From positions 15,296,517-15,360,516 of the forward strand of contig OX442318.1 of the NCBI GenBank assembly GCA_949358305.1: a stretch of DNA of 64,000 bases, read 5' to 3'. Origin of the DNA: Strigamia acuminata. Lineage: Eukaryota > Arthropoda > Chilopoda > Geophilomorpha > Linotaeniidae. The notes under the pieces are model-generated. The model did not search any database. It saw only the letters and a list, made by a program, of their open reading frames with translations, and was not told the DNA's origin. Positions 1 through 64,000 of the stretch are shown piece after piece. The first letter of the stretch is position 1. Every line of letters starts with the position of its first letter. The position numbers and the translations under genes were made by a program.

Positions 1-2101
1 GATGGAGTTTTCCAAGGCAGAATTAAGATAGGAAAATATTAGAGATTTACAGAGCTGATAATAAAAGTTGTTGTCTAAGACAAGTGAAGTGGATTAACAT
101 AAAAGAGAGGTCCGCTTTTCCTGGGTCCACGGGTTCGGCAATCCTGACTTCCTCTTTTAAGAATTTAAGAGAATTTTTTAAGACATTCGAGAGTTAACAG
201 AAGACGATTCCGGTTTGTAAAAGGAATTTTGAGCGGTCCGGAAGTCGTTGTCTCCGAATAAGAGAAAAAGTAGTCAAAGAACATCGGCACGTGAAGTGGT
301 TATTGAGCCGTGTCGAGAGTCACAAGTCGTAAGAATACGACGTCCGTTGAATTGAGTTAGAGTCTGGAATTTAAAAGGGTGATCAGATTTTCTCAAGAGA
401 AGCGAGGTCTATTTGAGTTAAGGCAGTGTTACCTCGCTCGATACGGGACGTTAGAAAGCTACCGGTTGAGATTAGCAAGAGGCGTAGGCAATCGAGATTA
501 GGGAAGTCAGGTGGTTCCTCCTTCTCCGAGAGAGCATCCTTCTGTGAAAAGGTTCCTTCCCCTGAAGAGGATAGAGAATTTCCGAATCTCATTGGCGTCC
601 TTCGATTAAAAGCTGTGAATCGAAAATAGTTTTGTTTGCATAAATAATAGAAAGTGTCTGTATTCCCTATTCCTCTCCCTCTTAGGTCCTTAAACTCGGT
701 CTCTTGGAAAGAAGAGATAAGACCGAGATGGGAGTCTGAGAGAGGGGATGGGTTGCGGGGTACAGATAGGAGAGACGGTTGTTCATACTAAGCGTCTCCA
801 AAACGTCACCTATGATAAATAGCGAGGTTAGATAGGTTATCCTAGTAAAGAGAAGATGTGAATTTATTAGGTTTAATTTTCCCCCGCTATCCTCTTCCTT
901 TTTTTGGTGGGAGCGATGTTGCGAGCAGAAACGCAACAGAAATAATGATAAGTTGAAAAAGGAGCTTCGGTTTTTTACCTGAGTCGATGGATTATTCACG
1001 TTGTTTTTTCCTTTGTCGTAAGCTATTCGGATCTTTGATTATTGGTCGGAATATATCGCAGCAGAATCTTAAGTCATAGAATTTTCGCCAGTAGTTTGAG
1101 ATTCGGGCGTGTCGCGCCATCTAGCGACAAAGTCGGGCATCGGATTTATCTACAAAGAGAATTGAAGGTTTTTAATTTCGGTTCCGGTTAGTTGAATAGA
1201 GTTTTCAAGGACTTATCTGACACGGTACAGGCAGGCATTTGGTCGCTAATTGAAGGTGATAACGGCGAGGATGGGTTTCAAAGCGAAAAGCGAAGTCGTT
1301 GTTGCTTATCGAGCGGTTTGGTCTGGTCGGAGCGCACTCGGAAAGATGTTGTTTTGAAACTGTAGATTTAAATACATTAGGTTAGAAACCACTCCGTTGA
1401 TTAAATAAATAGCTTTAGATGTAATTTACCGTGGATTAAAACCCGATGATTCGGCGTTGGGCAGAGGCGAAGCTTCGTTGGTCGCTAAGGAGCGTTGATC
1501 GGCTAGAACCGCCATTAGGAGAAAGACGGTGCAACGAGCCTCGTTTTCGATTAAGATTTAATTTGATTCAGATTGAGATTTGTTCGACTTAAGTTTTTAC
1601 TGTATGATTTTGATACGATTTCGAATTGATTAGTTGATTACTTTTTCGTTGTTTTGTGTTTCGGATAAGATTCAATCGTTTGGTCGGGTGTCACGTGATT
1701 TGGCGCATCGTGCATCTTTTCGGTCGAGTTCGGGTTTTTTAACTCGCCCGCGAATAGCATTGGGTTTAGTGCGGGAGATGGGAATTTAATTCCGTGCAAT
1801 GCAAGGGATTTATTAAATGCGCACAACGAGTGTCGAGAATGCATTATTTGGGTTCTTTATTCGTATTAAGACAGTGACCATGTCCGGGATTCGAGAATTG
1901 CGATTGATTAGATTAAGTTTCCGTTGACATTGATTAGGCGACGTCTCGTGGCGAAATGTAGCAGTTTTCGGGTTTTCGAGATTTCCATTCAATGTTCGCT
2001 GAGGTTTTATATTTTGAGGGTTTGCACCTTCTTTCAATTCATTTTCGCTGTATTAAATAATCATTAGGGTTTGGGTTATTTATATGCACGATTTTCGATA
2101 T
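1..2101. other. Unassigned sequence left of Gypsy1
   Basis: About 2.1 kb in which I recognise no gene, RNA or transposon domain. Open frames here are short (up to about 105 codons), lack family motifs and overlap on both strands, so I do not call them. A CTAGATGGCGC motif lies on the minus strand at 1114-1124. The last four bases, ATAT (2098-2101), are the left target-site duplication of Gypsy1. Confidence 0.5.
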
Positions 2102-2674
2102 TGTCACGTGTACGAACCGTGCCAATTGATGCGCGATTCGTAGCACGTAATTCGAATCATTATTAGGTTAAATGTTGCTAAATTTCGGCCACAGATGGCG
2201 CTGACGGTTGGACTCCGTCATCGCCATGTGATGGACCGATCAATTCAATTATGGGGTTTATGGCAGATTTGCTATAAATAAGGAGCCCGCACTAAGACAG
2301 CACTCTAATCACTTTTGCTTTTCAGGAACTAGAGAGTCTGATGTCGCCTCAATAAAGAGCGCGGCTGATGACTATAAAACCAATTTGATTGCATTACATT
2401 TAGATTATCACACAGTTGTTTTATAACCCAATTAATAAAGGTTGTACATTTGATAAATGTAAAATGATAGTTTATCCAAATAACATTCTGACCTGTTTGA
2501 GAATAAATGTAACTGAATTTAAAAGGGATCGAACAAACTCTGTTTGTCCGGTCAAATAAATCTGAATTGAATTTAAAGCATAAATGAATCTCATTCCTTC
2601 CTTTTCACACTCATTAAAACCCCAATTAAACACAGTTGCGTGGAAACCTGATCAGGCCCGGAATCCACGTAACA
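2102..2674 (+). repeat. Gypsy1 5' LTR
   Basis: 573 bp, TGTCACGTG...CGTAACA, matching 10895-11467. It holds a TATA box (TATAAATA, 2273-2280), so transcription should start near 2304. An AATAAA polyadenylation signal lies at 2351-2356, and a CTCF-like GGCCACAGATGGCGCT at 2187-2202. Confidence 0.93.
2273..2280 (+). promoter_or_regulatory. TATA box of Gypsy1 LTR
   Basis: TATAAATA about 170 bp into the LTR. A start about 31 bp downstream would fall near 2304, with AATAAA at 2351, giving U3 about 200 bp. The same box recurs in the 3' LTR. Confidence 0.7.
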
Positions 2675-2676
2675 AA

Positions 2677-2693
2677 TGGTGGAGGTGCGGTTC
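2677..2693 (+). promoter_or_regulatory. Gypsy1 primer binding site (candidate)
   Basis: TGGTGGAGGTGCGGTTC begins two bases after the LTR end and starts with TGG, the complement of a tRNA CCA end. I could not assign the tRNA: the acceptor implied is GGAGGTG, which I do not recognise. The location is firm, the tRNA identity open. Confidence 0.6.
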
Positions 2694-3918
2694 TTTCGCC
2701 GAGACCAAAATTAGAATAAAAACCCCGAAAATTAGAGTTAAATCATCAAAAATCGTAAAATTTAGAGCAAAATGAGTGAAATTAGAATTAAAATAACATA
2801 AAATTGGCAAATTTAGCTTAAAAATAGCCTTGAAAATCATATAAAATTTAGAGAAATCCCAAACTAATTTAAATATGAGTGATTCATTTGTGAAACTGAT
2901 AGGAAAGTGAGAATGAGTCATTGCTAGTGAATAAATAGGTCAATTAGATTGAAAATTGGCAAAGTCTAAAAAAATAAAATAGAATAGAATAGAAGTTTTG
3001 AGTGTTTAAATTGGATAAATTTGCATTTGAGTGTTATTTACTGTGATATTTGACTTTGAATTGAATTGATATAGTATTATTGATTGAATTTTGATAAAAT
3101 TTGATGAAATTGTATGTTAATAAGGAATTTAATTGTGATGTTGAGATAAAATTGGATAATAATAGAGAATATATTGTTTATAGTTATTAATGAATTTGTT
3201 TTTTTTCCAGAGCATTTTTGTAAAGTGTTATTAATAAGAAATTTTTCCTTGAATAGTTTTGATGAAATTTAGTAATTATGACCGTGAAAATGAATCGTTT
3301 TTTTTTTGGATATTTTTGTAATTATGACCGTGAAAATTGAATTGTTTAATTATTGAATTGTTCTAGTGTTTTGAAACATTTCTGTAAAAATTGAAGTGTT
3401 TAATTATTGAATTATTTTTCAGAAAGTGAAAAGAGTTTTGTGTGCTAAAAAGTTATAGTGTTATTTATAACTGGAAAAGTGAATTAAAAGTGCTTCGAGT
3501 CAAAGGATTGTGTCTTCTCTACAATTAATAAATCATTGCGGACTCTAGACGTTACGCGTTTTCAAAATACGTAACGGATTACCTGCTCTCAGGTAGTAAG
3601 AAAGAAGAAGAGTTGGAAGAAGAGACAGCATTGAGTGACAAGGTGACTGAGCGAAATAGGGGGCCAAAACCCAAAGAGGGACTTAAAACTCAAAAAAGGG
3701 AAGGTGAAACCCCGCAACAGCACCGAATACGAGTTGTTAGTGCTGATCTTCAAGCTGAATTGTTCCCACACGAGGTGGAGCAATTAGGAGAATTATTGAT
3801 ACGAGAACAGGGTGATCAGGACGACGCAGACGAGAAGGACGTTTTCCAAGACGTTGAGGAGCAACCAAATTTAGAACTTTCATATTTGTGTATAAATAAA
3901 GAACAATCACCAATTAAA
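2694..3918 (+). other. Gypsy1 AT-rich leader
   Basis: About 1.2 kb between PBS and the first gag ATG. It is AT-rich with iterated AAATTAGA-type words and a direct repeat of TAATTATGACCGTGAAAA (3273-3290 and 3319-3336). A good splice acceptor (CTGCTCTCAG, 3582-3591) sits just before the point from which the gag frame is open, so a spliced or non-ATG N-terminal extension of Gag is possible. Confidence 0.5.
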
Positions 3919-5034
3919 ATGGCAAATGCTTCACCAGAACTTGTAGCAATACAGACGGTATTACAAAATTTAGTGGTTAATAGAAGAAATCCAGTTGACT
4001 TTGATCCGGCGACAGGAAATATTGACACATGGCTGATCGGATATGAAGATACAATAGCCGATGACACCGAGAGAATTAAACATCTATCAATTGTGCTGAA
4101 ATCCTCCGCATCATCGTGGTATCTAGACCAACTTCCACAACATCCGACTAGAACATGGATTCAATGGAAAGATGCGTTGAAGGCAAAATTCAGACGACAA
4201 ATAACAACAATTTTGTCGAAATTACAGGCAATGCAGCACAAAGATGGGACAGCTTTGGAACATATGCAGAAAATATTAAAAGAATGTTCTTTTGCGAGAC
4301 CAGCATTTACTGAAGAACAAAAGATATTTCATGTGTTTCAAGGACTTAAAAAGGTGACTAGAGATAAATTGGTAGTCAATTTTCCAAAGACATTGGATCA
4401 ATTAACATCTCAACTTGGATTATTGGAAGCTCATGCATTCAGTGAGGACCCTGCAGAAGTTTTACTAACCCTACTGCAAAAAGCTGTTGATACAACAGGC
4501 GAGGTGAAACCAAGCTTGTTAGTTGAACCGAGCGACGTCAATAAAACCAAAGACGAGTTGTTAGCAGAGGTCAAAGTGCTAAGACAACAGCAGCAGTTTG
4601 GGGAAGCTCAATATGCAGAGGTTACTCCAGTCTTCTATCAAAATCAATGGTATACACCACATCCAAACCAGGCCCAGTTCTACAATAGAGGTAACTTTAG
4701 AGGACGATCTGGACAACAACGTGGATGGTGGAATGGCAATAATAGGAACCAAGGAAGAGGATGGAGTGACAATAGAGGTCAAAACAGAGGTAATTGGAAT
4801 AATCAGTGGAATGATTCAGGTCAAGGATTCCAACAGCAAAATCCACAACAGCAGTGGAATCCACCACAACAGCAATGGAATCCACCACAAGGACAAAGAC
4901 CACAGGGGAATCCGAATAACCAAGGCCATCCACAAAATCCGAATTATAAAGGTAAAAATTTTATTGAAAATTACCGAGGCCGAGGAAATCGAGGAGCCCC
5001 ACGTGGTGGACCACCTAATGCATTGGGAAACTAG
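3919..5034 (+). CDS. gag: Gypsy1 Gag
   Basis: Structural protein that packages element RNA in virus-like particles. From the first ATG (3919) the protein is 371 residues, beginning MANASPELVAI. A capsid-like helical half (residues about 15-200, with the Gag motif IDTWLIGYED and an SSASSWYLDQL segment) is followed by a C-terminal tail rich in Gly, Asn, Gln and Arg with RGN/RGG repeats and WNPPQQQ repeats. No CCHC zinc knuckle is present; the basic tail probably does the RNA binding. The frame is open upstream from before 3613 without an ATG, encoding a charged stretch that could be translated from a spliced mRNA. The stop is directly preceded by the slippery sequence GGGAAAC. The call of Gag is secure, the start less so. 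Confidence 0.82.
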   Translation: MANASPELVAIQTVLQNLVVNRRNPVDFDPATGNIDTWLIGYEDTIADDTERIKHLSIVLKSSASSWYLDQLPQHPTRTWIQWKDALKAKFRRQITTILSKLQAMQHKDGTALEHMQKILKECSFARPAFTEEQKIFHVFQGLKKVTRDKLVVNFPKTLDQLTSQLGLLEAHAFSEDPAEVLLTLLQKAVDTTGEVKPSLLVEPSDVNKTKDELLAEVKVLRQQQQFGEAQYAEVTPVFYQNQWYTPHPNQAQFYNRGNFRGRSGQQRGWWNGNNRNQGRGWSDNRGQNRGNWNNQWNDSGQGFQQQNPQQQWNPPQQQWNPPQGQRPQGNPNNQGHPQNPNYKGKNFIENYRGRGNRGAPRGGPPNALGN

Positions 5035-7730
5035 AATGGCCACAAAGACGAAATAACAAAAAGAAAAGAAGAAAAAGGAAATTAGAAATTATCGAGTTAC
5101 ACGCTATGGATGAACTTTTGCAGATTCCAGTAGTATTAAATGGTATGGAAATTACTGGTGTCTTGGATTCTGGAGGTTTTCGTAATATCATCAGTGAAGA
5201 TTTGGTGAGAACTCTGCAGCTCAAATATCAACCCTGCCCAGGTGTTCGATTGAGAGTTGTGGATGGCTCATTGATAATCCCAGAAGGAAAAACCAGGATT
5301 ACCATTGATGTTGGACAACAACAACATACCATCGAAGTGTTGATTGTCAATGGATTTGGACGACATTTACTGCTAGGAGATAATTTCTTAAGATCTGCAA
5401 AGTGTAAACTCGACTATGACCAACAGAAGATCTTTGTAGGCCCAAAAGATGAACAACAAGAAGTTTTCCCAATGTCAAAGAATTATACTGATGTAAATTA
5501 CATAGCCCGAGTTTTAAAACCAATAACAATTCCAGCATTACATGAATGTGTAGTTCCAATAAAAATTGCAAAGAAAGTAGATGATGAACTATTCATAGAA
5601 CCACTCAGTGGAGTAATTGATCGTTTTGGAGTGATTTGTTGCAAAACATTGACTAAATTCAGAAAAGGTGAAGGAGTTCTGCGAGTTGCGAATCCAACTA
5701 AAAAGACAATCTATTTAGGAAAAAACTCAGCAATAGCAAAAGCTTTTTATGTAATTGAGTCTGGCGTGCTTGATGAAAATAGAGTTGATCAATTTGACTT
5801 TAGCACGGCCATGGCAAATGATAATATGACGCCATCACAACAAGAACTGATGCGACAACTGCTAGAGAAAAATTCTGATAGATTTGCGAAAACTGACAAT
5901 GATTTAGGCAGAGCTCACGCGATTAAACATCGAATTGATACTGGAGATTCTCCTCCAATCCATTTACAACCTTATAGAAGATCAATTAAGGAGAAAGAAA
6001 TCGAGGATGCAGAAACAAAGAAGTTACTTGACCAGGGAGTCATTAGAGAATCCGAGAGCCCATGGAGTGCACCAGTACTACTCATCAAGAAGAGAGATGG
6101 CAAATGGAGATTTTGTGTAGATTGGAGACGGTTAAACGCGGTAACAAAGAAAATGGTTTATCCCTTACCACGTATTGATGACACCCTAGATCAATTAGCG
6201 GGTGCGAAGTATTTTTCAATGATGGATCTCATCCAGGGATATCACCAAGTCGAAATAGACGAACAAGATCGTGAAAAGACAGCGTTTACCACGTCTAGCG
6301 GACATTATGAGTTTAATGTCCTTGGAATGGGATTATGTAACAGCCCAGCCGCCTTTCAAAAATTGATGAACAAAGTGCTTGGTAACCTCCTGGGAAAAGT
6401 ATGCATTGCATATCTTGACGATTTGATAGTGTTTTCAAAGACTTTCGATCAGCACCTCGTTGATTTGGAGGCAGTTTTCCAAAAGCTTAGAACAGCGAAT
6501 CTCAAAGTTAAGCTGAGTAAATGTACGTTTGCGACACACACCATACGATATCTCGGACATGTGGTTGATGCTGAAGGTATTTCACCGGATCCCAGGAATT
6601 TGGATTCTGTGGCGAAGTTTCCGATTCCTGTGAACGTTAAACAACTACGTGGTTTTCTAGGATTATGCTCGTATTACCGGAAATTTATTAAAAGTTTTGC
6701 GGACATTTCCAAACCTCTGGTGAATCTAACCAAAAAAGATGAAAAGTTTGATTGGGGACCTCCCCATGAGAAAGCATTCCACACGCTTCGAACAGCATTA
6801 ATAACAGTGCCGGTGTTAGCACATCCAGATTTTACTCAGCCCTTCATGATTTCATGCGATGCAAGTGCCTATGGATTAGGAGCTATTTTGAAGCAAAAAG
6901 TCAACAATCAAGAGCGTGTCATCGCTTATGCAAGTCGTATGATGAGCACAGCAGAAATGAATTACACTGCAACTGAAAGGGAAATGTTAGCAATCATTTT
7001 TGCTATTGAAAAGTTTAGACCGTACTTATATGGACAGAAATTCCAAATTATTACCGACCATTCTGCCCTCCAATGGCTGAAAGGAGTCCGAAATCCAAAT
7101 GGACGTCTAGCCAGGTGGGCGCTGCAACTAGCTGAGTATGATTTTGAAATATTTCATAAAAGCGGCAAGAAACATACAGATGCCGATGCTTTAAGTAGGA
7201 TCCAGGAAGAATTAAGTGAAGAAGAAATAGAAAAATTACCTTCGCTTTTCTTGGAAAACTTGGACCTCCCTGTTGAACAGAGGAAGGATCCCAAACTTCT
7301 GGACCTCATAACAGCGCTAGAAAACCAAGAGCAACTTCCAAGAAGAAGAAGACGACCACTAAAGCAGTTCGTTCTTCAAAACAAAACGTTGTTCAGGAAG
7401 AAAAAACTTAACAGTTCCCTGAACATGGAAGATTTACTACTAGTAGTTCCAAAACAACTTCAAAAAGATGTATTGCATGAAATGCACGATGGATTACTAG
7501 GAGCTCATTTGGGATTGGCAAAAACGTGGAAACGGGTAAGAACACGATTCTTCTGGACAAGAATCTACAAAGATGTCAGAAATTACGTCTTGTCCTGCCA
7601 ACATTGCGCAAAAGCAAAAACAATGACAACGCCAGCTAAAGGATTAATGCAGCCATGGTCAACAGTCTCAAAGCCCTTTGAGCGAATTGGAATAGATACA
7701 CTTGGACCTTTTCCATTATCACGTCTTTAG
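5019..7730 (+). CDS. pol: Gypsy1 Pol: protease, RT, RNase H, integrase N-terminus (cut short)
   Basis: Open frame entered by -1 frameshift at 5025-5031; its first internal ATG is 5106. Residues counted from 5106: retropepsin with LDSGG near 18 and LLLGDNFL near 87; RT about 270-460 with YPLPRIDD and the catalytic YLDD near 435; RNase H about 575-700 with SCDAS and TDHSALQWL; integrase zinc domain (HDGLLGAHLG, then CQHCAKAK) near 800-840 and the first catalytic Asp in IGIDT. The frame then runs out of gypsy sequence at PLSRL and ends at a TAG contributed by copia DNA at 7728-7730. The other two integrase acidic residues are in a separate frame downstream (8485-9728). RT and RNase H look complete; the integrase is split, so this copy should not make a functional integrase alone. 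Confidence 0.9.
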   Translation, partial: CIGKLEWPQRRNNKKKRRKRKLEIIELHAMDELLQIPVVLNGMEITGVLDSGGFRNIISEDLVRTLQLKYQPCPGVRLRVVDGSLIIPEGKTRITIDVGQQQHTIEVLIVNGFGRHLLLGDNFLRSAKCKLDYDQQKIFVGPKDEQQEVFPMSKNYTDVNYIARVLKPITIPALHECVVPIKIAKKVDDELFIEPLSGVIDRFGVICCKTLTKFRKGEGVLRVANPTKKTIYLGKNSAIAKAFYVIESGVLDENRVDQFDFSTAMANDNMTPSQQELMRQLLEKNSDRFAKTDNDLGRAHAIKHRIDTGDSPPIHLQPYRRSIKEKEIEDAETKKLLDQGVIRESESPWSAPVLLIKKRDGKWRFCVDWRRLNAVTKKMVYPLPRIDDTLDQLAGAKYFSMMDLIQGYHQVEIDEQDREKTAFTTSSGHYEFNVLGMGLCNSPAAFQKLMNKVLGNLLGKVCIAYLDDLIVFSKTFDQHLVDLEAVFQKLRTANLKVKLSKCTFATHTIRYLGHVVDAEGISPDPRNLDSVAKFPIPVNVKQLRGFLGLCSYYRKFIKSFADISKPLVNLTKKDEKFDWGPPHEKAFHTLRTALITVPVLAHPDFTQPFMISCDASAYGLGAILKQKVNNQERVIAYASRMMSTAEMNYTATEREMLAIIFAIEKFRPYLYGQKFQIITDHSALQWLKGVRNPNGRLARWALQLAEYDFEIFHKSGKKHTDADALSRIQEELSEEEIEKLPSLFLENLDLPVEQRKDPKLLDLITALENQEQLPRRRRRPLKQFVLQNKTLFRKKKLNSSLNMEDLLLVVPKQLQKDVLHEMHDGLLGAHLGLAKTWKRVRTRFFWTRIYKDVRNYVLSCQHCAKAKTMTTPAKGLMQPWSTVSKPFERIGIDTLGPFPLSRL
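5025..5031 (+). promoter_or_regulatory. -1 ribosomal frameshift site GGGAAAC
   Basis: The heptamer lies in the gag frame as G-GGA-AAC, exactly the X-XXY-YYZ pattern of -1 slippery sites, with the gag stop codon TAG next (5032-5034). The -1 frame is the pol frame and is open from 5019. Gag-Pol would therefore be made by slipping here, as is known for many gypsy elements and retroviruses. The downstream stimulator was not folded. Confidence 0.82.
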
Positions 7731-8484
7731 ACTTTATCGTGACATTCTTTCGTTATTTACCCGACTTCGAGGATCGCCAAGTTTCTGCGGGAATATTCGG
7801 GCCTACGTGGCGTTTTTAATAACAGTACCCGGCTCGGCGATTCGACTCTATTATTTATTTTCGTTTATTACTTATATCTACTGTAATTCCAGTAACTGTA
7901 ATTTTTCCCCTGATTCTATTTCCATCGAAAGGGGGAATTGTTGGTCTAAGAAACCAAATGATACATATCGATGTGATATAGAATCACATTCCGACTCCTC
8001 ATTTCATTTATTTCGATGTATTTTCCCATTTTTATCAATATTCGATATTGTTTATCTTTTTCCCGCATTTATATGCATTTGTTATGTTTTTGCATGAAGT
8101 ATCATGCTATTCCTAATGCTTTTGTTAGGCTTTATGGAATTTCCAATTCCATAACGAAATTCACGACACCAGGTGTCGTTAGTGTTCTTATCACCTTCCA
8201 AGATGGCGGCGACCATCGTTTTGGCTCTCGCCCATCCATTTTCACTCTGTAAACCCTTTATTTGTAAGTATTTTTGCTTTAGTAAATTTGTTTTATGCTT
8301 TTAAGCATCAGTATTATCATTTCACGGCATATAAGCGCGTTTGCGCGGCCGTTCAATTCGTTTTCCGTCGTCGACGTCGCCCACACGTTCACACGAGTAG
8401 TGTGACGCCTTTGCGACGTTTTCGCCGTGTTTCACTCGACGTTTCGAGTGATTCTTGGTCGTTTTCCTCTGCTACCGACCTACA
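7728..8484 (+). mobile_element. Copia 3'UTR plus LTR embedded in Gypsy1 pol
   Basis: This 757-bp segment is not gypsy. It matches, by eye base for base, the minus strand at 32855-33611, where it follows the RNase H stop codon of Copia4. It contains copia 3'UTR (7731-7925), a PPT (GAAAGGGGGAAT, 7927-7938) and a 546-bp LTR starting TGTTGGTC (7939) and ending CCTACA (8484). Inside the LTR are CCAAGATGGCGGC (8198-8210) and, near the end, CCTCTGCTACC. Gypsy pol resumes at 8485 with ATTACGTCTTG, repeating 7582 onward. The left junction shares CTT between gypsy and copia, as expected for template switching. Confidence 0.9.
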
Positions 8485-9728
8485 ATTACGTCTTGTCCTG
8501 CCAACACTGCGCAAAAGCAAAAACAATGACAACGCCAGCTAAAGGATTAATGCAGCCATGGTCAACAGTCTCAAAGCCTTTTGAGCGAATTGGAATAGAT
8601 ACACCTTTCCCATTATCACGTCTTGGAAATAAACATGTTTTTGTTGTAACTGATTACCTTTCTAGAAATGCAATAGCTAGACCAGCAGCAGCAGCTACAG
8701 CGTTAGAAGCAGCAAAAACATTGCTTTATGAAGTTATTCTGAAAGAAGGCAGTCCAAGAGAAATCCTAAGCGACCGGGGAACCGAATACAGGAATAAAAT
8801 GGTTGAGGAAGTCTCAAATATGTTTAAAAGTTTGCATAAAACTACGTCAGGATACCATCCAAGAACAAATGGATTAACTGAGAGATTTAATGCGACATTC
8901 GCAAAAATGTTGCAAAGTTATGTTAATGAAGAACACACTGACTGGGACGAATTTCTTCCATTTCTCCTGTTTTCGTATAACACGGCCGTTCATGAAACAA
9001 CAGGATATACACCACACTATTTACTTCGTGGATATGATGTGGATTTGACAGTAGATGTTAATTTGGACCTGCCACAGAAAGAATTTACCTTAAGGACAGC
9101 AAAATTCATTCGAGCAGCCAGGAAAATTGCAAATGAGAGACTTGAAAAACAATCTGTAAAAAGTAAGAAAAGATTTGATGAAGATAGAGTCAACAAAGAA
9201 TTTGAACCAGGTGAATTGGTTTATCTGAAAACCATCAACAGAAAAGTTGGCTTGTCAGAGAAGCTTTTACCGCAATTTTCCGGCCCGTATGAAATTGTGC
9301 GAAGAACTGCACCTAATGACTATGAAATCATCAATTCTACAAGAAAGAAAAGTGATATAGTGAATGTAGAAAGGTTAAAGCCATATAAGGAACGAATTGA
9401 AGAAGAAATAGATGAAGTTCTGAAAGATATGCCAGAAAAGAAAGTAAAATTTGCTGAAAAAGTGAAAAAAATCAGTAAAAATGGTGAAATTGTGGTTGAA
9501 AACACAGAAAAACCAGTGAAAACAACAAGAATCAAGCCAAAGGAGCGTTATATAGATGATACGGAACAAATTTCATTGAAATCGCTATTTGAATCACAGC
9601 CCACGAACGAAAATGATAAAAACCAACTTAAAAATCCGCCACCAGATGGCGCAAACACAAAAAATGATGATTTCCGGTCGCGCAGACTCAGACCGTTGAA
9701 ACGAAAAGATTATCGTCATGGCTACTAA
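8485..9728 (+). pseudogene. Gypsy1 integrase, duplicated and displaced C-terminal part
   Basis: About 414 codons in one frame encoding most of a gypsy integrase: the second half of the zinc domain (CQHCAKAK), the core with GIDT, SDRGTEYRNK and RTNGLTERFNATF (the three acidic residues), then a basic C-terminal domain ending RKDYRHGY. The first ~140 bp duplicate 7582-7727 but lack six bases (Leu-Gly after GIDT). The Gypsy2 copy at 31608-32854 has the same deletion, so this part came from a Gypsy2-like donor. No start codon is native to it: the open frame begins at 8427 within the copia LTR. A CTCF-like CCACCAGATGGCGC lies in the coding sequence at 9639-9652. Confidence 0.85.
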
Positions 9729-10880
9729 AGTTCTTTGCAACGGTGAACGCAGATAATAGCGTGACCCGAAACAAAGTCTTCTACGGATTATTTGTTGATA
9801 AATTGTGTTAAATTGTGTGTTAAAAGGTTTGTGTGCATGTTGTGAATGTTTTTAGGTGATTTTAGAAATGAAGTGTGATGTTTTTAACGTCCTTATGAAC
9901 GAATTTCGTGAAATAAAATTCACCGCCATTTTCCTCACTTGTGTCAAATATTAATTAGGTGAAGACATTCTAGACTAAATTTTAAATAGTTGAAGATTAA
10001 ATTTAATAAAATATTGTTGTGAGATAAAATAATTTTAGAATATGAAAGGAATTAAGATAAACAATGGTGCGAATGGCTGGGAATGTGAAAGGACCCATCG
10101 CAACCTTCGCCATCTGCACTGAATTTCATTGGGTTTATTAAATAGGATAAAAATTAGAAATAATCAAAAATTAATAGTAATGACACGAGTGTTCGAAGGA
10201 TGCGATGAAAATAAATAATTGCGAATTTTGTTGAAAATGAATAAATTTGAATTGATTTTGACAAACTGTAAATATTTTGTGATGAAATTTTTGATAAATT
10301 TAATGTAAATATTTCACGGCATAATTTTGATTGAATGTAAATAAGAGTTAATTGTTGTAAATAATTGAAATGTGTTGATGTTTTAACGGTATTGTTAATT
10401 TTAAAGAAAATTAGAGAAATTGGAAAAATATTTTTTGAATTTGTTTATTCCCACTTTGAAAATTGTTAAGAATTGTAATTGATTATGAAAATGCTTGTTT
10501 GTAGTGTGAATGATTTTGAGTATTGTGCAAAAATATGAATTTTGATTTTGATAATTTAACTTTGACAAAAATTTTTCTTTTGATTTATGTTTTTGTTGGA
10601 TTTTTCAAACATGTAAAAATGAAAAAATGGAAAAGCAGAAATTGTATTAGTGATATTAAGTTAGTTTAAGTTGAATTATTTTATGATTTAATTGGAATAG
10701 TAACATTGGAATAAAAGGGAGTAAAGTTAACTCCAGAATGATTTAAGTTTGTGTGATAATAATGAAACAACTGAGTGATAACTTATGAAGGGTAGAAGTA
10801 GCCGAACATTCCTTAAAGAATGTCCGATTTAAAAGACACCTGTCTGGTACCGAAATTTGTATTTTGGGGTCCAAAACACA
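9729..10880 (+). other. Gypsy1 3' noncoding region
   Basis: AT-rich, no ORF of note, no env. A short inverted repeat (ACATTC...GAATGT, about 10806-10823) lies upstream of the PPT; a matching structure is present in Gypsy2 near 30658-30677. Confidence 0.6.
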
Positions 10881-10894
10881 GCAAAAAAGGGAGT
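10881..10894 (+). promoter_or_regulatory. Gypsy1 polypurine tract
   Basis: GCAAAAAAGGGAGT directly abuts the 3' LTR start (TGTCAC at 10895) and would prime plus-strand DNA synthesis. The same tract precedes the Gypsy2 LTR (30585-30598, minus). Confidence 0.85.
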
Positions 10895-11467
10895 TGTCAC
10901 GTGTACGAACCGTGCCAATTGATGCGCGATTCGTAGCACGTAATTCGAATCATTATTAGGTTAAATGTTGCTAAATTTCGGCCACAGATGGCGCTGACGG
11001 TTGGACTCCGTCATCGCCATGTGATGGACCGATCAATTCAATTATGGGGTTTATGGCAGATTTGCTATAAATAAGGAGCCCGCACTAAGACAGCACTCTA
11101 ATCACTTTTGCTTTTCAGGAACTAGAGAGTCTGATGTCGCCTCAATAAAGAGCGCGGCTGATGACTATAAAACCAATTTGATTGCATTACATTTAGATTA
11201 TCACACAGTTGTTTTATAACCCAATTAATAAAGGTTGTACATTTGATAAATGTAAAATGATAGTTTATCCAAATAACATTCTGACCTGTTTGAGAATAAA
11301 TGTAACTGAATTTAAAAGGGATCGAACAAACTCTGTTTGTCCGGTCAAATAAATCTGAATTGAATTTAAAGCATAAATGAATCTCATTCCTTCCTTTTCA
11401 CACTCATTAAAACCCCAATTAAACACAGTTGCGTGGAAACCTGATCAGGCCCGGAATCCACGTAACA
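10895..11467 (+). repeat. Gypsy1 3' LTR
   Basis: Second 573-bp copy, no difference from 2102-2674 seen by eye. It is followed by the TSD ATAT (11468-11471). The CTCF-like motif recurs at 10980-10995. Confidence 0.93.
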
Positions 11468-11805
11468 ATATTAAAGACAAGTTTTTTGGTGTAATTTGAA
11501 CTCTCAACGGCCGTTCTTGTTTTGTTGTACGGAGGCCGTTTTGAGACATTGGGTTTTTGATATATTGTTATCTATTTTATTAATAATGCTCTCGTGTTGA
11601 CGTTTATTGTTATTAGAGACCGTGGCACGAGTTTACATATTGTAAAAACAGTTAAGATTTAATTATGTACGAATAAACATCGTATTTTGTTAATTCTTCG
11701 GGAGTATATGATTTCCTCCGTAGGCGCGCACGTTATTCGAATCGCCGCCATTAGCGATTCTTCATAATTTGATCGAGATAACTTGAGAACTTCCTACCCT
11801 GAGTC
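11468..11805. other. Unassigned sequence between Gypsy1 and ORF 11806
   Basis: AT-rich, contains AATAAA words (11670 region) and no recognisable domain. It is the continuation of the DNA interrupted by Gypsy1. Confidence 0.4.
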
Positions 11806-12084
11806 ATGTTCATTGTGAAGGAACGGTATTCCGGTTTCCAAGGACCAAGGGATGAATTTGACGACGGATCTGTGAGGAAATATGATATGCGAAAACAAAT
11901 CGCTCATTATTTCCGACCAAGTCAAATGGAAGAACGCGCCGTGCATCGCTGGGATCGTTTCAATGTTTATTACAAAGCTACTAGTTTGCCAGTGGCTTTC
12001 GCCACAACGGTCAGCTGGCAACAATCCTCACCGAGAAATGAAGAATTCAAGGATCAGTTCAGGATTCAAACTCAACTTAACTGA
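11806..12084 (+). CDS. Hypothetical 92-residue protein
   Basis: ATG-initiated ORF (MFIVKERYSGFQGPR...) ending TQLN. The product is basic and aromatic-rich (HYFRPSQMEERAVHRWDRF, then YYKATSLPV), with no signal peptide or membrane segment. I do not recognise the family. The composition looks more like real protein than chance translation of AT-rich DNA, and it lies in host-like sequence between two transposons, so it may be a small host gene or one exon of a larger one. A chance ORF remains possible. Confidence 0.35.
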   Translation: MFIVKERYSGFQGPRDEFDDGSVRKYDMRKQIAHYFRPSQMEERAVHRWDRFNVYYKATSLPVAFATTVSWQQSSPRNEEFKDQFRIQTQLN

Positions 12085-13274
12085 CTAAATTGGTTAACAA
12101 GAAATTGTCTAATTCTTTTACACTCTAGGATTTACTGAACACACAAAAAACAGGATGGATATCCACAAGCTGTTAACAGGATTGAAACACACGAGATGTT
12201 AAAAGGATTGGCAAATTAACCCCCAAAATTCAATAATTAAAGGTAATTGACAATTCTCTTATTTTCACAATTGAGTTTCTGACTAGATACTCGTTTTAAA
12301 TTGGGATACCAACACTAAAGCTTGGTATTATTCACTAATTCACTGGATATTCTCTAAATTCCACAAACTGGAATCGAGAATTTATACAAACTGTTAAGAC
12401 TTAAACTTCTTCTCCCCCCCAACTACACCAGTTTCTAATCAAAAACTCCTTTGAAATGATTACAGCAGCAAATTCGGATATTATTCTATTTAAATAATAA
12501 TTCTTAATAATTATTTCTTCAAATCTTCTTGTAGGATGTACATTGCGTTGTGTTTGGAATTGATTGTCGTGCAGGATCGCTCGTACTCTCGAAGCCTTGC
12601 TTGATCCAAGTTGAAAAACCTCTTGACCATCTTGACAATTTGAGAATCCAACTTGAAAAACCCACTTTTTTGCCTATGAAAGGCGGACGAGAGCATACAC
12701 TTCACTGTAGTGGCACAGCTTCAATGGCACTTTACACATAAAAGCTTTGCACAGCTTGAGAACAAAACCCACTGATGAATTTTGCAGCACACATGAAGGT
12801 CCACTGAGATAACTGGAAGAAATCCTTGGTTCACGGTACCAAATTGTTTCTGGCAAGGTCGCAGGCGACAACCAAGCCAGAAGGAGGGGCGGCAATACTT
12901 GACTGCTGCTTGGCACAAATTGATACACAGAAGTTGGCCAAAGACCTGAAGAAATGCAAAGACTGGACTTGAACTTGCTGCTTCACATGATGATCTGCCA
13001 CTGGTGAGTTCAAGGAGGAGGAAGGAGGATTTCTCTACTCACTACACATTGATTTCTGGTTGTATAGAGAAATAAGACTTGGAGAGAAAATAAACACATC
13101 CATTTTAATTTCTAAATCCAATAACAAGACTACTCCAATTGAAATCACGAGGATTTAACAAAGAAGTCACACTTTAACAATAATAAGAAACAACAAGTGT
13201 AACTATCTCCACATTGTATAAGGACATTTGCACTTAAAGTTACAGAAGTCTCTAAGTGCTTGTAAAGAGAAACA
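12085..13274. other. Host-like intergenic or intronic sequence
   Basis: About 1.2 kb with short conflicting ORFs only. I see no transposon termini, RNA gene or family motif. Confidence 0.4.
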
Positions 13275-13332
13275 AGTACAGCCTTGGACATAAAAAACGT
13301 CCCAGTCCAGCTTGAAGCTCACCTGCAGAATG
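13275..13332 (+). repeat. Left arm of a 58-bp perfect inverted repeat
   Basis: Exact reverse complement of 14964-15021. Together with homologous material further in (13355-13513 against 14266-14530), this shows that 13275-15021 is an inverted duplication rather than a simple hairpin. Confidence 0.9.
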
Positions 13333-13377
13333 GAGGATATACATTTTAGGTCCCGAAAAGGTAAATTAATTCGGATC

Positions 13378-13513
13378 AAATAACAAAGTATTAATTTTTT
13401 TTTCAGTTTTTGAGGTTGGACAATCCACAACGTTTTGCCACTCCATTTCAGTAAATCACCGTGGATTAATAGCCCAAAAAATCCTGCTCACCATCAAATG
13501 CATTACTAGGAAT
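13378..13513 (+). pseudogene. Degraded inverted copy of the exon at 14266-14456
   Basis: The plus strand here carries an intron end (TTTTTTTTTCAG, about 13395-13406), then GGTTGGACAATCC, an interior deletion of about 40 bp, and AAAAAATCCTGCTCACCATC. Each part is readily aligned to the minus-strand exon at 14266-14456. Substitutions and the deletion break the frame, so this is a non-functional partial copy. Confidence 0.65.
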
Positions 13514-14265
13514 CTAAATAGGTAAAATTCATTCCTCCGGTAATTTATTTTCCATTTATTTATCCATTTATTTGTTTATTTTGTAGGTTATTTTTATTTT
13601 ACCAATTCCTGAGCAAGAAAGTTGATTTTCAGAGAGTTTGCTGTTGGAAAACAACCTTAAATCCAGCGATTAAAGTATTTTTATTTCTTTATTTTTTAAT
13701 GGTTTATAATTTTTACATTGGTTTTGATTTGTTAGGAAGGTAATTTACCTATACAAAAATTCTTTATTTTTTATTTTCCATTTTTCAAACATTGCAACCA
13801 ATAAACATATTTTTTAAACTAAAAATGAATTATTTTGAATCAGTAAATGAATAAATTAATTTTTTAAGCCAGAAAAAAATGTTTGGGCCTAAAATAAATT
13901 TTTTTGGACCTAACACAATTATTTTTGTCATTGTGATGTCACAGGATCTAACCTTTTGTCAGACATACGGTGTATGGAGAAGAAGTATTTTTTTTCTTAT
14001 GTAATTTTGTAAATAAATTATTTTATTTTGAGAAAGATCAGAGATTTGAGAAATCGGATAAAATAATAAGAAAAATTTAAAAATAAAAGCAAACTAATAC
14101 CTAACTTAAAAAATACAATATTAAACCAAAAAAATATATTTTATGCAAAAAAAATGGGCTTTTAGGCCAAAAAATTACATTTTTAATCAAAAAATGGGTT
14201 TTTAGAAGTGGAAAATTGATTCATTTTTAAGTTTTGGAGTTAAATTTGTGTTTTAAAGGATATAC

Positions 14266-14456
14266 CTAATGAATTTGATGATGAGCAGGATTTTTTGAGC
14301 AATTAATCTGTCGTGATTTATTGATAACGCGTTCAGAATGGAGTATAATCCGTTGAAAACGTCGGCAAAACGATGCGGATTGTCCAATTCGAGTTTGTGA
14401 TCGATTACGGTGGTGAAAATGTGGAATGGAAATGAAAAGAAATTCAACATCAACAA
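14266..14456 (-). CDS. Candidate host exon (single internal exon)
   Basis: On the minus strand a strong splice acceptor (TTTTTATTTCAG, ending at 14457) precedes a 191-bp open segment. It is followed by a donor, AG|GTATAT, at 14265. Read in phase 0 it encodes 63 residues beginning LLMLNFFSFPFHIFTTVIDH and including NPHRFADVFNGLYSILNAL, a hydrophobic helical pattern reminiscent of armadillo/HEAT-type helices. I cannot name the protein. Possible upstream exons lie around 14580-14620, but their phase did not fit cleanly. Part of this exon is duplicated in inverted orientation at 13378-13513. It may belong to a functional gene or to a pseudogene fragment. Confidence 0.45.
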
Positions 14457-14483
14457 CTGAAATAAAAATTAATACTTTGTTAT

Positions 14484-14588
14484 TTGTTCCAAATTAATTT
14501 ACCTCCAATCCAGTTAATTTGTTCCAAATTAATTTACCTCCAATCCAGTTAATTTGTTCCAAATTAATTTACCTCCAATCCAGTTAAT
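14484..14588. repeat. Three-copy 35-bp tandem repeat
   Basis: Three near-perfect head-to-tail copies of a 35-bp unit (starts 14484, 14519, 14554). On the minus strand each copy carries GGAG|GTAAAT, a good 5' splice-site match, in the intron just upstream of the candidate exon. The inverted copy near 13345-13400 has only one unit, so the expansion happened after the duplication. Confidence 0.85.
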
Positions 14589-14963
14589 TTTATTACCCAA
14601 ACCAACAACTCGAAAAATAGTCAACAACTGAAACGAAATGGTAATTTGGGATGAATTAAACGCGAAAACGACTCAAGATTTCGCAGTGGTTCGGCAGCAA
14701 AGCCGAAAATTGTGGACTTATCTTAATTTTTTTCATCCCGAAGGAACCAAAACCCACAATTTCAAACATCTAGAGTGAAAACAAACAGAATTAATTAAAT
14801 GCCATGATGGTATTACTAATTTGATCTCGTTCGAACCGTGTATTTGCAACGGGCGGCCATATTTGCTGATCGCTCGCTCTTTTCTAGTGTTGGATTTTTT
14901 ATTGTGATGTCACAAGAAATCAATGATTTTTTGCGCCATCTGGTGATTGGTGTCGAAACTACT

Positions 14964-15021
14964 CATTCTGCAGGTGAGCTTCAAGCTGGACTGGGACGTT
15001 TTTTATGTCCAAGGCTGTACT
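14964..15021 (-). repeat. Right arm of the 58-bp perfect inverted repeat
   Basis: Exact reverse complement of 13275-13332. Read on the plus strand it contains CTGCAG|GTGAGC, a strong splice-donor match. A CACCAGATGGCGC motif (minus, 14933-14945) lies just outside. Confidence 0.9.
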
Positions 15022-15902
15022 GCTGGCACAATAAAACTACCGTAGAAGTTAATATTTGAAAACACATAAGCCTAACAGCAAGTATTTGACATTAAATGCA
15101 AAAGTATACATTAACAACAGTCTCTAAACACAATGCTCATTGAGAACTAAATTATCCACTCTAAAACACACTGAACAACTCATAGAATAGAGAAAAGAAT
15201 AAGTAAAGACATTTTAGACCAATGAGCTGGCACTTTTACAATAAGTGCAGAAGTTAAGTTAAAAATCAACACAGATAAATCTCAAACTTAACACTTTTAC
15301 ATTGCATAATAATTAAGTGATTAATCATTAATCAGAACCCACAAAAACTCTTTGGGATTAAACCTTTTCTCCTCTCTTTACAGATACAAGTAGACCACTC
15401 CCACAGTAATGGCCGACAAAGTAAACAGAGATCACTTGCAGGAGGATAAAAAGGCTTGAAATTAGCTCACTAGACAGGCTACACACAATCTAAGTTAACA
15501 AAACGCTTAATTGGTTAGTAATATACAGAAAACTCACAGAAATTGATTTAAACAGCTTAAAACTGATAATAACATACATTTCTCATTCTAGTACACTTTT
15601 GCTGTCTGAGAGCATCACTACACCTTGTCACTACATTGACAGTAGTGGACTGGAAACAGGAAAACACTTGGAAACATCAAAACATGCATAACACAGGTAT
15701 ACAAGATAGAAAATAAATTCTAAGTGGACAAATAACTAATGTAAAACTCTTTTCTTCCCAGATTTATCCGGTCAGATCAACCAGTACTGAGAAATTCACT
15801 CAAACTAACTCAAAGAAGACTTATATTCAGATAAGTGTCTAATTAAATTCCCAATCTAAGATAAATATTAAAAACCTTTTTTAATAATTCCAGATGACTA
15901 AT
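15022..15902. other. Unassigned sequence before the BEL fragment
   Basis: AT-rich, with no ORF, LTR terminus or PBS that I can recognise. The BEL gag, protease and 5' LTR that should lie here are absent. Confidence 0.45.
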
Positions 15903-17574
15903 TTTTAAGACGTTTAGCAGCTTCCCTTTATGTTGCTAGCAACACCAGAGACAGATTTGAAAAGACAACCCAGCGAATGGATGACGGAAGATATGAAGTC
16001 TTGTTGCCATTCAACGGTTTAGAAGAGGATTTGGACTCTAATTGGGAAAAATCGATGAACCAATTGGCAAATACTCTCAAACGAATAGACACGAATGAAG
16101 ATCTCAAGAAAAGGTATGATGAGGCAATTATGCAATACGTTGTGGAGGAACACGCCGAAGAGGTTCCCGAAGAAGAAACTCATGCAAAAGAAGTAGATGC
16201 ATTAGATGGCGGAATCTTTATGGATGATTTGACTTGTGGAGGAGATTTCACCGCCGATACAACGACACATGCAGAGAATTTGAAGATGATTCTAGACCGT
16301 CTTTGAAAATCTTCAATCTAGAAATTTTCACATGAGAGGTGAGAATTTTGAAGATCTTAAAATCATCAAGATGTTGGGAATCTTATGGGATACGCAAGAC
16401 GACACGATGATGTTTAAAATCCCGAAGTTAGAAAAAATTCCCACAACGAAACGAGGAGTGGTCTCATTTATGGCATCCATATTTGATCCGATGGGTCTCA
16501 TCTCACCTGTCGTTCTTCGAATGAAACTGCTTGTTCAAGCCATCTGGGCTCGAACGAAAAATTGGGACGAAGTGATTCTTGACTCCGAGAAAAAAGAAGT
16601 CGAAGAATTTAATCTCGACATACAGAAGTTGAAGGAATTAAAAGTTCAACGTTGGCTACAGACTTATTCCGGTCAAGACATAACACTGGAAGTTTTCTGC
16701 GATGCCAGTATGAAAGCATTTGGCTGTTCAATTTTTGTCGTCAACTTGGAGGGCAAAAGAACTTTACTGTTGAGCAAATGCCGTATTGCGCCAGCCAAGA
16801 AAATTACACTTCCTCGACTTGAATTAACTGCAGCATTGGTAGGAGTAAGAATGACAAAGTATCTGCTTGAGAATTTTCTTCCTGGCTACCCAGTCACTGA
16901 AGTGCGATACTACTCGGACTCCACCATTACTTTAGCCTGGATCAATTCCGATAAAAATGTGTGGAAACCATACGTCTCGAACCGTGTCCAAGAAATTATT
17001 TCTTCTACCAAGCCCGAACAATGGTCTCATGTACCAACAGAATTTAACCCAGCTGATTTATTGACTCGACCACACAACTCAAAAACATTGATGAACAATA
17101 AACTTTGGTGGTTCGGAGTTGATGTTTCAAAACTAGAGAAAAAAGGAAATTATACAAGAAAATCTTCCAGAAGAGGAACGAAAAATCATTGTGATGACTA
17201 TTCAAGTTAAAGAAAGCTTTATTGGTCAATTCTTCAAACGTTTCCGGAATTACAACAGACTTTTGAGAGTTTTTTCGTACATTTTGAGATGGAAAAACAA
17301 ACCTTTGCGCAGCGAGCCTCTCTCGCCACTCGAGATAGAGGCCAACCAATTGAAGATCCTGCAGTTTTCGCAGAAATTACATTTTTCTGAGGAAGTTGAG
17401 GATGTGAAAAACAAAAGAGAACTGTCTAAACACTCCACCCTACGCAATTTCGAGCTCTTCATTGACGAGGACGGATTACTTCGACTTCGTAGCCGATTGA
17501 AAAAATCTTTGTTGACATTTGAGGAAGTTTATCCAATCATCTTGCATTATGAAAGTTGGATAACAAGACTGTTA
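15903..17574 (+). pseudogene. BEL/Pao Pol fragment: RT remnant, RNase H, connection domain
   Basis: Pao-type polymerase remnant. It begins mid-RT with DDGRYEVLLPFN (15977 region), a hallmark just upstream of the Pao RT core. It then skips most of the fingers and palm and resumes at FMDDLTCGGD (the polymerase metal-binding motif), followed by a frame break near 16305-16330. The next frame (16332-17210) has the thumb (FDPMGLISPVVLRMKLL), RNase H (VFCDASMKAFGCS, LTAALVGVR, YSDSTITLAWINS) and PTEFNPADLLTRP. Another frame shift near 17200 leads into the linker, which ends at 17574 where NA1 is inserted. Gag, protease and most of RT are missing, so the gene is dead. It continues at 27006. Confidence 0.85.
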
Positions 17575-18206
17575 TGACGGTTTACAATGGCTATAAATGC
17601 CTATTTTCTATCAAGAAAGCGCTGTTGCGCCAATATGATGGTATTTTTACAATATTCTGTGTAAAACTGATAAATGTCTAGAATAAAGTCATTTATGATG
17701 TTTCAAATACAAAGATGTTCGTTTATTAAGAATAAACACTAATTTCCACATGATACTAAAGTATCACGGCATAATTACGAAGATTCGTCTGCTAAAACCC
17801 GCATTTGTCAATGCTCCATATTGCCACTAGATGGCGCGATCGCAATTAGCGATAAATTCGAATACGAACTTGAAAACCTCATGATTAAATATAAACGTAT
17901 ATTTAATCAAGTGAATAAATTGTGTTAAATATTAATATAAATATATATTAAATATCTGACATTGTTAAATACAATGTAACTTCCATTTCTGCGGGACAGA
18001 ATGTTTAGCGATCAATCGGTCAACCGATCAATCTGATTGGTGGAACCCATTTCCGGTCCTGGGTATCCAGTTCCGGTTGTAACAAGGATTAGCATAATTT
18101 GCATAAATGCTCCTCCGTATCCACTTCCGGTGATACGGGATTGGAGGGATTCGTGGAACCCATGTTCCAATTGGATGACTGGATTAATCCTTAAATCCAG
18201 TCAGGT

Positions 18207-18214
18207 TATATAAA
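18207..18214 (+). promoter_or_regulatory. TATA box of NA1 LTR
   Basis: TATATAAA in U3, about 30 bp upstream of an expected start near 18238 (TTCCGCAGC region). The same position in the NA2 LTR also has TATATAAG, supporting a common LTR plan. Confidence 0.65.
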
Positions 18215-18310
18215 CCCAAACAATCGGCCATTCCGCAGCTCTGTTTGATTATTTCTGTTTGGTATTGTTACTTAAGAAGTATGATTCGTTGTTCACGTAA
18301 AAAACCTTTT

Positions 18311-18365
18311 GGTTCTTTGTTGATTTATTCGCAAAGAACCGTTGCATGATTCTACAGAATCATGC
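18311..18365 (+). other. Two adjacent hairpins in NA1 R region
   Basis: GGTTCTTTG (18311-18319) pairs with CAAAGAACC (18332-18340). After three bases a perfect inverted repeat follows, with 10-bp arms GCATGATTCT/AGAATCATGC around a 2-base centre (18344-18365). Both would form in the transcript just after its predicted 5' end. Confidence 0.65.
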
Positions 18366-19483
18366 CACCGCCGGCAATTGAAGTCGAAGTGCTGGGATTA
18401 TTATGTTGCATAAATGTTACAGTCTACGGTTGCGACGCCGAAGGAGAACCCGCCGTTGTGCAATTCAGTATCCTCCGGACAGGACCAAGTTGTCTTTTTC
18501 GGTATGAACGTATTCCGTTACCACGAGTAGCATCGGTATTGTTGAGAATCGGTTCCTTCACCTGATGGTGCCAAAGCAGTCTGTTTTACAGTAACCACGA
18601 GTAGCACCAAGTGTTTGGCAAGCTGATTCTCATGGTATTCGATGCCAAAGCAGTCGGTCTATTATTAGTACCGCGAGAGATAAAACTGCTGTGCGGAGCC
18701 GCGAGCTATCGACCCCTGTGTACGTGGTACCGTCAACCACTCGATGGACGACCGTGCTGCGACGCCGGGGACGCTTGATACCGTTCTGCATGGCAAGGCG
18801 TATATTCTAATCGATGGCAATTGTGTGTTGCGACGGGAAGCTTAATCTTCATTTTATTTATAACGGCAAAACTTAAACTCGACAACCAGTTGGACCAAAA
18901 TCAAGTCAGAAGACTTAATCTCATATTGAACTCAATATAACCGATAAGTTGACGACAACTTATTCCCGAAATATCTAAATAAGAATTCACAACGATATGA
19001 ATTAAATATAATTCATAAGTGGAATATTGATAAGTAAATGAATACATTTACTTACACCAATATCCTCCCAAAGTTGTGGCGGTGCAGACAAAGTCAACCG
19101 CAATGCTCAGATCATTCGATTTATCGACGTGCGATAATTTACACAGCGAACCAAGGAAACCAGCGAAGCCATATCGGACTCCAGGACACAGCCATCCGGC
19201 TTAGATGACATCTGTAAACCAGGTCGAGCGATGGGGAAACCGCTCCCTTATCCCAGACACGTAATGATATTATTTTAGGACCAATTGGCCTATGCTTTGT
19301 ATAGTTTAATAGTCAGTTAACTTGCCAAATGTTGGCATTAGTCTTATGTATAATTTAGCTCACTGCATATTGTTTGCCAACAATAAATTGTCTTGTATTT
19401 ATCTCGTATTGTATTCACTGTTATTTATCGCGATCTCTTCCCGGTACCATTGTTAAATGGGAGTTGTGGTCGTCACCGTCACA

Positions 19484-20045
19484 CGTGGAGGTCCCACCGA
19501 GATTAGGTTGCAATTAAATTCGATTGAATTGCAACAGTGAATATTGGAGATAAATATTTAACTAAAAGATTTAAGTTAAAAATAGACAGATTAAATTTTC
19601 AGTTTATATTTCCATGTGAAGAAGTTAAACTGATGAAATAGAAATACGTAGTAGATTTTCCTTCATTATTTTCGTTTGAAGATTTTAGGGATTTCAAAGA
19701 CTACCACCTAATCTCACACGTGGAGGTCCCACCGAGATTAGGTTGCAATTAAATTCGATAGAATTGTAAAAGTGAATTTTGAGATAAATATTTAACTAAA
19801 AGATTTAGTTAAAAAACAGACAAGTTTCAAACCATGTTTATTTTCTTGAGAAACACCAAAACAGTCCTTTAACTAGGAATTTCGGAAGTTATAGACCTAT
19901 CACACGATCACTGAAATAGGTTGCAAATTAATTCGATCGAATTGCAAAAGCGAATCTTGAATCCGATATTAACTAAAAAATTTTAGTTAAAACAGACAAA
20001 TAGATTTTCAGTTTATATTTTCATGTGAAAAGTTAAACTGACGAA
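19484..20045 (+). repeat. NA1 PBS region in three tandem copies
   Basis: The PBS and following sequence recur at 19721-19739 (perfect 19-base PBS, preceded by TCACAC as at the LTR end) and, degenerate, at about 19906. Each copy continues GGTTGCAA(A)TT, then a TTGCAATT/AATTGCAA hairpin, an AACTAAA/TTTAGTT hairpin, and two of three have a TTTTC/GAAAA hairpin. Periods are 235 and about 185 bp. Confidence 0.85.
19486..19504 (+). promoter_or_regulatory. NA1 primer binding site (tRNA-Gln)
   Basis: TGGAGGTCCCACCGAGATT starts two bases after the LTR CA end. Its complement is the 3' end of an animal-type tRNA-Gln (acceptor 5' strand GGTCCCA, discriminator T, CCA, plus adjoining T stem). The match spans all 19 positions I checked. 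Confidence 0.85.
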
Positions 20046-22610
20046 ATGGAAACGTTTAGTGAACTCTCTTTACTATTTTCGTTTGACAATTTAAGGAATA
20101 CGAAGTATTTTAAATAAGAAATCAAAAAAGTTTCGAGTGAAATAAGAATACAGATATTTTTTTTCGAAGTTTGTTTTATTTCGAAAAGCTAAAAACATAC
20201 AAGTTTAGAAGGCGGACTTCTTACGAATTTATCTTTCCACCTGAAAAGTTAAAACGAAGAAAACACCGCAACTATTTGGAAATATTTACAAGAAATTAAG
20301 TTTCTTGTAACTGTACGTCGACACCGATAGCCAGCGACCACGCGCCATAGCAATACGCGTCGATCTCCGTATCAAACGCAGCAGGGAAGCTACTCAAACC
20401 TTCAACGCAAGGTGCGAACGAATGCTTGGAAATTATGGCGGACAACAGATAAAAGACAGCGGAGAAATGTTACAGAAGGTTCGTAGAGATTTATTTAAGT
20501 GTCGCGAACTAATTTTTCCACTGCCATCGGTACCAAAGATAATTTAGTTGTTGGAGAAAAACAACACACTCCATTTCGCAGAAAAGATTTGCAAATCGAA
20601 ATGAATATTACCTTTATTTGAAGGAATTAACTATTTTCACAAAAAGTACATTTTTTCCTTCGGGACAATGGAAATTAAGAAAATATAAAATGGCGGCGAA
20701 TGAAGTTGCCGACCACGTAGAATAGTATTTTTTACATTGAAAGTTACGAATCACGAAAAACGCTTTCCCTCGGAAAAGTAAAAGGATTTCATTCAATCTT
20801 TCCTTTCGGAAATTTAACAGTGTTTTAAGTTTCCAACGATATTTGGGTCTCCCAAATTTTGAGAATTTCTAAATGAAATTTAGCTGTTTGAAAAACAACG
20901 AATATTTTTAGTAATCTAATCGGACATTTTCCCACATGATTTCTTAAAACCGGAATAACAAATCCATTTGTGGCTATGAACTTTGCCACATGAAATATTT
21001 ACGGAGCGAATATTTTTTGATTGGATTGAAGCTTTAAAAATCAGATAGCTGATTTAAACGAAGAAAATAAGTTTCAAAGTAATTATTTTTCTTTCGGAAA
21101 AATCAAATAAATCACCGCTGATGAAAAGTTGTATTTTTCCATTCGAAAAAACTAAGAATTGCACAAGATTTATCTTCTATTTTGAACATAGATTTTATTC
21201 GGAAAAGGAAAGATTCTAGATACATTATTTTTCTCTAAAAATTAAGAATTTAGTCAATTTTCCTAAAGGTTAATGGAATGTCATCATATATTTCGTTCGT
21301 AATTTACGTGTTAAAGTTTAATCAGAAAAACGATTGAATATGTTTTATTTGCGATAAGTAAAAGAAAGGTTCTTTAAAAATGGAATTTCGATGCAAATCC
21401 CACAGTAAAGGGAATGTTATGTGTGAGCAATTAACGAAAAGTTGGAATAACTTCATTTTATTTCATTCAAAAGTAGTTGTGAAAAATCAATTTCAAATAT
21501 TTTTCAAAGAAAAATTATTTTTATCGGAAAAAAGTAATTTACATGTCCTCGCGCGGACCGAGTAGTAAACTGCTTAATTGTGACATCGATACTGTTATTG
21601 TGTCACGTGTTATACGGAATTCCAAACCAGTGAATTACGAATTTTGGCGCGATAGGAATAGAAGTTTGACAGTGAAAGTTCTCCAGATTTGTCTTTTCAT
21701 TTGAAAAGTTCAAATTGAGGAAATGCTGCAGCAGATGAAGGTATTTACGACAATTGAGATTTAAATATTCTTTCATTCAAAAGATAAAAGATCTCTGCAA
21801 AAACATCTCGTTATTAGAGATAAGGGGGACGAAAATTATTAAAACGAATAATCAAAGACACGTCCTTCGTAAATATCGCAAAGGAATAACTAATTGTGAA
21901 AACAATTGTCCGCTCAGGAAAAGTGGAATTTAGCTAGATATTTTCTTTCGAAAAATCAAAGCAATTGTCATCAAAAAAGAAAGATTTGATGAATAATTTT
22001 TACCCAAAAGTCTAAAGGATTGTCGAATAGTTTTCTCCCGAAAAACAAGTACACATTTGTACCAATAACTTTATCGTTTAAAGTAAAATTTCGAATATTT
22101 TCTTTTGGAAGATTAGAGAATTAGATAATTTTTCTCGCAAAACAAATTTAAAGAATTTTAACGAATTTTTATTTGTTAAAAAAATTTGTTAAAAAAGGGG
22201 GAGATGGATGGTGAAAATTTATTTTTTCACACTCGAAAAATGGAATTTAAACCCGAAAAAGTAAAGACTTGGTCAAATTATTCTTCCTATTGGAAATGAA
22301 TACACAATGTTGGGAATCGAAAATAGATTTCAAATTACAAAGGAATGATTATTTGAACGATAATTGAATAAGAATAAGAAAAATTGAGAGTTTGAGAAAA
22401 CTTTATTAAAGTTGTGGTTGTAACGATATCACACACTAACGGAATAATTAAAAGAAAAATATTTTTTGAAGAAAAGTTATTTAATTATTTGGATTGGTAA
22501 AAATCCCAAAGTTCAAGAAGATTGAAGTAAGTTTATTTTATTTTCATTTGAAAAATACAATATTTTACGAATGTCTTCCCGAAGGAATTTTATTTTATCG
22601 GTAAAATTGA
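19595..22610 (+). repeat. Array of degenerate TTTTC-N(3-5)-GAAAA hairpin motifs
   Basis: A recurring unit of about 20 bases, able to fold as a short stem and usually followed by RTHAA. Clear cases: 19608, 19669, 20018, 20233, 20763, 20799, 21087, 21134, 21693, 21941, 22031, 22222 and 22541. Weaker ones occur between. Stems vary (CTTTTC/GAAAAG, TTTTTC/GAAAAA, CTTTCC/GGAAAAG) while pairing is kept. There is no long ORF in this region. Confidence 0.65.
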
Positions 22611-22689
22611 ATCTCGAAGGGAACGGACTTAGTAGAGAACTACTAAATAGATGTAACGTCCTTTATACCATTGGCCGACACTAACATCC

Positions 22690-22791
22690 GCCAATCAGAA
22701 GTTGGGAGATCTAGGGATCCCCAGCCCCCTGCTATTAAAGGAGGACCAGATCAGATACTGATCATTCGCATCCAGACCAGACCAGAAGACG
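22690..22791 (+). promoter_or_regulatory. Candidate internal promoter of NA1 ORF
   Basis: CCAAT at 22691-22695, TATTAAA at 22733-22739 and an initiator-like TCATTC whose A is 22764, placing the TATA box at -31. AGACG (22787-22791) resembles a downstream promoter element but is a few bases closer than the usual +28. The ORF begins about 250 bp downstream. The local GC content rises relative to the array to the left. Confidence 0.4.
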
Positions 22792-23010
22792 TGTTCCAGA
22801 GTCATCTTGACCACGCCGTCCCGATTTCAGTCACGATTCGAATTTTGTGTGCCGTGTAACCTGCAAAAGCTAACACGTGTCAAACAAACGCGAAGTTTAA
22901 TTTTATTTTGTCAAAAGTAAAGTTTAGAAGTGTTTCTTGTTGAAAAGTGTATTATATTCGTCTTCTTTATAAATTAAAGAATTAAAATCGTCAGATTTTG
23001 AATTTTTTTT

Positions 23011-24492
23011 ATGGCTCAAAAACCATTGAATATGATCGATCCAAAAGGAAATAATAAGCAGACAAACTTAAATTTAAGTTCTGTACCACTTGGCGATCAA
23101 ACAGAAAAGATTCCCGATCGTTTTACTCTGTATTGTAATCGTCATGGACTGGATAAAACCAAGTTTAAAAATATAATCGAAGCTTCAGACTATGTAAAAG
23201 CTAGGAACTGGCGAGATCGTACCCAATCTCAATCTTCACATCAAGATCCAGTACGGAATTCACAAACATACAGCCGAAACTTAGTGAATCAAGATTCTCA
23301 TACTATGTTTCAAACATCCAGTAGGGGATCTAAGTTAGAAAAGTTTAAACCACCTAATTCGGTAGATAAGGGGGAAGAGAATTATAAACCTAATAATTCT
23401 CGTCCAGAGAGTTCGTTAACTAACCAGTCGGTTGTTCAGAACAAATTAAAACTCGTTTACAATCGAGATCAGCTAATTTCAGTTCGATATGCTAATCCAG
23501 CTGAAGCACAACGATATGTGGCTAGCCTTAATCTGTCGATTAACCTACCGCTATCAAAAGAATTGGGAACCGTAAACAAAAGTTTTGGGCCACCAATATC
23601 AACGCAAAGGAAAGATATTCGGACTCCAAACAAACATTTGCAGTCAAATAACGTACAACAACGTGCCCGATCGCCGATCACAAACTCATGTTTGCGGACG
23701 TATGATTTGTCTACCAAGAAGAGTCCCCAGCCAAGACAATTCTACCTAACGCCCATTTCAAATCGAAAAAAGGTCAAGCAAACTTTTCCCTTGAAAAAGT
23801 ATTACCAACACGATAATGAGAATGATTTTAAACCTAAAAAAGAAAGTTTTTTGACTAACCCACGGGAGATCCGGTATCAATTCGAACAGTATTGTAAACA
23901 ATACCAGTTAAATTCAGCTGAATTTAAAAATATAAACGAAGCGCAACAATTCGTATTTCGAAATCAATACCGTAACCAACGACTAAAACCCGTCCCAGTC
24001 GTCAATCTGACGGAGATACAACAATTTGCGTCTGGAAAGCAACCCTGCAATATCCAGAATAATTCATCTCAACGAGAGGAATTAAGAACTTCAAAAAAGC
24101 GTTTTCGGTCACCAAGTCCAGCTGGTGATGAAGAAACTTCAAGTACAAACCAACATGTTCAAAAACTGACTGAAAACCCAGGTTTCCAATCATCAGTTCC
24201 ACGACTTAGAGTCAAATATAGATCCCCTCGTTTGTTGCGGGATTTCACAATTCCAAATATGGGTCCTTTCCACGTATGGTTTTCCAATGAGGGTCCCATT
24301 CATGTATGGTTTTCCAGAGATGACCTAAAACAAAAAGTTGGGTCGTCACGGTCATTTACACTGCCAAGTCAGTACACTGTATGTAACTGCCCAAAGGAAA
24401 AACGTCGAAAGAAATCAGTACAGCAGGCTGAGAGATCTCGGAAATTCGCAAATATGCGAGCTCAATATTTAGCAAAGAATCATGTTGATTAA
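23011..24492 (+). CDS. NA1 ORF: novel basic 493-residue protein
   Basis: ATG start, strongly basic and rich in Gln, Asn, Ser, Lys and Arg. No Gag zinc knuckle, protease DT/SG, RT or integrase motif. A motif of about 35 residues occurs twice: residues about 38-70 (YCNRHGLDKTKFKNIIEA) and about 290-325 (YCKQYQLNSAEFKNINEA), with pattern YC-x4-L-x4-FKNI-x-EA and an aromatic or Val two to four residues later. A second short duplication, GPFHVWFS / GPIHVWFS, lies near residue 420. The C-terminus has CNCPKEKRRKK, a likely nuclear-localisation or RNA-binding patch. Position in the element suggests a Gag-like or RNA-binding role, but I do not recognise the family. The long intact frame in a recently inserted copy argues that it is expressed. 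Confidence 0.7.
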   Translation: MAQKPLNMIDPKGNNKQTNLNLSSVPLGDQTEKIPDRFTLYCNRHGLDKTKFKNIIEASDYVKARNWRDRTQSQSSHQDPVRNSQTYSRNLVNQDSHTMFQTSSRGSKLEKFKPPNSVDKGEENYKPNNSRPESSLTNQSVVQNKLKLVYNRDQLISVRYANPAEAQRYVASLNLSINLPLSKELGTVNKSFGPPISTQRKDIRTPNKHLQSNNVQQRARSPITNSCLRTYDLSTKKSPQPRQFYLTPISNRKKVKQTFPLKKYYQHDNENDFKPKKESFLTNPREIRYQFEQYCKQYQLNSAEFKNINEAQQFVFRNQYRNQRLKPVPVVNLTEIQQFASGKQPCNIQNNSSQREELRTSKKRFRSPSPAGDEETSSTNQHVQKLTENPGFQSSVPRLRVKYRSPRLLRDFTIPNMGPFHVWFSNEGPIHVWFSRDDLKQKVGSSRSFTLPSQYTVCNCPKEKRRKKSVQQAERSRKFANMRAQYLAKNHVD

Positions 24493-25078
24493 CATGATAT
24501 GATACACAAAGATTCCCCGATTATAGTGTAAACAGAAAATCCTCCTCTAAAAATCATGACCTCTCTTCTAAAGAAAAGGGGGACAAAATATAAAGTTAAA
24601 ATTAACAATTCTCGAAAAGTAATATTACAGTATTAAAAGACAACTAGTTTAAATTAAAATTAGTCAATTGTACAAAGAATACCAAGTGACTCCGGTCATG
24701 ACAATTAAGGGGGACATTTTGATTCTTAAATTGTCAACTCTTATCATCTAAAAGCTATTTATTGTATATTTATAGCGATACATCTGACTAGGCATATGAA
24801 ATAAATATTTTGTGATAACACAAATGATGATTTTATGTATGACGAAAGTTTCTTCAAAAAGAAGACTTGGAAATAAATTCTGGACTTGAATTTAGGCTAT
24901 TAGAAAAGATTATTTCGGCAGAAATCCAGAACTTAGATAATTTAAAGTTAGTTTGTGTAAACTCAAATTCGAAATTGGAAGTCACGGTATCTCCAAGATA
25001 CATCAAGTCCGAAAATAGCATTTATGCTAATTAGGAGAATAACGAAAACTCTATAAAATATTATATAGTTGTGTTATT
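24493..25078 (+). other. NA1 3' noncoding region
   Basis: AT-rich region between the ORF stop and the PPT, with two PPT-like motifs (24577, 24717). No ORF. Confidence 0.6.
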
Positions 25079-25090
25079 AAGGGGGATGTA
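25079..25090 (+). promoter_or_regulatory. NA1 polypurine tract
   Basis: AAGGGGGATGTA directly before the 3' LTR TGACGG. NA2 has CCGGGGGATGTG at the equivalent place. Confidence 0.85.
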
Positions 25091-26999
25091 TGACGGTTTA
25101 CAATGGCTATAAATGCCTATTTTCTATCAAGAAAGCGCTGTTGCGCCAATATGATGGTATTTTTACAATATTCTGTGTAAAACTGATAAATGTCTAGAAT
25201 AAAGTCATTTATGATGTTTCAAATACAAAGATGTTCGTTTATTAAGAATAAACACTAATTTCCACATGATACTAAAGTATCACGGCATAATTACGAAGAT
25301 TCGTCTGCTAAAACCCGCATTTGTCAATGCTCCATATTGCCACTAGATGGCGCGATCGCAATTAGCGATAAATTCGAATACGAACTTGAAAACCTCATGA
25401 TTAAATATAAACGTATATTTAATCAAGTGAATAAATTGTGTTAAATATTAATATAAATATATATTAAATATCTGACATTGTTAAATACAATGTAACTTCC
25501 ATTTCTGCGGGACAGAATGTTTAGCGATCAATCGGTCAACCGATCAATCTGATTGGTGGAACCCATTTCCGGTCCTGGGTATCCAGTTCCGGTTGTAACA
25601 AGGATTAGCATAATTTGCATAAATGCTCCTCCGTATCCACTTCCGGTGATACGGGATTGGAGGGATTCGTGGAACCCATGTTCCAATTGGATGACTGGAT
25701 TAATCCTTAAATCCAGTCAGGTTATATAAACCCAAACAATCGGCCATTCCGCAGCTCTGTTTGATTATTTCTGTTTGGTATTGTTACTTAAGAAGTATGA
25801 TTCGTTGTTCACGTAAAAAACCTTTTGGTTCTTTGTTGATTTATTCGCAAAGAACCGTTGCATGATTCTACAGAATCATGCCACCGCCGGCAATTGAAGT
25901 CGAAGTGCTGGGATTATTATGTTGCATAAATGTTACAGTCTACGGTTGCGACGCCGAAGGAGAACCCGCCGTTGTGCAATTCAGTATCCTCCGGACAGGA
26001 CCAAGTTGTCTTTTTCGGTATGAACGTATTCCGTTACCACGAGTAGCATCGGTATTGTTGAGAATCGGTTCCTTCACCTGATGGTGCCAAAGCAGTCTGT
26101 TTTACAGTAACCACGAGTAGCACCAAGTGTTTGGCAAGCTGATTCTCATGGTATTCGATGCCAAAGCAGTCGGTCTATTATTAGTACCGCGAGAGATAAA
26201 ACTGCTGTGCGGAGCCGCGAGCTATCGACCCCTGTGTACGTGGTACCGTCAACCACTCGATGGACGACCGTGCTGCGACGCCGGGGACGCTTGATACCGT
26301 TCTGCATGGCAAGGCGTATATTCTAATCGATGGCAATTGTGTGTTGCGACGGGAAGCTTAATCTTCATTTTATTTATAACGGCAAAACTTAAACTCGACA
26401 ACCAGTTGGACCAAAATCAAGTCAGAAGACTTAATCTCATATTGAACTCAATATAACCGATAAGTTGACGACAACTTATTCCCGAAATATCTAAATAAGA
26501 ATTCACAACGATATGAATTAAATATAATTCATAAGTGGAATATTGATAAGTAAATGAATACATTTACTTACACCAATATCCTCCCAAAGTTGTGGCGGTG
26601 CAGACAAAGTCAACCGCAATGCTCAGATCATTCGATTTATCGACGTGCGATAATTTACACAGCGAACCAAGGAAACCAGCGAAGCCATATCGGACTCCAG
26701 GACACAGCCATCCGGCTTAGATGACATCTGTAAACCAGGTCGAGCGATGGGGAAACCGCTCCCTTATCCCAGACACGTAATGATATTATTTTAGGACCAA
26801 TTGGCCTATGCTTTGTATAGTTTAATAGTCAGTTAACTTGCCAAATGTTGGCATTAGTCTTATGTATAATTTAGCTCACTGCATATTGTTTGCCAACAAT
26901 AAATTGTCTTGTATTTATCTCGTATTGTATTCACTGTTATTTATCGCGATCTCTTCCCGGTACCATTGTTAAATGGGAGTTGTGGTCGTCACCGTCACA
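25091..26999 (+). repeat. NA1 3' LTR (1,909 bp)
   Basis: Same length as 17575-19483 and, by eye, the same sequence. It is followed by CTGTTA (27000-27005), the target duplication, after which the BEL reading frame resumes. CTCF-like CCACTAGATGGCGC at 25340-25353. Confidence 0.92.
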
Positions 27000-27005
27000 C
27001 TGTTA

Positions 27006-28114
27006 ATTAAGAAAGTGCATTTGGAGTTGCTTCACGGTGACATAAGCGAAACTTTGTATCATTTACGCGAACGATTTTGGATTATTAGAGGAAGAAGAAC
27101 TATACAGACAGTTATTCGAGAATGTGAAATTTGCAGACGAGGAAAACTTGCTCGCAACAACCCTTCAACGGGTGACCTTCCTGCTAAACGTGTGACACTA
27201 GCGGCGCCATTCCAAAACACAGGAGTGGACCACCTGGGTCCAATTTATGTCGGCAGTAACAAGAAGGAAAAGAAAAAAGTTTACACTTGCTTTTCACCTG
27301 CATGGTGACCCGATCAATACATTTAGAAGTGTCAGAAGACCTTTCTGTGCCAAAGTTTTTGCTTGCGATGAGAAGATTTGGAGCACGTTATGGATACCCC
27401 GGAAAGATTTTCTCTGACAACAGTAAGACTTTTGAGCGCGGGAGCGTCGAATTACAATCGTGGGGAAAACTCATCGGTCATAAAGATGTGAAAACTTTCC
27501 TATCAGAAAAAAGGGTGCTTTGGACATTCATCCCACCGCTGTCCCCATGGATGGGCGGAGCATGGGAGTGTCTTGTCCGCTCCGTTAAAGATAAACTTCG
27601 AAAAACATTACTTCGATACACAGTTGACTTGGAAACTCTCCAAACTTTGGCTTTAGAAATTAGTTCAGTGATAAATTCAAGACCTTTGTCTTACGTCCCA
27701 GACAGTGTTGATGGAGGTAGAATTTTGGCACCTGAAAACTTTCTAACAGGAGGCATGCCAAAGTACTTAATAAACAAAAAACTTAGTGCGATCAAAAAAT
27801 CAGATTTGAGAAAATTGGATTCAAAACGAAGACAATTTATTTGGGAATTTTGGAAAATTTGGAAAAAGAGTTACCTCATGCAATTGAGAAATTTTTATGA
27901 ATCCAAAGGTGACAAGTTCTTCAAAAACCCTAAAGTGAACCAAATAGTGCTACTAGAAAAAATGGGTACGAACCCCTATTTTTGGCCCCTTGCCAGGATA
28001 AAGGAAATTTTTCCTGGTGATGATGGTCTTATCCGAGTTGTCAAAGTAGTGTTACCCGATGGAAGAGAGTTAAAAAGGTCAGTGAAACATGTGAGAGCCC
28101 TTGAACTAGAGTGA
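27006..28114 (+). pseudogene. BEL/Pao Pol fragment: integrase and C-terminal domain
   Basis: Continuation of the frame broken at 17574; codons on either side of NA1 meet in phase once one target-site copy is removed. It encodes a Pao integrase: HHCC zinc domain (HLELLHGD, CEIC), DHLGPIYV with the first Asp, FSDNSKTF with the second, and PPLSPWMGGAWECLVRSVK with the Glu. A conserved C-terminal region (FWPLARIKEIFPGDDGLIR, ending HVRALELE) follows. One frame shift lies near 27285-27300, between the first two catalytic residues. With RT destroyed upstream this is a pseudogene, but the integrase motifs are intact, so decay is moderate. Confidence 0.87.
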
Positions 28115-29979
28115 CTAATAAGATTTTGTGTGTGATTCTCTCTTCTCTCTCCTTTCGCCGGCAATTCTCTGTTGCGAACAGAATGGAATTTATTGTGACT
28201 GCTTAATTGCAATTATTATTTAGTGTTTTATTCTTTGTTTTCATATTGATAAAAATTGCTTATTGATTTTCCGCAATTTAAGTTCTAACCATACTTTTCA
28301 GATTTTGTCATAATAAACAATTTAAGGTGTATTATTATTATTATTATTATTTACATTAAGTGTTTACAGTGTTTTATTTCAAATTTCATGATTTTTATAC
28401 TGATTACTTGAAATTATTCAAATTATTCATGTTTAGTACTTATTCTGTGTTGAATTCTTATTTCTATTCATTATTCTGTTTATTCTGTAATTTTTGGGTA
28501 TATTTCTAGTAATTTTCATTTTCCAGTTCAGTTGTGCAATGAGTATGATGCTATTTTCAGTTTCCAGTTGACTTTTGCGAAGATTTTCAATGTGTGTTGT
28601 TTTTGGTTAAAATCCATGCTTGAAAATGTTAAATCTCATGTTTCTAGTGTAATTTTGCCTGCTGAGTTCATTTCTGACGTTGTTTTATTGAATTGATGAC
28701 TCTAAATGTCATATTTTTGCATATTTTGTCTGTAACAATGAGTTAGGCCTAATTTGTGCACTCTTGTTCTAATTCATTTAATTTAAAGCATTATTCACCT
28801 TAGTTAAGATTGGATTTTGTGTTCTTTGTATCTCAGAGACTATTTTTATGTATTTTATTCTAATTTTGATGTAGGGTCCGCGAATTGGCAATCTTGCTGT
28901 GTTTTATTTCTCTTTTATTGCCTAGCAACCTATTGATGATGTAATGTGTATTTTTAGATTTCAATTGTTGAGCACATGCTGTTTCATTGTTGCCCGTGCC
29001 ATATACTATGTAACCCAGTGATTTTTAATCAGTTATCAACCAACCTCTGAATAAAAGAGTTGTGTTTTTTTAGCTCCCGTGTTAGGCTTATTTCAAACAC
29101 ATACAATGTGTATTGAGTAGTACATTAGTTCCCAGGCCAACTTATGTCTCCGCCACCTATTGGATACTTGATGCAGGTGTTCTCAACAGTGTTCCTGCTT
29201 ATCAACAATGCAATTCTTCTCGGACTAATTGCTTTCCAGTGCGGTTTTCGTACTAACCACGACATACGATTTTGGGCGATCTCAAGTGTTTTGGATACAC
29301 ATCGCCGTTCTTTTCTTTCTGGTTTGTTGACCTGCAACACCTTTTGGAGGGAAAGGTGAAGGGAAGCCAAGTTGTCCCTGTTCTTAGTTTCGGTCGAAGT
29401 TGATTCGCACGCCACGTGCGGAAGTTTAGTGAGAATCATTTGTCTCTCTCCTGCATATCGTTGATAAAGAGTTTGTCTGTCTTTAGTGTGTGTTGTTCTT
29501 GTTTTGTGATATGCCCAGGTCCCGTCTTCTATAAGGGATTCTGTTTTTCATTTACAGTTACTTGGCTAGAAAGTAGGCCCAAGTATTTTCACTTCAAGTT
29601 TTTAATCGATTGGGGGTTTCCGTGGGTCGGTGTCTCGCGAACATCGATTCGGGGACGGGCAAGACGGTGAAGCCCGACGATTGTCGGAACGTTCTCCCTA
29701 GTTATTTGGATGGGGAAGCGCTGGTCATTTCCTTGAGTTTGACCTGGAAGAAGTCCCGACGCGACTTCATTGGCTTTCTGGTTTGTTCTTAAGAATAACA
29801 GAATTTCGCCACGCTGAGCTTTAGCGCTCGAAAGTGTAGGAGCTCCCTTTCATTACGGGTTGCTTAGCAACTTACCTCTACATTTACGCATTTGGCGGGT
29901 TCAAGTCCAACACGGGGTAAGCCAAGTGCAATTGTCTGGTAGTCCCTTTTTCTGAGACTTCGAGTTTTAGTTAAAATAC
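28115..29979. other. BEL 3' flank and unassigned DNA
   Basis: No clear BEL PPT or LTR boundary found, although AATAAA near 28310 and 29050 would suit a degraded 3' LTR. A (TTA)n microsatellite lies at 28329-28350. The frame at 29610-29792 encodes a stretch (VLPSYLDGEALVI) faintly like a gypsy Gag capsid; too weak to call. ATAC (29976-29979) would be the outer target duplication of Gypsy2. Confidence 0.4.
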
Positions 29980-30584
29980 TGTTACGTGGTTTCTGGGGCC
30001 TAATTGGAAACTCACGCAACGCTGTTTTATTTGGGGGATGAGTGAACATGGGAAGAGAAAGAATGAGACTGTTTATTTTGTTTTAAATTCAAGTCTATTT
30101 TATTTGACCGGACAAACTAAGTTTGTTCGATCCTTAATAAATCTGGTTACATTAATTGGAATGCAATTCGGAATCATCAATTGGACAAATCATTATTTTA
30201 CACTTATTAAGTTTGAACAACCTTTATAAACTGTTTTTATGAAACAACTGTGTGATAACTCAATTCGATGTAAACTGTTGATTTATAGTCAGTCAGCCGC
30301 TCTCAGTATCGAGGCGACATCAGACTCTCTAGTAAAGGGCGGGTGTAGTTAATAGTTACCTGTTGAAGTCTGGAGAGAGAAGAGAGCTTTGTCTGAATGC
30401 GGGCGGTTTTATAGCAAATCTGCTATAACCCCCATTCACGAATTAATCGGTCCAATCACATGGCGATGACGGTTTCCAATCGTCAACGCCATCTGTGGCC
30501 GAAATTAAGCAACATTTACCGAATTATAACTCTAATTGCGCGATACGGATCGCTCGTCATTCGGGACGATCCGTACGCGTGACA
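29980..30584 (-). repeat. Gypsy2 3' LTR (605 bp)
   Basis: Minus-strand LTR starting TGTCACGCG (30584) and ending CACGTAACA (29980). It is clearly homologous to the Gypsy1 LTR throughout (same ends, CGGCCACAGATGGCG box, GGATCGAACAAA segment) but diverged and 32 bp longer. It is preceded on the minus strand by the same PPT as Gypsy1 (30585-30598). No 5' LTR of this copy is in the window. Confidence 0.88.
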
Positions 30585-30598
30585 ACTCCCTTTTTTGC

Positions 30599-31607
30599 TG
30601 TGTTTTGGACCCCAAAATACTAATTTCGGTTACAGACAAGTCTCTCACTCCAATCGGACATTCTTAAGGAATGTTCGGTTACTTTCTTCATACCAAAAGT
30701 CATCACTCAGCTGTTTCACAATTATTATTCAAAACTAAATCATATTGAAGTTTAAATTCACTCCCTTTTATCCCAATGTTAATATCTCAATCAAATCATA
30801 ATGTTATTATTATTACAATGCTTGCTTTTCCACTGTTTATTTTGACATATTTGGAAAGGGAAAAAAAAAAAAATAAACCTAACAAATGATACACAAATCA
30901 ATTCTCTCAAACTTAAAATTCAAAATCAAAGTTCATATTCTAAATTTCATTAAATGTGATAATCAAAATTATTCTCATTATAAAGAAGTGTTTTCCAGAA
31001 GAAACTTCAACTCTTAACATTTTACTAGAAAAAGTACAAATTCAAAAATAATTTTTTCTCTTATTTCTCTAAATTTTCATTAAAATTAACAATATCGTTA
31101 AAACATCAACTTATTTCAATTATTTACAGTAATTAACTCTTATTAACATTCAATCAAAATTATGCCGTGAAATATTTACATTAAATTCATCAGAAATTTC
31201 AACACTTTTTATTTTTAAACAGAATTCGCGATAGATTCCTCTCGCGCCCTTGGTCAGCTCGCATTATTCAAATTAAATTTTTCCAATTTTTCTTTTAAAA
31301 CTATTTTTAAATTAAACTACTATATTATCAAATCGAAGTTTAAATTATTTCAAAATTTTACTCAACTTACTAAACCTAATAAAATTCAAAACGAATTGAC
31401 GAAGATCGCGATTGGTTTCGGTTAGCGAAATCCGCTTATAAAGGCGTCCAAATCACAAAATTCATCTCCAAAATAACTTAAAAACATTCATAATATATAC
31501 ACAAACCTTTTATAACACAATATCAAACACAAAATGTCAAAATAATCAGGAATTTTTGTCTCGGGTCAGGCAAGAATTTCGCGTTCACCTCAACCAAAAA
31601 TGTGCGC
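30599..31607 (-). other. Gypsy2 3' noncoding region
   Basis: AT-rich counterpart of 9729-10880 in Gypsy1, with an A13 run at about 30860. No ORF. Confidence 0.6.
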
Positions 31608-32854
31608 TTAGTAGAATGGGCGATAGTCTTTTCGTTTACGCGGTCTGAGTCTGCGCGACCGGAAATCATCGTTGATTTGTGAACTTGCGCCATCTAGTGG
31701 CGGGTTTTGAAGTTGGTTTCCATTAGTTTTCGTCGTAGGCTGTGGTTCAAATAGTGATTTTAATGAGATTTGTTCTGTATCATCTATATAACGTTCTTTT
31801 GGTTTAATTTTCGTTGTTTTTACTAGTTTTTCTGTGTTTTCAATTACAATTTCACCTTTTTTACTGATTTTCTTAACTTTATCAGCAAATTTCACTTTCT
31901 TTTCTGGCAAGTCTTTCAGAACTTCATCTATTTCTGGTTCTACTCGTTCTTTGTATGGTTTTGATCGTTCTACGTTCACTATGTCACTTTTCTTTCTTGT
32001 AGAATTGATTATTTCATAGTCATTTGGTGCAGTTCTTCGCACAATTTCATAAGGGCCGGAAAATTGCGGTAAAAGCTTCTCTGACAAGCCAACTTTTCTG
32101 TTGATGGTTTTCAGATAAACCAATTCACCTGGTTCAAATTCTTTGTAGACTCTGTCTTCATCAAACCTTTTCTTGCTTTTTGCAGATTGTTTTTCAAGTC
32201 GCTCATTTGCAATTTTCCTGGCTGCCCGAATGAATTTTGCTGTTCTTAATGTGAATTCTTTCTGTGGCAAGTCCAAATTAACATCTACTGTCAAATCCAC
32301 ATCATATCCACGTAGTAAATAATGTGGTGTATATCCTGTTGTTTCATGAACGCCCGTGTTGTATGAGAACAGAAGAAATGGTAGAAATTCGTCCCAGTCA
32401 GTATGCTCATCGTTAACGTAACTTTGCAACATTTTTGCGAATGTCGCGTTAAATCTCTCAGTTAACCCGTTTGTCCTTGGGTGATATCCTGACGTTGTTT
32501 TATGCAAACTTTTAAACATATTTGAGACTTCCTCAACCATTTTATTCCTGTATTCGGTTCCACGGTCGCTTAGAATTTCTCTTGGACTGCCCTCTTTCAG
32601 AATAACTTCGTAAAGCAATGTTTTTGCTGCTTCTAATGCTGTAGCTGCTGCTGCTGGTCTAGCTATTGCATTTCTAGAAAGATAATCAGTTACAACAAAA
32701 ACATGTTTATTTCCAAGACGTGATAATGGGAAAGGTGTATCTATTCCAATTCGCTCAAAAGGCTTTGAGACTGTTGACCATGGCTGCATTAATCCTTTAG
32801 CTGGCGTTGTCATTGTTTTTGCTTTTGCGCAGTGTTGGCAGGACAAGACGTAAT
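31608..32854 (-). pseudogene. Gypsy2 integrase fragment
   Basis: Minus-strand frame equivalent to 8485-9728: CQHCAKAK, GIDT lacking the following Leu-Gly, SDRGTEYRNK, RTNGLTERFN, ending RKDYRPFY. It starts directly at the end of the Copia4 LTR, within the integrase zinc domain. Everything upstream of this point in Gypsy2 (gag, PR, RT, RH) is absent from the window. Similarity to Gypsy1 is almost complete near the LTR junction and falls toward the C-terminus, where substitutions and a codon-level difference accumulate. A CTCF-like motif in the coding DNA (31689-31702, minus CCACTAGATGGCGC) is shared with Gypsy1. Confidence 0.85.
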
Positions 32855-33400
32855 TGTAGGTCGGTAGCAGAGGAAAACGACCAAGAATCACTCGAAACGT
32901 CGAGTGAAACACGGCGAAAACGTCGCAAAGGCGTCACACTACTCGTGTGAACGTGTGGGCGACGTCGACGACGGAAAACGAATTGAACGGCCGCGCAAAC
33001 GCGCTTATATGCCGTGAAATGATAATACTGATGCTTAAAAGCATAAAACAAATTTACTAAAGCAAAAATACTTACAAATAAAGGGTTTACAGAGTGAAAA
33101 TGGATGGGCGAGAGCCAAAACGATGGTCGCCGCCATCTTGGAAGGTGATAAGAACACTAACGACACCTGGTGTCGTGAATTTCGTTATGGAATTGGAAAT
33201 TCCATAAAGCCTAACAAAAGCATTAGGAATAGCATGATACTTCATGCAAAAACATAACAAATGCATATAAATGCGGGAAAAAGATAAACAATATCGAATA
33301 TTGATAAAAATGGGAAAATACATCGAAATAAATGAAATGAGGAGTCGGAATGTGATTCTATATCACATCGATATGTATCATTTGGTTTCTTAGACCAACA
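32855..33400 (-). repeat. Copia4 3' LTR
   Basis: 546 bp, minus strand, TGTTGGTC...CCTACA, matching 7939-8484. PPT GAAAGGGGGAAT precedes it (33401-33412). Gypsy2 integrase follows at once with ATTAC (32850-32854), a likely target-site copy. YY1-like CCAAGATGGCGGC is present in the LTR, and CCTCTGCTACC, identical to the 3' end of initiator tRNA-Met, sits 9 bases from its end. Confidence 0.85.
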
Positions 33401-33537
33401 ATTCCCCCTTTCGATGGAAATAGAATCAGGGGAAAAATTACAGTTACTGGAATTACAGTAGATATAAGTAATAAACGAAAATAAATAATAGAGTCGAATC
33501 GCCGAGCCGGGTACTGTTATTAAAAACGCCACGTAGG

Positions 33538-33580
33538 CCCGAATATTCCCGCAGAAACTTGGCGATCCTCGAAGTCGGGT
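33538..33580 (-). other. 3'UTR hairpin shared by Copia4 and Copia2
   Basis: On the minus strand ACCCGA...TTCGGGC can pair across about 30 bases. Copia2 has the equivalent ACCCGAA...TTCGGGC at 44429-44472 with different loop sequence but conserved GAGGATC. A further block, AGTACCCGGCTCG, is conserved downstream in both. Confidence 0.5.
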
Positions 33581-33608
33581 AAATAACGAAAGAATGTCAC
33601 GATAAAGT

Positions 33609-36600
33609 CTAAAGTCGGAACACACGAGAGATCAACGACTGAAGACGCTCTGAACTGAGCCATTTGGTAAAGATGTCCGCGACGTTGTGCTCGCTGGACA
33701 CTTTGCGGAGATCGAAACAGCCTGCCGTATACCATTCCCTAAGCCAGTGATACTTGACGCGGATATGCTTCGTCTTCGAGTTTTCCACGTCGTTAGATGT
33801 GAATTGTATGCTGGCTAGGGCATCGGAATAAATGATCGGACGAGACAGACGGTTCAAAATCGGGAATTCGGTGAAGATGTTATCGAGCCAAAAGGTTTCC
33901 TTCACGCATTCAACTAGGGCGAGGAATTCGGCTTCCATAGTTGAACACGCGACAGTCGATTGTTTTCGACACGACCAGCCAATTGGCACATTCCCGATAT
34001 ATGTTATGAAGCCGCCGAAACTTAAAGATGTCGCCAGGTCGCTAGCCCACGAGGCATCCACATAAGCCCATAACTGACTCGAGACACAGTTGGAAAGTTC
34101 GATGCAATAGTCCGAAGTATTGGCTACATATTGGAGAACTTGTAGAAGGGCACGAATATGTGAATTGTCGTAGCACGTGTTGAATTGTGAAAGCGAGATG
34201 ACTGAAAATAAGATGTCGGGGCGCGTTCGTGATGCCAGAAACAACAGTGACCCGATGAGTGAGCGGTAGGGAAAATCGATCAGGTCCTCGGTCGATGCTC
34301 GAACTAATGTTGTTCCGGGTGTGACTGGCACTTTCACGAGTCGATTGGTCGATGTTCCATATTTTTGCACGAGTTTAGCGATGTACGCACGTTGAGAAAT
34401 GTAAGTGCGTCCCATCTCGCGGATAAACTCGACTCCTAGCAGTTTGGTGATTGGACCGAGGTTGACGATGTCGAATTTCGAAGTTATGAGTCGAATAATT
34501 CGGTCCAAAACACTGTCGGCTGCGTAGAAAAGTACAATATCATCGACGTAGACTAACATGACCGCGCAATTGCCGTAGATGTACACGCAGTTGCAAGCAG
34601 GCATTTTTCGGAATCCAAGAGCTCGAAGTGCTTCGTCCAGTTTCAAATACCATTGTCGACCTGACTGGTGGAGTCCATAAAGAGATTTGACGAGTAACCA
34701 AACGTTGTCGGGGTGATTACAGGTGGCACCTGCCGGGATGCGCATGTAGACCTTGTGCTCGAGGTCCCCGTACAGGTATGCACATTTGACGTCGAGGTGT
34801 GCATCTTTCCATCCTCATAGCACTACCAAAAGGCAAAAGAATAGACGAATGAGGACGAAATTTACTACTGGACTGAAGACTTCGTCGTAGTCGATTCCGA
34901 AGGGGAAGTCGGTGGTGAAAGGCCGGGGGAACTGGCATTGGACGTTCCCGGTGACACATGGGCAGACTGATTCAGTCGCAATTCTTCCGCGTCCGGTTGA
35001 ACCGCAAATTCCTCGATCTGCTCAACGTCATCGTCGGTGTCGTCCCCAATTGGTCCTGCAGCGGCCTCTTCATTTTCTTCGTTAGTGATCGGATGTGATA
35101 TGGAATGACGAATTGGAGTTGGCAATGTCGATGCGCAAAGTTCCAATAATTGTCGTTCCGGTGTAGTTGGCGGGGGAATATGAACGATCTGCATAGGTGG
35201 CGTCTTTGATTTAGAAGCCGACTTGGATACAGATTTTTCTTCGGATATCGAATGCTCATCATCTGATGCTGGCTTGATCGACCAGTCCGCATATTGGATG
35301 GTGTCGTTGAATGACACTCTTTGTTGTTCATTGTTGGGTTCGTAAAAGGACTCGTTGTTGCCATTTGGTATATTTCGCAGAAATTTGCGGTACGATTGAT
35401 GTTCGTCTATGCGGACGTGGGCTGATTCGGTGACTTTATTGTCGATGGGATTCCAAATCCTGTAGCCACGTGTTGCAACCGCGTAACCAACGAGGTATCC
35501 TTCCCACGCGCGAGGTTCAAGCTTTTTACGGCCTGGCGCTGTGTAGTGAACCCAACATTTAGATCCGATCTTTCGCAAGTGTCTTAAAGATAGTGCCCGT
35601 TCACGCCAAAGTACATAGGGAACTTGATTCTTCAAACGTGAATGAGGGCTTCTGTTCTTGATATAGGCGAAAGTTACTGCGAGTTCTGCCCACAAACCGG
35701 CTGGAAGTTTGGTTTCTTCGTGAATTGCGCGGAGGTTGTCTGCCATCGTCCTGTTGATGCGCTCAGCCGTTCCATTCATTTGTGGGCTTGATGGGTTTGT
35801 CCGTTGGAATTGGATCCCCTTGTCCTTTAAATAGCGTTCAAATTCATTGGACATGAATTCTCCGCCACGGTCTGTGCGAATGGCCTTGATCGTTGTATTC
35901 GCGACCCGTTCGACTCTAGCGGCAAAGTCTTTAAAACATGCGAAGACTTGGGACTTTTGCGCCAATGGGGTAATCCAAGTATATCGTGTAGCGTCATCAA
36001 TGATCGTTAGAACGAAACGAGCTCCACCGAAAGATGTTGCAGGAGCCGGTCCCCACACGTCCATATGCAGGAGGTCGAGTGCTTTGGTGGTACTCGGGTG
36101 AAGGTCCGGTTTGTGTGAAATTTTGATTGATTTTGCAAGACGGCAGTCATTGCAGGCGAGTTCCTGTTTGACTTCTCCAGGTTCCATTCCGTAAACTTGG
36201 TCGTTATTCGCCAACAGGCGCATTGCATTTGTGTGCAAATGCCCTAATCTGCTATGCCATAGACCCGTAGCATCCTTTACGTTTGCAGGGCTAGCAACTG
36301 CCTTCTTTGGTGACTTAGAAGGATTGCTCGGAGGAGGAGGTATGGCAGGAGGAGTATTAGGTAATGGCGTGGTCGGAATGGATTGGAGAACGTTGGAATA
36401 GGATTGGACAAGAGGATCAGGTTGGACATTGGTGGATTTGGGAGCAGTTTGAGACTGGATAGGATTGACGATTTGATTCGGAATTTGCTTCGGAATTGGT
36501 GGCATTTCTATGCGAAAATCCGTAATGTCTCCTTGTCTTGATTTCCCCTTCTTCGGTTTCGGAATGTTCTCAAAATCCACTTCTGTCGTGACATAAGTCA

Positions 36601-36850
36601 AAACTGGCGGTTGTTGAATTGGTGGCGGAATTGTCGTCGACACCGGAATTGAAACCGTCGTAGCCACAGAAGGTGTTGAACATAAACCGTCCACATAATA
36701 TAATCCTGCCTTCTCCTTTGCCCGAAGAATAGAACTTCGAATGTCCGATTGATAGATGTTGACTTCACCGTTGTAGAAGTGTATGTGATGACGTGTTTTA
36801 TCAATTTTGGACACCGAAATCAAATTGGCTTCAAAATTCGGTGCAAAAAG
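33609..36850 (-). pseudogene. Copia4 Gag-Pol remnant
   Basis: Minus-strand Ty1/Copia polyprotein lacking Gag and the protease active site; it starts abruptly (36850) at NLISVSKIDKTRHH next to the end of Copia2's 3' LTR. Present: GAG-pre-integrase (WHSRLGHLHTNAMRLL), integrase core (LHMDVWGPAP, RTDRGGEF, GTAERINRTM) and a proline/acid-rich linker ending in frame at 34865. A deletion then removes the start of RT and shifts frame. The sequence around DYDEVFSPVVNF survives, followed by an in-frame TGA (about 34814), then MRIPAGATC onward, YVDDIVLFY and RNase H (YVDASWASDL, KHIRVKYHW) to the stop at 33609-33611. Three separate lesions make it a pseudogene. Confidence 0.9.
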
Positions 36851-37007
36851 TGTAGCAGAGGAGGAGGCGCAGAACGGTCAATTAGACCGTGTGGAAGCGT
36901 GAAACACGCACGAAAATCAAAGTGCGTGGCCGTAATGGCGAGCGCACGCGAATACCGCTAATGGCGGGCCAAAAACTAAGCTGCTGCACGCAAAACGTGC
37001 TTATATG
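36851..37007 (-). repeat. Copia2 3' LTR, distal piece
   Basis: The terminal 152-157 bp of the Copia2 LTR, ending CCTCTGCTACA. The shared ATATG (37003-37007) is the target duplication made by Copia5. It continues from the piece at 43954-44284. Confidence 0.75.
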
Positions 37008-37472
37008 TGTTAGGTTGACGTTTTCCTGTTTGTCCTCGCATCCGCGTAGTTTATCAGATTGCATATTGTGGATAAATGCAATCAGTGTGTTGCCATGTTG
37101 ATGTCCCATATCGCAGTCGGTTGATTCTGATTTTTAATCCCAATGCTGGTTTTGTACCGCAACCGACTCCTATTACGTGACAACACACACAACCTGTCAT
37201 CTGCTCAAATGAGCACTTATTGTTTATGTTGTTCTGTTTGTTTTATTCATTAGTTTTGTCTTTCTGTAAAGAACAAGTCAGTGTATTGAAACAATGATTT
37301 GTTCTATGATTTCTTTGTGTTTGAGATCGAGGGCGATTAGCCTCGAACCAGGTTTTATGTTACACACTTACTTTTGTAATAAAAGATGGCGGACGCGTGT
37401 CCGATTTATCCGCCCAGCCAAAATGATGTTTCCGAGTTATTTCGACAGCGCACAGGCCATTGCAACTCTTCA
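37008..37472 (+). repeat. Copia5 5' LTR
   Basis: 465 bp, TGTTAGGTTGACG...CAACTCTTCA. Contains AATAAAAGATGGCGGAC (AATAAA 37378-37383) combining a polyadenylation signal and a YY1-like AAGATGGCGG. Confidence 0.93.
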
Positions 37473-37476
37473 AAAG

Positions 37477-37488
37477 TGGTAGCAGAGG
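37477..37488 (+). promoter_or_regulatory. Copia5 PBS (initiator tRNA-Met)
   Basis: TGGTAGCAGAGG four bases after the LTR end is complementary to the 3' end of animal initiator tRNA-Met (CCTCTGCTACCA). Confidence 0.9.
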
Positions 37489-38388
37489 GTAAAAACGATC
37501 TGGCAACGACGTTTTTGAAGAAGAAACGGCCATTTTGCGACTACGAGAAGTCGCCGAGTGTGCGCCCGCCCAGCTCGTCGTAAAAACGAGTTTTCGGTGC
37601 GGATTTCTACGTGGAATCGTTGCCACAACGTGTGCGGAGGATTCCTCGCCATCAGCGGAACATTTGGATACGTTTTCGTCACGAAAATCGGTATTTTTCG
37701 TCGTTTCGACGTCGTGCAAATAAACCACGGTCGAGATTTGTGTTTTCTGTATTCTACGAGTGGCTGCGAGTGCCAGCGCTTCGTGGGATTTTTCAACAGT
37801 GTTGTGTGGTCAATTACACCCACAACAGGATCTTTTTCGACGGTAGGAACTTTATTTGTCGTTTTTGTGCGAAATAAGCACGTTTGGACGCCATCACGGA
37901 AGATTTTCGCGACGGCGGCCATTTTTTTTGGATTTATCGTCGCGAACGACGATTTTCACAGCATACAGAGAAGTCTGTAGCCACCGAGAAGTCCTGCACA
38001 CGATAAGCGTGTGTGCAGGCATTATTTTCCGTGATTTGGAAAATCACGGAAAATGATTGAAATCACGGAAATGATGAACCCCGAAGTTCATCTCACGAAG
38101 GCGCGGACGAGCGCGACGTTGATTTTCCCGCGATCGCACGGAAGTGTGCACGCGGACGGCACGACAGCCCATTTTCCGTGCGTACGACGACGTGGGAGCA
38201 ACGTTTCGTCCTCGAAGGACGTTATTGCGACGCTTTGCACCCGCAATTCGCCGCAACTTTACCAGCTTCACATCAAAAAGTGTAATATAATTTACTGTCG
38301 TGAAACTCTGTTAGTTTTAAGGTTTTGTTGTGGTCCCCTGTTAGAATCGGTGCTACCCTACGTCCAGTCGGGCACGTAGCACTGTATT

Positions 38389-38499
38389 CTTGGCTAGGCT
38401 TATCCACGGCCACCCAACCATCCCGCGGGCCCCAGGAGGCGCGAACGGAAGAGTTGGGGGATTGCTAGTCAAGGTTTTTCAATCTCACTTATTGAGATT
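38389..38499 (+). ncRNA. Structured leader element, Copia5 copy
   Basis: P1 stem CTTGGCTAG (38389-38397) with CTAGTCAAG (38465-38473; one G-U pair), enclosing GCTTATCCACGG, TCCCGCG, CCAGG and GCGAACGGA. A 7-nt spacer follows, then the 19-nt hairpin AATCTCACTTATTGAGATT (38481-38499). It lies 125 nt before the Gag ATG. The same architecture occurs in Copia2, Copia3 and Copia6 with different stem sequences. Confidence 0.7.
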
Positions 38500-38623
38500 C
38501 CCCGGGTTGTGTGCATTATTCGCCTTCATTTTTGGGGGAATTCTGCATCCGTGCGACGAATTTACGTGGTTTGTGTGACTTGTGCTTCGGTTCTTCACCA
38601 AATTTCGTCGCAAATTTCCCGAA

Positions 38624-41600
38624 ATGGCGTCCTACGACCGCCATGATGATTACAAGGACGTGAAAAAGTTGGACGGAACCAACTATCCGACCTGGAGCGT
38701 ACAGGTACAGCTCCTCCTCCAATCGTACGGTGTTTGGGGCCACGTGACCGGCAAGACAAAAGAGCCGCCGGCCGGATCACCGTTTCGAGAGACAAGGGAT
38801 TTTGAGAAAGGCGAAGAAAGGGCCCGCTCCACCATTTGTTTGGCTTGCAGCGAGGCCCAACAGGTCGTGGCGGTTGCCCAGGCCACTGCTAAAGAAGTGT
38901 GGGAGGCACTGAAAGCTGCCTACCAGCCCACGACCCGGGCACGCAAAGCCCGTCTTCGCAGGGAATTTTTAGACATGCGGTTGCATGAAAACGAAGAGAT
39001 GTTTGTTTTCACCGCACGTGTTGATCGGAAAGTAGTACAGCTTGCAGATGTCAAGATTCAAATTTCTGATGAGTTTCACGCCTTTCAATATCTTGACCTG
39101 CTGCCACCCCAATACGAACCGGTCAAGCAGACGGTTTATCACTGGGGTGACACAGAGTTCACGGCAGCAGCGGTCAAGGAACGCCTGGTAGGCGAATACA
39201 ACCGCCTACATGTAACAACTGACGAGTTTGGCGTGCCTTCCAAGGCGCCATTGGAGAACACTGGTGCCTTCTTTAACCAAGGCGGAAGACAACGCGGACG
39301 TGGTGGAAATGCACCCGGCGGCCCACGCATCTGTTTTACTTGCGGTGGGACGGGCCACTTCGCCCGTGAATGCCCTACTCCGCCGAAACAGCAATTCCAA
39401 CCGAAAGGGAACCAAACTGGACAATTTAGAGGCAATCCACGGGGCAAGGGACGTGGAAGAGGCCAGCAAAAGGCCACTGTCACACAGGCTGACATATTCA
39501 GTGACTCTCCAGTCTCTTATTACTCCGCGGCGATTTGGCTTCAACAACAACCCCCTGTGCCGGCTTCCCACGTGTCTCACGCGAATTATGATTCGCAATG
39601 GTACGTCGACACAGGGGCGACGGACCATTTCTCCTTCAACAAAGACTGGTTCTCCGACTTCAAGCCATTAACTGGCCACGTGCAACAGGGAGAAGGAAAG
39701 TCGAGAATCGAAGGAATAGGAAATGTGACGTTGACATCGATTTATGGAACCCGCACCCGTGCAATTACATTGCATAATGTATTTTATGCACCCAACTTTA
39801 GGAAGAATTTGATTTCGTTGGGTCGCACGGATGAAGCTGGGGCAACGACCATGATTAAAAATGGCAAAATGGTTATTTATAACGACAAAATTGATGACCC
39901 TTCCATCACTGCGGAACGCACGAGTGATCGGATGTATAAGGTCAATTGTCGTATTTCCCCTGTGAACACTGCCGCATTACCTGCGCAACAGGCTGCGACA
40001 GTGTCTTCTAGTCCGCTTATAAAAGGCGATGAAGTTGTAAATTCGATACTAACATACCCTAGTTTTAAGGACGCATTAACCCAAAATTCGAGTGAGTCAG
40101 GGAAACCTGCACCAGCGATAAAGGGGCAAGCGAGTGTTGCGAACAACGCGCCTGCGAATGTTACGACTAATGCGCAAGCGAATGTTTCGAATAAAATTAA
40201 GGCAAAGACTGCCAATGCCTCTAAGGAGGCAAGTTCAATTGTGCAGAACAATGCAGACAAAGCAGAGAATGGGAACAATTCTACTAATGGGGTTAAAACT
40301 TTTGACAAGAAAGATAAGGCTCAAACGATGGACATTTGGCACTCCCGCCTAGGGCATTTAAATGCAAAGGGAATTGCGGGATTAGAAAAGTCAACTGATG
40401 TTTTTGGGCTGAAACTCTCGAATAAGGAGTTGTCGACGTGTGACTTTTGCGCCAGGGCGAAGAGTACACGTGCTAGTTTTCCCCCAATAATTGGAATTAC
40501 GACAAAAAGTATTTTGGAAATAGTGCACTTAGACGTGTGGGGCCCCGCGCCAGTTCAAACATTGGGTGGGGCGTACTATTATCTCATTCTCATCGATGAT
40601 TTTTCCCGCTTTATGTGGATAATCATCATGAAACGGAAAAGTGACGTTTTAGGACATTTCAAGCGGTGGCTACTTGAAGTTGAGCGAACGACCTCTAAGA
40701 AGGTAAAGGCCATAAAAACTGATAATGGAGGGGAATTCATATCTAGACAATGGGACGATTATGTGGCGACAATTGGGCTTAAGTGTATGAGGACTAATGC
40801 ATACAGCCCAGAAATGAATTCGGTCGCCGAACGGGCGAACCGTACCATTCTTAATGGTACTCGGGCACTTCTTTTTGAGAATAAATTTCCCGCCACTCTA
40901 TGGGCAGAGCTTGCCGTTTCAGTTGTATATCTGAAAAACCGTTTTCCACATACGGGAATTGGGGGAAAAACACCTTATTCTGTGTTTTATAATAAGAAAT
41001 TGTCCCTTCGCCATGTCAAGTGCATTGGCTCATTGACTTATGTCCACATCCCATCTCAGACTCGGGGTGGGAAATTACAAGACAGGGCATGGGCTGGGGC
41101 ATTAATTGGATATGCCGCTTCTACACGCGGCTACAGAATTTGGGATCCAAATAAAAATCAGGTGTTTTTGTCTAAACACGTCAAAATTTTTGAAAACAAT
41201 TTCTGGTTTGAATTGGGGACGGTTGCGTCGCCTGAATTGGAGAATGACTTTGATACTTCGAGTTCGGACTCGTTCAATGGGTCATTTTCTGACGACGACA
41301 GTGTTGTCGGTGACCCAATTCCGGCGGAAATCCCGGAACCCCCTCCTGCGATACAGGAGGTTCCACAACCTGCTCCGCAGCAGAAAGTGAAACCCGCATT
41401 GCCCACGACCCCAAAGCCTACTCTTAGACCTGAATTGAGGCCAGTCGCTAAACAGGCGGCTCAGCAACCCCCACTCATGCCCATTGAGGGGAACCCTATT
41501 TTTGGAGACGGGGATACAGGGGATGAGCCTGTTGAAGAAATTGGTGGGGCGAAGGGGGATGATGGGAATTACTTCAACATCTATCCTGACAATGATGGGG

Positions 41601-43471
41601 AACCTGAAATTCCTCCTGGGATTCAAACACGGCGTGGATCACGATCAAGAAAAAAGCAAGGGAACGTGATGTTACATCCGGAACTACTGCCGTTAAACAT
41701 GGCGGAATGGGAACGACGCGCATCCGTCCGCAAAGACGGAGCGACGGCGGGACAAATAGATGTTGTTTACATCACGCCCTTAAAGGATAAGATAAGAAGT
41801 CGAGTTGATATCGCACGGTGGTGCGATGAAGAAGGGTACGCATATGATGCGACCTTATTTGACTTTAAGACATTAGAGGGGGACGGTGAACCGTTAGGGT
41901 TTGCAGGTTTCTGTGCCGTCGAGCCGGAAACCTACGAAGAAGCCATGTACCACGTCAAGCGTCCTGATTGGATAAAAGCCATGAGAGAGGAAATTGATGT
42001 GTTCGATGAAAGAACGGTTTACAAGGAAGTTGACAAAACAACTTTAGACGAGGGTACGACTCTCTTGGGATCGAAATGGATATACAAAATGAAGCGCGAC
42101 CACACGGGTGTTATCCAACGCTACCGAGCCCGACTCGTCGCACAGGGCTTTAAGCAAAAGCCCGGAGTTGACTTTGCGGAGGTGTTCTCCCCCGTCGTCA
42201 ACTTTGTGCTAGTGATAGTGTTCTTTTGCACTTTGGTGATACTCAAGGGATGGCGGGATTTACACCTGGATATCAAGGCCGCGTACCTTTACGGGGACCT
42301 CGATACGGTACAGTACATGGAGATCCCCAAGGGATATCGTACCGCCCATAATAAGCATAAATGCTGGATGCTTTTAAAAGCACTTTATGGATTACACCAG
42401 TCCGGTCGTATGTGGTACCAGGTCCTCCACATACGACTACTTGAATTGGGCTTTCAACCGTTGTTGGGTTTAAACTGTGTCTATGCCCTAGACAACGATG
42501 CAATAGTCATCTTTTACGTGGACGATATCGTGTTGTTTTCCAAGGATGACTATGTGGAACAATGCGTTTTGAAGTGGTTACGGGAATCGTTTGAAGTAGT
42601 GAGTCTGGGGCCCGTAACTTTACTTTTAGGAATTGAGTTTGATAGGTCCGGGGGCATGATTAAAATCCACCAACGGAAATATATTGAAAAGCTTTGTAAA
42701 GCGTACGGGATTGACTCGTGCCATCGAGTAAAGGTTCCAGTAACCCCGGGAACCATGATTCAAGGTGTAAGAACCGGGGAAAAAGCCGACACCTCATTCC
42801 CGTACAGATCTCTGGTCGGAAGTCTGTTGTTCATCGCCAGCCGAACCAGACCCGACATACTGTTTTCAGTAATAGTGCTTTCCCAGTATAACGAGACGCA
42901 TTCGACGCGCCATGTCAATATGTTACTGCAGGTCCTGCGATATTTGGCCACCACGTCGAATTATTCGATTAACTTATCGAACTGTAAAAACGAGAATTTG
43001 ACAGTTTACACCGACGCGTCGTTTGCCCTAGATCAAGACAGACGACGAAGCTTTGGGGGACATATTGTCTATATGGGTGGCATTCCCATCTCGTGGAATT
43101 GCCACAAACAATCGATGACCTCCCTGTCGATCATGGAGAGCGAATTTCTCGCCGTGGTCGATGGGGTGAAGGAAGTTATTTGGCTCGAGCGCCTTTACGA
43201 CGCGAAGATAATGTTTTGTCTCGAGCGAAATACGCCCTGTGTTTTTGCGGATAGCCAGCCGGCTATCCAATACTGTAAGAATAGGATCGAGAACAGGGCA
43301 AATAAACATATAGACGTGAAGCTCCATTTCGTTAGAGATTGGTTTGAGAAAGGAACGTTTTTAATCGAACATGTTTCTGGCGAATTAAATGTCGCGGATA
43401 TTCTGACGAAATGGTTAGCTAAATCCAGATTGAACGCGCTATGCGAATACATCTTTGTAATTGACAAATAG
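38624..43471 (+). CDS. Copia5 Gag-Pol polyprotein (1,615 aa)
   Basis: Start chosen at ATG 38624 (MASYDRHDDY), which aligns with Gag starts of the other copias; the frame is open upstream only from a GTG. Order: Gag helical domain (UBN2/retrotrans-gag type, LRREFLDMRLHENEEMFVF), CCHC knuckle CFTCGGTGHFARECP near residue 250, protease WYVDTGATDHFSF near 330, GAG-pre-integrase HSRLGHLNAKG, integrase CDFC, HLDVWGPAP, KTDNGGEF, AERANRTI, a Pro-rich linker, RT WIYKMKRDHTG with YVDDIVLFS near 1298, and RNase H YTDASFALDQ, ESEFLAVVDGVKE and NKHIDVKLHFVRDW. No stop or frameshift, all catalytic motifs present: probably functional. The single-ORF layout means Gag and Pol are made as one precursor unless regulated in another way. 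Confidence 0.95.
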   Translation: MASYDRHDDYKDVKKLDGTNYPTWSVQVQLLLQSYGVWGHVTGKTKEPPAGSPFRETRDFEKGEERARSTICLACSEAQQVVAVAQATAKEVWEALKAAYQPTTRARKARLRREFLDMRLHENEEMFVFTARVDRKVVQLADVKIQISDEFHAFQYLDLLPPQYEPVKQTVYHWGDTEFTAAAVKERLVGEYNRLHVTTDEFGVPSKAPLENTGAFFNQGGRQRGRGGNAPGGPRICFTCGGTGHFARECPTPPKQQFQPKGNQTGQFRGNPRGKGRGRGQQKATVTQADIFSDSPVSYYSAAIWLQQQPPVPASHVSHANYDSQWYVDTGATDHFSFNKDWFSDFKPLTGHVQQGEGKSRIEGIGNVTLTSIYGTRTRAITLHNVFYAPNFRKNLISLGRTDEAGATTMIKNGKMVIYNDKIDDPSITAERTSDRMYKVNCRISPVNTAALPAQQAATVSSSPLIKGDEVVNSILTYPSFKDALTQNSSESGKPAPAIKGQASVANNAPANVTTNAQANVSNKIKAKTANASKEASSIVQNNADKAENGNNSTNGVKTFDKKDKAQTMDIWHSRLGHLNAKGIAGLEKSTDVFGLKLSNKELSTCDFCARAKSTRASFPPIIGITTKSILEIVHLDVWGPAPVQTLGGAYYYLILIDDFSRFMWIIIMKRKSDVLGHFKRWLLEVERTTSKKVKAIKTDNGGEFISRQWDDYVATIGLKCMRTNAYSPEMNSVAERANRTILNGTRALLFENKFPATLWAELAVSVVYLKNRFPHTGIGGKTPYSVFYNKKLSLRHVKCIGSLTYVHIPSQTRGGKLQDRAWAGALIGYAASTRGYRIWDPNKNQVFLSKHVKIFENNFWFELGTVASPELENDFDTSSSDSFNGSFSDDDSVVGDPIPAEIPEPPPAIQEVPQPAPQQKVKPALPTTPKPTLRPELRPVAKQAAQQPPLMPIEGNPIFGDGDTGDEPVEEIGGAKGDDGNYFNIYPDNDGEPEIPPGIQTRRGSRSRKKQGNVMLHPELLPLNMAEWERRASVRKDGATAGQIDVVYITPLKDKIRSRVDIARWCDEEGYAYDATLFDFKTLEGDGEPLGFAGFCAVEPETYEEAMYHVKRPDWIKAMREEIDVFDERTVYKEVDKTTLDEGTTLLGSKWIYKMKRDHTGVIQRYRARLVAQGFKQKPGVDFAEVFSPVVNFVLVIVFFCTLVILKGWRDLHLDIKAAYLYGDLDTVQYMEIPKGYRTAHNKHKCWMLLKALYGLHQSGRMWYQVLHIRLLELGFQPLLGLNCVYALDNDAIVIFYVDDIVLFSKDDYVEQCVLKWLRESFEVVSLGPVTLLLGIEFDRSGGMIKIHQRKYIEKLCKAYGIDSCHRVKVPVTPGTMIQGVRTGEKADTSFPYRSLVGSLLFIASRTRPDILFSVIVLSQYNETHSTRHVNMLLQVLRYLATTSNYSINLSNCKNENLTVYTDASFALDQDRRRSFGGHIVYMGGIPISWNCHKQSMTSLSIMESEFLAVVDGVKEVIWLERLYDAKIMFCLERNTPCVFADSQPAIQYCKNRIENRANKHIDVKLHFVRDWFEKGTFLIEHVSGELNVADILTKWLAKSRLNALCEYIFVIDK

Positions 43472-43478
43472 CTAAACG

Positions 43479-43488
43479 AAGGGGGATT
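43479..43488 (+). promoter_or_regulatory. Copia5 polypurine tract
   Basis: AAGGGGGATT immediately before the 3' LTR, only about 8 bp after the Gag-Pol stop. Confidence 0.85.
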
Positions 43489-43953
43489 TGTTAGGTTGAC
43501 GTTTTCCTGTTTGTCCTCGCATCCGCGTAGTTTATCAGATTGCATATTGTGGATAAATGCAATCAGTGTGTTGCCATGTTGATGTCCCATATCGCAGTCG
43601 GTTGATTCTGATTTTTAATCCCAATGCTGGTTTTGTACCGCAACCGACTCCTATTACGTGACAACACACACAACCTGTCATCTGCTCAAATGAGCACTTA
43701 TTGTTTATGTTGTTCTGTTTGTTTTATTCATTAGTTTTGTCTTTCTGTAAAGAACAAGTCAGTGTATTGAAACAATGATTTGTTCTATGATTTCTTTGTG
43801 TTTGAGATCGAGGGCGATTAGCCTCGAACCAGGTTTTATGTTACACACTTACTTTTGTAATAAAAGATGGCGGACGCGTGTCCGATTTATCCGCCCAGCC
43901 AAAATGATGTTTCCGAGTTATTTCGACAGCGCACAGGCCATTGCAACTCTTCA
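43489..43953 (+). repeat. Copia5 3' LTR
   Basis: 465 bp, same as 37008-37472 by eye, then ATATG. Confidence 0.93.
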
Positions 43954-44284
43954 ATATGCAGCAAAAAGACAACTACACAATGTACAAATAATAAATGTTT
44001 ACTCTAAAATAAAACAACTTACAAATTGAGACCATTTTGGTGTAGATAACATGGTTATGCTTGCACAGCCTGCAAGCAGCCATCTTGGAATGAGGAAAAT
44101 ATACAATGACACCATCTGGTGTTAAGAATTATCAACTTAATACAATTGAGCTGTGGGCAGCATTATACCCAATGATAAATAATTATATAAAGACAAAATA
44201 AATACAAAAAGCTGCTTAGTGCAGATAAACACTAGGAAATATCCGTAATGAGTACGGAGGACTATTTGGCATTGGAAAACAACA
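43954..44284 (-). repeat. Copia2 3' LTR, proximal piece
   Basis: Minus-strand LTR start TGTTGTTTTCC at 44284, preceded by a GAAGGGGGAAAT PPT. Interrupted at 43954 by Copia5 and continued at 37002-36851; rejoined length about 483 bp. Carries CACCAGATGGTG (about 44108-44119) and YY1-like CCAAGATGGCTGC (44076-44088). Confidence 0.85.
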
Positions 44285-44491
44285 ATTTCCCCCTTCAATG
44301 CCAGATAGCCGCACAATTAAACAGAAATGGGGAAAATATCATATGTAACTTTACAATTTTCAAATAATTAAGGAAAAACAATAAATCGAATCATCGAGCC
44401 GGGTACTATTATATTAATCACTACGGAAGCCCGAAAATTCCCACTGGAACTCAATGATCCTCAAAATTCGGGTAAAACTAAATTAAGAATG

Positions 44492-47400
44492 TCACGATAA
44501 GTTGAAATTGAAAATCCGGGAAATCAGGAGACGCAGTTGGGATGATCCCAACCATTTGGTAAAAATGTCTGCCACGTTCATTGATCCGAGGACTTTGCGC
44601 AATTGAAATGCGCCTGCTGTGTACCATTCCCGAATCCAATGAAATTTCACTCGGATATGTTTCGTTTTACTGTTCTCCACGTCATTCGATGTGAATTGGA
44701 TGGAAGAAAGCGCATCGGAGAACACTATAGGTGGTGAAGATCTATTCAGCATCGGTACGGAACTGTAGACGTAATCGAGCCAATAAATCTCACGGACGCA
44801 CTCAACGAGGGCGACAAACTCCGCTTCCATCGTTGAGCACGCCACGCTGGTTTGTTTACGACAACTCCATCCGATGGGGACGTTTCCAATATAGGCTATA
44901 TACCCGCCGAAACTCAAAGAAGTGCTGACTTCGGTGGCCCAGGACGCGTCAGTATATCCCCATAGTTGTCCATTGGAACAATTTGATAGTTCAATTGCGT
45001 AATCCAAAGTATTGCCTACATAGCGCACAACCTGCATGAGCGCCTTGATGTGAGTGTGGTTGTAGCAATTATTGAACTGTGACAACATTATCACTGAGAA
45101 TAATATATCAGGTCGTGTCCTCGATGCGAGGAAGAGAAGAGAGCCAATTAACGAACGATAAGGAAATTCTGGCAAGTCCTCTTTCGACCCTTTGACGAGC
45201 GTCGTTCCTGGTGTTACTGGGACCTTGATGAGTTTATCGGCGACAATTTCAAATTTCTTGAGAATCTTCTGTATGTATGCACGTTGGATGATGAAGATTC
45301 CCTTGGGAGTACGAATGAACTCTACACCTAAGAGTTTCGTAATCGGTCCTAAATTCACGACATCGAATTTGGTGCTGATAAGAGCAATTAATTGCGTCAG
45401 GATGCCATCCGTCGCGTGAAATAGTACTATATCATCGACGTATATTAGCATCACGGCGGAAGTTCCGTATATGTACACACAGTTGCACCCTGGTAATCTG
45501 CGAAATCCCAAATCGCGCAATGTTTGATCCAGTTTTTCAAACCATTGGCGCCCGGACTGATGGAGTCCGTAGAGAGACTTTATCAAAAGCCATACATGAT
45601 TTGGGTTCGAACATGTCGCGCCAGCTGGAATGCGCATATACACCTTATGCGCAAGATCACCGTATAGGTATGCGCACTTCACATCCAAATGCGCGTCCTT
45701 CCACCCTTTAAGCACTACTAGCAGGCAGAAGAATAGGCGTATGAGAACAAAGTTGACAACAGGGCTAAAGACTTCATCGTAGTCCACTCCTAACGTTTGG
45801 CGAAAGCCCTGTGCCACTAATCTAGCGCGATATCTGGCTGGTTTGCCTAGAGCATCTTCCTTCAGTTTGAAGAGCCACTTACACCCTAATATGGTTGTAT
45901 TTTCCGGTTTAGGGACCTCTTCATAGACGCCTCTTTTTGCAAAAGTGTCTAATTCTTCATTAATGGCTTCTTGCCATTTTGTCGCATCCGGAAGTCTCAC
46001 AGCCTCTGCGTAACTAGTGGGATCACGACGACAAAGGTGCACTCTGGGAAGTGGTTGTGGGAGATCCTCCAATTCATATTCCATATTGCCAAAATAAAAT
46101 AGTTCGGAATCATACGGAATGTTGTTCATGTGACAGAATTCCTCAACCTCGCCTCTAGAACGTAGTCGGAGTCCTGCTTCTGGGAAATAATAAACATCTG
46201 TTTTTAATTTGCCAGGTTCCTGTACTTTGCGCAAATGTTCCTCCCTTTTCCAGTGTCTACACACAGTATCTCCACCAATGTAACGCCACTTATACGCAGT
46301 TGCTGCTCCAGTTGGAGGTGGACCATGGTGGACTGCTTGATGAGCTTGTGGCGCATTTCCACGAGAGCCTCGACGAGCATTTACAAAACTCGGAGGTGAA
46401 CCAGGTGGTGTATGACTTGGTGTATTGCCGGGAGTAATAACTGGACTCGGCACTGGTGTTATTACTGGAGTAATTAGAGGGGCTCGAATAGGAGATCCCG
46501 GAGTTGGAGTGGCTGGCGGAGTCCGGAATTGAGCACCCGCTGGGGTCGAATCGTCAGAGTCATAGTCTGTATCACATTCATCCTCTGAATCCGGAAATTT
46601 GGGCCAATCAGTATATTGTAGACCGTCGTCTTCAAACCTCACTTGCGGTTGTGAAATGCGCAATGGTTGACGAATTTGTGACGATTGACGCGTTTGGTCC
46701 AGATCTGGTCCCATCCACGGTTGCTGTGGACCTCGATAATGATTAGAGCGCTTATAAGATTGCCGTTCATCAATTTGGACGTGAATGGACTCGATGACCT
46801 TGTTGTCTGTCGGATTCCAGATGCGGTAGCCTCGCGTTGTGGTGGCGTATCCAACCAAGTAGCCCTCCCAAGCTCGTGGATCGAGCTTGTCCCTGCCAGG
46901 TGCTGTGTGATGAACCCAGCACTTGGAGCCTAACTTGCGCAGGTGTCTAAGCGAAAGGGCACGTCGTCGCCACAGGATATAGGGGACCTCATTTTTGAGA
47001 CGAGAATGAGGGCACCGGTTCTTTATATAGGAGAAAGTCACTGCGAATTCCGCCCAAAGTTCATTAGGTAATCCGGTTTCATCTAAAATGGCACGAGTAT
47101 AATCCGCCATTGTGCGATTTATTCGTTCTGCTGTGCCATTCATAGCGGGGCTATGGGGATTGGTCCGCTGGGCTTGAATTCCAGTTTCTTTCAGATAACG
47201 TTCAAATTCATTCGATATGAATTCTCCTCCTCGGTCAGTTCGGATGGCCTTGACTCGTTTGCCCGTCACTCGTTCAATTCGCGTGACGTAATCTTTAAAC
47301 AATCCAAATACTTGGGATTTTTGGGCCATCGGAAATATCCAGGCGTAGCGCGTGGCGTCGTCGATAATCGTTAGCACATAACGCGCGCCTCCGTAGGAAG

Positions 47401-49300
47401 TCGTTCTTGAGGCTCCCCACACATCCATGTGCAGGAGATCTAAAGCCTTGGTTGCAATGGGGTTTGCATCCGGCTTGTGAGAAATGCGCGTTGATTTCGC
47501 AATTCTGCAATGATTACACGAGAGTTCTTTGTTCACTTCTGCCGGTGTAACTCCGTAAACTTGTTCATTTCCGGCCAAAAGTTTCATAGCATTGGTATGA
47601 AGATGACCCAATCTGCTGTGCCATATCCCAGTCGCATCCTTTTTGACCGTAGGCGCTGCAACTTTCTTTTGATTCGCCGATTTTGGATTCGGTTTGGAAG
47701 TTGTAGGAATTGCCTTTATTGTATCGGCAAAGGATGGGACTTGAGGTAAAGGATTGGTAGGAACAGGTACAGGAGGTGTCTTGGACTGGGTTACTTTGAT
47801 TGGTACAGGTGGAGGAATTTCATTTGGCAAAGGAGGGAATTCGAGCCGAAAATCAGTAAAAAGTTCAGGATCTTTCGACTTTTTCTTTGCCCTTGGATAC
47901 TGGATGAAATCCTCTTCTGTCGTGACTAATGTTCGGGTCGGAGCGGTCGACTGCGCAATAGGCACATCCACTGTTGATATCAACGTTGAAGGTGGGCACA
48001 AGCCGTCAACATAGTAAAGGCCGCCCTTTTCTTTGGCCCGAAGCATTGGATGCTTAATGTCGGATTTGTAGACATAGACGTCTCCATTCCAAATATGGAT
48101 GTGATGTTTAGTTTTGTCCATTTTTGACACTGAAATCAAATTCGCCTCGAATTTTGGCGCATACAACACATCTTGGAGATTTACGACACATTCTACGTTG
48201 TTGATCATGGAGATAATCTGGACTTTGCCCTTTCCTAGAACTTCGGAATGTCCTTGGCCTAATGCGATATTAAAGGGCACAACTTTGACAAAGTCCTGAA
48301 ACCATGCTTGAACGTGGCACACATGATCAGTTGCCCCACAATCCACGATCCATTCATGTGATTGCATGAAGTGAATTGTGGGCAACTGTTGCGGAGCACT
48401 GGCGAAAAAGTTCGTTTCCCGCCTTGCGCTGGAATTCCCCCTTGGCCTCAAATCATCACGGTTTGAGTTCTTGTTGCGTTTGCGGCTAGAACTTCTTGGC
48501 TTCCTTTGAAGTGAAGCTGTCGGTTGATTTTTGTCATCTCGGCGCGGCGGTAATGAACATTTATTAGCATAATGGCCAAATTCCTGGCAATTAAAACACT
48601 GCACCGAAGATAACGGTCGAGAGGGACGAGAACGATTTCTCCCACGTTGCTGTTTTTCACCAGCATAGGCACGTGGAGATTTAGAATTGTCTATGTCGTG
48701 CGAATCCATAGCTTTGAGTCGCATATGTTCCGCGAGCAATTGTTCAGACACTTTCTTTGGTGTAAATTCTCCTTTGGGCAAGTGATATGTCGTGAATGAA
48801 ATTTGTGAATATTCACGAGGTAATAAGTCCAAGTATTGGTAAGCGTGATGATCAGGCGTGGTTATCTCTCCGATATCCTTCATTTGGCGGACATGATAGT
48901 CTACGCGTCCTAAGAAGTCGGCCATATCTTCGCCCTGCTCCAGGCGCAAATTCAAAAATTCGCGGCGCATGGCTGCCTGTCGCGCACGAGATGATGGCGC
49001 ATAAATGTTGGCTAAGATGTCCCATGCTTCCTTCGGGGTTTTACAATCATCTAGCGCAGACTTCTTCGCCTCGCTTACAGAACAGTATATTAAACCTAAA
49101 GCTTTGGCTTTACGACGCTTGTATTTCTTCTTCTCCTTATCTCCGGCGGTTTTAAGGAAATCTGCCTCTTCTTCTTCCGTCACATGTTCCCACAATTCTT
49201 CACTTCTCAGCACCATGCGCATTGAGCGCTGCCATAGTTCGTAGTTTCCTACGCTGAGAATGGGAAGTCGCCCGGAGTTTCCTTCGACGGACTTGGACAT
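44492..49300 (-). CDS. Copia2 Gag-Pol polyprotein (1,602 aa)
   Basis: ATG at 49300 (MSKSVEGNSGRLPILSVGNY). Gag domain to about residue 200, CCHC knuckle CFNCQEFGHYANKC at 235-248, protease WIVDCGATDH near 317-326 (DCG in place of the usual DTG/DSG), GAG-pre-integrase WHSRLGHLHTNAMKLL, integrase LHMDVWGASRTTS, RTDRGGEF, TAERINRTM, a linker of Thr-Pro repeats (VITPVPSPVITPGNTP), RT KWLFKLKEDALG with YVDDIVLFH near 1287, RNase H YTDASWATEV and KHIRVKFHWIREW. The frame is uninterrupted over 4.8 kb although the element has lost its 5' LTR and has Copia5 in its 3' LTR, so truncation was recent. It is very similar to Copia6. DCG also occurs in Copia3 and Copia6, so the Cys is a family trait and not a lesion. 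Confidence 0.93.
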   Translation of the reverse strand: MSKSVEGNSGRLPILSVGNYELWQRSMRMVLRSEELWEHVTEEEEADFLKTAGDKEKKKYKRRKAKALGLIYCSVSEAKKSALDDCKTPKEAWDILANIYAPSSRARQAAMRREFLNLRLEQGEDMADFLGRVDYHVRQMKDIGEITTPDHHAYQYLDLLPREYSQISFTTYHLPKGEFTPKKVSEQLLAEHMRLKAMDSHDIDNSKSPRAYAGEKQQRGRNRSRPSRPLSSVQCFNCQEFGHYANKCSLPPRRDDKNQPTASLQRKPRSSSRKRNKNSNRDDLRPRGNSSARRETNFFASAPQQLPTIHFMQSHEWIVDCGATDHVCHVQAWFQDFVKVVPFNIALGQGHSEVLGKGKVQIISMINNVECVVNLQDVLYAPKFEANLISVSKMDKTKHHIHIWNGDVYVYKSDIKHPMLRAKEKGGLYYVDGLCPPSTLISTVDVPIAQSTAPTRTLVTTEEDFIQYPRAKKKSKDPELFTDFRLEFPPLPNEIPPPVPIKVTQSKTPPVPVPTNPLPQVPSFADTIKAIPTTSKPNPKSANQKKVAAPTVKKDATGIWHSRLGHLHTNAMKLLAGNEQVYGVTPAEVNKELSCNHCRIAKSTRISHKPDANPIATKALDLLHMDVWGASRTTSYGGARYVLTIIDDATRYAWIFPMAQKSQVFGLFKDYVTRIERVTGKRVKAIRTDRGGEFISNEFERYLKETGIQAQRTNPHSPAMNGTAERINRTMADYTRAILDETGLPNELWAEFAVTFSYIKNRCPHSRLKNEVPYILWRRRALSLRHLRKLGSKCWVHHTAPGRDKLDPRAWEGYLVGYATTTRGYRIWNPTDNKVIESIHVQIDERQSYKRSNHYRGPQQPWMGPDLDQTRQSSQIRQPLRISQPQVRFEDDGLQYTDWPKFPDSEDECDTDYDSDDSTPAGAQFRTPPATPTPGSPIRAPLITPVITPVPSPVITPGNTPSHTPPGSPPSFVNARRGSRGNAPQAHQAVHHGPPPTGAATAYKWRYIGGDTVCRHWKREEHLRKVQEPGKLKTDVYYFPEAGLRLRSRGEVEEFCHMNNIPYDSELFYFGNMEYELEDLPQPLPRVHLCRRDPTSYAEAVRLPDATKWQEAINEELDTFAKRGVYEEVPKPENTTILGCKWLFKLKEDALGKPARYRARLVAQGFRQTLGVDYDEVFSPVVNFVLIRLFFCLLVVLKGWKDAHLDVKCAYLYGDLAHKVYMRIPAGATCSNPNHVWLLIKSLYGLHQSGRQWFEKLDQTLRDLGFRRLPGCNCVYIYGTSAVMLIYVDDIVLFHATDGILTQLIALISTKFDVVNLGPITKLLGVEFIRTPKGIFIIQRAYIQKILKKFEIVADKLIKVPVTPGTTLVKGSKEDLPEFPYRSLIGSLLFLASRTRPDILFSVIMLSQFNNCYNHTHIKALMQVVRYVGNTLDYAIELSNCSNGQLWGYTDASWATEVSTSLSFGGYIAYIGNVPIGWSCRKQTSVACSTMEAEFVALVECVREIYWLDYVYSSVPMLNRSSPPIVFSDALSSIQFTSNDVENSKTKHIRVKFHWIREWYTAGAFQLRKVLGSMNVADIFTKWLGSSQLRLLISRIFNFNLS

Positions 49301-49460
49301 GATGACGTGAAGTTACGAAACTATCCGTAGCAAAACACACCGGATGGAGAATGGTAGAATTAGAGCACTTGACGGTCTCGTAGCACAATATCGCGTTGCA
49401 CAACACAAATACGGCGCACTGATCGAAGCACTGTCAAAGCGGATATCAATCGAATTGGGC

Positions 49461-49568
49461 GACCACTTCTGAAGTGGTCAGATAACCCTAGCCAGCCAAC
49501 ACACAGGGGTCCGTTCGCCTGCCTGGAGGCGCGGGAGTACCTGTTGGCCACGGTAAGCACTGGCTAGG
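49461..49568 (-). ncRNA. Structured leader element, Copia2 copy
   Basis: Minus strand: P1 CCTAGCCAG (49568-49560) with CTGGCTAGG (49495-49487), 64 nt enclosed with TGCTTACCGTGG, TCCCGCG, CCAGG and GCGAACGGA. Then a 7-nt spacer and the 19-nt palindrome GACCACTTCAGAAGTGGTC (49479-49461). It ends 160 nt before the Gag ATG, followed by TCCGCTTTGACAGTGCT. Confidence 0.75.
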
Positions 49569-49811
49569 AATGAGTTAATGCGGTAGTTCCGACTGGAACA
49601 GAAGAGCAAAAACTATTCTAAAGGGCCCCCAAAACCTTAAATATATCTTAAAATTAACAAGCTTATTACGACTACTGAAAAGGAATATTTGATTAGTGCG
49701 ATGAGACGTTGCGCCAATAATTGCAAAGCAAAAATGGCGTCGTTGCGCATTAAAATGCGAAAATCGTCGAAAATCGTCGTTTTTCTCGCCGAAAAATTCG
49801 AAAATCGTCGT

Positions 49812-49979
49812 GACAACTGTGACGATTCTACTTTTGGCTGATTTAATAGCCATTTAAGATAGATAACTAATCGGTTTATACAAGACGTTGCTAGGAATAG
49901 CAACAACCTAACCGAGATAAGCTACGGAAGTCTTTACAAACATGGCACTTGATCGAATAGAAATAACTTACAGTTTTGG
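49812..49979. other. Unassigned 168-bp spacer
   Basis: Between the truncation point of Copia2 and the end of the NA2 LTR. No match to either seen. Confidence 0.4.
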
Positions 49980-50326
49980 TGTGACATAACATATTTATTA
50001 CTAAATATTAAGGACAACAAAAATGGGTTCTTCACGCGTGTAAACGGGCGGCATCAACTGGTTGAGGATCCGGGCGAAGCCAGAGGGATACGGCTGACTT
50101 GCGGCATCGTCACAAACATCGCTACGGAGACGTATTTGGTCCGCAGCTCGAGTATCTAACAATGCGAAGAGTCCTTCGCATAAGTAGGAATATTCAGCAG
50201 AATATTCCATGTTCCAAATGAATAAAAATAAAGTAATTAGTGGAATACAACAAATGCATTGTTGTATAAATATTAATTGGGCGGGGACCGTCACGACAAT
50301 TGAGAGAACGTCGCGGGAGTTGTTGA

Positions 50327-50899
50327 TGTGGTGGTATGCTGCAAAAACAGCACAGACTAGGCAGTGGAAACGCTTAAAAATAAGCCAACACGCACGATAT
50401 AGCACGCACGAGACGTGCGGCGCGTCGTGTACGCGAATTCGAGCCGGTTCTGGTCGAATTTGCGTGGTGTCTGCACTTATCTACGTGCAGACACAAGAAA
50501 CGAATTATTTATAAACAAAATAAACGATTTATTAACCTAAAACTTACGAAAACAGGATTGAAAAGCACAGGAGCACACTTAGCAGTGTGCGTCGCCATCT
50601 TGGAATAAAAGGGAGTGCGCTCTGGTGACAGAAGCGAGCGACTCACAGGTATAAACAGATAGGCGATGCATGATGCCCAGTGTGTTAAGACACAGTTAAT
50701 GCAGGCACCATGCATTTCCCTTACAACATAAAGTAAATATACGGAAATAAACTGGTAACAACCAGTTAAGTAGGAAATAAACACCAAATCATTTGGGGAA
50801 AGGAAATATAACGACCAATGATGTGAAAAAGTTCAGGTAGCGTCATTGTGCATCGAAAAAGCGTTAAATAAACGTCCGAAGTGGTTTCAAGGACCAACA
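50327..50899 (-). repeat. Copia3 3' LTR
   Basis: 573 bp, TGTTGGTCCTTG...ACCACA on the minus strand. YY1-like CCAAGATGGCGAC at 50591-50603. Confidence 0.93.
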
Positions 50900-50912
50900 A
50901 TTCCCTCCTTCG
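50900..50912 (-). promoter_or_regulatory. Copia3 polypurine tract
   Basis: Minus-strand CGAAGGAGGGAAT immediately before the 3' LTR. Confidence 0.85.
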
Positions 50913-50945
50913 ATGTGCAATGTCGATATTAACAGTTCGATGAAA

Positions 50946-53900
50946 TTATTTCGAGATGAAGATCCGGGACAACAAATTTCGGAGGCGTTCGGAACTAAGC
51001 CATTTCGTGAAAATATCTGAAACATTTATTTCACCCGGAATTTTGCGGAGTTCGAAGCACCCGGCAATATGCCATTCTCGAAGCCAATGGAACTTCACTC
51101 GAATATGTTTGGTTTTCGAGTTCTCGATGTCGTTGTTCGTGAATTGGATCGAGGCGAGGGCATCGGAGAAAATAATCGGTTTCGATAATCGGTTTAACGG
51201 TGGAAAGACTCGATAGATACTGTCCAACCAGTATAACTCTTTAACGATTTCGACTAGTGCCACAAACTCGGCTTCCATGGTGGAACAGGCGACGCTGGTC
51301 TGCTTTTTGCAGCTCCAGCCGATTGGCACACAACCGATATAAAAGATGTATCCTCCGAAACTTCTCGATGTCGCAATGTCGCTCGCCCACGACGCATCTG
51401 TGTATCCCCACAGCTGACTGGAATTACACCCCGAGAGTTCGATCGAGAAATCGCTCGTGTTCGCCACGTATTTGAGAACTTGGAGCAAACACTTGATGTG
51501 GCGGTGGTCGTAGCAGTTATTATACTGCGATAAAGCGATGACCGAATATAATATGTCGGGACGAGTGCGAGAAGCGAGGAATAATAACGATCCGATGAGC
51601 GATCGGTACGGAAAGTCCGGGAGATTATCCAACGAGCCTTTGACGAGCGTGGTCCCCGGTGTGACAGGCACTTTAATGAGTGCATCTGACGAAACGTTGA
51701 ACTTTTTAAGAAGTTTGTCGATGTAGGAGCGTTGGGACATGAAAACTTTCCCATCGCGACGCACGAATTCTACCCCGAGTAATTTGGTTATTGGTCCGAG
51801 GTTGACGATGTCGAATTTGCTGGAAATCAGCGCCAAAATACGGTCTCGGATACTCTCCGACGCGTAAAACACGACGATATCGTCCACGTAGACTAACATA
51901 ACAGCCGAATGTCCAAATGCGTAAACGCAATTACAAGCGGGAAATTTCTGGAATCCGAGGTCGGTTAACGTCTCGTTGAGCTTCTGGTACCACATGCGCC
52001 CCGACTGGTGAAGACCGTAAAGTGACTTGGTTAACAACCAGACGTTGTCGGGTGAGGTGCATGTGGCGCCGGCGGGAATCCGCATGTAAATTTCGTGGTC
52101 GAGGTCGCCGTAAAGGTAGGCACACTTGACGTCGAGGTGGAGATCCCTCCATCCTAGTAAAACGACTAGGAGGCAGAAAAAGAATCGGATGAGCACGAAG
52201 TTAACCACCGGACTAAAAACTTCATCGAAATCAACGCCCATTGTTTGGCGGAAACCTTGTGCGACAAGTCGAGCACGGTAGCGGTGAATTTTCCCGGTGG
52301 CATCCGATTTCAACCGAAAAATCCATTTACACCCGAGGATTGTCTTGTCCGGGGGTCGTGGAACTTCCTTATAAACTTCGCGTTCCTTGAAAGTCGTGAG
52401 CTCCTCATCGATTGCCTCCGTCCATTTCGGTGCCTCGGGTAGCTTGACTGCTTCGGCGTACGTGGACGGCTCTCGAAAACACATAAGAACGCGGTGAACA
52501 GGTTGCTCGTCCTGCAATTGATGTTCGAGGTTGCCGAAAAAGAAAATGTCCTCTTCATACGGAAGTTGGTGAGCGACGCAATATCTTTCGATGTCCCCTC
52601 TCGACCTTAAGCGGACACCGTGCTCCGGATAGTAATAAACGTCGACCTTGATTTTACCAGGCGCTTGTTCTTTCCGGAGATGCTCTTCCCTCCTCCATCC
52701 GCTGAAGGGCGTATCTCCACCAATAAAACGATAGGGGCAGTGAAGAGCGCGTAACGGAGCGAGGGGCGGTGCAGGCGTTGCAGCGGCCGCTGGTAAGGCG
52801 GCTGCCTTATCGAGGAGATCATCGAGGAGATTATCAAGTGGATCATCTTCGGGGTCGTGCTCGAAATCACGTTCGGGATAGCGTTCGAAAAATTGTTCGA
52901 TATCGTGATCAACGTCGAGTTCACTATCGCTGGCCTCAGGGGTGTGAGGTTGACGAGCCAAAGCATCGGGACGTAATCTCCTCCGAGGACGGTAAAGCGG
53001 AAGTGGTGGGTCAGGCGTGACGTCCAAATCGATGTCCTCCGGTACATCGTCCGCAAACAGAATAGGAGGAGGCAATTCATCAGCAATGTCCTCTTCGACC
53101 TCCTCGAGGACGGAGCGATATGAAGCGACTGATGAAGCGCTTGATGGAGCCCGATGGCGGAATTCATCATCGTCATTAGATGATTCATCGTCGGAATCAC
53201 GACGTCGACGTGACCAGGGGACAGATGGGAAAGCGCCATCGTCAAAAGTGACACGAGACGGTGTAGTGACGCGAGAAGGCTCCTCCATGAATGGAGCATT
53301 TTCGTAGGGATCCGGAACGTAAAACGGCGAGCGTTTGAAATTCTGACGTTCATCGATTTGAACGTGAACGGATTCCGTGACGGTGTTCGTAGCCGGATTC
53401 CAAACCCGATAACCGCGAGTGTTGGAGGCGTAACCTACGAGGAATCCTTCCCACGCCCGTGGATCCATTTTGTTGCGCCCGGGTGCGGTGAAATGCACCC
53501 AGCATTTAGAACCAATTTTTCGGAAATGTTTGACGGAGAGGGCACGCTGGCGCCATAAAACATATGGAACTTCGTCGTTAAGTTTCGAATGCGGGCTGCG
53601 ATTTTTAACGTACGAAAATGTCACAGCGAGTTCAGCCCAAAGTGTGTGTGGAAAACCGGTTTCGGAGGTAATAGAGCGAAGATAGTCGCCCATCGTCCGG
53701 TTTAGGCGTTCGGCGACCCCGTTCATTTGCGGGCTTCCGGGATTGGTCCGTTGTGCGACAATGCCCTTGTCAGCGAGGTAACGGTCAAAAGTCTTAGAAA
53801 TAAATTCCCCGCCGCGATCCGTGCGAATTGATTTGACGCGGGAATCCGTAATACGTTCAACGCGAGAGACAAAGTCTTTGAAAGTTGTGAAGACGTCGGA

Positions 53901-55886
53901 TTTGCGTGCAATCGGAAAAATCCACGAATATCGGGTCGCGTCGTCAACAATGGAGAAGGCATAATCAGCACCGCCAATCGAAATCAGTCTTGACGGGCCC
54001 CAGACGTCCATGTGCAGCAACTCCAACGGTTTGGTTGTCGAAGGTGTGGGAATCGGTTTATGCGAGGCGCGCGTGGACTTGGCAATGCGACATGAGTTGC
54101 AGGAAAGTTCTTGTCGAACCGCAGCCGGATCGAGTCCATAAACTTGGGAATTGTTCGCCAAAGTCCGCATGGCTTTGGTGTGGAGATGGCCCAACCTGGC
54201 ATGCCATAATCCCGTGGCATCCGCAACGTTCGCAGTCGGCGTTATAACCTTTTTAGGAGGTGGGACTGCCGTAGTCGTGGCAACGGGAGACGGAGGAGAT
54301 GATAGGACGTTGGAATACATCCGGATCTGTTGTGGTTTAGATCCGGCAACAGGATTGGGGATGATCGGGGAAGGAGAAGGCACGAGTAGGGTGTTGGGAG
54401 AGATAGGTAAGCGGAAGTCGGTCATTTCAACGTTTGATATTTTCTTCGACTTCTTTGAGGGCATCGCGGGAAAATCTTCCTCCTTCGTGATGAGAGTCAT
54501 CGGCGCAGTAGTCGGAGGTGACATTGGGATGGGCGGTGTACTCGAAACAACAGTCGGCGACGCAAATGGCGAAATTAGTCCATCTACGAAGTAAAGTCCT
54601 GACTTTTGCTTCGCCCGAAGAACACTTTGTTTGATATCCGTCCCATATGTATGCAACTCCGAATTGTAAATGTGTATGTGATGCCCACATTTATCGACTC
54701 GCGAAACCGAAATTAAATTAGCGCCGAAATCAGGTGCGTACAAAACATCGCGGAGAAGTACGGTGCATTCACAGCCATCGATGAGTGACTTGACTGGAAC
54801 ATTCCCTTTTCCGGTAACTTTGGAGCTTCCTTGTCCCAATTCGATATTAAAAGGGACGACCTCAACAAAGTCCAAGAACCACGATTTAACGTGTGAAACG
54901 TGGTCGGTGGCGCCGCAGTCAACAATCCATTCGTGAGATTGGACGAAATGAACGGTAGGAACCTGGATCGCAGGTGGTGCGGACAGGAGATATGCTGCAT
55001 CTCGGCGCGGGCGTGAAGACTCGCGAAACTGTCCCTGCTGCTGTTGATTCGGGTTCACATTCGGATTCGAGCCTTTATTGCGGCGTCGACTCTTGCTGCG
55101 AGATCGTGTCTGAAACGTAGCTACCGGCTGTTGCCCAGTTGTTTGCTTGCGAGGATGCTGGCACTTATTGGCGTAGTGTCCAAGCTCGTTGCAATTGAAG
55201 CAACGCACCTGCGCAAGCGGGCGCGGAGGTCGCGACTGGTTACGTCCTTGTCGCCCAGTAGCATAAGCGGAGGAGTTCGTAGAATTCCGGTTTGAATGCG
55301 ACTTTAATCGGAGATATTCCGACAACAACTGTTCGGAGACTTTAGCCGGGGTAAACTCTGCCAGCGGCCAATGATAAATGGCAAAAGTCGCCTGGTCGTA
55401 TTCGTCCGGAAGAAAGTCTAAATACTGGTACGCGTGATGTCGAGGGAGGATGTCTTCACCGACGTCTTTAAGTTGGCGGACCATAAGGTCAACGCGGCTG
55501 AGGAAATCGGCCATTTCTTCGCCGGGCTCCAACTTGAGCTGCAGGAACTCACGGCGCATCGCCGCTTGGCGGGCGAGAGAGCTGGGGGCGTAAATTTTCG
55601 CTAAAATGTCCCACGCCTGTTTCGGAGTGGTGCAACCGTCGAGGGCCGACTGTTTGGCCTGCGAGACGTGGCAATAAATGGTCCCCAGCGCTCGGGCTTT
55701 CCGACGTTGCCATTTTCGCCAAACGTCTTCATCGACGTTGGCTTTCACTAGTTCCTCCGTTTCGGTGACGTGGTGCCATACGCCGTCGGACATCAATAGC
55801 ATTTTAATTGCACGGTGCCAGTGTTCGTAATTGCCGGTCACGAGAATCGGCACATGGCCTGACGACTGGTCGGTGGCCTTTTTCAT
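50946..55886 (-). CDS. Copia3 Gag-Pol polyprotein (1,646 aa)
   Basis: Start set at ATG 55886 (MKKATDQSSGHVPILVTGNY) because it aligns with the Copia2 and Copia6 starts; the frame is open further upstream only from a GTG at 56273. Gag domain, CCHC knuckle CFNCNELGHYANKC, protease WIVDCGATDHVSH, GAG-pre-integrase WHARLGHLHTKAM, integrase LHMDVWGPSR, RTDRGGEF, GVAERLNRTM, a long acidic linker, RT KWIFRLKSDATG with YVDDIVVFY near residue 1333, RNase H YTDASWASDIATS and KHIRVKFHWLREW. No interruption. About as divergent from Copia2 as separate families usually are. Codon usage is more GC-rich than that of Copia2 and of flanking DNA. Confidence 0.95.
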   Translation of the reverse strand: MKKATDQSSGHVPILVTGNYEHWHRAIKMLLMSDGVWHHVTETEELVKANVDEDVWRKWQRRKARALGTIYCHVSQAKQSALDGCTTPKQAWDILAKIYAPSSLARQAAMRREFLQLKLEPGEEMADFLSRVDLMVRQLKDVGEDILPRHHAYQYLDFLPDEYDQATFAIYHWPLAEFTPAKVSEQLLSEYLRLKSHSNRNSTNSSAYATGRQGRNQSRPPRPLAQVRCFNCNELGHYANKCQHPRKQTTGQQPVATFQTRSRSKSRRRNKGSNPNVNPNQQQQGQFRESSRPRRDAAYLLSAPPAIQVPTVHFVQSHEWIVDCGATDHVSHVKSWFLDFVEVVPFNIELGQGSSKVTGKGNVPVKSLIDGCECTVLLRDVLYAPDFGANLISVSRVDKCGHHIHIYNSELHTYGTDIKQSVLRAKQKSGLYFVDGLISPFASPTVVSSTPPIPMSPPTTAPMTLITKEEDFPAMPSKKSKKISNVEMTDFRLPISPNTLLVPSPSPIIPNPVAGSKPQQIRMYSNVLSSPPSPVATTTAVPPPKKVITPTANVADATGLWHARLGHLHTKAMRTLANNSQVYGLDPAAVRQELSCNSCRIAKSTRASHKPIPTPSTTKPLELLHMDVWGPSRLISIGGADYAFSIVDDATRYSWIFPIARKSDVFTTFKDFVSRVERITDSRVKSIRTDRGGEFISKTFDRYLADKGIVAQRTNPGSPQMNGVAERLNRTMGDYLRSITSETGFPHTLWAELAVTFSYVKNRSPHSKLNDEVPYVLWRQRALSVKHFRKIGSKCWVHFTAPGRNKMDPRAWEGFLVGYASNTRGYRVWNPATNTVTESVHVQIDERQNFKRSPFYVPDPYENAPFMEEPSRVTTPSRVTFDDGAFPSVPWSRRRRDSDDESSNDDDEFRHRAPSSASSVASYRSVLEEVEEDIADELPPPILFADDVPEDIDLDVTPDPPLPLYRPRRRLRPDALARQPHTPEASDSELDVDHDIEQFFERYPERDFEHDPEDDPLDNLLDDLLDKAAALPAAAATPAPPLAPLRALHCPYRFIGGDTPFSGWRREEHLRKEQAPGKIKVDVYYYPEHGVRLRSRGDIERYCVAHQLPYEEDIFFFGNLEHQLQDEQPVHRVLMCFREPSTYAEAVKLPEAPKWTEAIDEELTTFKEREVYKEVPRPPDKTILGCKWIFRLKSDATGKIHRYRARLVAQGFRQTMGVDFDEVFSPVVNFVLIRFFFCLLVVLLGWRDLHLDVKCAYLYGDLDHEIYMRIPAGATCTSPDNVWLLTKSLYGLHQSGRMWYQKLNETLTDLGFQKFPACNCVYAFGHSAVMLVYVDDIVVFYASESIRDRILALISSKFDIVNLGPITKLLGVEFVRRDGKVFMSQRSYIDKLLKKFNVSSDALIKVPVTPGTTLVKGSLDNLPDFPYRSLIGSLLFLASRTRPDILYSVIALSQYNNCYDHRHIKCLLQVLKYVANTSDFSIELSGCNSSQLWGYTDASWASDIATSRSFGGYIFYIGCVPIGWSCKKQTSVACSTMEAEFVALVEIVKELYWLDSIYRVFPPLNRLSKPIIFSDALASIQFTNNDIENSKTKHIRVKFHWLREWHIAGCFELRKIPGEINVSDIFTKWLSSERLRNLLSRIFISK

Positions 55887-56008
55887 GATTGCACGGAGAA
55901 AAATGCGTAGAAATGGGAAATTGACGCACAATCGACGCACAAACGAAGCACAAATTACGATGCGAAGCACTTTCCGTAGCACTGTCAAAGCGGAAACCAA
56001 GAATGGGC

Positions 56009-56118
56009 AATTCCTTCTGAAGGAATTAAATAGCTTTCGGTTGCCAGTCTGAGAGGGTCCGTTCGACTTCCTGGAGCCGCGGGAAACCTCACTTGTACCA
56101 CGACAAGCACAACCGAAA
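56009..56118 (-). ncRNA. Structured leader element, Copia3 copy
   Basis: Minus strand: P1 TTTCGGTTG (56118-56110) with CAACCGAAA (56043-56035), enclosing 66 nt with TGCTTGTCGTGG, TCCCGCG, CCAGG and TCGAACGGA. A 7-nt spacer follows, then the 19-nt palindrome AATTCCTTCAGAAGGAATT (56027-56009). It ends 122 nt before the ATG. Stem sequences differ from Copia2 at most positions, but pairing is complete. Confidence 0.75.
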
Positions 56119-56548
56119 AATACAACGGCGCTTGCCCGGATTCGGACGAAGGGCGCCGAGGATTCTAATTGTCCCACACCAAAATTCCCACTTAAAATTA
56201 ACAAAGGTAATTCGACTCTGAAAGGCAAAATAAGGCGAAATTGACGAATCAGTCGCGGTGCACGTCGCAACACGCGATCCTCGTGTGAAAAACACGGATA
56301 TGTGCGATTTTAAACGAAAAATCGCGAAAAATGAACGAAAATCGTCGATACTGTCGCACTCCGGGGTGCTAAACAGCGGGTTACACCCGTTTCTCGGTGA
56401 TAACGTCGTGTAGACGTCGTCGCATGTCGAAAATCGGTGTAAATCGGCGAAAAATCTGAAAATATAGAAAATTTCCGCAAAATTCGCGAAAAAATCGCGA
56501 AAATTGTGGAAAATTAAGGAAAAAACGAGGCCCTGGTGTCTTTCCAGG

Positions 56549-56560
56549 CCTCTGCTACCA
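56549..56560 (-). promoter_or_regulatory. Copia3 PBS (initiator tRNA-Met)
   Basis: Minus-strand TGGTAGCAGAGG two bases after the 5' LTR end. Confidence 0.9.
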
Positions 56561-56562
56561 AT

Positions 56563-57135
56563 TGTGGTGGTATGCTGCAAAAACAGCACAGACTAGGCAG
56601 TGGAAACGCTTAAAAATAAGCCAACACGCACGATATAGCACGCACGAGACGTGCGGCGCGTCGTGTACGCGAATTCGAGCCGGTTCTGGTCGAATTTGCG
56701 TGGTGTCTGCACTTATCTACGTGCAGACACAAGAAACGAATTATTTATAAACAAAATAAACGATTTATTAACCTAAAACTTACGAAAACAGGATTGAAAA
56801 GCACAGGAGCACACTTAGCAGTGTGCGTCGCCATCTTGGAATAAAAGGGAGTGCGCTCTGGTGACAGAAGCGAGCGACTCACAGGTATAAACAGATAGGC
56901 GATGCATGATGCCCAGTGTGTTAAGACACAGTTAATGCAGGCACCATGCATTTCCCTTACAACATAAAGTAAATATACGGAAATAAACTGGTAACAACCA
57001 GTTAAGTAGGAAATAAACACCAAATCATTTGGGGAAAGGAAATATAACGACCAATGATGTGAAAAAGTTCAGGTAGCGTCATTGTGCATCGAAAAAGCGT
57101 TAAATAAACGTCCGAAGTGGTTTCAAGGACCAACA
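56563..57135 (-). repeat. Copia3 5' LTR
   Basis: 573 bp, same as 50327-50899 by eye; flanked outside by GTTGA. YY1-like motif at 56827-56839. Confidence 0.93.
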
Positions 57136-58381
57136 GTTGAGACTCCATCCGCCAGCATGCCTTACGACGACAAGATCTCGTGATCGGGCGCCGAGTATTT
57201 AATTGTACGCTTTAATTCGCTATCGGTGGTACCAACCACCAGGTAAACATTTCTATGGACTTACCGGGTTTAAAAGATATTGCCAATACAGGATTACCAA
57301 TGCCCGAGTAATTTGTTTAACACGATATATTTTATATATCGTTCACGGGTTACTAACCCGGAGGGTACGATGGGGCGGGGACCGTCACGACGGTCGAGAG
57401 AACCATCGCGGGAGGTTTTGACACCTCCATCCGCCAGCATGCCTTACGATGGCGGGATCAGCAGATCGAGCACCGGGTAAAATATTATTTGGCCACTGCC
57501 GTTGGATTACCATTATCCAGGTAGTTGTTTTATCGCAACATCTTTAGATATTACTCACGGGCTACCAACCCGGCGTGTTACCTGTGCATTAAGCCTTTAC
57601 CGACTTTTTAACGAGCGGAAGGACCAATCGTAGAAAGACGGGAACCTGCGTGGGCTGTTTACAACAACCATCCTGCAGCGGACTGTGGCCAGTTAGCTGA
57701 GGGACCTACTTTCATTTAGCAAGGTCGTACTGTATACGACCGTTATATTAAGCCACCGTACGAAGTCCTACTGTCCCGTAGAACAGCTGGCTAACGTTAC
57801 GGGGCCATTTCATGCGAATGCATGTCTATTACCGGAGTTGGCCTTCCCGAAAAGGCCCTACAACAGCAATAACAAAATAGTAATGAATACTAACTGTGGA
57901 GAGCTGAGGTGGCCTGATGTGTCGATAGAGAATAATGAAATCAAACGATAACAATTCAACTACAGACAATATACAAGTTCAGTTATCAAAATCAAGCCAG
58001 GGGGAAGTGAGAAACTGATGCTTATATAGTTCTGTAGAACTACTAGATTGGCGACAGCCAATCAGCGTACGAATCGGCGGATTCGTGGGTCACTAGTCCG
58101 GACCTAATATATGACTATGTCCAGATGGGCCCAGTTGGGGTCCAGAAGGGTCCGATTGGTTCCCTTCGACAGGTAAATAATGTGGATATTGATTCGATAG
58201 AATCAACATCATCAAGTAATTAATACTTAATTTATATCGAATAAAATAGTTATATTTTATTCACCGTGTCTAAATAATTATTTATCACATTTTTTAGTCT
58301 TTAACCGAGTTTGAAATACGCGCGTTGGTTAAACAGCGCCATCTATGGTGAACATTGATAACTATCGATTTGTAATCATCA

Positions 58382-59123
58382 CACATCCCCCGGTGACAAG
58401 CATAGAGTTTACTAACTCTCGATTGTCATTCTTAATGGATAAGAATGTTCACCTAATTCTATCGAATTAATCCACTTGGTAAGTATTTTATTAACTTAAT
58501 CATGTTATTTCTTTCAGAAACTTCGTCACCCGATTAGACTAATCGGCTTCTCTGCACGGCGCAACTCCCGGTTGCTAAGCGACGGAAATGAACTCGTCCG
58601 AACATGGATACATGTTCGAGAAAATACAAATTTCGATAGAAATTTTATTTCTCCGTCAAATAAACTTATTCATAGTTTATTAATCAACAAGATAATCAAT
58701 AAAATAAATTTATGCAAAACTTTATTTATCGAAAATCTAAACTACTCATTTTTTATTACGATTGTCATAAAAAATTAACGAATTTCAACTTGAAATTCTT
58801 CAACGCTTCGATCAAAGCAAAAACAAACACAATTTTCACAAATAATTATGAAAAATAAACTAAACAATCACACAGATATTAATATGATTAATTCAAATAA
58901 ACATCCAAATTGAATTCGAAAAACAAAACAAATTAAATTGAATCCAATTTTAAAATTAAACTATACTCGTTCGAGTATTTAATTATTAGTTCAAAATCTT
59001 GAAACCGAACAAACACAACACTCATGAGAATATTTCGTAATTGCAAAAAACACAACAAAACACTTGGATTATTTTAGTCAAAAATATCCACTCGGAAAAA
59101 TAACGAATGTTAATTTGTCCCTT
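58382..59123 (-). other. NA2 3' noncoding region and PPT
   Basis: AT-rich. On the minus strand it ends in CCGGGGGATGTG next to the NA2 LTR. A few TTTC...GAAA words resemble the NA1 hairpin array. No ORF called. Confidence 0.45.
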
Positions 59124-59959
59124 TTAATCCTTCTTTTCGACTTCAGTCGGATCCTGCACTTCTGGTTTCTCGACTTCGGCAGAAGTCAGGAAATCCGACT
59201 CTTCAGTCGCCTCTGTCGAGACGGCGGAAAACACGGCTTCCTCCGGCGCTTCAATTTCATCCGGACTCGGAGGCGGAAACGGCATGTCGTCGAGAAGCTC
59301 AGCCACGAAATCAACGACTGAAAGCAGCTCCTCGGCGTCCTCGAACTGCGTGTCGTCCGAAGTCTCAGACTTAGACGCTGGAGGGGCGCTAGACACGTCG
59401 GTTACGGCCGCTGGAGGATCCTCCACGGGTTTAGACGACGTTTCAACAGCCTGTTGAAGCTTACGAGCTCGCCCTCGTGCCAAGATGTTGGTTCGTTGAA
59501 CCTTGGCAATTTCTCTCGCTCGGTCGAGCGTCAGACAGCCTCGCCCTCGCGACATCGCTCTTGGTCGAACGAATTCCTCTTGCACCTCGCTTCCGGCGCT
59601 GTCGGCGGCCTGGACAGTTTCAGTTGAAACTTCGGAGTCCTCGGACGGCGGCGGCGACTGTCGAAGGAGTTCGACTCTTACGCCGGTGTTGGCTTCAGCG
59701 CGAGCCCAGGTGAGGAATCGCGGGTCGATGTAAACCGCTTCGCCGCGACTATTCAGGAAAAGTCGGCACTTTGGGCAGTGAGCCCAACATCGCTTTTCGT
59801 TCGGCTTAATGCCTTTCACCACGTGGGGCTGAACCTCCTTGCGCCACGGCTCCGAACGCGGTCGCGTTTTCCTTCCACGGCAATTTGGACAACGCATAAG
59901 AGAAGAACCTGCGGATGCACCGCAGCACCACCCACAGCCGACGCAAAATGGGCAGATCG
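59124..59959 (-). pseudogene. NA2 Cys-rich ORF, interrupted by Copia6
   Basis: Minus-strand frame open from the Copia6 insertion point to a stop at 59124-59126, about 278 codons. The ATG at 60005 lies in the Copia6 LTR and is not native. N-terminal part is cysteine-rich (CPFC, CGWCC, MRCPNC, HCPKC), suggesting one or two zinc-binding ribbons; a middle segment has YIDPRFLTWARAEANTGVRV. The C-terminal ~140 residues are acidic and Pro/Ser/Thr-rich. Family not recognised. Its place upstream of a 3'UTR, PPT and long LTR matches the NA1 ORF, but the sequences do not resemble each other. It could instead be a host exon that lies there by chance. Confidence 0.5.
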
Positions 59960-60429
59960 TGTTGTTTATCGATGCCAAACAGTCCTCCGTACTTGTTTTG
60001 CGCATTTCTTAAAGTATTACTGCATTATGCAGCCTAGTGTATTTATTAGGATTTATTTCATTATTTAACATTGGGCATAATGCTGCCTCTATACTGTTTA
60101 CTTTTGTATTACTTATTATTAACACCAGATGGTGTGCATGTATGTTTTTCTCAATCACAATGGCCGCTTGCATGCCAGCAAGCACTCATGTGTTTTCTCC
60201 ATCCAAATGGACCAAATTATGTAAGCATTTTCGTTTTTATTAAACATTTAGTTTATTTTACATTGTGTTTGTCACTCATGAGCATTTTAGAGTGCAGTGA
60301 CTTTATTTTCCACCATTTTCAAGCGCTGGAGGTGCGCGCACGTCATTGCGCTCATATTAGCCGTGTTTCGGCATTTAAACTCGCTTCCACACACAGTATT
60401 TTATACTGTGAGCGCACTCCTCTGCTACA
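59960..60429 (+). repeat. Copia6 5' LTR
   Basis: TGTTGTTTATCG...CTGCTACA, 470 bp. Contains CACCAGATGGTG (about 60124-60135) and ends TCCTCTGCTACA, which can pair with the PBS. Confidence 0.88.
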
Positions 60430-60447
60430 AGTGGTAGCAGAGGATGG
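60418..60447 (+). promoter_or_regulatory. Copia6 PBS and overlapping U5 hairpin
   Basis: TGGTAGCAGAGGATGG (60432-60447) matches the complement of the last 16 nt of initiator tRNA-Met. The end of the LTR, TCCTCTGCTAC (60418-60428), is an exact 11-nt inverted repeat of GTAGCAGAGGA (60434-60444), so the PBS can fold into a hairpin with a 5-base loop. Confidence 0.85.
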
Positions 60448-61038
60448 TTGCTATCCTTGCAGCACGCCGAAACCGCTAATTTTTATCGCCATTTTCGCGA
60501 AATTCGCGAATTTGCGATAAATTTTCTATTTGCAGATTGCGCCGATTTCCGCGACGATTTTCGTCTCTAGAACGTTCGAGACGACACGCCGACGTTCTCA
60601 CGTAGTCTGCACGACCTGCTCTACGATTTTTCATTTAATTTCGTCCGGATTTCTGCGGGTTTCGCAATTTTCGAGACGAATTTCAATTTATTTCCAGATT
60701 TTCGCTATTTTCCAACGACAATCAACGTTGGAAACCCGCTTTACACAGCGTGAACGACGGTTGGACTAATTCCCGACTTAGTACACCGTGTACGGTCGTT
60801 ATATCGACGATTTTTCTCGAAGAAACGACGATTTTCGACGATTTTCGCATTTTAAATGCGCAACAACGCCATTTTCGATTCTCGAGTATTGGCGCAACGT
60901 CTCATCACACTAATTAATACTTGCCTTTCAGTAGTCGTAATTAGCTTGTTAGTACTTAAGGTCGTATTAAGTTTTTGTGGGTCCTTTAGAATAGTTTTTG
61001 CTCTTCTGTTCCAGTCGGAACTACCGCATTAACTCATT
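60448..61038 (+). other. Copia6 leader, repetitive upstream part
   Basis: Contains palindromic TTTTCGCGAAATTCGCGAA (60493 region) and repeated CGACGATTTTCG words (60808-60852). The same word types recur in the Copia2 and Copia3 leaders. TTGCCTTTCAG (about 60921-60931) resembles a splice acceptor. Confidence 0.5.
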
Positions 61039-61146
61039 CCTAGCCAGTGCTTACCGTGGCCAACAGGTACTCCCGCGCCTCCAGGTAGGCGAACGGACCC
61101 CTGTGTGTTGGCTGGCTAGGGTTATTTGGCCACTTCAGAAGTGGTC
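61039..61146 (+). ncRNA. Structured leader element, Copia6 copy
   Basis: P1 CCTAGCCAG (61039-61047) with CTGGCTAGG (61112-61120), 64 nt enclosed. Inside it, GCCAAC (61059-61064) can pair with GTTGGC (61107-61112) or CAGG (61064-61067) with CCTG (61100-61103), and TGCTTACCGTGG, TCCCGCG and GCGAACGGA are conserved. Spacer of 7 nt, then 19-nt hairpin GGCCACTTCAGAAGTGGTC (61128-61146). TCCGCTTTGACAGTGCT follows at 61164-61180; ATG at 61304. Confidence 0.75.
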
Positions 61147-61303
61147 GCCCAATTCGATTGATATCCGCTTTGACAGTGCTCCGATTAGTGCGCCGTATTT
61201 GTGTAGTGCTACGCGATATTGTGCACCGAGACCGTCAAGTGCTCCAATTGTACCATTCTCCATCCAGTGTGTTTTGCTACGGATTGTTTCGTAACTCCAC
61301 GTC

Positions 61304-64000
61304 ATGTCGAAGTCCGCAGACGGAAATCCAGGACGTCTTCCCATCCTTAGCGTAGGAAACTACGAACTTTGGCAGCGCTCAATGCGCATGGTACTCCGAA
61401 GCGAGGAATTGTGGGAACACGTAACGGAAGAAGAGGAGGAAGATTTCCTTAAAACAGCTGGGGACAAAGAGAAAAAGAAGTACAAGCGTCGGAAAGCCAA
61501 AGCATTAGGCTTAATATACTGTTCAGTGAGCGAGGCGAAGAAGTCTGCGCTAGATGATTGTAAAACCCCGAAGGAAGCATGGGACATCTTAGCCAACATT
61601 TATGCGCCATCATCTCGTGCGCGACAGGCAGCCATGCGCCGCGAATTTTTGAATTTGCGCCTGGAGCAGGGCGAAGATATGGCCGACTTCTTAGGACGCG
61701 TTGACTATCATGTCCGCCAAATGAAGGATATCGGAGAGATAACTTCGCCTGATCACCACGCTTACCAATACTTGGACTTATTGCCTCGTGAATATTCACA
61801 GATTTCATTCACAACATATCACTTGCCCAACGGTGAATTCACACCAAAGAAAGTGTCCGAACAGTTACTCGCGGAACATATGCGACTCAAAGCTATGGAT
61901 TCACGCGACGTGGACAATTCAAAACATTCTCGTGCATATGCTGGTGAAAAACAGCAACGTGGGAGAAATCGTTCTCGTCCCCCTCGACCGTTATCTTTGG
62001 TGCAGTGTTTTAATTGCCAGGAATTTGGCCATTACGCAAATAAATGTCCTTTACCATCGCGCCGAGATGACAAGAATCAATCGACAGCTTCACTTCAAAG
62101 GAAGCCGAGGAGTTCAAGCCGTAAACGCAATAAGAACTCAAATCGAGATGATTCTAGGCCAAGGGGGAATTCCAGCGCAAGACGAGAAACAAACTTTTTC
62201 GCAAGTGCTCCGCAACAGTTGCCCACAATTCACTTCATGCAATCACATGAATGGATAGTGGATTGTGGGGCAACGGATCATGTGTGCCACGTCCAGGCTT
62301 GGTTTCAGGACTTTGTTAAAGTTGTGCCCTTTAACATAGCATTAGGTCAAGGACATTCCGAAGTTCTAGGAAAGGGCAAAGTCCAGATTATCTCCATGAT
62401 CAACAACGTAGAATGTGTCGTAAATCTCCAAGATGTGTTGTATGCGCCAAAATTCGAGGCGAATTTGATTTCAGTGTCAAAAATGGACAAAACTAAACAT
62501 CACATCCATATTTGGAATGGAGACGTCTATGTCTACAAATCCGACATTAAGCATCCAATGCTTCGGGCCAAAGAAAAGGGCGGCCTTTATTATGTCGACG
62601 GCTTGTGCCCACCTTCAACACTGATGTCAACAGTGGATGTACCTATTGCGCAGTCAATCGCTCCGACCCGAACATTAGTCACGACAGAAGAGGATTTCAT
62701 CCAGTATCCAAGAGCAAAGAAAAAGTCGAAAAATCCTGAACTTTTTACTGATTTTCGGCTCGAATTCCCTCCTTTGCCAAATGAAATTCCTCCACCTGTA
62801 CCAATCAAAGTAACCCAGTCCAAGACACCTCCTGTACCTGTTCCTACCAATCCATTACCTCAAGTCCCATCCTTTGCCGACACATTAAAGGCAATTCCTC
62901 CAACTTCCAAACCGAATCTAAAGTCGGCGAATCAAAAGAAAGTTGCAGCGCCTACGGTTAAAAAGGATGCGACTGGGATATGGCACAGCAGATTGGGCCA
63001 TCTTCACACCAATGCAATGAAACTTTTGGCCGGAAATAACCAAGTTTATGGAGTGACACCGGCAGAAGTGAACAAGGAACTTTCGTGTAATCATTGTCGA
63101 ATTGCGAAATCAACGCGCATTTCCCATAAACCTGATGAACATCCTATTTCTACAAAGGCTTTAGATCTCCTACACATGGACGTGTGGGGAGCTTCAAGAA
63201 CGACTTCCTACGGAGGCGCGCGTTATGTGTTAACGATTATCGATGACGCCACGCGCTATGCCTGGATATTTCCGATGGCTCAAAAATCCCAAGTATTTGG
63301 ATTGTTCAAGGACTATGTCACACGAATTGAACGAGTGACGGGCAAACGAGTCAAGGCCATCCGAACAGACCGAGGAGGGGAATTCTTATCAAACGAATTC
63401 GACCGCTATTTAAAGGAAACTGGGATTCAAGCCCAAAGGACCAATCCACATAGCCCCGCTATGAATGGCACAGCGGAAAGAATAAACCGCACCATGGCGG
63501 ATTACACGCGTGCCATCCTAGACGAAACCGGACTTCCAAACGAACTTTGGGCGGAATTCGCAGTGACTTTCTCGTACATAAAGAACCGGTGTCCTCATTC
63601 TCGTCTCAAAAATGAGGTGCCCTATATCCTGTGGCGACGACGTGCCCTTTCGCTCAGACACCTGCGCAAGTTAGGCTCCAAGTGCTGGGTTCATCATACA
63701 GCGCCCGGCAGGGACAAATTGGATCCACGAGCTTGGGAGGGTTATTTGGTTGGATACGCCACGACAACGCGAGGTTATCGCGTCTGGAATCCAACAGATA
63801 ACAAGGTTATCGAATCCATTCACGTCCAAATAGATGAACGACAGTCCTATAAACGCTCAAATCATTATCGAGGTCCACAGGAACCGTGGACAGGACCAGA
63901 CTTGGACCAAACGCATCAAGCGTCGCAAATTTATGAACCATTGCGCATTTCACAACCGCAAGTGAGATTTGACGACGAGTTGGAATATACCGATTGGCCC
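61304..64000 (+). CDS. Copia6 Gag-Pol polyprotein, N-terminal 899 codons
   Basis: I read the frame from ATG 61304 (MSKSADGNPGRLPILSVGNY) to the window end; I read the Gag part codon by codon without a stop and followed it more loosely after that. Gag domain, CCHC knuckle CFNCQEFGHYANKC, protease WIVDCGATDHVCH, GAG-pre-integrase WHSRLGHLHTNAMKLL, integrase LHMDVWGASRTTS, RTDRGGEF and TAERINRTM, then the linker. RT and RNase H lie beyond 64000. Most differences from Copia2 are single residues, so the two belong to one family. Confidence 0.9.
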   Translation, partial: MSKSADGNPGRLPILSVGNYELWQRSMRMVLRSEELWEHVTEEEEEDFLKTAGDKEKKKYKRRKAKALGLIYCSVSEAKKSALDDCKTPKEAWDILANIYAPSSRARQAAMRREFLNLRLEQGEDMADFLGRVDYHVRQMKDIGEITSPDHHAYQYLDLLPREYSQISFTTYHLPNGEFTPKKVSEQLLAEHMRLKAMDSRDVDNSKHSRAYAGEKQQRGRNRSRPPRPLSLVQCFNCQEFGHYANKCPLPSRRDDKNQSTASLQRKPRSSSRKRNKNSNRDDSRPRGNSSARRETNFFASAPQQLPTIHFMQSHEWIVDCGATDHVCHVQAWFQDFVKVVPFNIALGQGHSEVLGKGKVQIISMINNVECVVNLQDVLYAPKFEANLISVSKMDKTKHHIHIWNGDVYVYKSDIKHPMLRAKEKGGLYYVDGLCPPSTLMSTVDVPIAQSIAPTRTLVTTEEDFIQYPRAKKKSKNPELFTDFRLEFPPLPNEIPPPVPIKVTQSKTPPVPVPTNPLPQVPSFADTLKAIPPTSKPNLKSANQKKVAAPTVKKDATGIWHSRLGHLHTNAMKLLAGNNQVYGVTPAEVNKELSCNHCRIAKSTRISHKPDEHPISTKALDLLHMDVWGASRTTSYGGARYVLTIIDDATRYAWIFPMAQKSQVFGLFKDYVTRIERVTGKRVKAIRTDRGGEFLSNEFDRYLKETGIQAQRTNPHSPAMNGTAERINRTMADYTRAILDETGLPNELWAEFAVTFSYIKNRCPHSRLKNEVPYILWRRRALSLRHLRKLGSKCWVHHTAPGRDKLDPRAWEGYLVGYATTTRGYRVWNPTDNKVIESIHVQIDERQSYKRSNHYRGPQEPWTGPDLDQTHQASQIYEPLRISQPQVRFDDELEYTDWP

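Follow-up and report, generated by a model that had tools for sequence, protein, structure and literature searches.

The leaders of copia retrotransposons in Strigamia acuminata carry an RNA module of about 160 nt (159-161 nt in three families), which is composed of three parts: a P0 hairpin, a P1 domain, and a P4 hairpin. The existence of this RNA domain, its covariation, its position, and its confinement to one stretch of the leader were all observed. Compensatory changes preserve its stems, and several of its unpaired words are conserved in sequence. Judged from sequence features, the module is quite possibly a packaging/dimerisation domain, which is the reading we prefer and hold tentatively. 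Here, the window refers to the whole 64,000-nt stretch of DNA that was analysed, and positions are counted from its first letter unless a contig is named.

Copia copies and module architecture

The original prediction described the structure in four copies, and it is indeed present in all four. Copia2 and Copia6, however, belong to the same family, with 91.8% identity across 3.2 kb, so that the independent families are three, not four. Copia2 is apparently 5'-truncated near 49797, where its similarity to Copia6 ends, and one stretch resembling the Copia6 LTR was found at its 3' side only. Over the N-terminal 300 residues, the Gag identity is 56-57% between Copia6 and Copia3, 33-34% between Copia6 and Copia5, and 34-38% between Copia3 and Copia5. 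The elements are of the Ty1/copia type (Pseudoviridae), with Retrotran_gag_2, CCHC, integrase, and RVT_2 in this order in a single ORF, as seen whole in Copia5, by the Gag and RT ends in Copia2 and Copia3, and by Gag in Copia6; the CCHC knuckle is present in the Gag of Copia2, 3, 5, and 6. The single Gag-Pol ORFs comprise 1646 aa in Copia3 (50946..55886, minus strand), 1602 aa in Copia2 (44492..49300, minus), and 1615 aa in Copia5 (38624..43471, plus), and the Copia6 ORF, whose Gag start codon is at 61304..61306 (plus), continues past the window end. The LTR pairs of Copia5 (37005-43954) and Copia3 (50327-57138) are each 99.8% identical, which indicates recent insertions.

In Copia6, the whole module (UUAGAAU, P0, P1-P3 domain, P4) spans 60986..61146 on the plus strand (161 nt). 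The P0 hairpin (60989..61039), obtained by both RNAalifold and MFE folding, consists of the base GAAU/AUUC (60989-60992/61036-61039), the inner stem AGUU--UGC/GCA--AACU (60993-61001/61026-61034), and the cap GUUCC-AGUC-GGAAC (61008-61021). Its last base (61039) is shared with the P1 domain (61039..61120), whose arms (61039-61047/61112-61120) enclose 64 nt. Inside P1 are nested P2 (ACAGG/CCUGU, 61063-61067/61100-61104), a UCC/GGA helix (61071-61073/61095-61097), and P3 (CGCCU/AGGCG, 61076-61080/61087-61091) with the loop CCAGGU. A 7-nt spacer separates P1 from the 19-nt P4 hairpin, GGCCACTTCAGAAGTGGTC (61128..61146). The Copia6 primer-binding site (PBS), TGGTAGCAGAGG (60432..60443, plus), is one that we take to match the 3' end of initiator tRNA-Met.

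The Copia2 module, of the same family, lies at 49461..49621 (minus). In Copia3, the module of 160 nt (56009..56168, minus) has a P0 of CGGCGC/GCGCCG and GUCCG-AAUC-CGGGC, P1 at 56118-56110/56043-56035, a P3 of CGGCU/AGUCG, and P4 at 56027-56009. The Copia5 module of 159 nt (38341..38499, plus) has a P0 of GAAUCGGUGCUA/UAGCACUGUAUUC and GUCC-AGUC-GGGC, P1 at 38389-38397/38465-38473, a P2 of CCCAAC/GUUGGG, and P4 at 38481-38499. P0 begins after UUAGAAU, can be closed by GAAU/AUUC (AUUU in Copia3), and adjoins P1; its inner stem occurs as AGUU--UGC/GCA--AACU, CGGCGC/GCGCCG, or CGGUGCUA/UAGCACUG, and its cap as CC-AGUC-GG or CCG-AAUC-CGG. P3 is closed by a CCAGGN hexaloop and is longer in Copia5, where its own letters give a GCC/GGC pairing above a G-G mismatch.

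P1 and the 19-nt hairpin were found in all four window copies with the predicted coordinates and sequences, the equivalents of the Copia6 structure being at 49568-49461 (minus) in Copia2, 56118-56009 (minus) in Copia3, and 38389-38499 (plus) in Copia5. P4 ends 122-160 nt 5' of the Gag ATG in these copies, as against a predicted 120-160 nt. The element described at that time comprised P1 and P4, which form the 3' portion of the whole module, and it missed P0 upstream as well as P2 and P3 inside P1. Among the unpaired words said to stay, TCCCGCG, CCAGG, and CGAACGGA are present in all four copies, but GCTTA..C.CGG fits Copia5 and not Copia3, which has GCTTG, or Copia6, which differs in spacing.

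Several further features of these and neighbouring elements were recorded. Pfam MBD (PF01429) was detected before RT in the Pol of Copia5, Copia2, and Copia3 (E 1.8e-8, 6e-5, and 9.6e-6, respectively), and the scan of the complete Copia5 places it between integrase/SH3 and RT. Among the best 120 of 709 homologues of the Copia3 C-terminal piece, four were marked RVT_2 plus MBD, and the best named relative is a Strigamia maritima MBD protein (55% over 46% of the query). No description of MBD-bearing copia elements was found in the open-access literature; the domain could direct integration to methylated DNA or allow such DNA to be read. At least 11 Gag lineages related to Copia3, 5, and 6 (our own grouping) occur in the genome, with MBD known from Copia2, 3, and 5. 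Many frames of the related lineages are open (1600-1700 aa), and other copia lineages have frames of 1368, 1388, and 653 aa; the copia load of the genome is apparently diverse and young. Beside the Copia5 5' LTR lies a partial copia (31608-36505, minus) with integrase in one ORF and a partial RT in another (33609-36505), for which no leader was found within the window. A Ty3-type element (3919-9728, plus) contains Ty3_capsid below the cut-off, RVT_1, and Integrase_H2C2, and an inverted copy of its 3' part, with 91% identity, occupies 31293-33617.

Comparative support for the fold

RNAalifold was applied to a sequence-only MAFFT alignment of the three families, with no structure supplied. It recovered P1, P4, P2, UCC/GGA, and P3 together with the upstream P0, and the consensus fold of the module reached -47.6 kcal/mol, compared with -16.2 +/- 3.4 kcal/mol in 500 column shuffles, none of which was as low (z -9.2). 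The P1-to-P4 part alone gave z -8.2, again with 0/500 shuffles as low. Folding of single sequences was weak (z -1.7 to -2.2), and the evidence for the fold is therefore comparative.

Base-pair changes were counted in 29 sequences, namely 28 distinct modules from 90 fetched loci (one via the identical window Copia6) and Copia2; these rows derive from three families, so that the number of sequences should not be read as a number of events. Two-sided changes occurred in 21 of the 31 predicted pairs. For a version with 39 pairs, pairing was seen in 94.8% of 1131 cells, compared with 77.5% in shuffled and 31.5-43.0% in slid controls. The covariation score of this version was 0.556, as against 0.235 +/- 0.010 for shuffled and 0.06-0.15 for slid controls. 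Two of the five whole-structure measures were not above the 500 shuffles: the number of pairs with any two-sided change (22 vs 21.1 shuffled; 180/500 shuffles) and the number of further pair types (33 vs 47.7 shuffled; 500/500 shuffles). P3 scored low (79% of cells) because MAFFT misaligns the longer Copia5 P3. A two-sided change was also seen within one family, where the outer P4 pair turned from A-U to G-C in 3/30 Copia3-type loci. Across three independent families, the fold is accompanied by compensatory changes beyond shuffled and slid controls, as is characteristic of a covarying structural RNA. Each of the 90 fetched loci gave one covariance-model match; as these loci had been chosen for their leader similarity, the matches do not count as independent support.

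The signal is confined to one stretch of the leader. Sliding windows were run over the alignment of the Copia6 and Copia3 leaders, without Copia5 and with four gappy windows skipped, and z values of -3.1 to -4.8 were reached only where they overlapped the module (starts 60938-61058); the one starting at 61096 gave z -1.8, and the other 11 scored lay between -1.2 and +1.2. The module also varies less than the leader next to it: inside the stretch used for the search, the differences per site in the module and from the module to the ATG were 0.0071/0.0131, 0.0063/0.0177, and 0.0032/0.0260, with 22/480 variable sites in the module vs 42/403 in the module-to-ATG part (p = 0.001, the sites not being independent). 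A comparison with gag and the upstream leader is biased, because the loci were picked by similarity to a module-containing query. As a separate observation, the stretch from P4 to the Gag AUG folds better than shuffled in Copia5 (38503-38623; z -3.2, 1/200), while the values for Copia6 and Copia3 were z -0.7 and z 0.4.

Distribution in the genome

The genome search covered 237.5 Mb in 157 contigs. The pattern TCCCGCGN{2,8}CCAGGN{3,10}GAACGGA gave 201 matches (reversed control 0), CCAGGN{4,9}GAACGGA gave 297 (control 27), TTAGAATN{12,24}CCAGTCGG gave 139 (control 2), and CGCTTTGACAGTGC gave 213 (control 1). The ungapped 27-mer core with at most 3 mismatches matched 380 times (control 0); about 220 of these matches are estimated to be inexact, on the basis that 23 of 100 listed places (of 201) have the longer Copia5 form, so that about 155 of the 201 would be exact; the inexact ones fall outside the matches listed.

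On contig C1, for which the matches to CCAGGN{4,9}GAACGGA, CGCTTTGACAGTGC, and TTAGAATN{12,24}CCAGTCGG were listed in full, CCAGGN{4,9}GAACGGA stands before Gag at 36 of the 46 listed places of Copia6, Copia3, Copia5, and Z type (16/22, 10/10, 9/13, and 1/1, respectively), and 36 of the 68 core matches on this contig precede one of the listed Gag places. By the same exact-word search, it precedes Gag at none of the 41 places listed for seven sister lineages on C1 (X 0/3, Y 0/4, c5-b 0/5, c5-c 0/7, c5-d 0/10, c3-b 0/6, c3-c 0/6). The Gag places are those among the matches listed (131-132 per search), the lineage names and identity bands are our own grouping, and one C1 place with 68% identity to Copia5 Gag was left out of the lineage counts.

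Among the listed places on C1, the P0 pattern, which a Copia3-type P0 cannot match, precedes Gag at 9/22 Copia6-type, 9/13 Copia5-type, and 1/3 X places, and the downstream word does so at 16/22 Copia6-type, 10/10 Copia3-type, and 2/3 X places. The spacing from the P0 pattern to the downstream word on this contig is 179 nt at five places and 180 nt, the Copia6 spacing, at seven. One of the five 179-nt places lies directly before an X Gag. Contigs C5 and C6 contain five further 179-nt places, of which C5:15699275 also precedes an X Gag. Judging by these spacings, the frame of the module, at least, is also present in lineage X, with an unchanged length and a changed core. None of the three module words was found before the listed Gag places of Y, c5-b/c/d, and c3-b/c on C1. 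Some sister lineages without the core word are closer in Gag to Copia5 or Copia3 than those two are to each other, and the Copia5 sisters (64-79% Gag identity) do not have the exact words that Copia5 has in common with Copia6. Either word drift or an exchange of leaders between families could explain why the words are shared by Copia5 and Copia6 and not by the Copia5 sisters. All these comparisons concern one genome and three families compared at the letter level.

Seven stretches from a pattern scan of viral contigs were dismissed as chance matches, in which the covariance model found nothing, and the Copia5 RT piece had no relative among viral and prokaryotic contigs. No non-autonomous carrier, with the module and without gag, was seen among the 90 copies: of the 1300 nt of gag compared, 82 retain 1000 nt or more and 8 retain less. 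The two shortest gag remnants (25 and 57 nt) enter nested or unmatched sequence just after the AUG, and the other short copies retain 224-960 nt (six of the eight inspected individually, L055 and L058 left out).

Possible function and known systems

The named helices contain 126 Watson-Crick, 6 G-U, and 0 A-C pairs. These helices were chosen as paired, and only the contrast of G-U with A-C is informative; since G-U becomes A-C in the antisense strand, it points to the sense RNA. The sense alignment folds at -47.6 kcal/mol vs -40.3 kcal/mol for the antisense, whose z of -8.4 is close behind the -9.0 of the sense strand. A function in the sense-strand RNA is supported, not proven, the antisense fold being nearly as strong. 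The good antisense folding, together with near-palindromic P4 arms that could be DNA sites, would also agree with DNA-level regulatory dyad sites or plain shared ancestry, the apparent stems then having no RNA function. This is very improbable, given that 64-67 nt with nested covarying helices separate the two arms of P1, that G-U pairs occur and A-C pairs do not, and that Copia5 is 46-51% identical to the others in the module and yet 94.8% of pair cells are paired. The selected RNA element that had been claimed is supported by covariation beyond two kinds of control, confinement to one leader stretch, sense-strand G-U bias, lower variability than the adjacent leader, and no match in Rfam.

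From PBS to ATG, the leaders of Copia6, Copia3, and Copia5 measure 872, 674, and 1147 nt, in which the module starts 554, 392, and 864 nt after the PBS and ends 157, 122, and 124 nt before the Gag AUG, respectively. It lies between the PBS and the gag AUG, where a retroviral-type packaging signal is located. The constant module length, the near-constant distance to the Gag AUG, and the variable distance to the PBS (392-864 nt) support the packaging reading, but a near-constant spacing before the Gag AUG would be equally compatible with a translation element. Translation control by an IRES, enhancer, or attenuator that sets the Gag-Pol output of the single ORF is a possible, though rather less likely, function. 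It would fit the better conservation of the Gag AUG distance (122-157 nt) than of the PBS distance, as well as the lack of any AUG between the module and the Gag AUG (0 vs 7.6 expected, 0/2000 shuffles as low, three families). AUGs are, however, depleted in the leaders as a whole (6 seen vs 29.9 expected, 0/2000 shuffles as low, three families), both upstream of the module (6 vs 18.3, 1/2000) and within it (0 vs 3.2, 34/2000). The upstream deficit comes mostly from Copia5 (3 vs 10.6; Copia6 2 vs 4.3, Copia3 1 vs 3.5), and the anagram TGA is also rare in the Copia6 and Copia3 leaders (3 each, counted without a shuffle comparison). That AUGs are depleted both 5' and 3' of the module agrees with scanning and argues against an IRES as the sole route, since an IRES would lift that pressure upstream. 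In a CaMV-type ribosome shunt, a conserved short uORF ends just before a stable stem. In the window copies, a uORF of 58 codons in Copia6 (60856-61032) stops 6 nt short of P1 and one of 108 codons in Copia5 (38053-38379) stops 9 nt short of it, but a uORF ending 6-9 nt before P1 was found in 29/30 Copia6-type, 2/30 Copia5-type, and 0/30 Copia3-type loci; it is not conserved across families, so a shunt is unsupported.

An unspliced single-ORF RNA also needs export, and the module might serve the nuclear export or the stability of the unspliced RNA and be read by host factors. Covarying stems with conserved words in their internal loops would be suitable as a protein site, and a simple consensus scan found no splice-site pair common to the three leaders. 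This function is nevertheless unlikely: no known RNA family was matched in Rfam, and a fixed position before Gag is not required for export. As for a leader intron, an acceptor-like TTTCAG precedes the module by eye in Copia6 and Copia3 (TTTTCAG in Copia2), and the scan flagged the Copia3 acceptor only, plus another inside the Copia6 P0. Copia5 has no acceptor counterpart, and among the best six donors per leader none 5' of the module scored above 6/9 positions; the intron is unsupported by the scan.

If the module is a packaging/dimerisation domain, it would act in cis as a psi-like signal on the full-length RNA, to which the element's own Gag may bind via its CCHC zinc knuckle for packaging. 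The exposed loops and the near-palindromic P4 could possibly aid dimerisation, and a location just before the Gag AUG would suit the capture of RNA near the site of Gag synthesis. No palindrome of at least 6 nt is common to the three families, the module palindromes differing between them. Other points that weigh against the packaging reading are the small number of independent families (three), the missing exact core word before the 41 listed Gag places of sister lineages on C1, the two whole-structure measures that the shuffles equal, and the lack of non-autonomous carriers among the 90 copies. A kissing-loop dimerisation signal was considered and rejected, as no self-complementary apical loop is conserved across families; CCAGG is self-complementary only with an A-A mismatch. 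Of the functions originally proposed, the IRES loses ground by the AUG depletion 5' of the module, and packaging/dimerisation stands as the best guess, although the sequence does not separate the functions. It is a more doubtful proposition that the module represents a new RNA family, namely a psi domain of animal copia elements that acts as a modular cassette, is kept or exchanged among families with Gags about one-third identical, and through its recognition by each Gag possibly decides which RNAs enter which particles.

Rfam 15 gave 0 matches in the window at gathering cut-offs, and with permissive settings, 4 matches below threshold (E 0.11-5) were obtained in the three leader stretches. 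The open-access PMC literature yielded no account of a leader RNA with covariation in animal copia elements; the earlier remark that no described element of this form was known is plausible when compared against Rfam and this literature. Retroviral psi/DIS domains (HIV-1, HIV-2, MLV) are multi-hairpin RNAs between the PBS and the gag AUG. The copia module resembles them as a multi-hairpin RNA from PBS to gag AUG in a Gag-encoding element, but it has no Rfam match and no common palindromic loop, and its host elements are Ty1/copia. To our knowledge, detailed accounts of cis-acting RNA domains in LTR retrotransposons come mainly from yeast Ty1 and Ty3.

According to excerpts of published work, the dimerisation and packaging sequences of Ty1, Ty3, and HIV-1 are within structured 5' RNA (PMC11381356, PMC5454406). 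Ty1 TIPIRT belongs to the same Ty1/copia superfamily, and in the excerpted account the Ty1 5' RNA is tied to packaging, dimerisation, and transposition and contains a 5' pseudoknot and SL1a/SL3a kissing loops, the pseudoknot spanning the first 326 nt and the domain 380 nt (PMC5454406). In contrast, the copia module lies 392-864 nt 3' of the PBS, and nested hairpins suffice for it. Ty3 PAL6 is likewise a dimerisation sequence of an LTR retrotransposon that a hairpin presents within the 5' region of the RNA, but in that partial account it is a short GC-rich palindrome (PMC11381356), whereas no palindrome is common to the three copia families. Very conserved non-coding motifs in divergent copia elements are also described for the plant Sirevirus; those named in the excerpt are the PPT/3' LTR junction, an integrase signal, and repeated motifs (PMC2829016), and the copia module differs from them as a covarying leader RNA. 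A spliced gag RNA sets the Gag:Pol ratio of the single ORF in copia of Drosophila and BARE of barley, as far as the excerpt describes (PMC3735527); in the leaders studied here, a scan limited to the leader found no common splice-site pair. A leader domain in young animal copia elements provides a defined target for the study of RNA choice in packaging or translation, and the covariance model could be applied to other arthropod genomes. The kind of element is one known from the Ty1 and Ty3 5' RNA, and the copia leader family of such RNA appears to be new.
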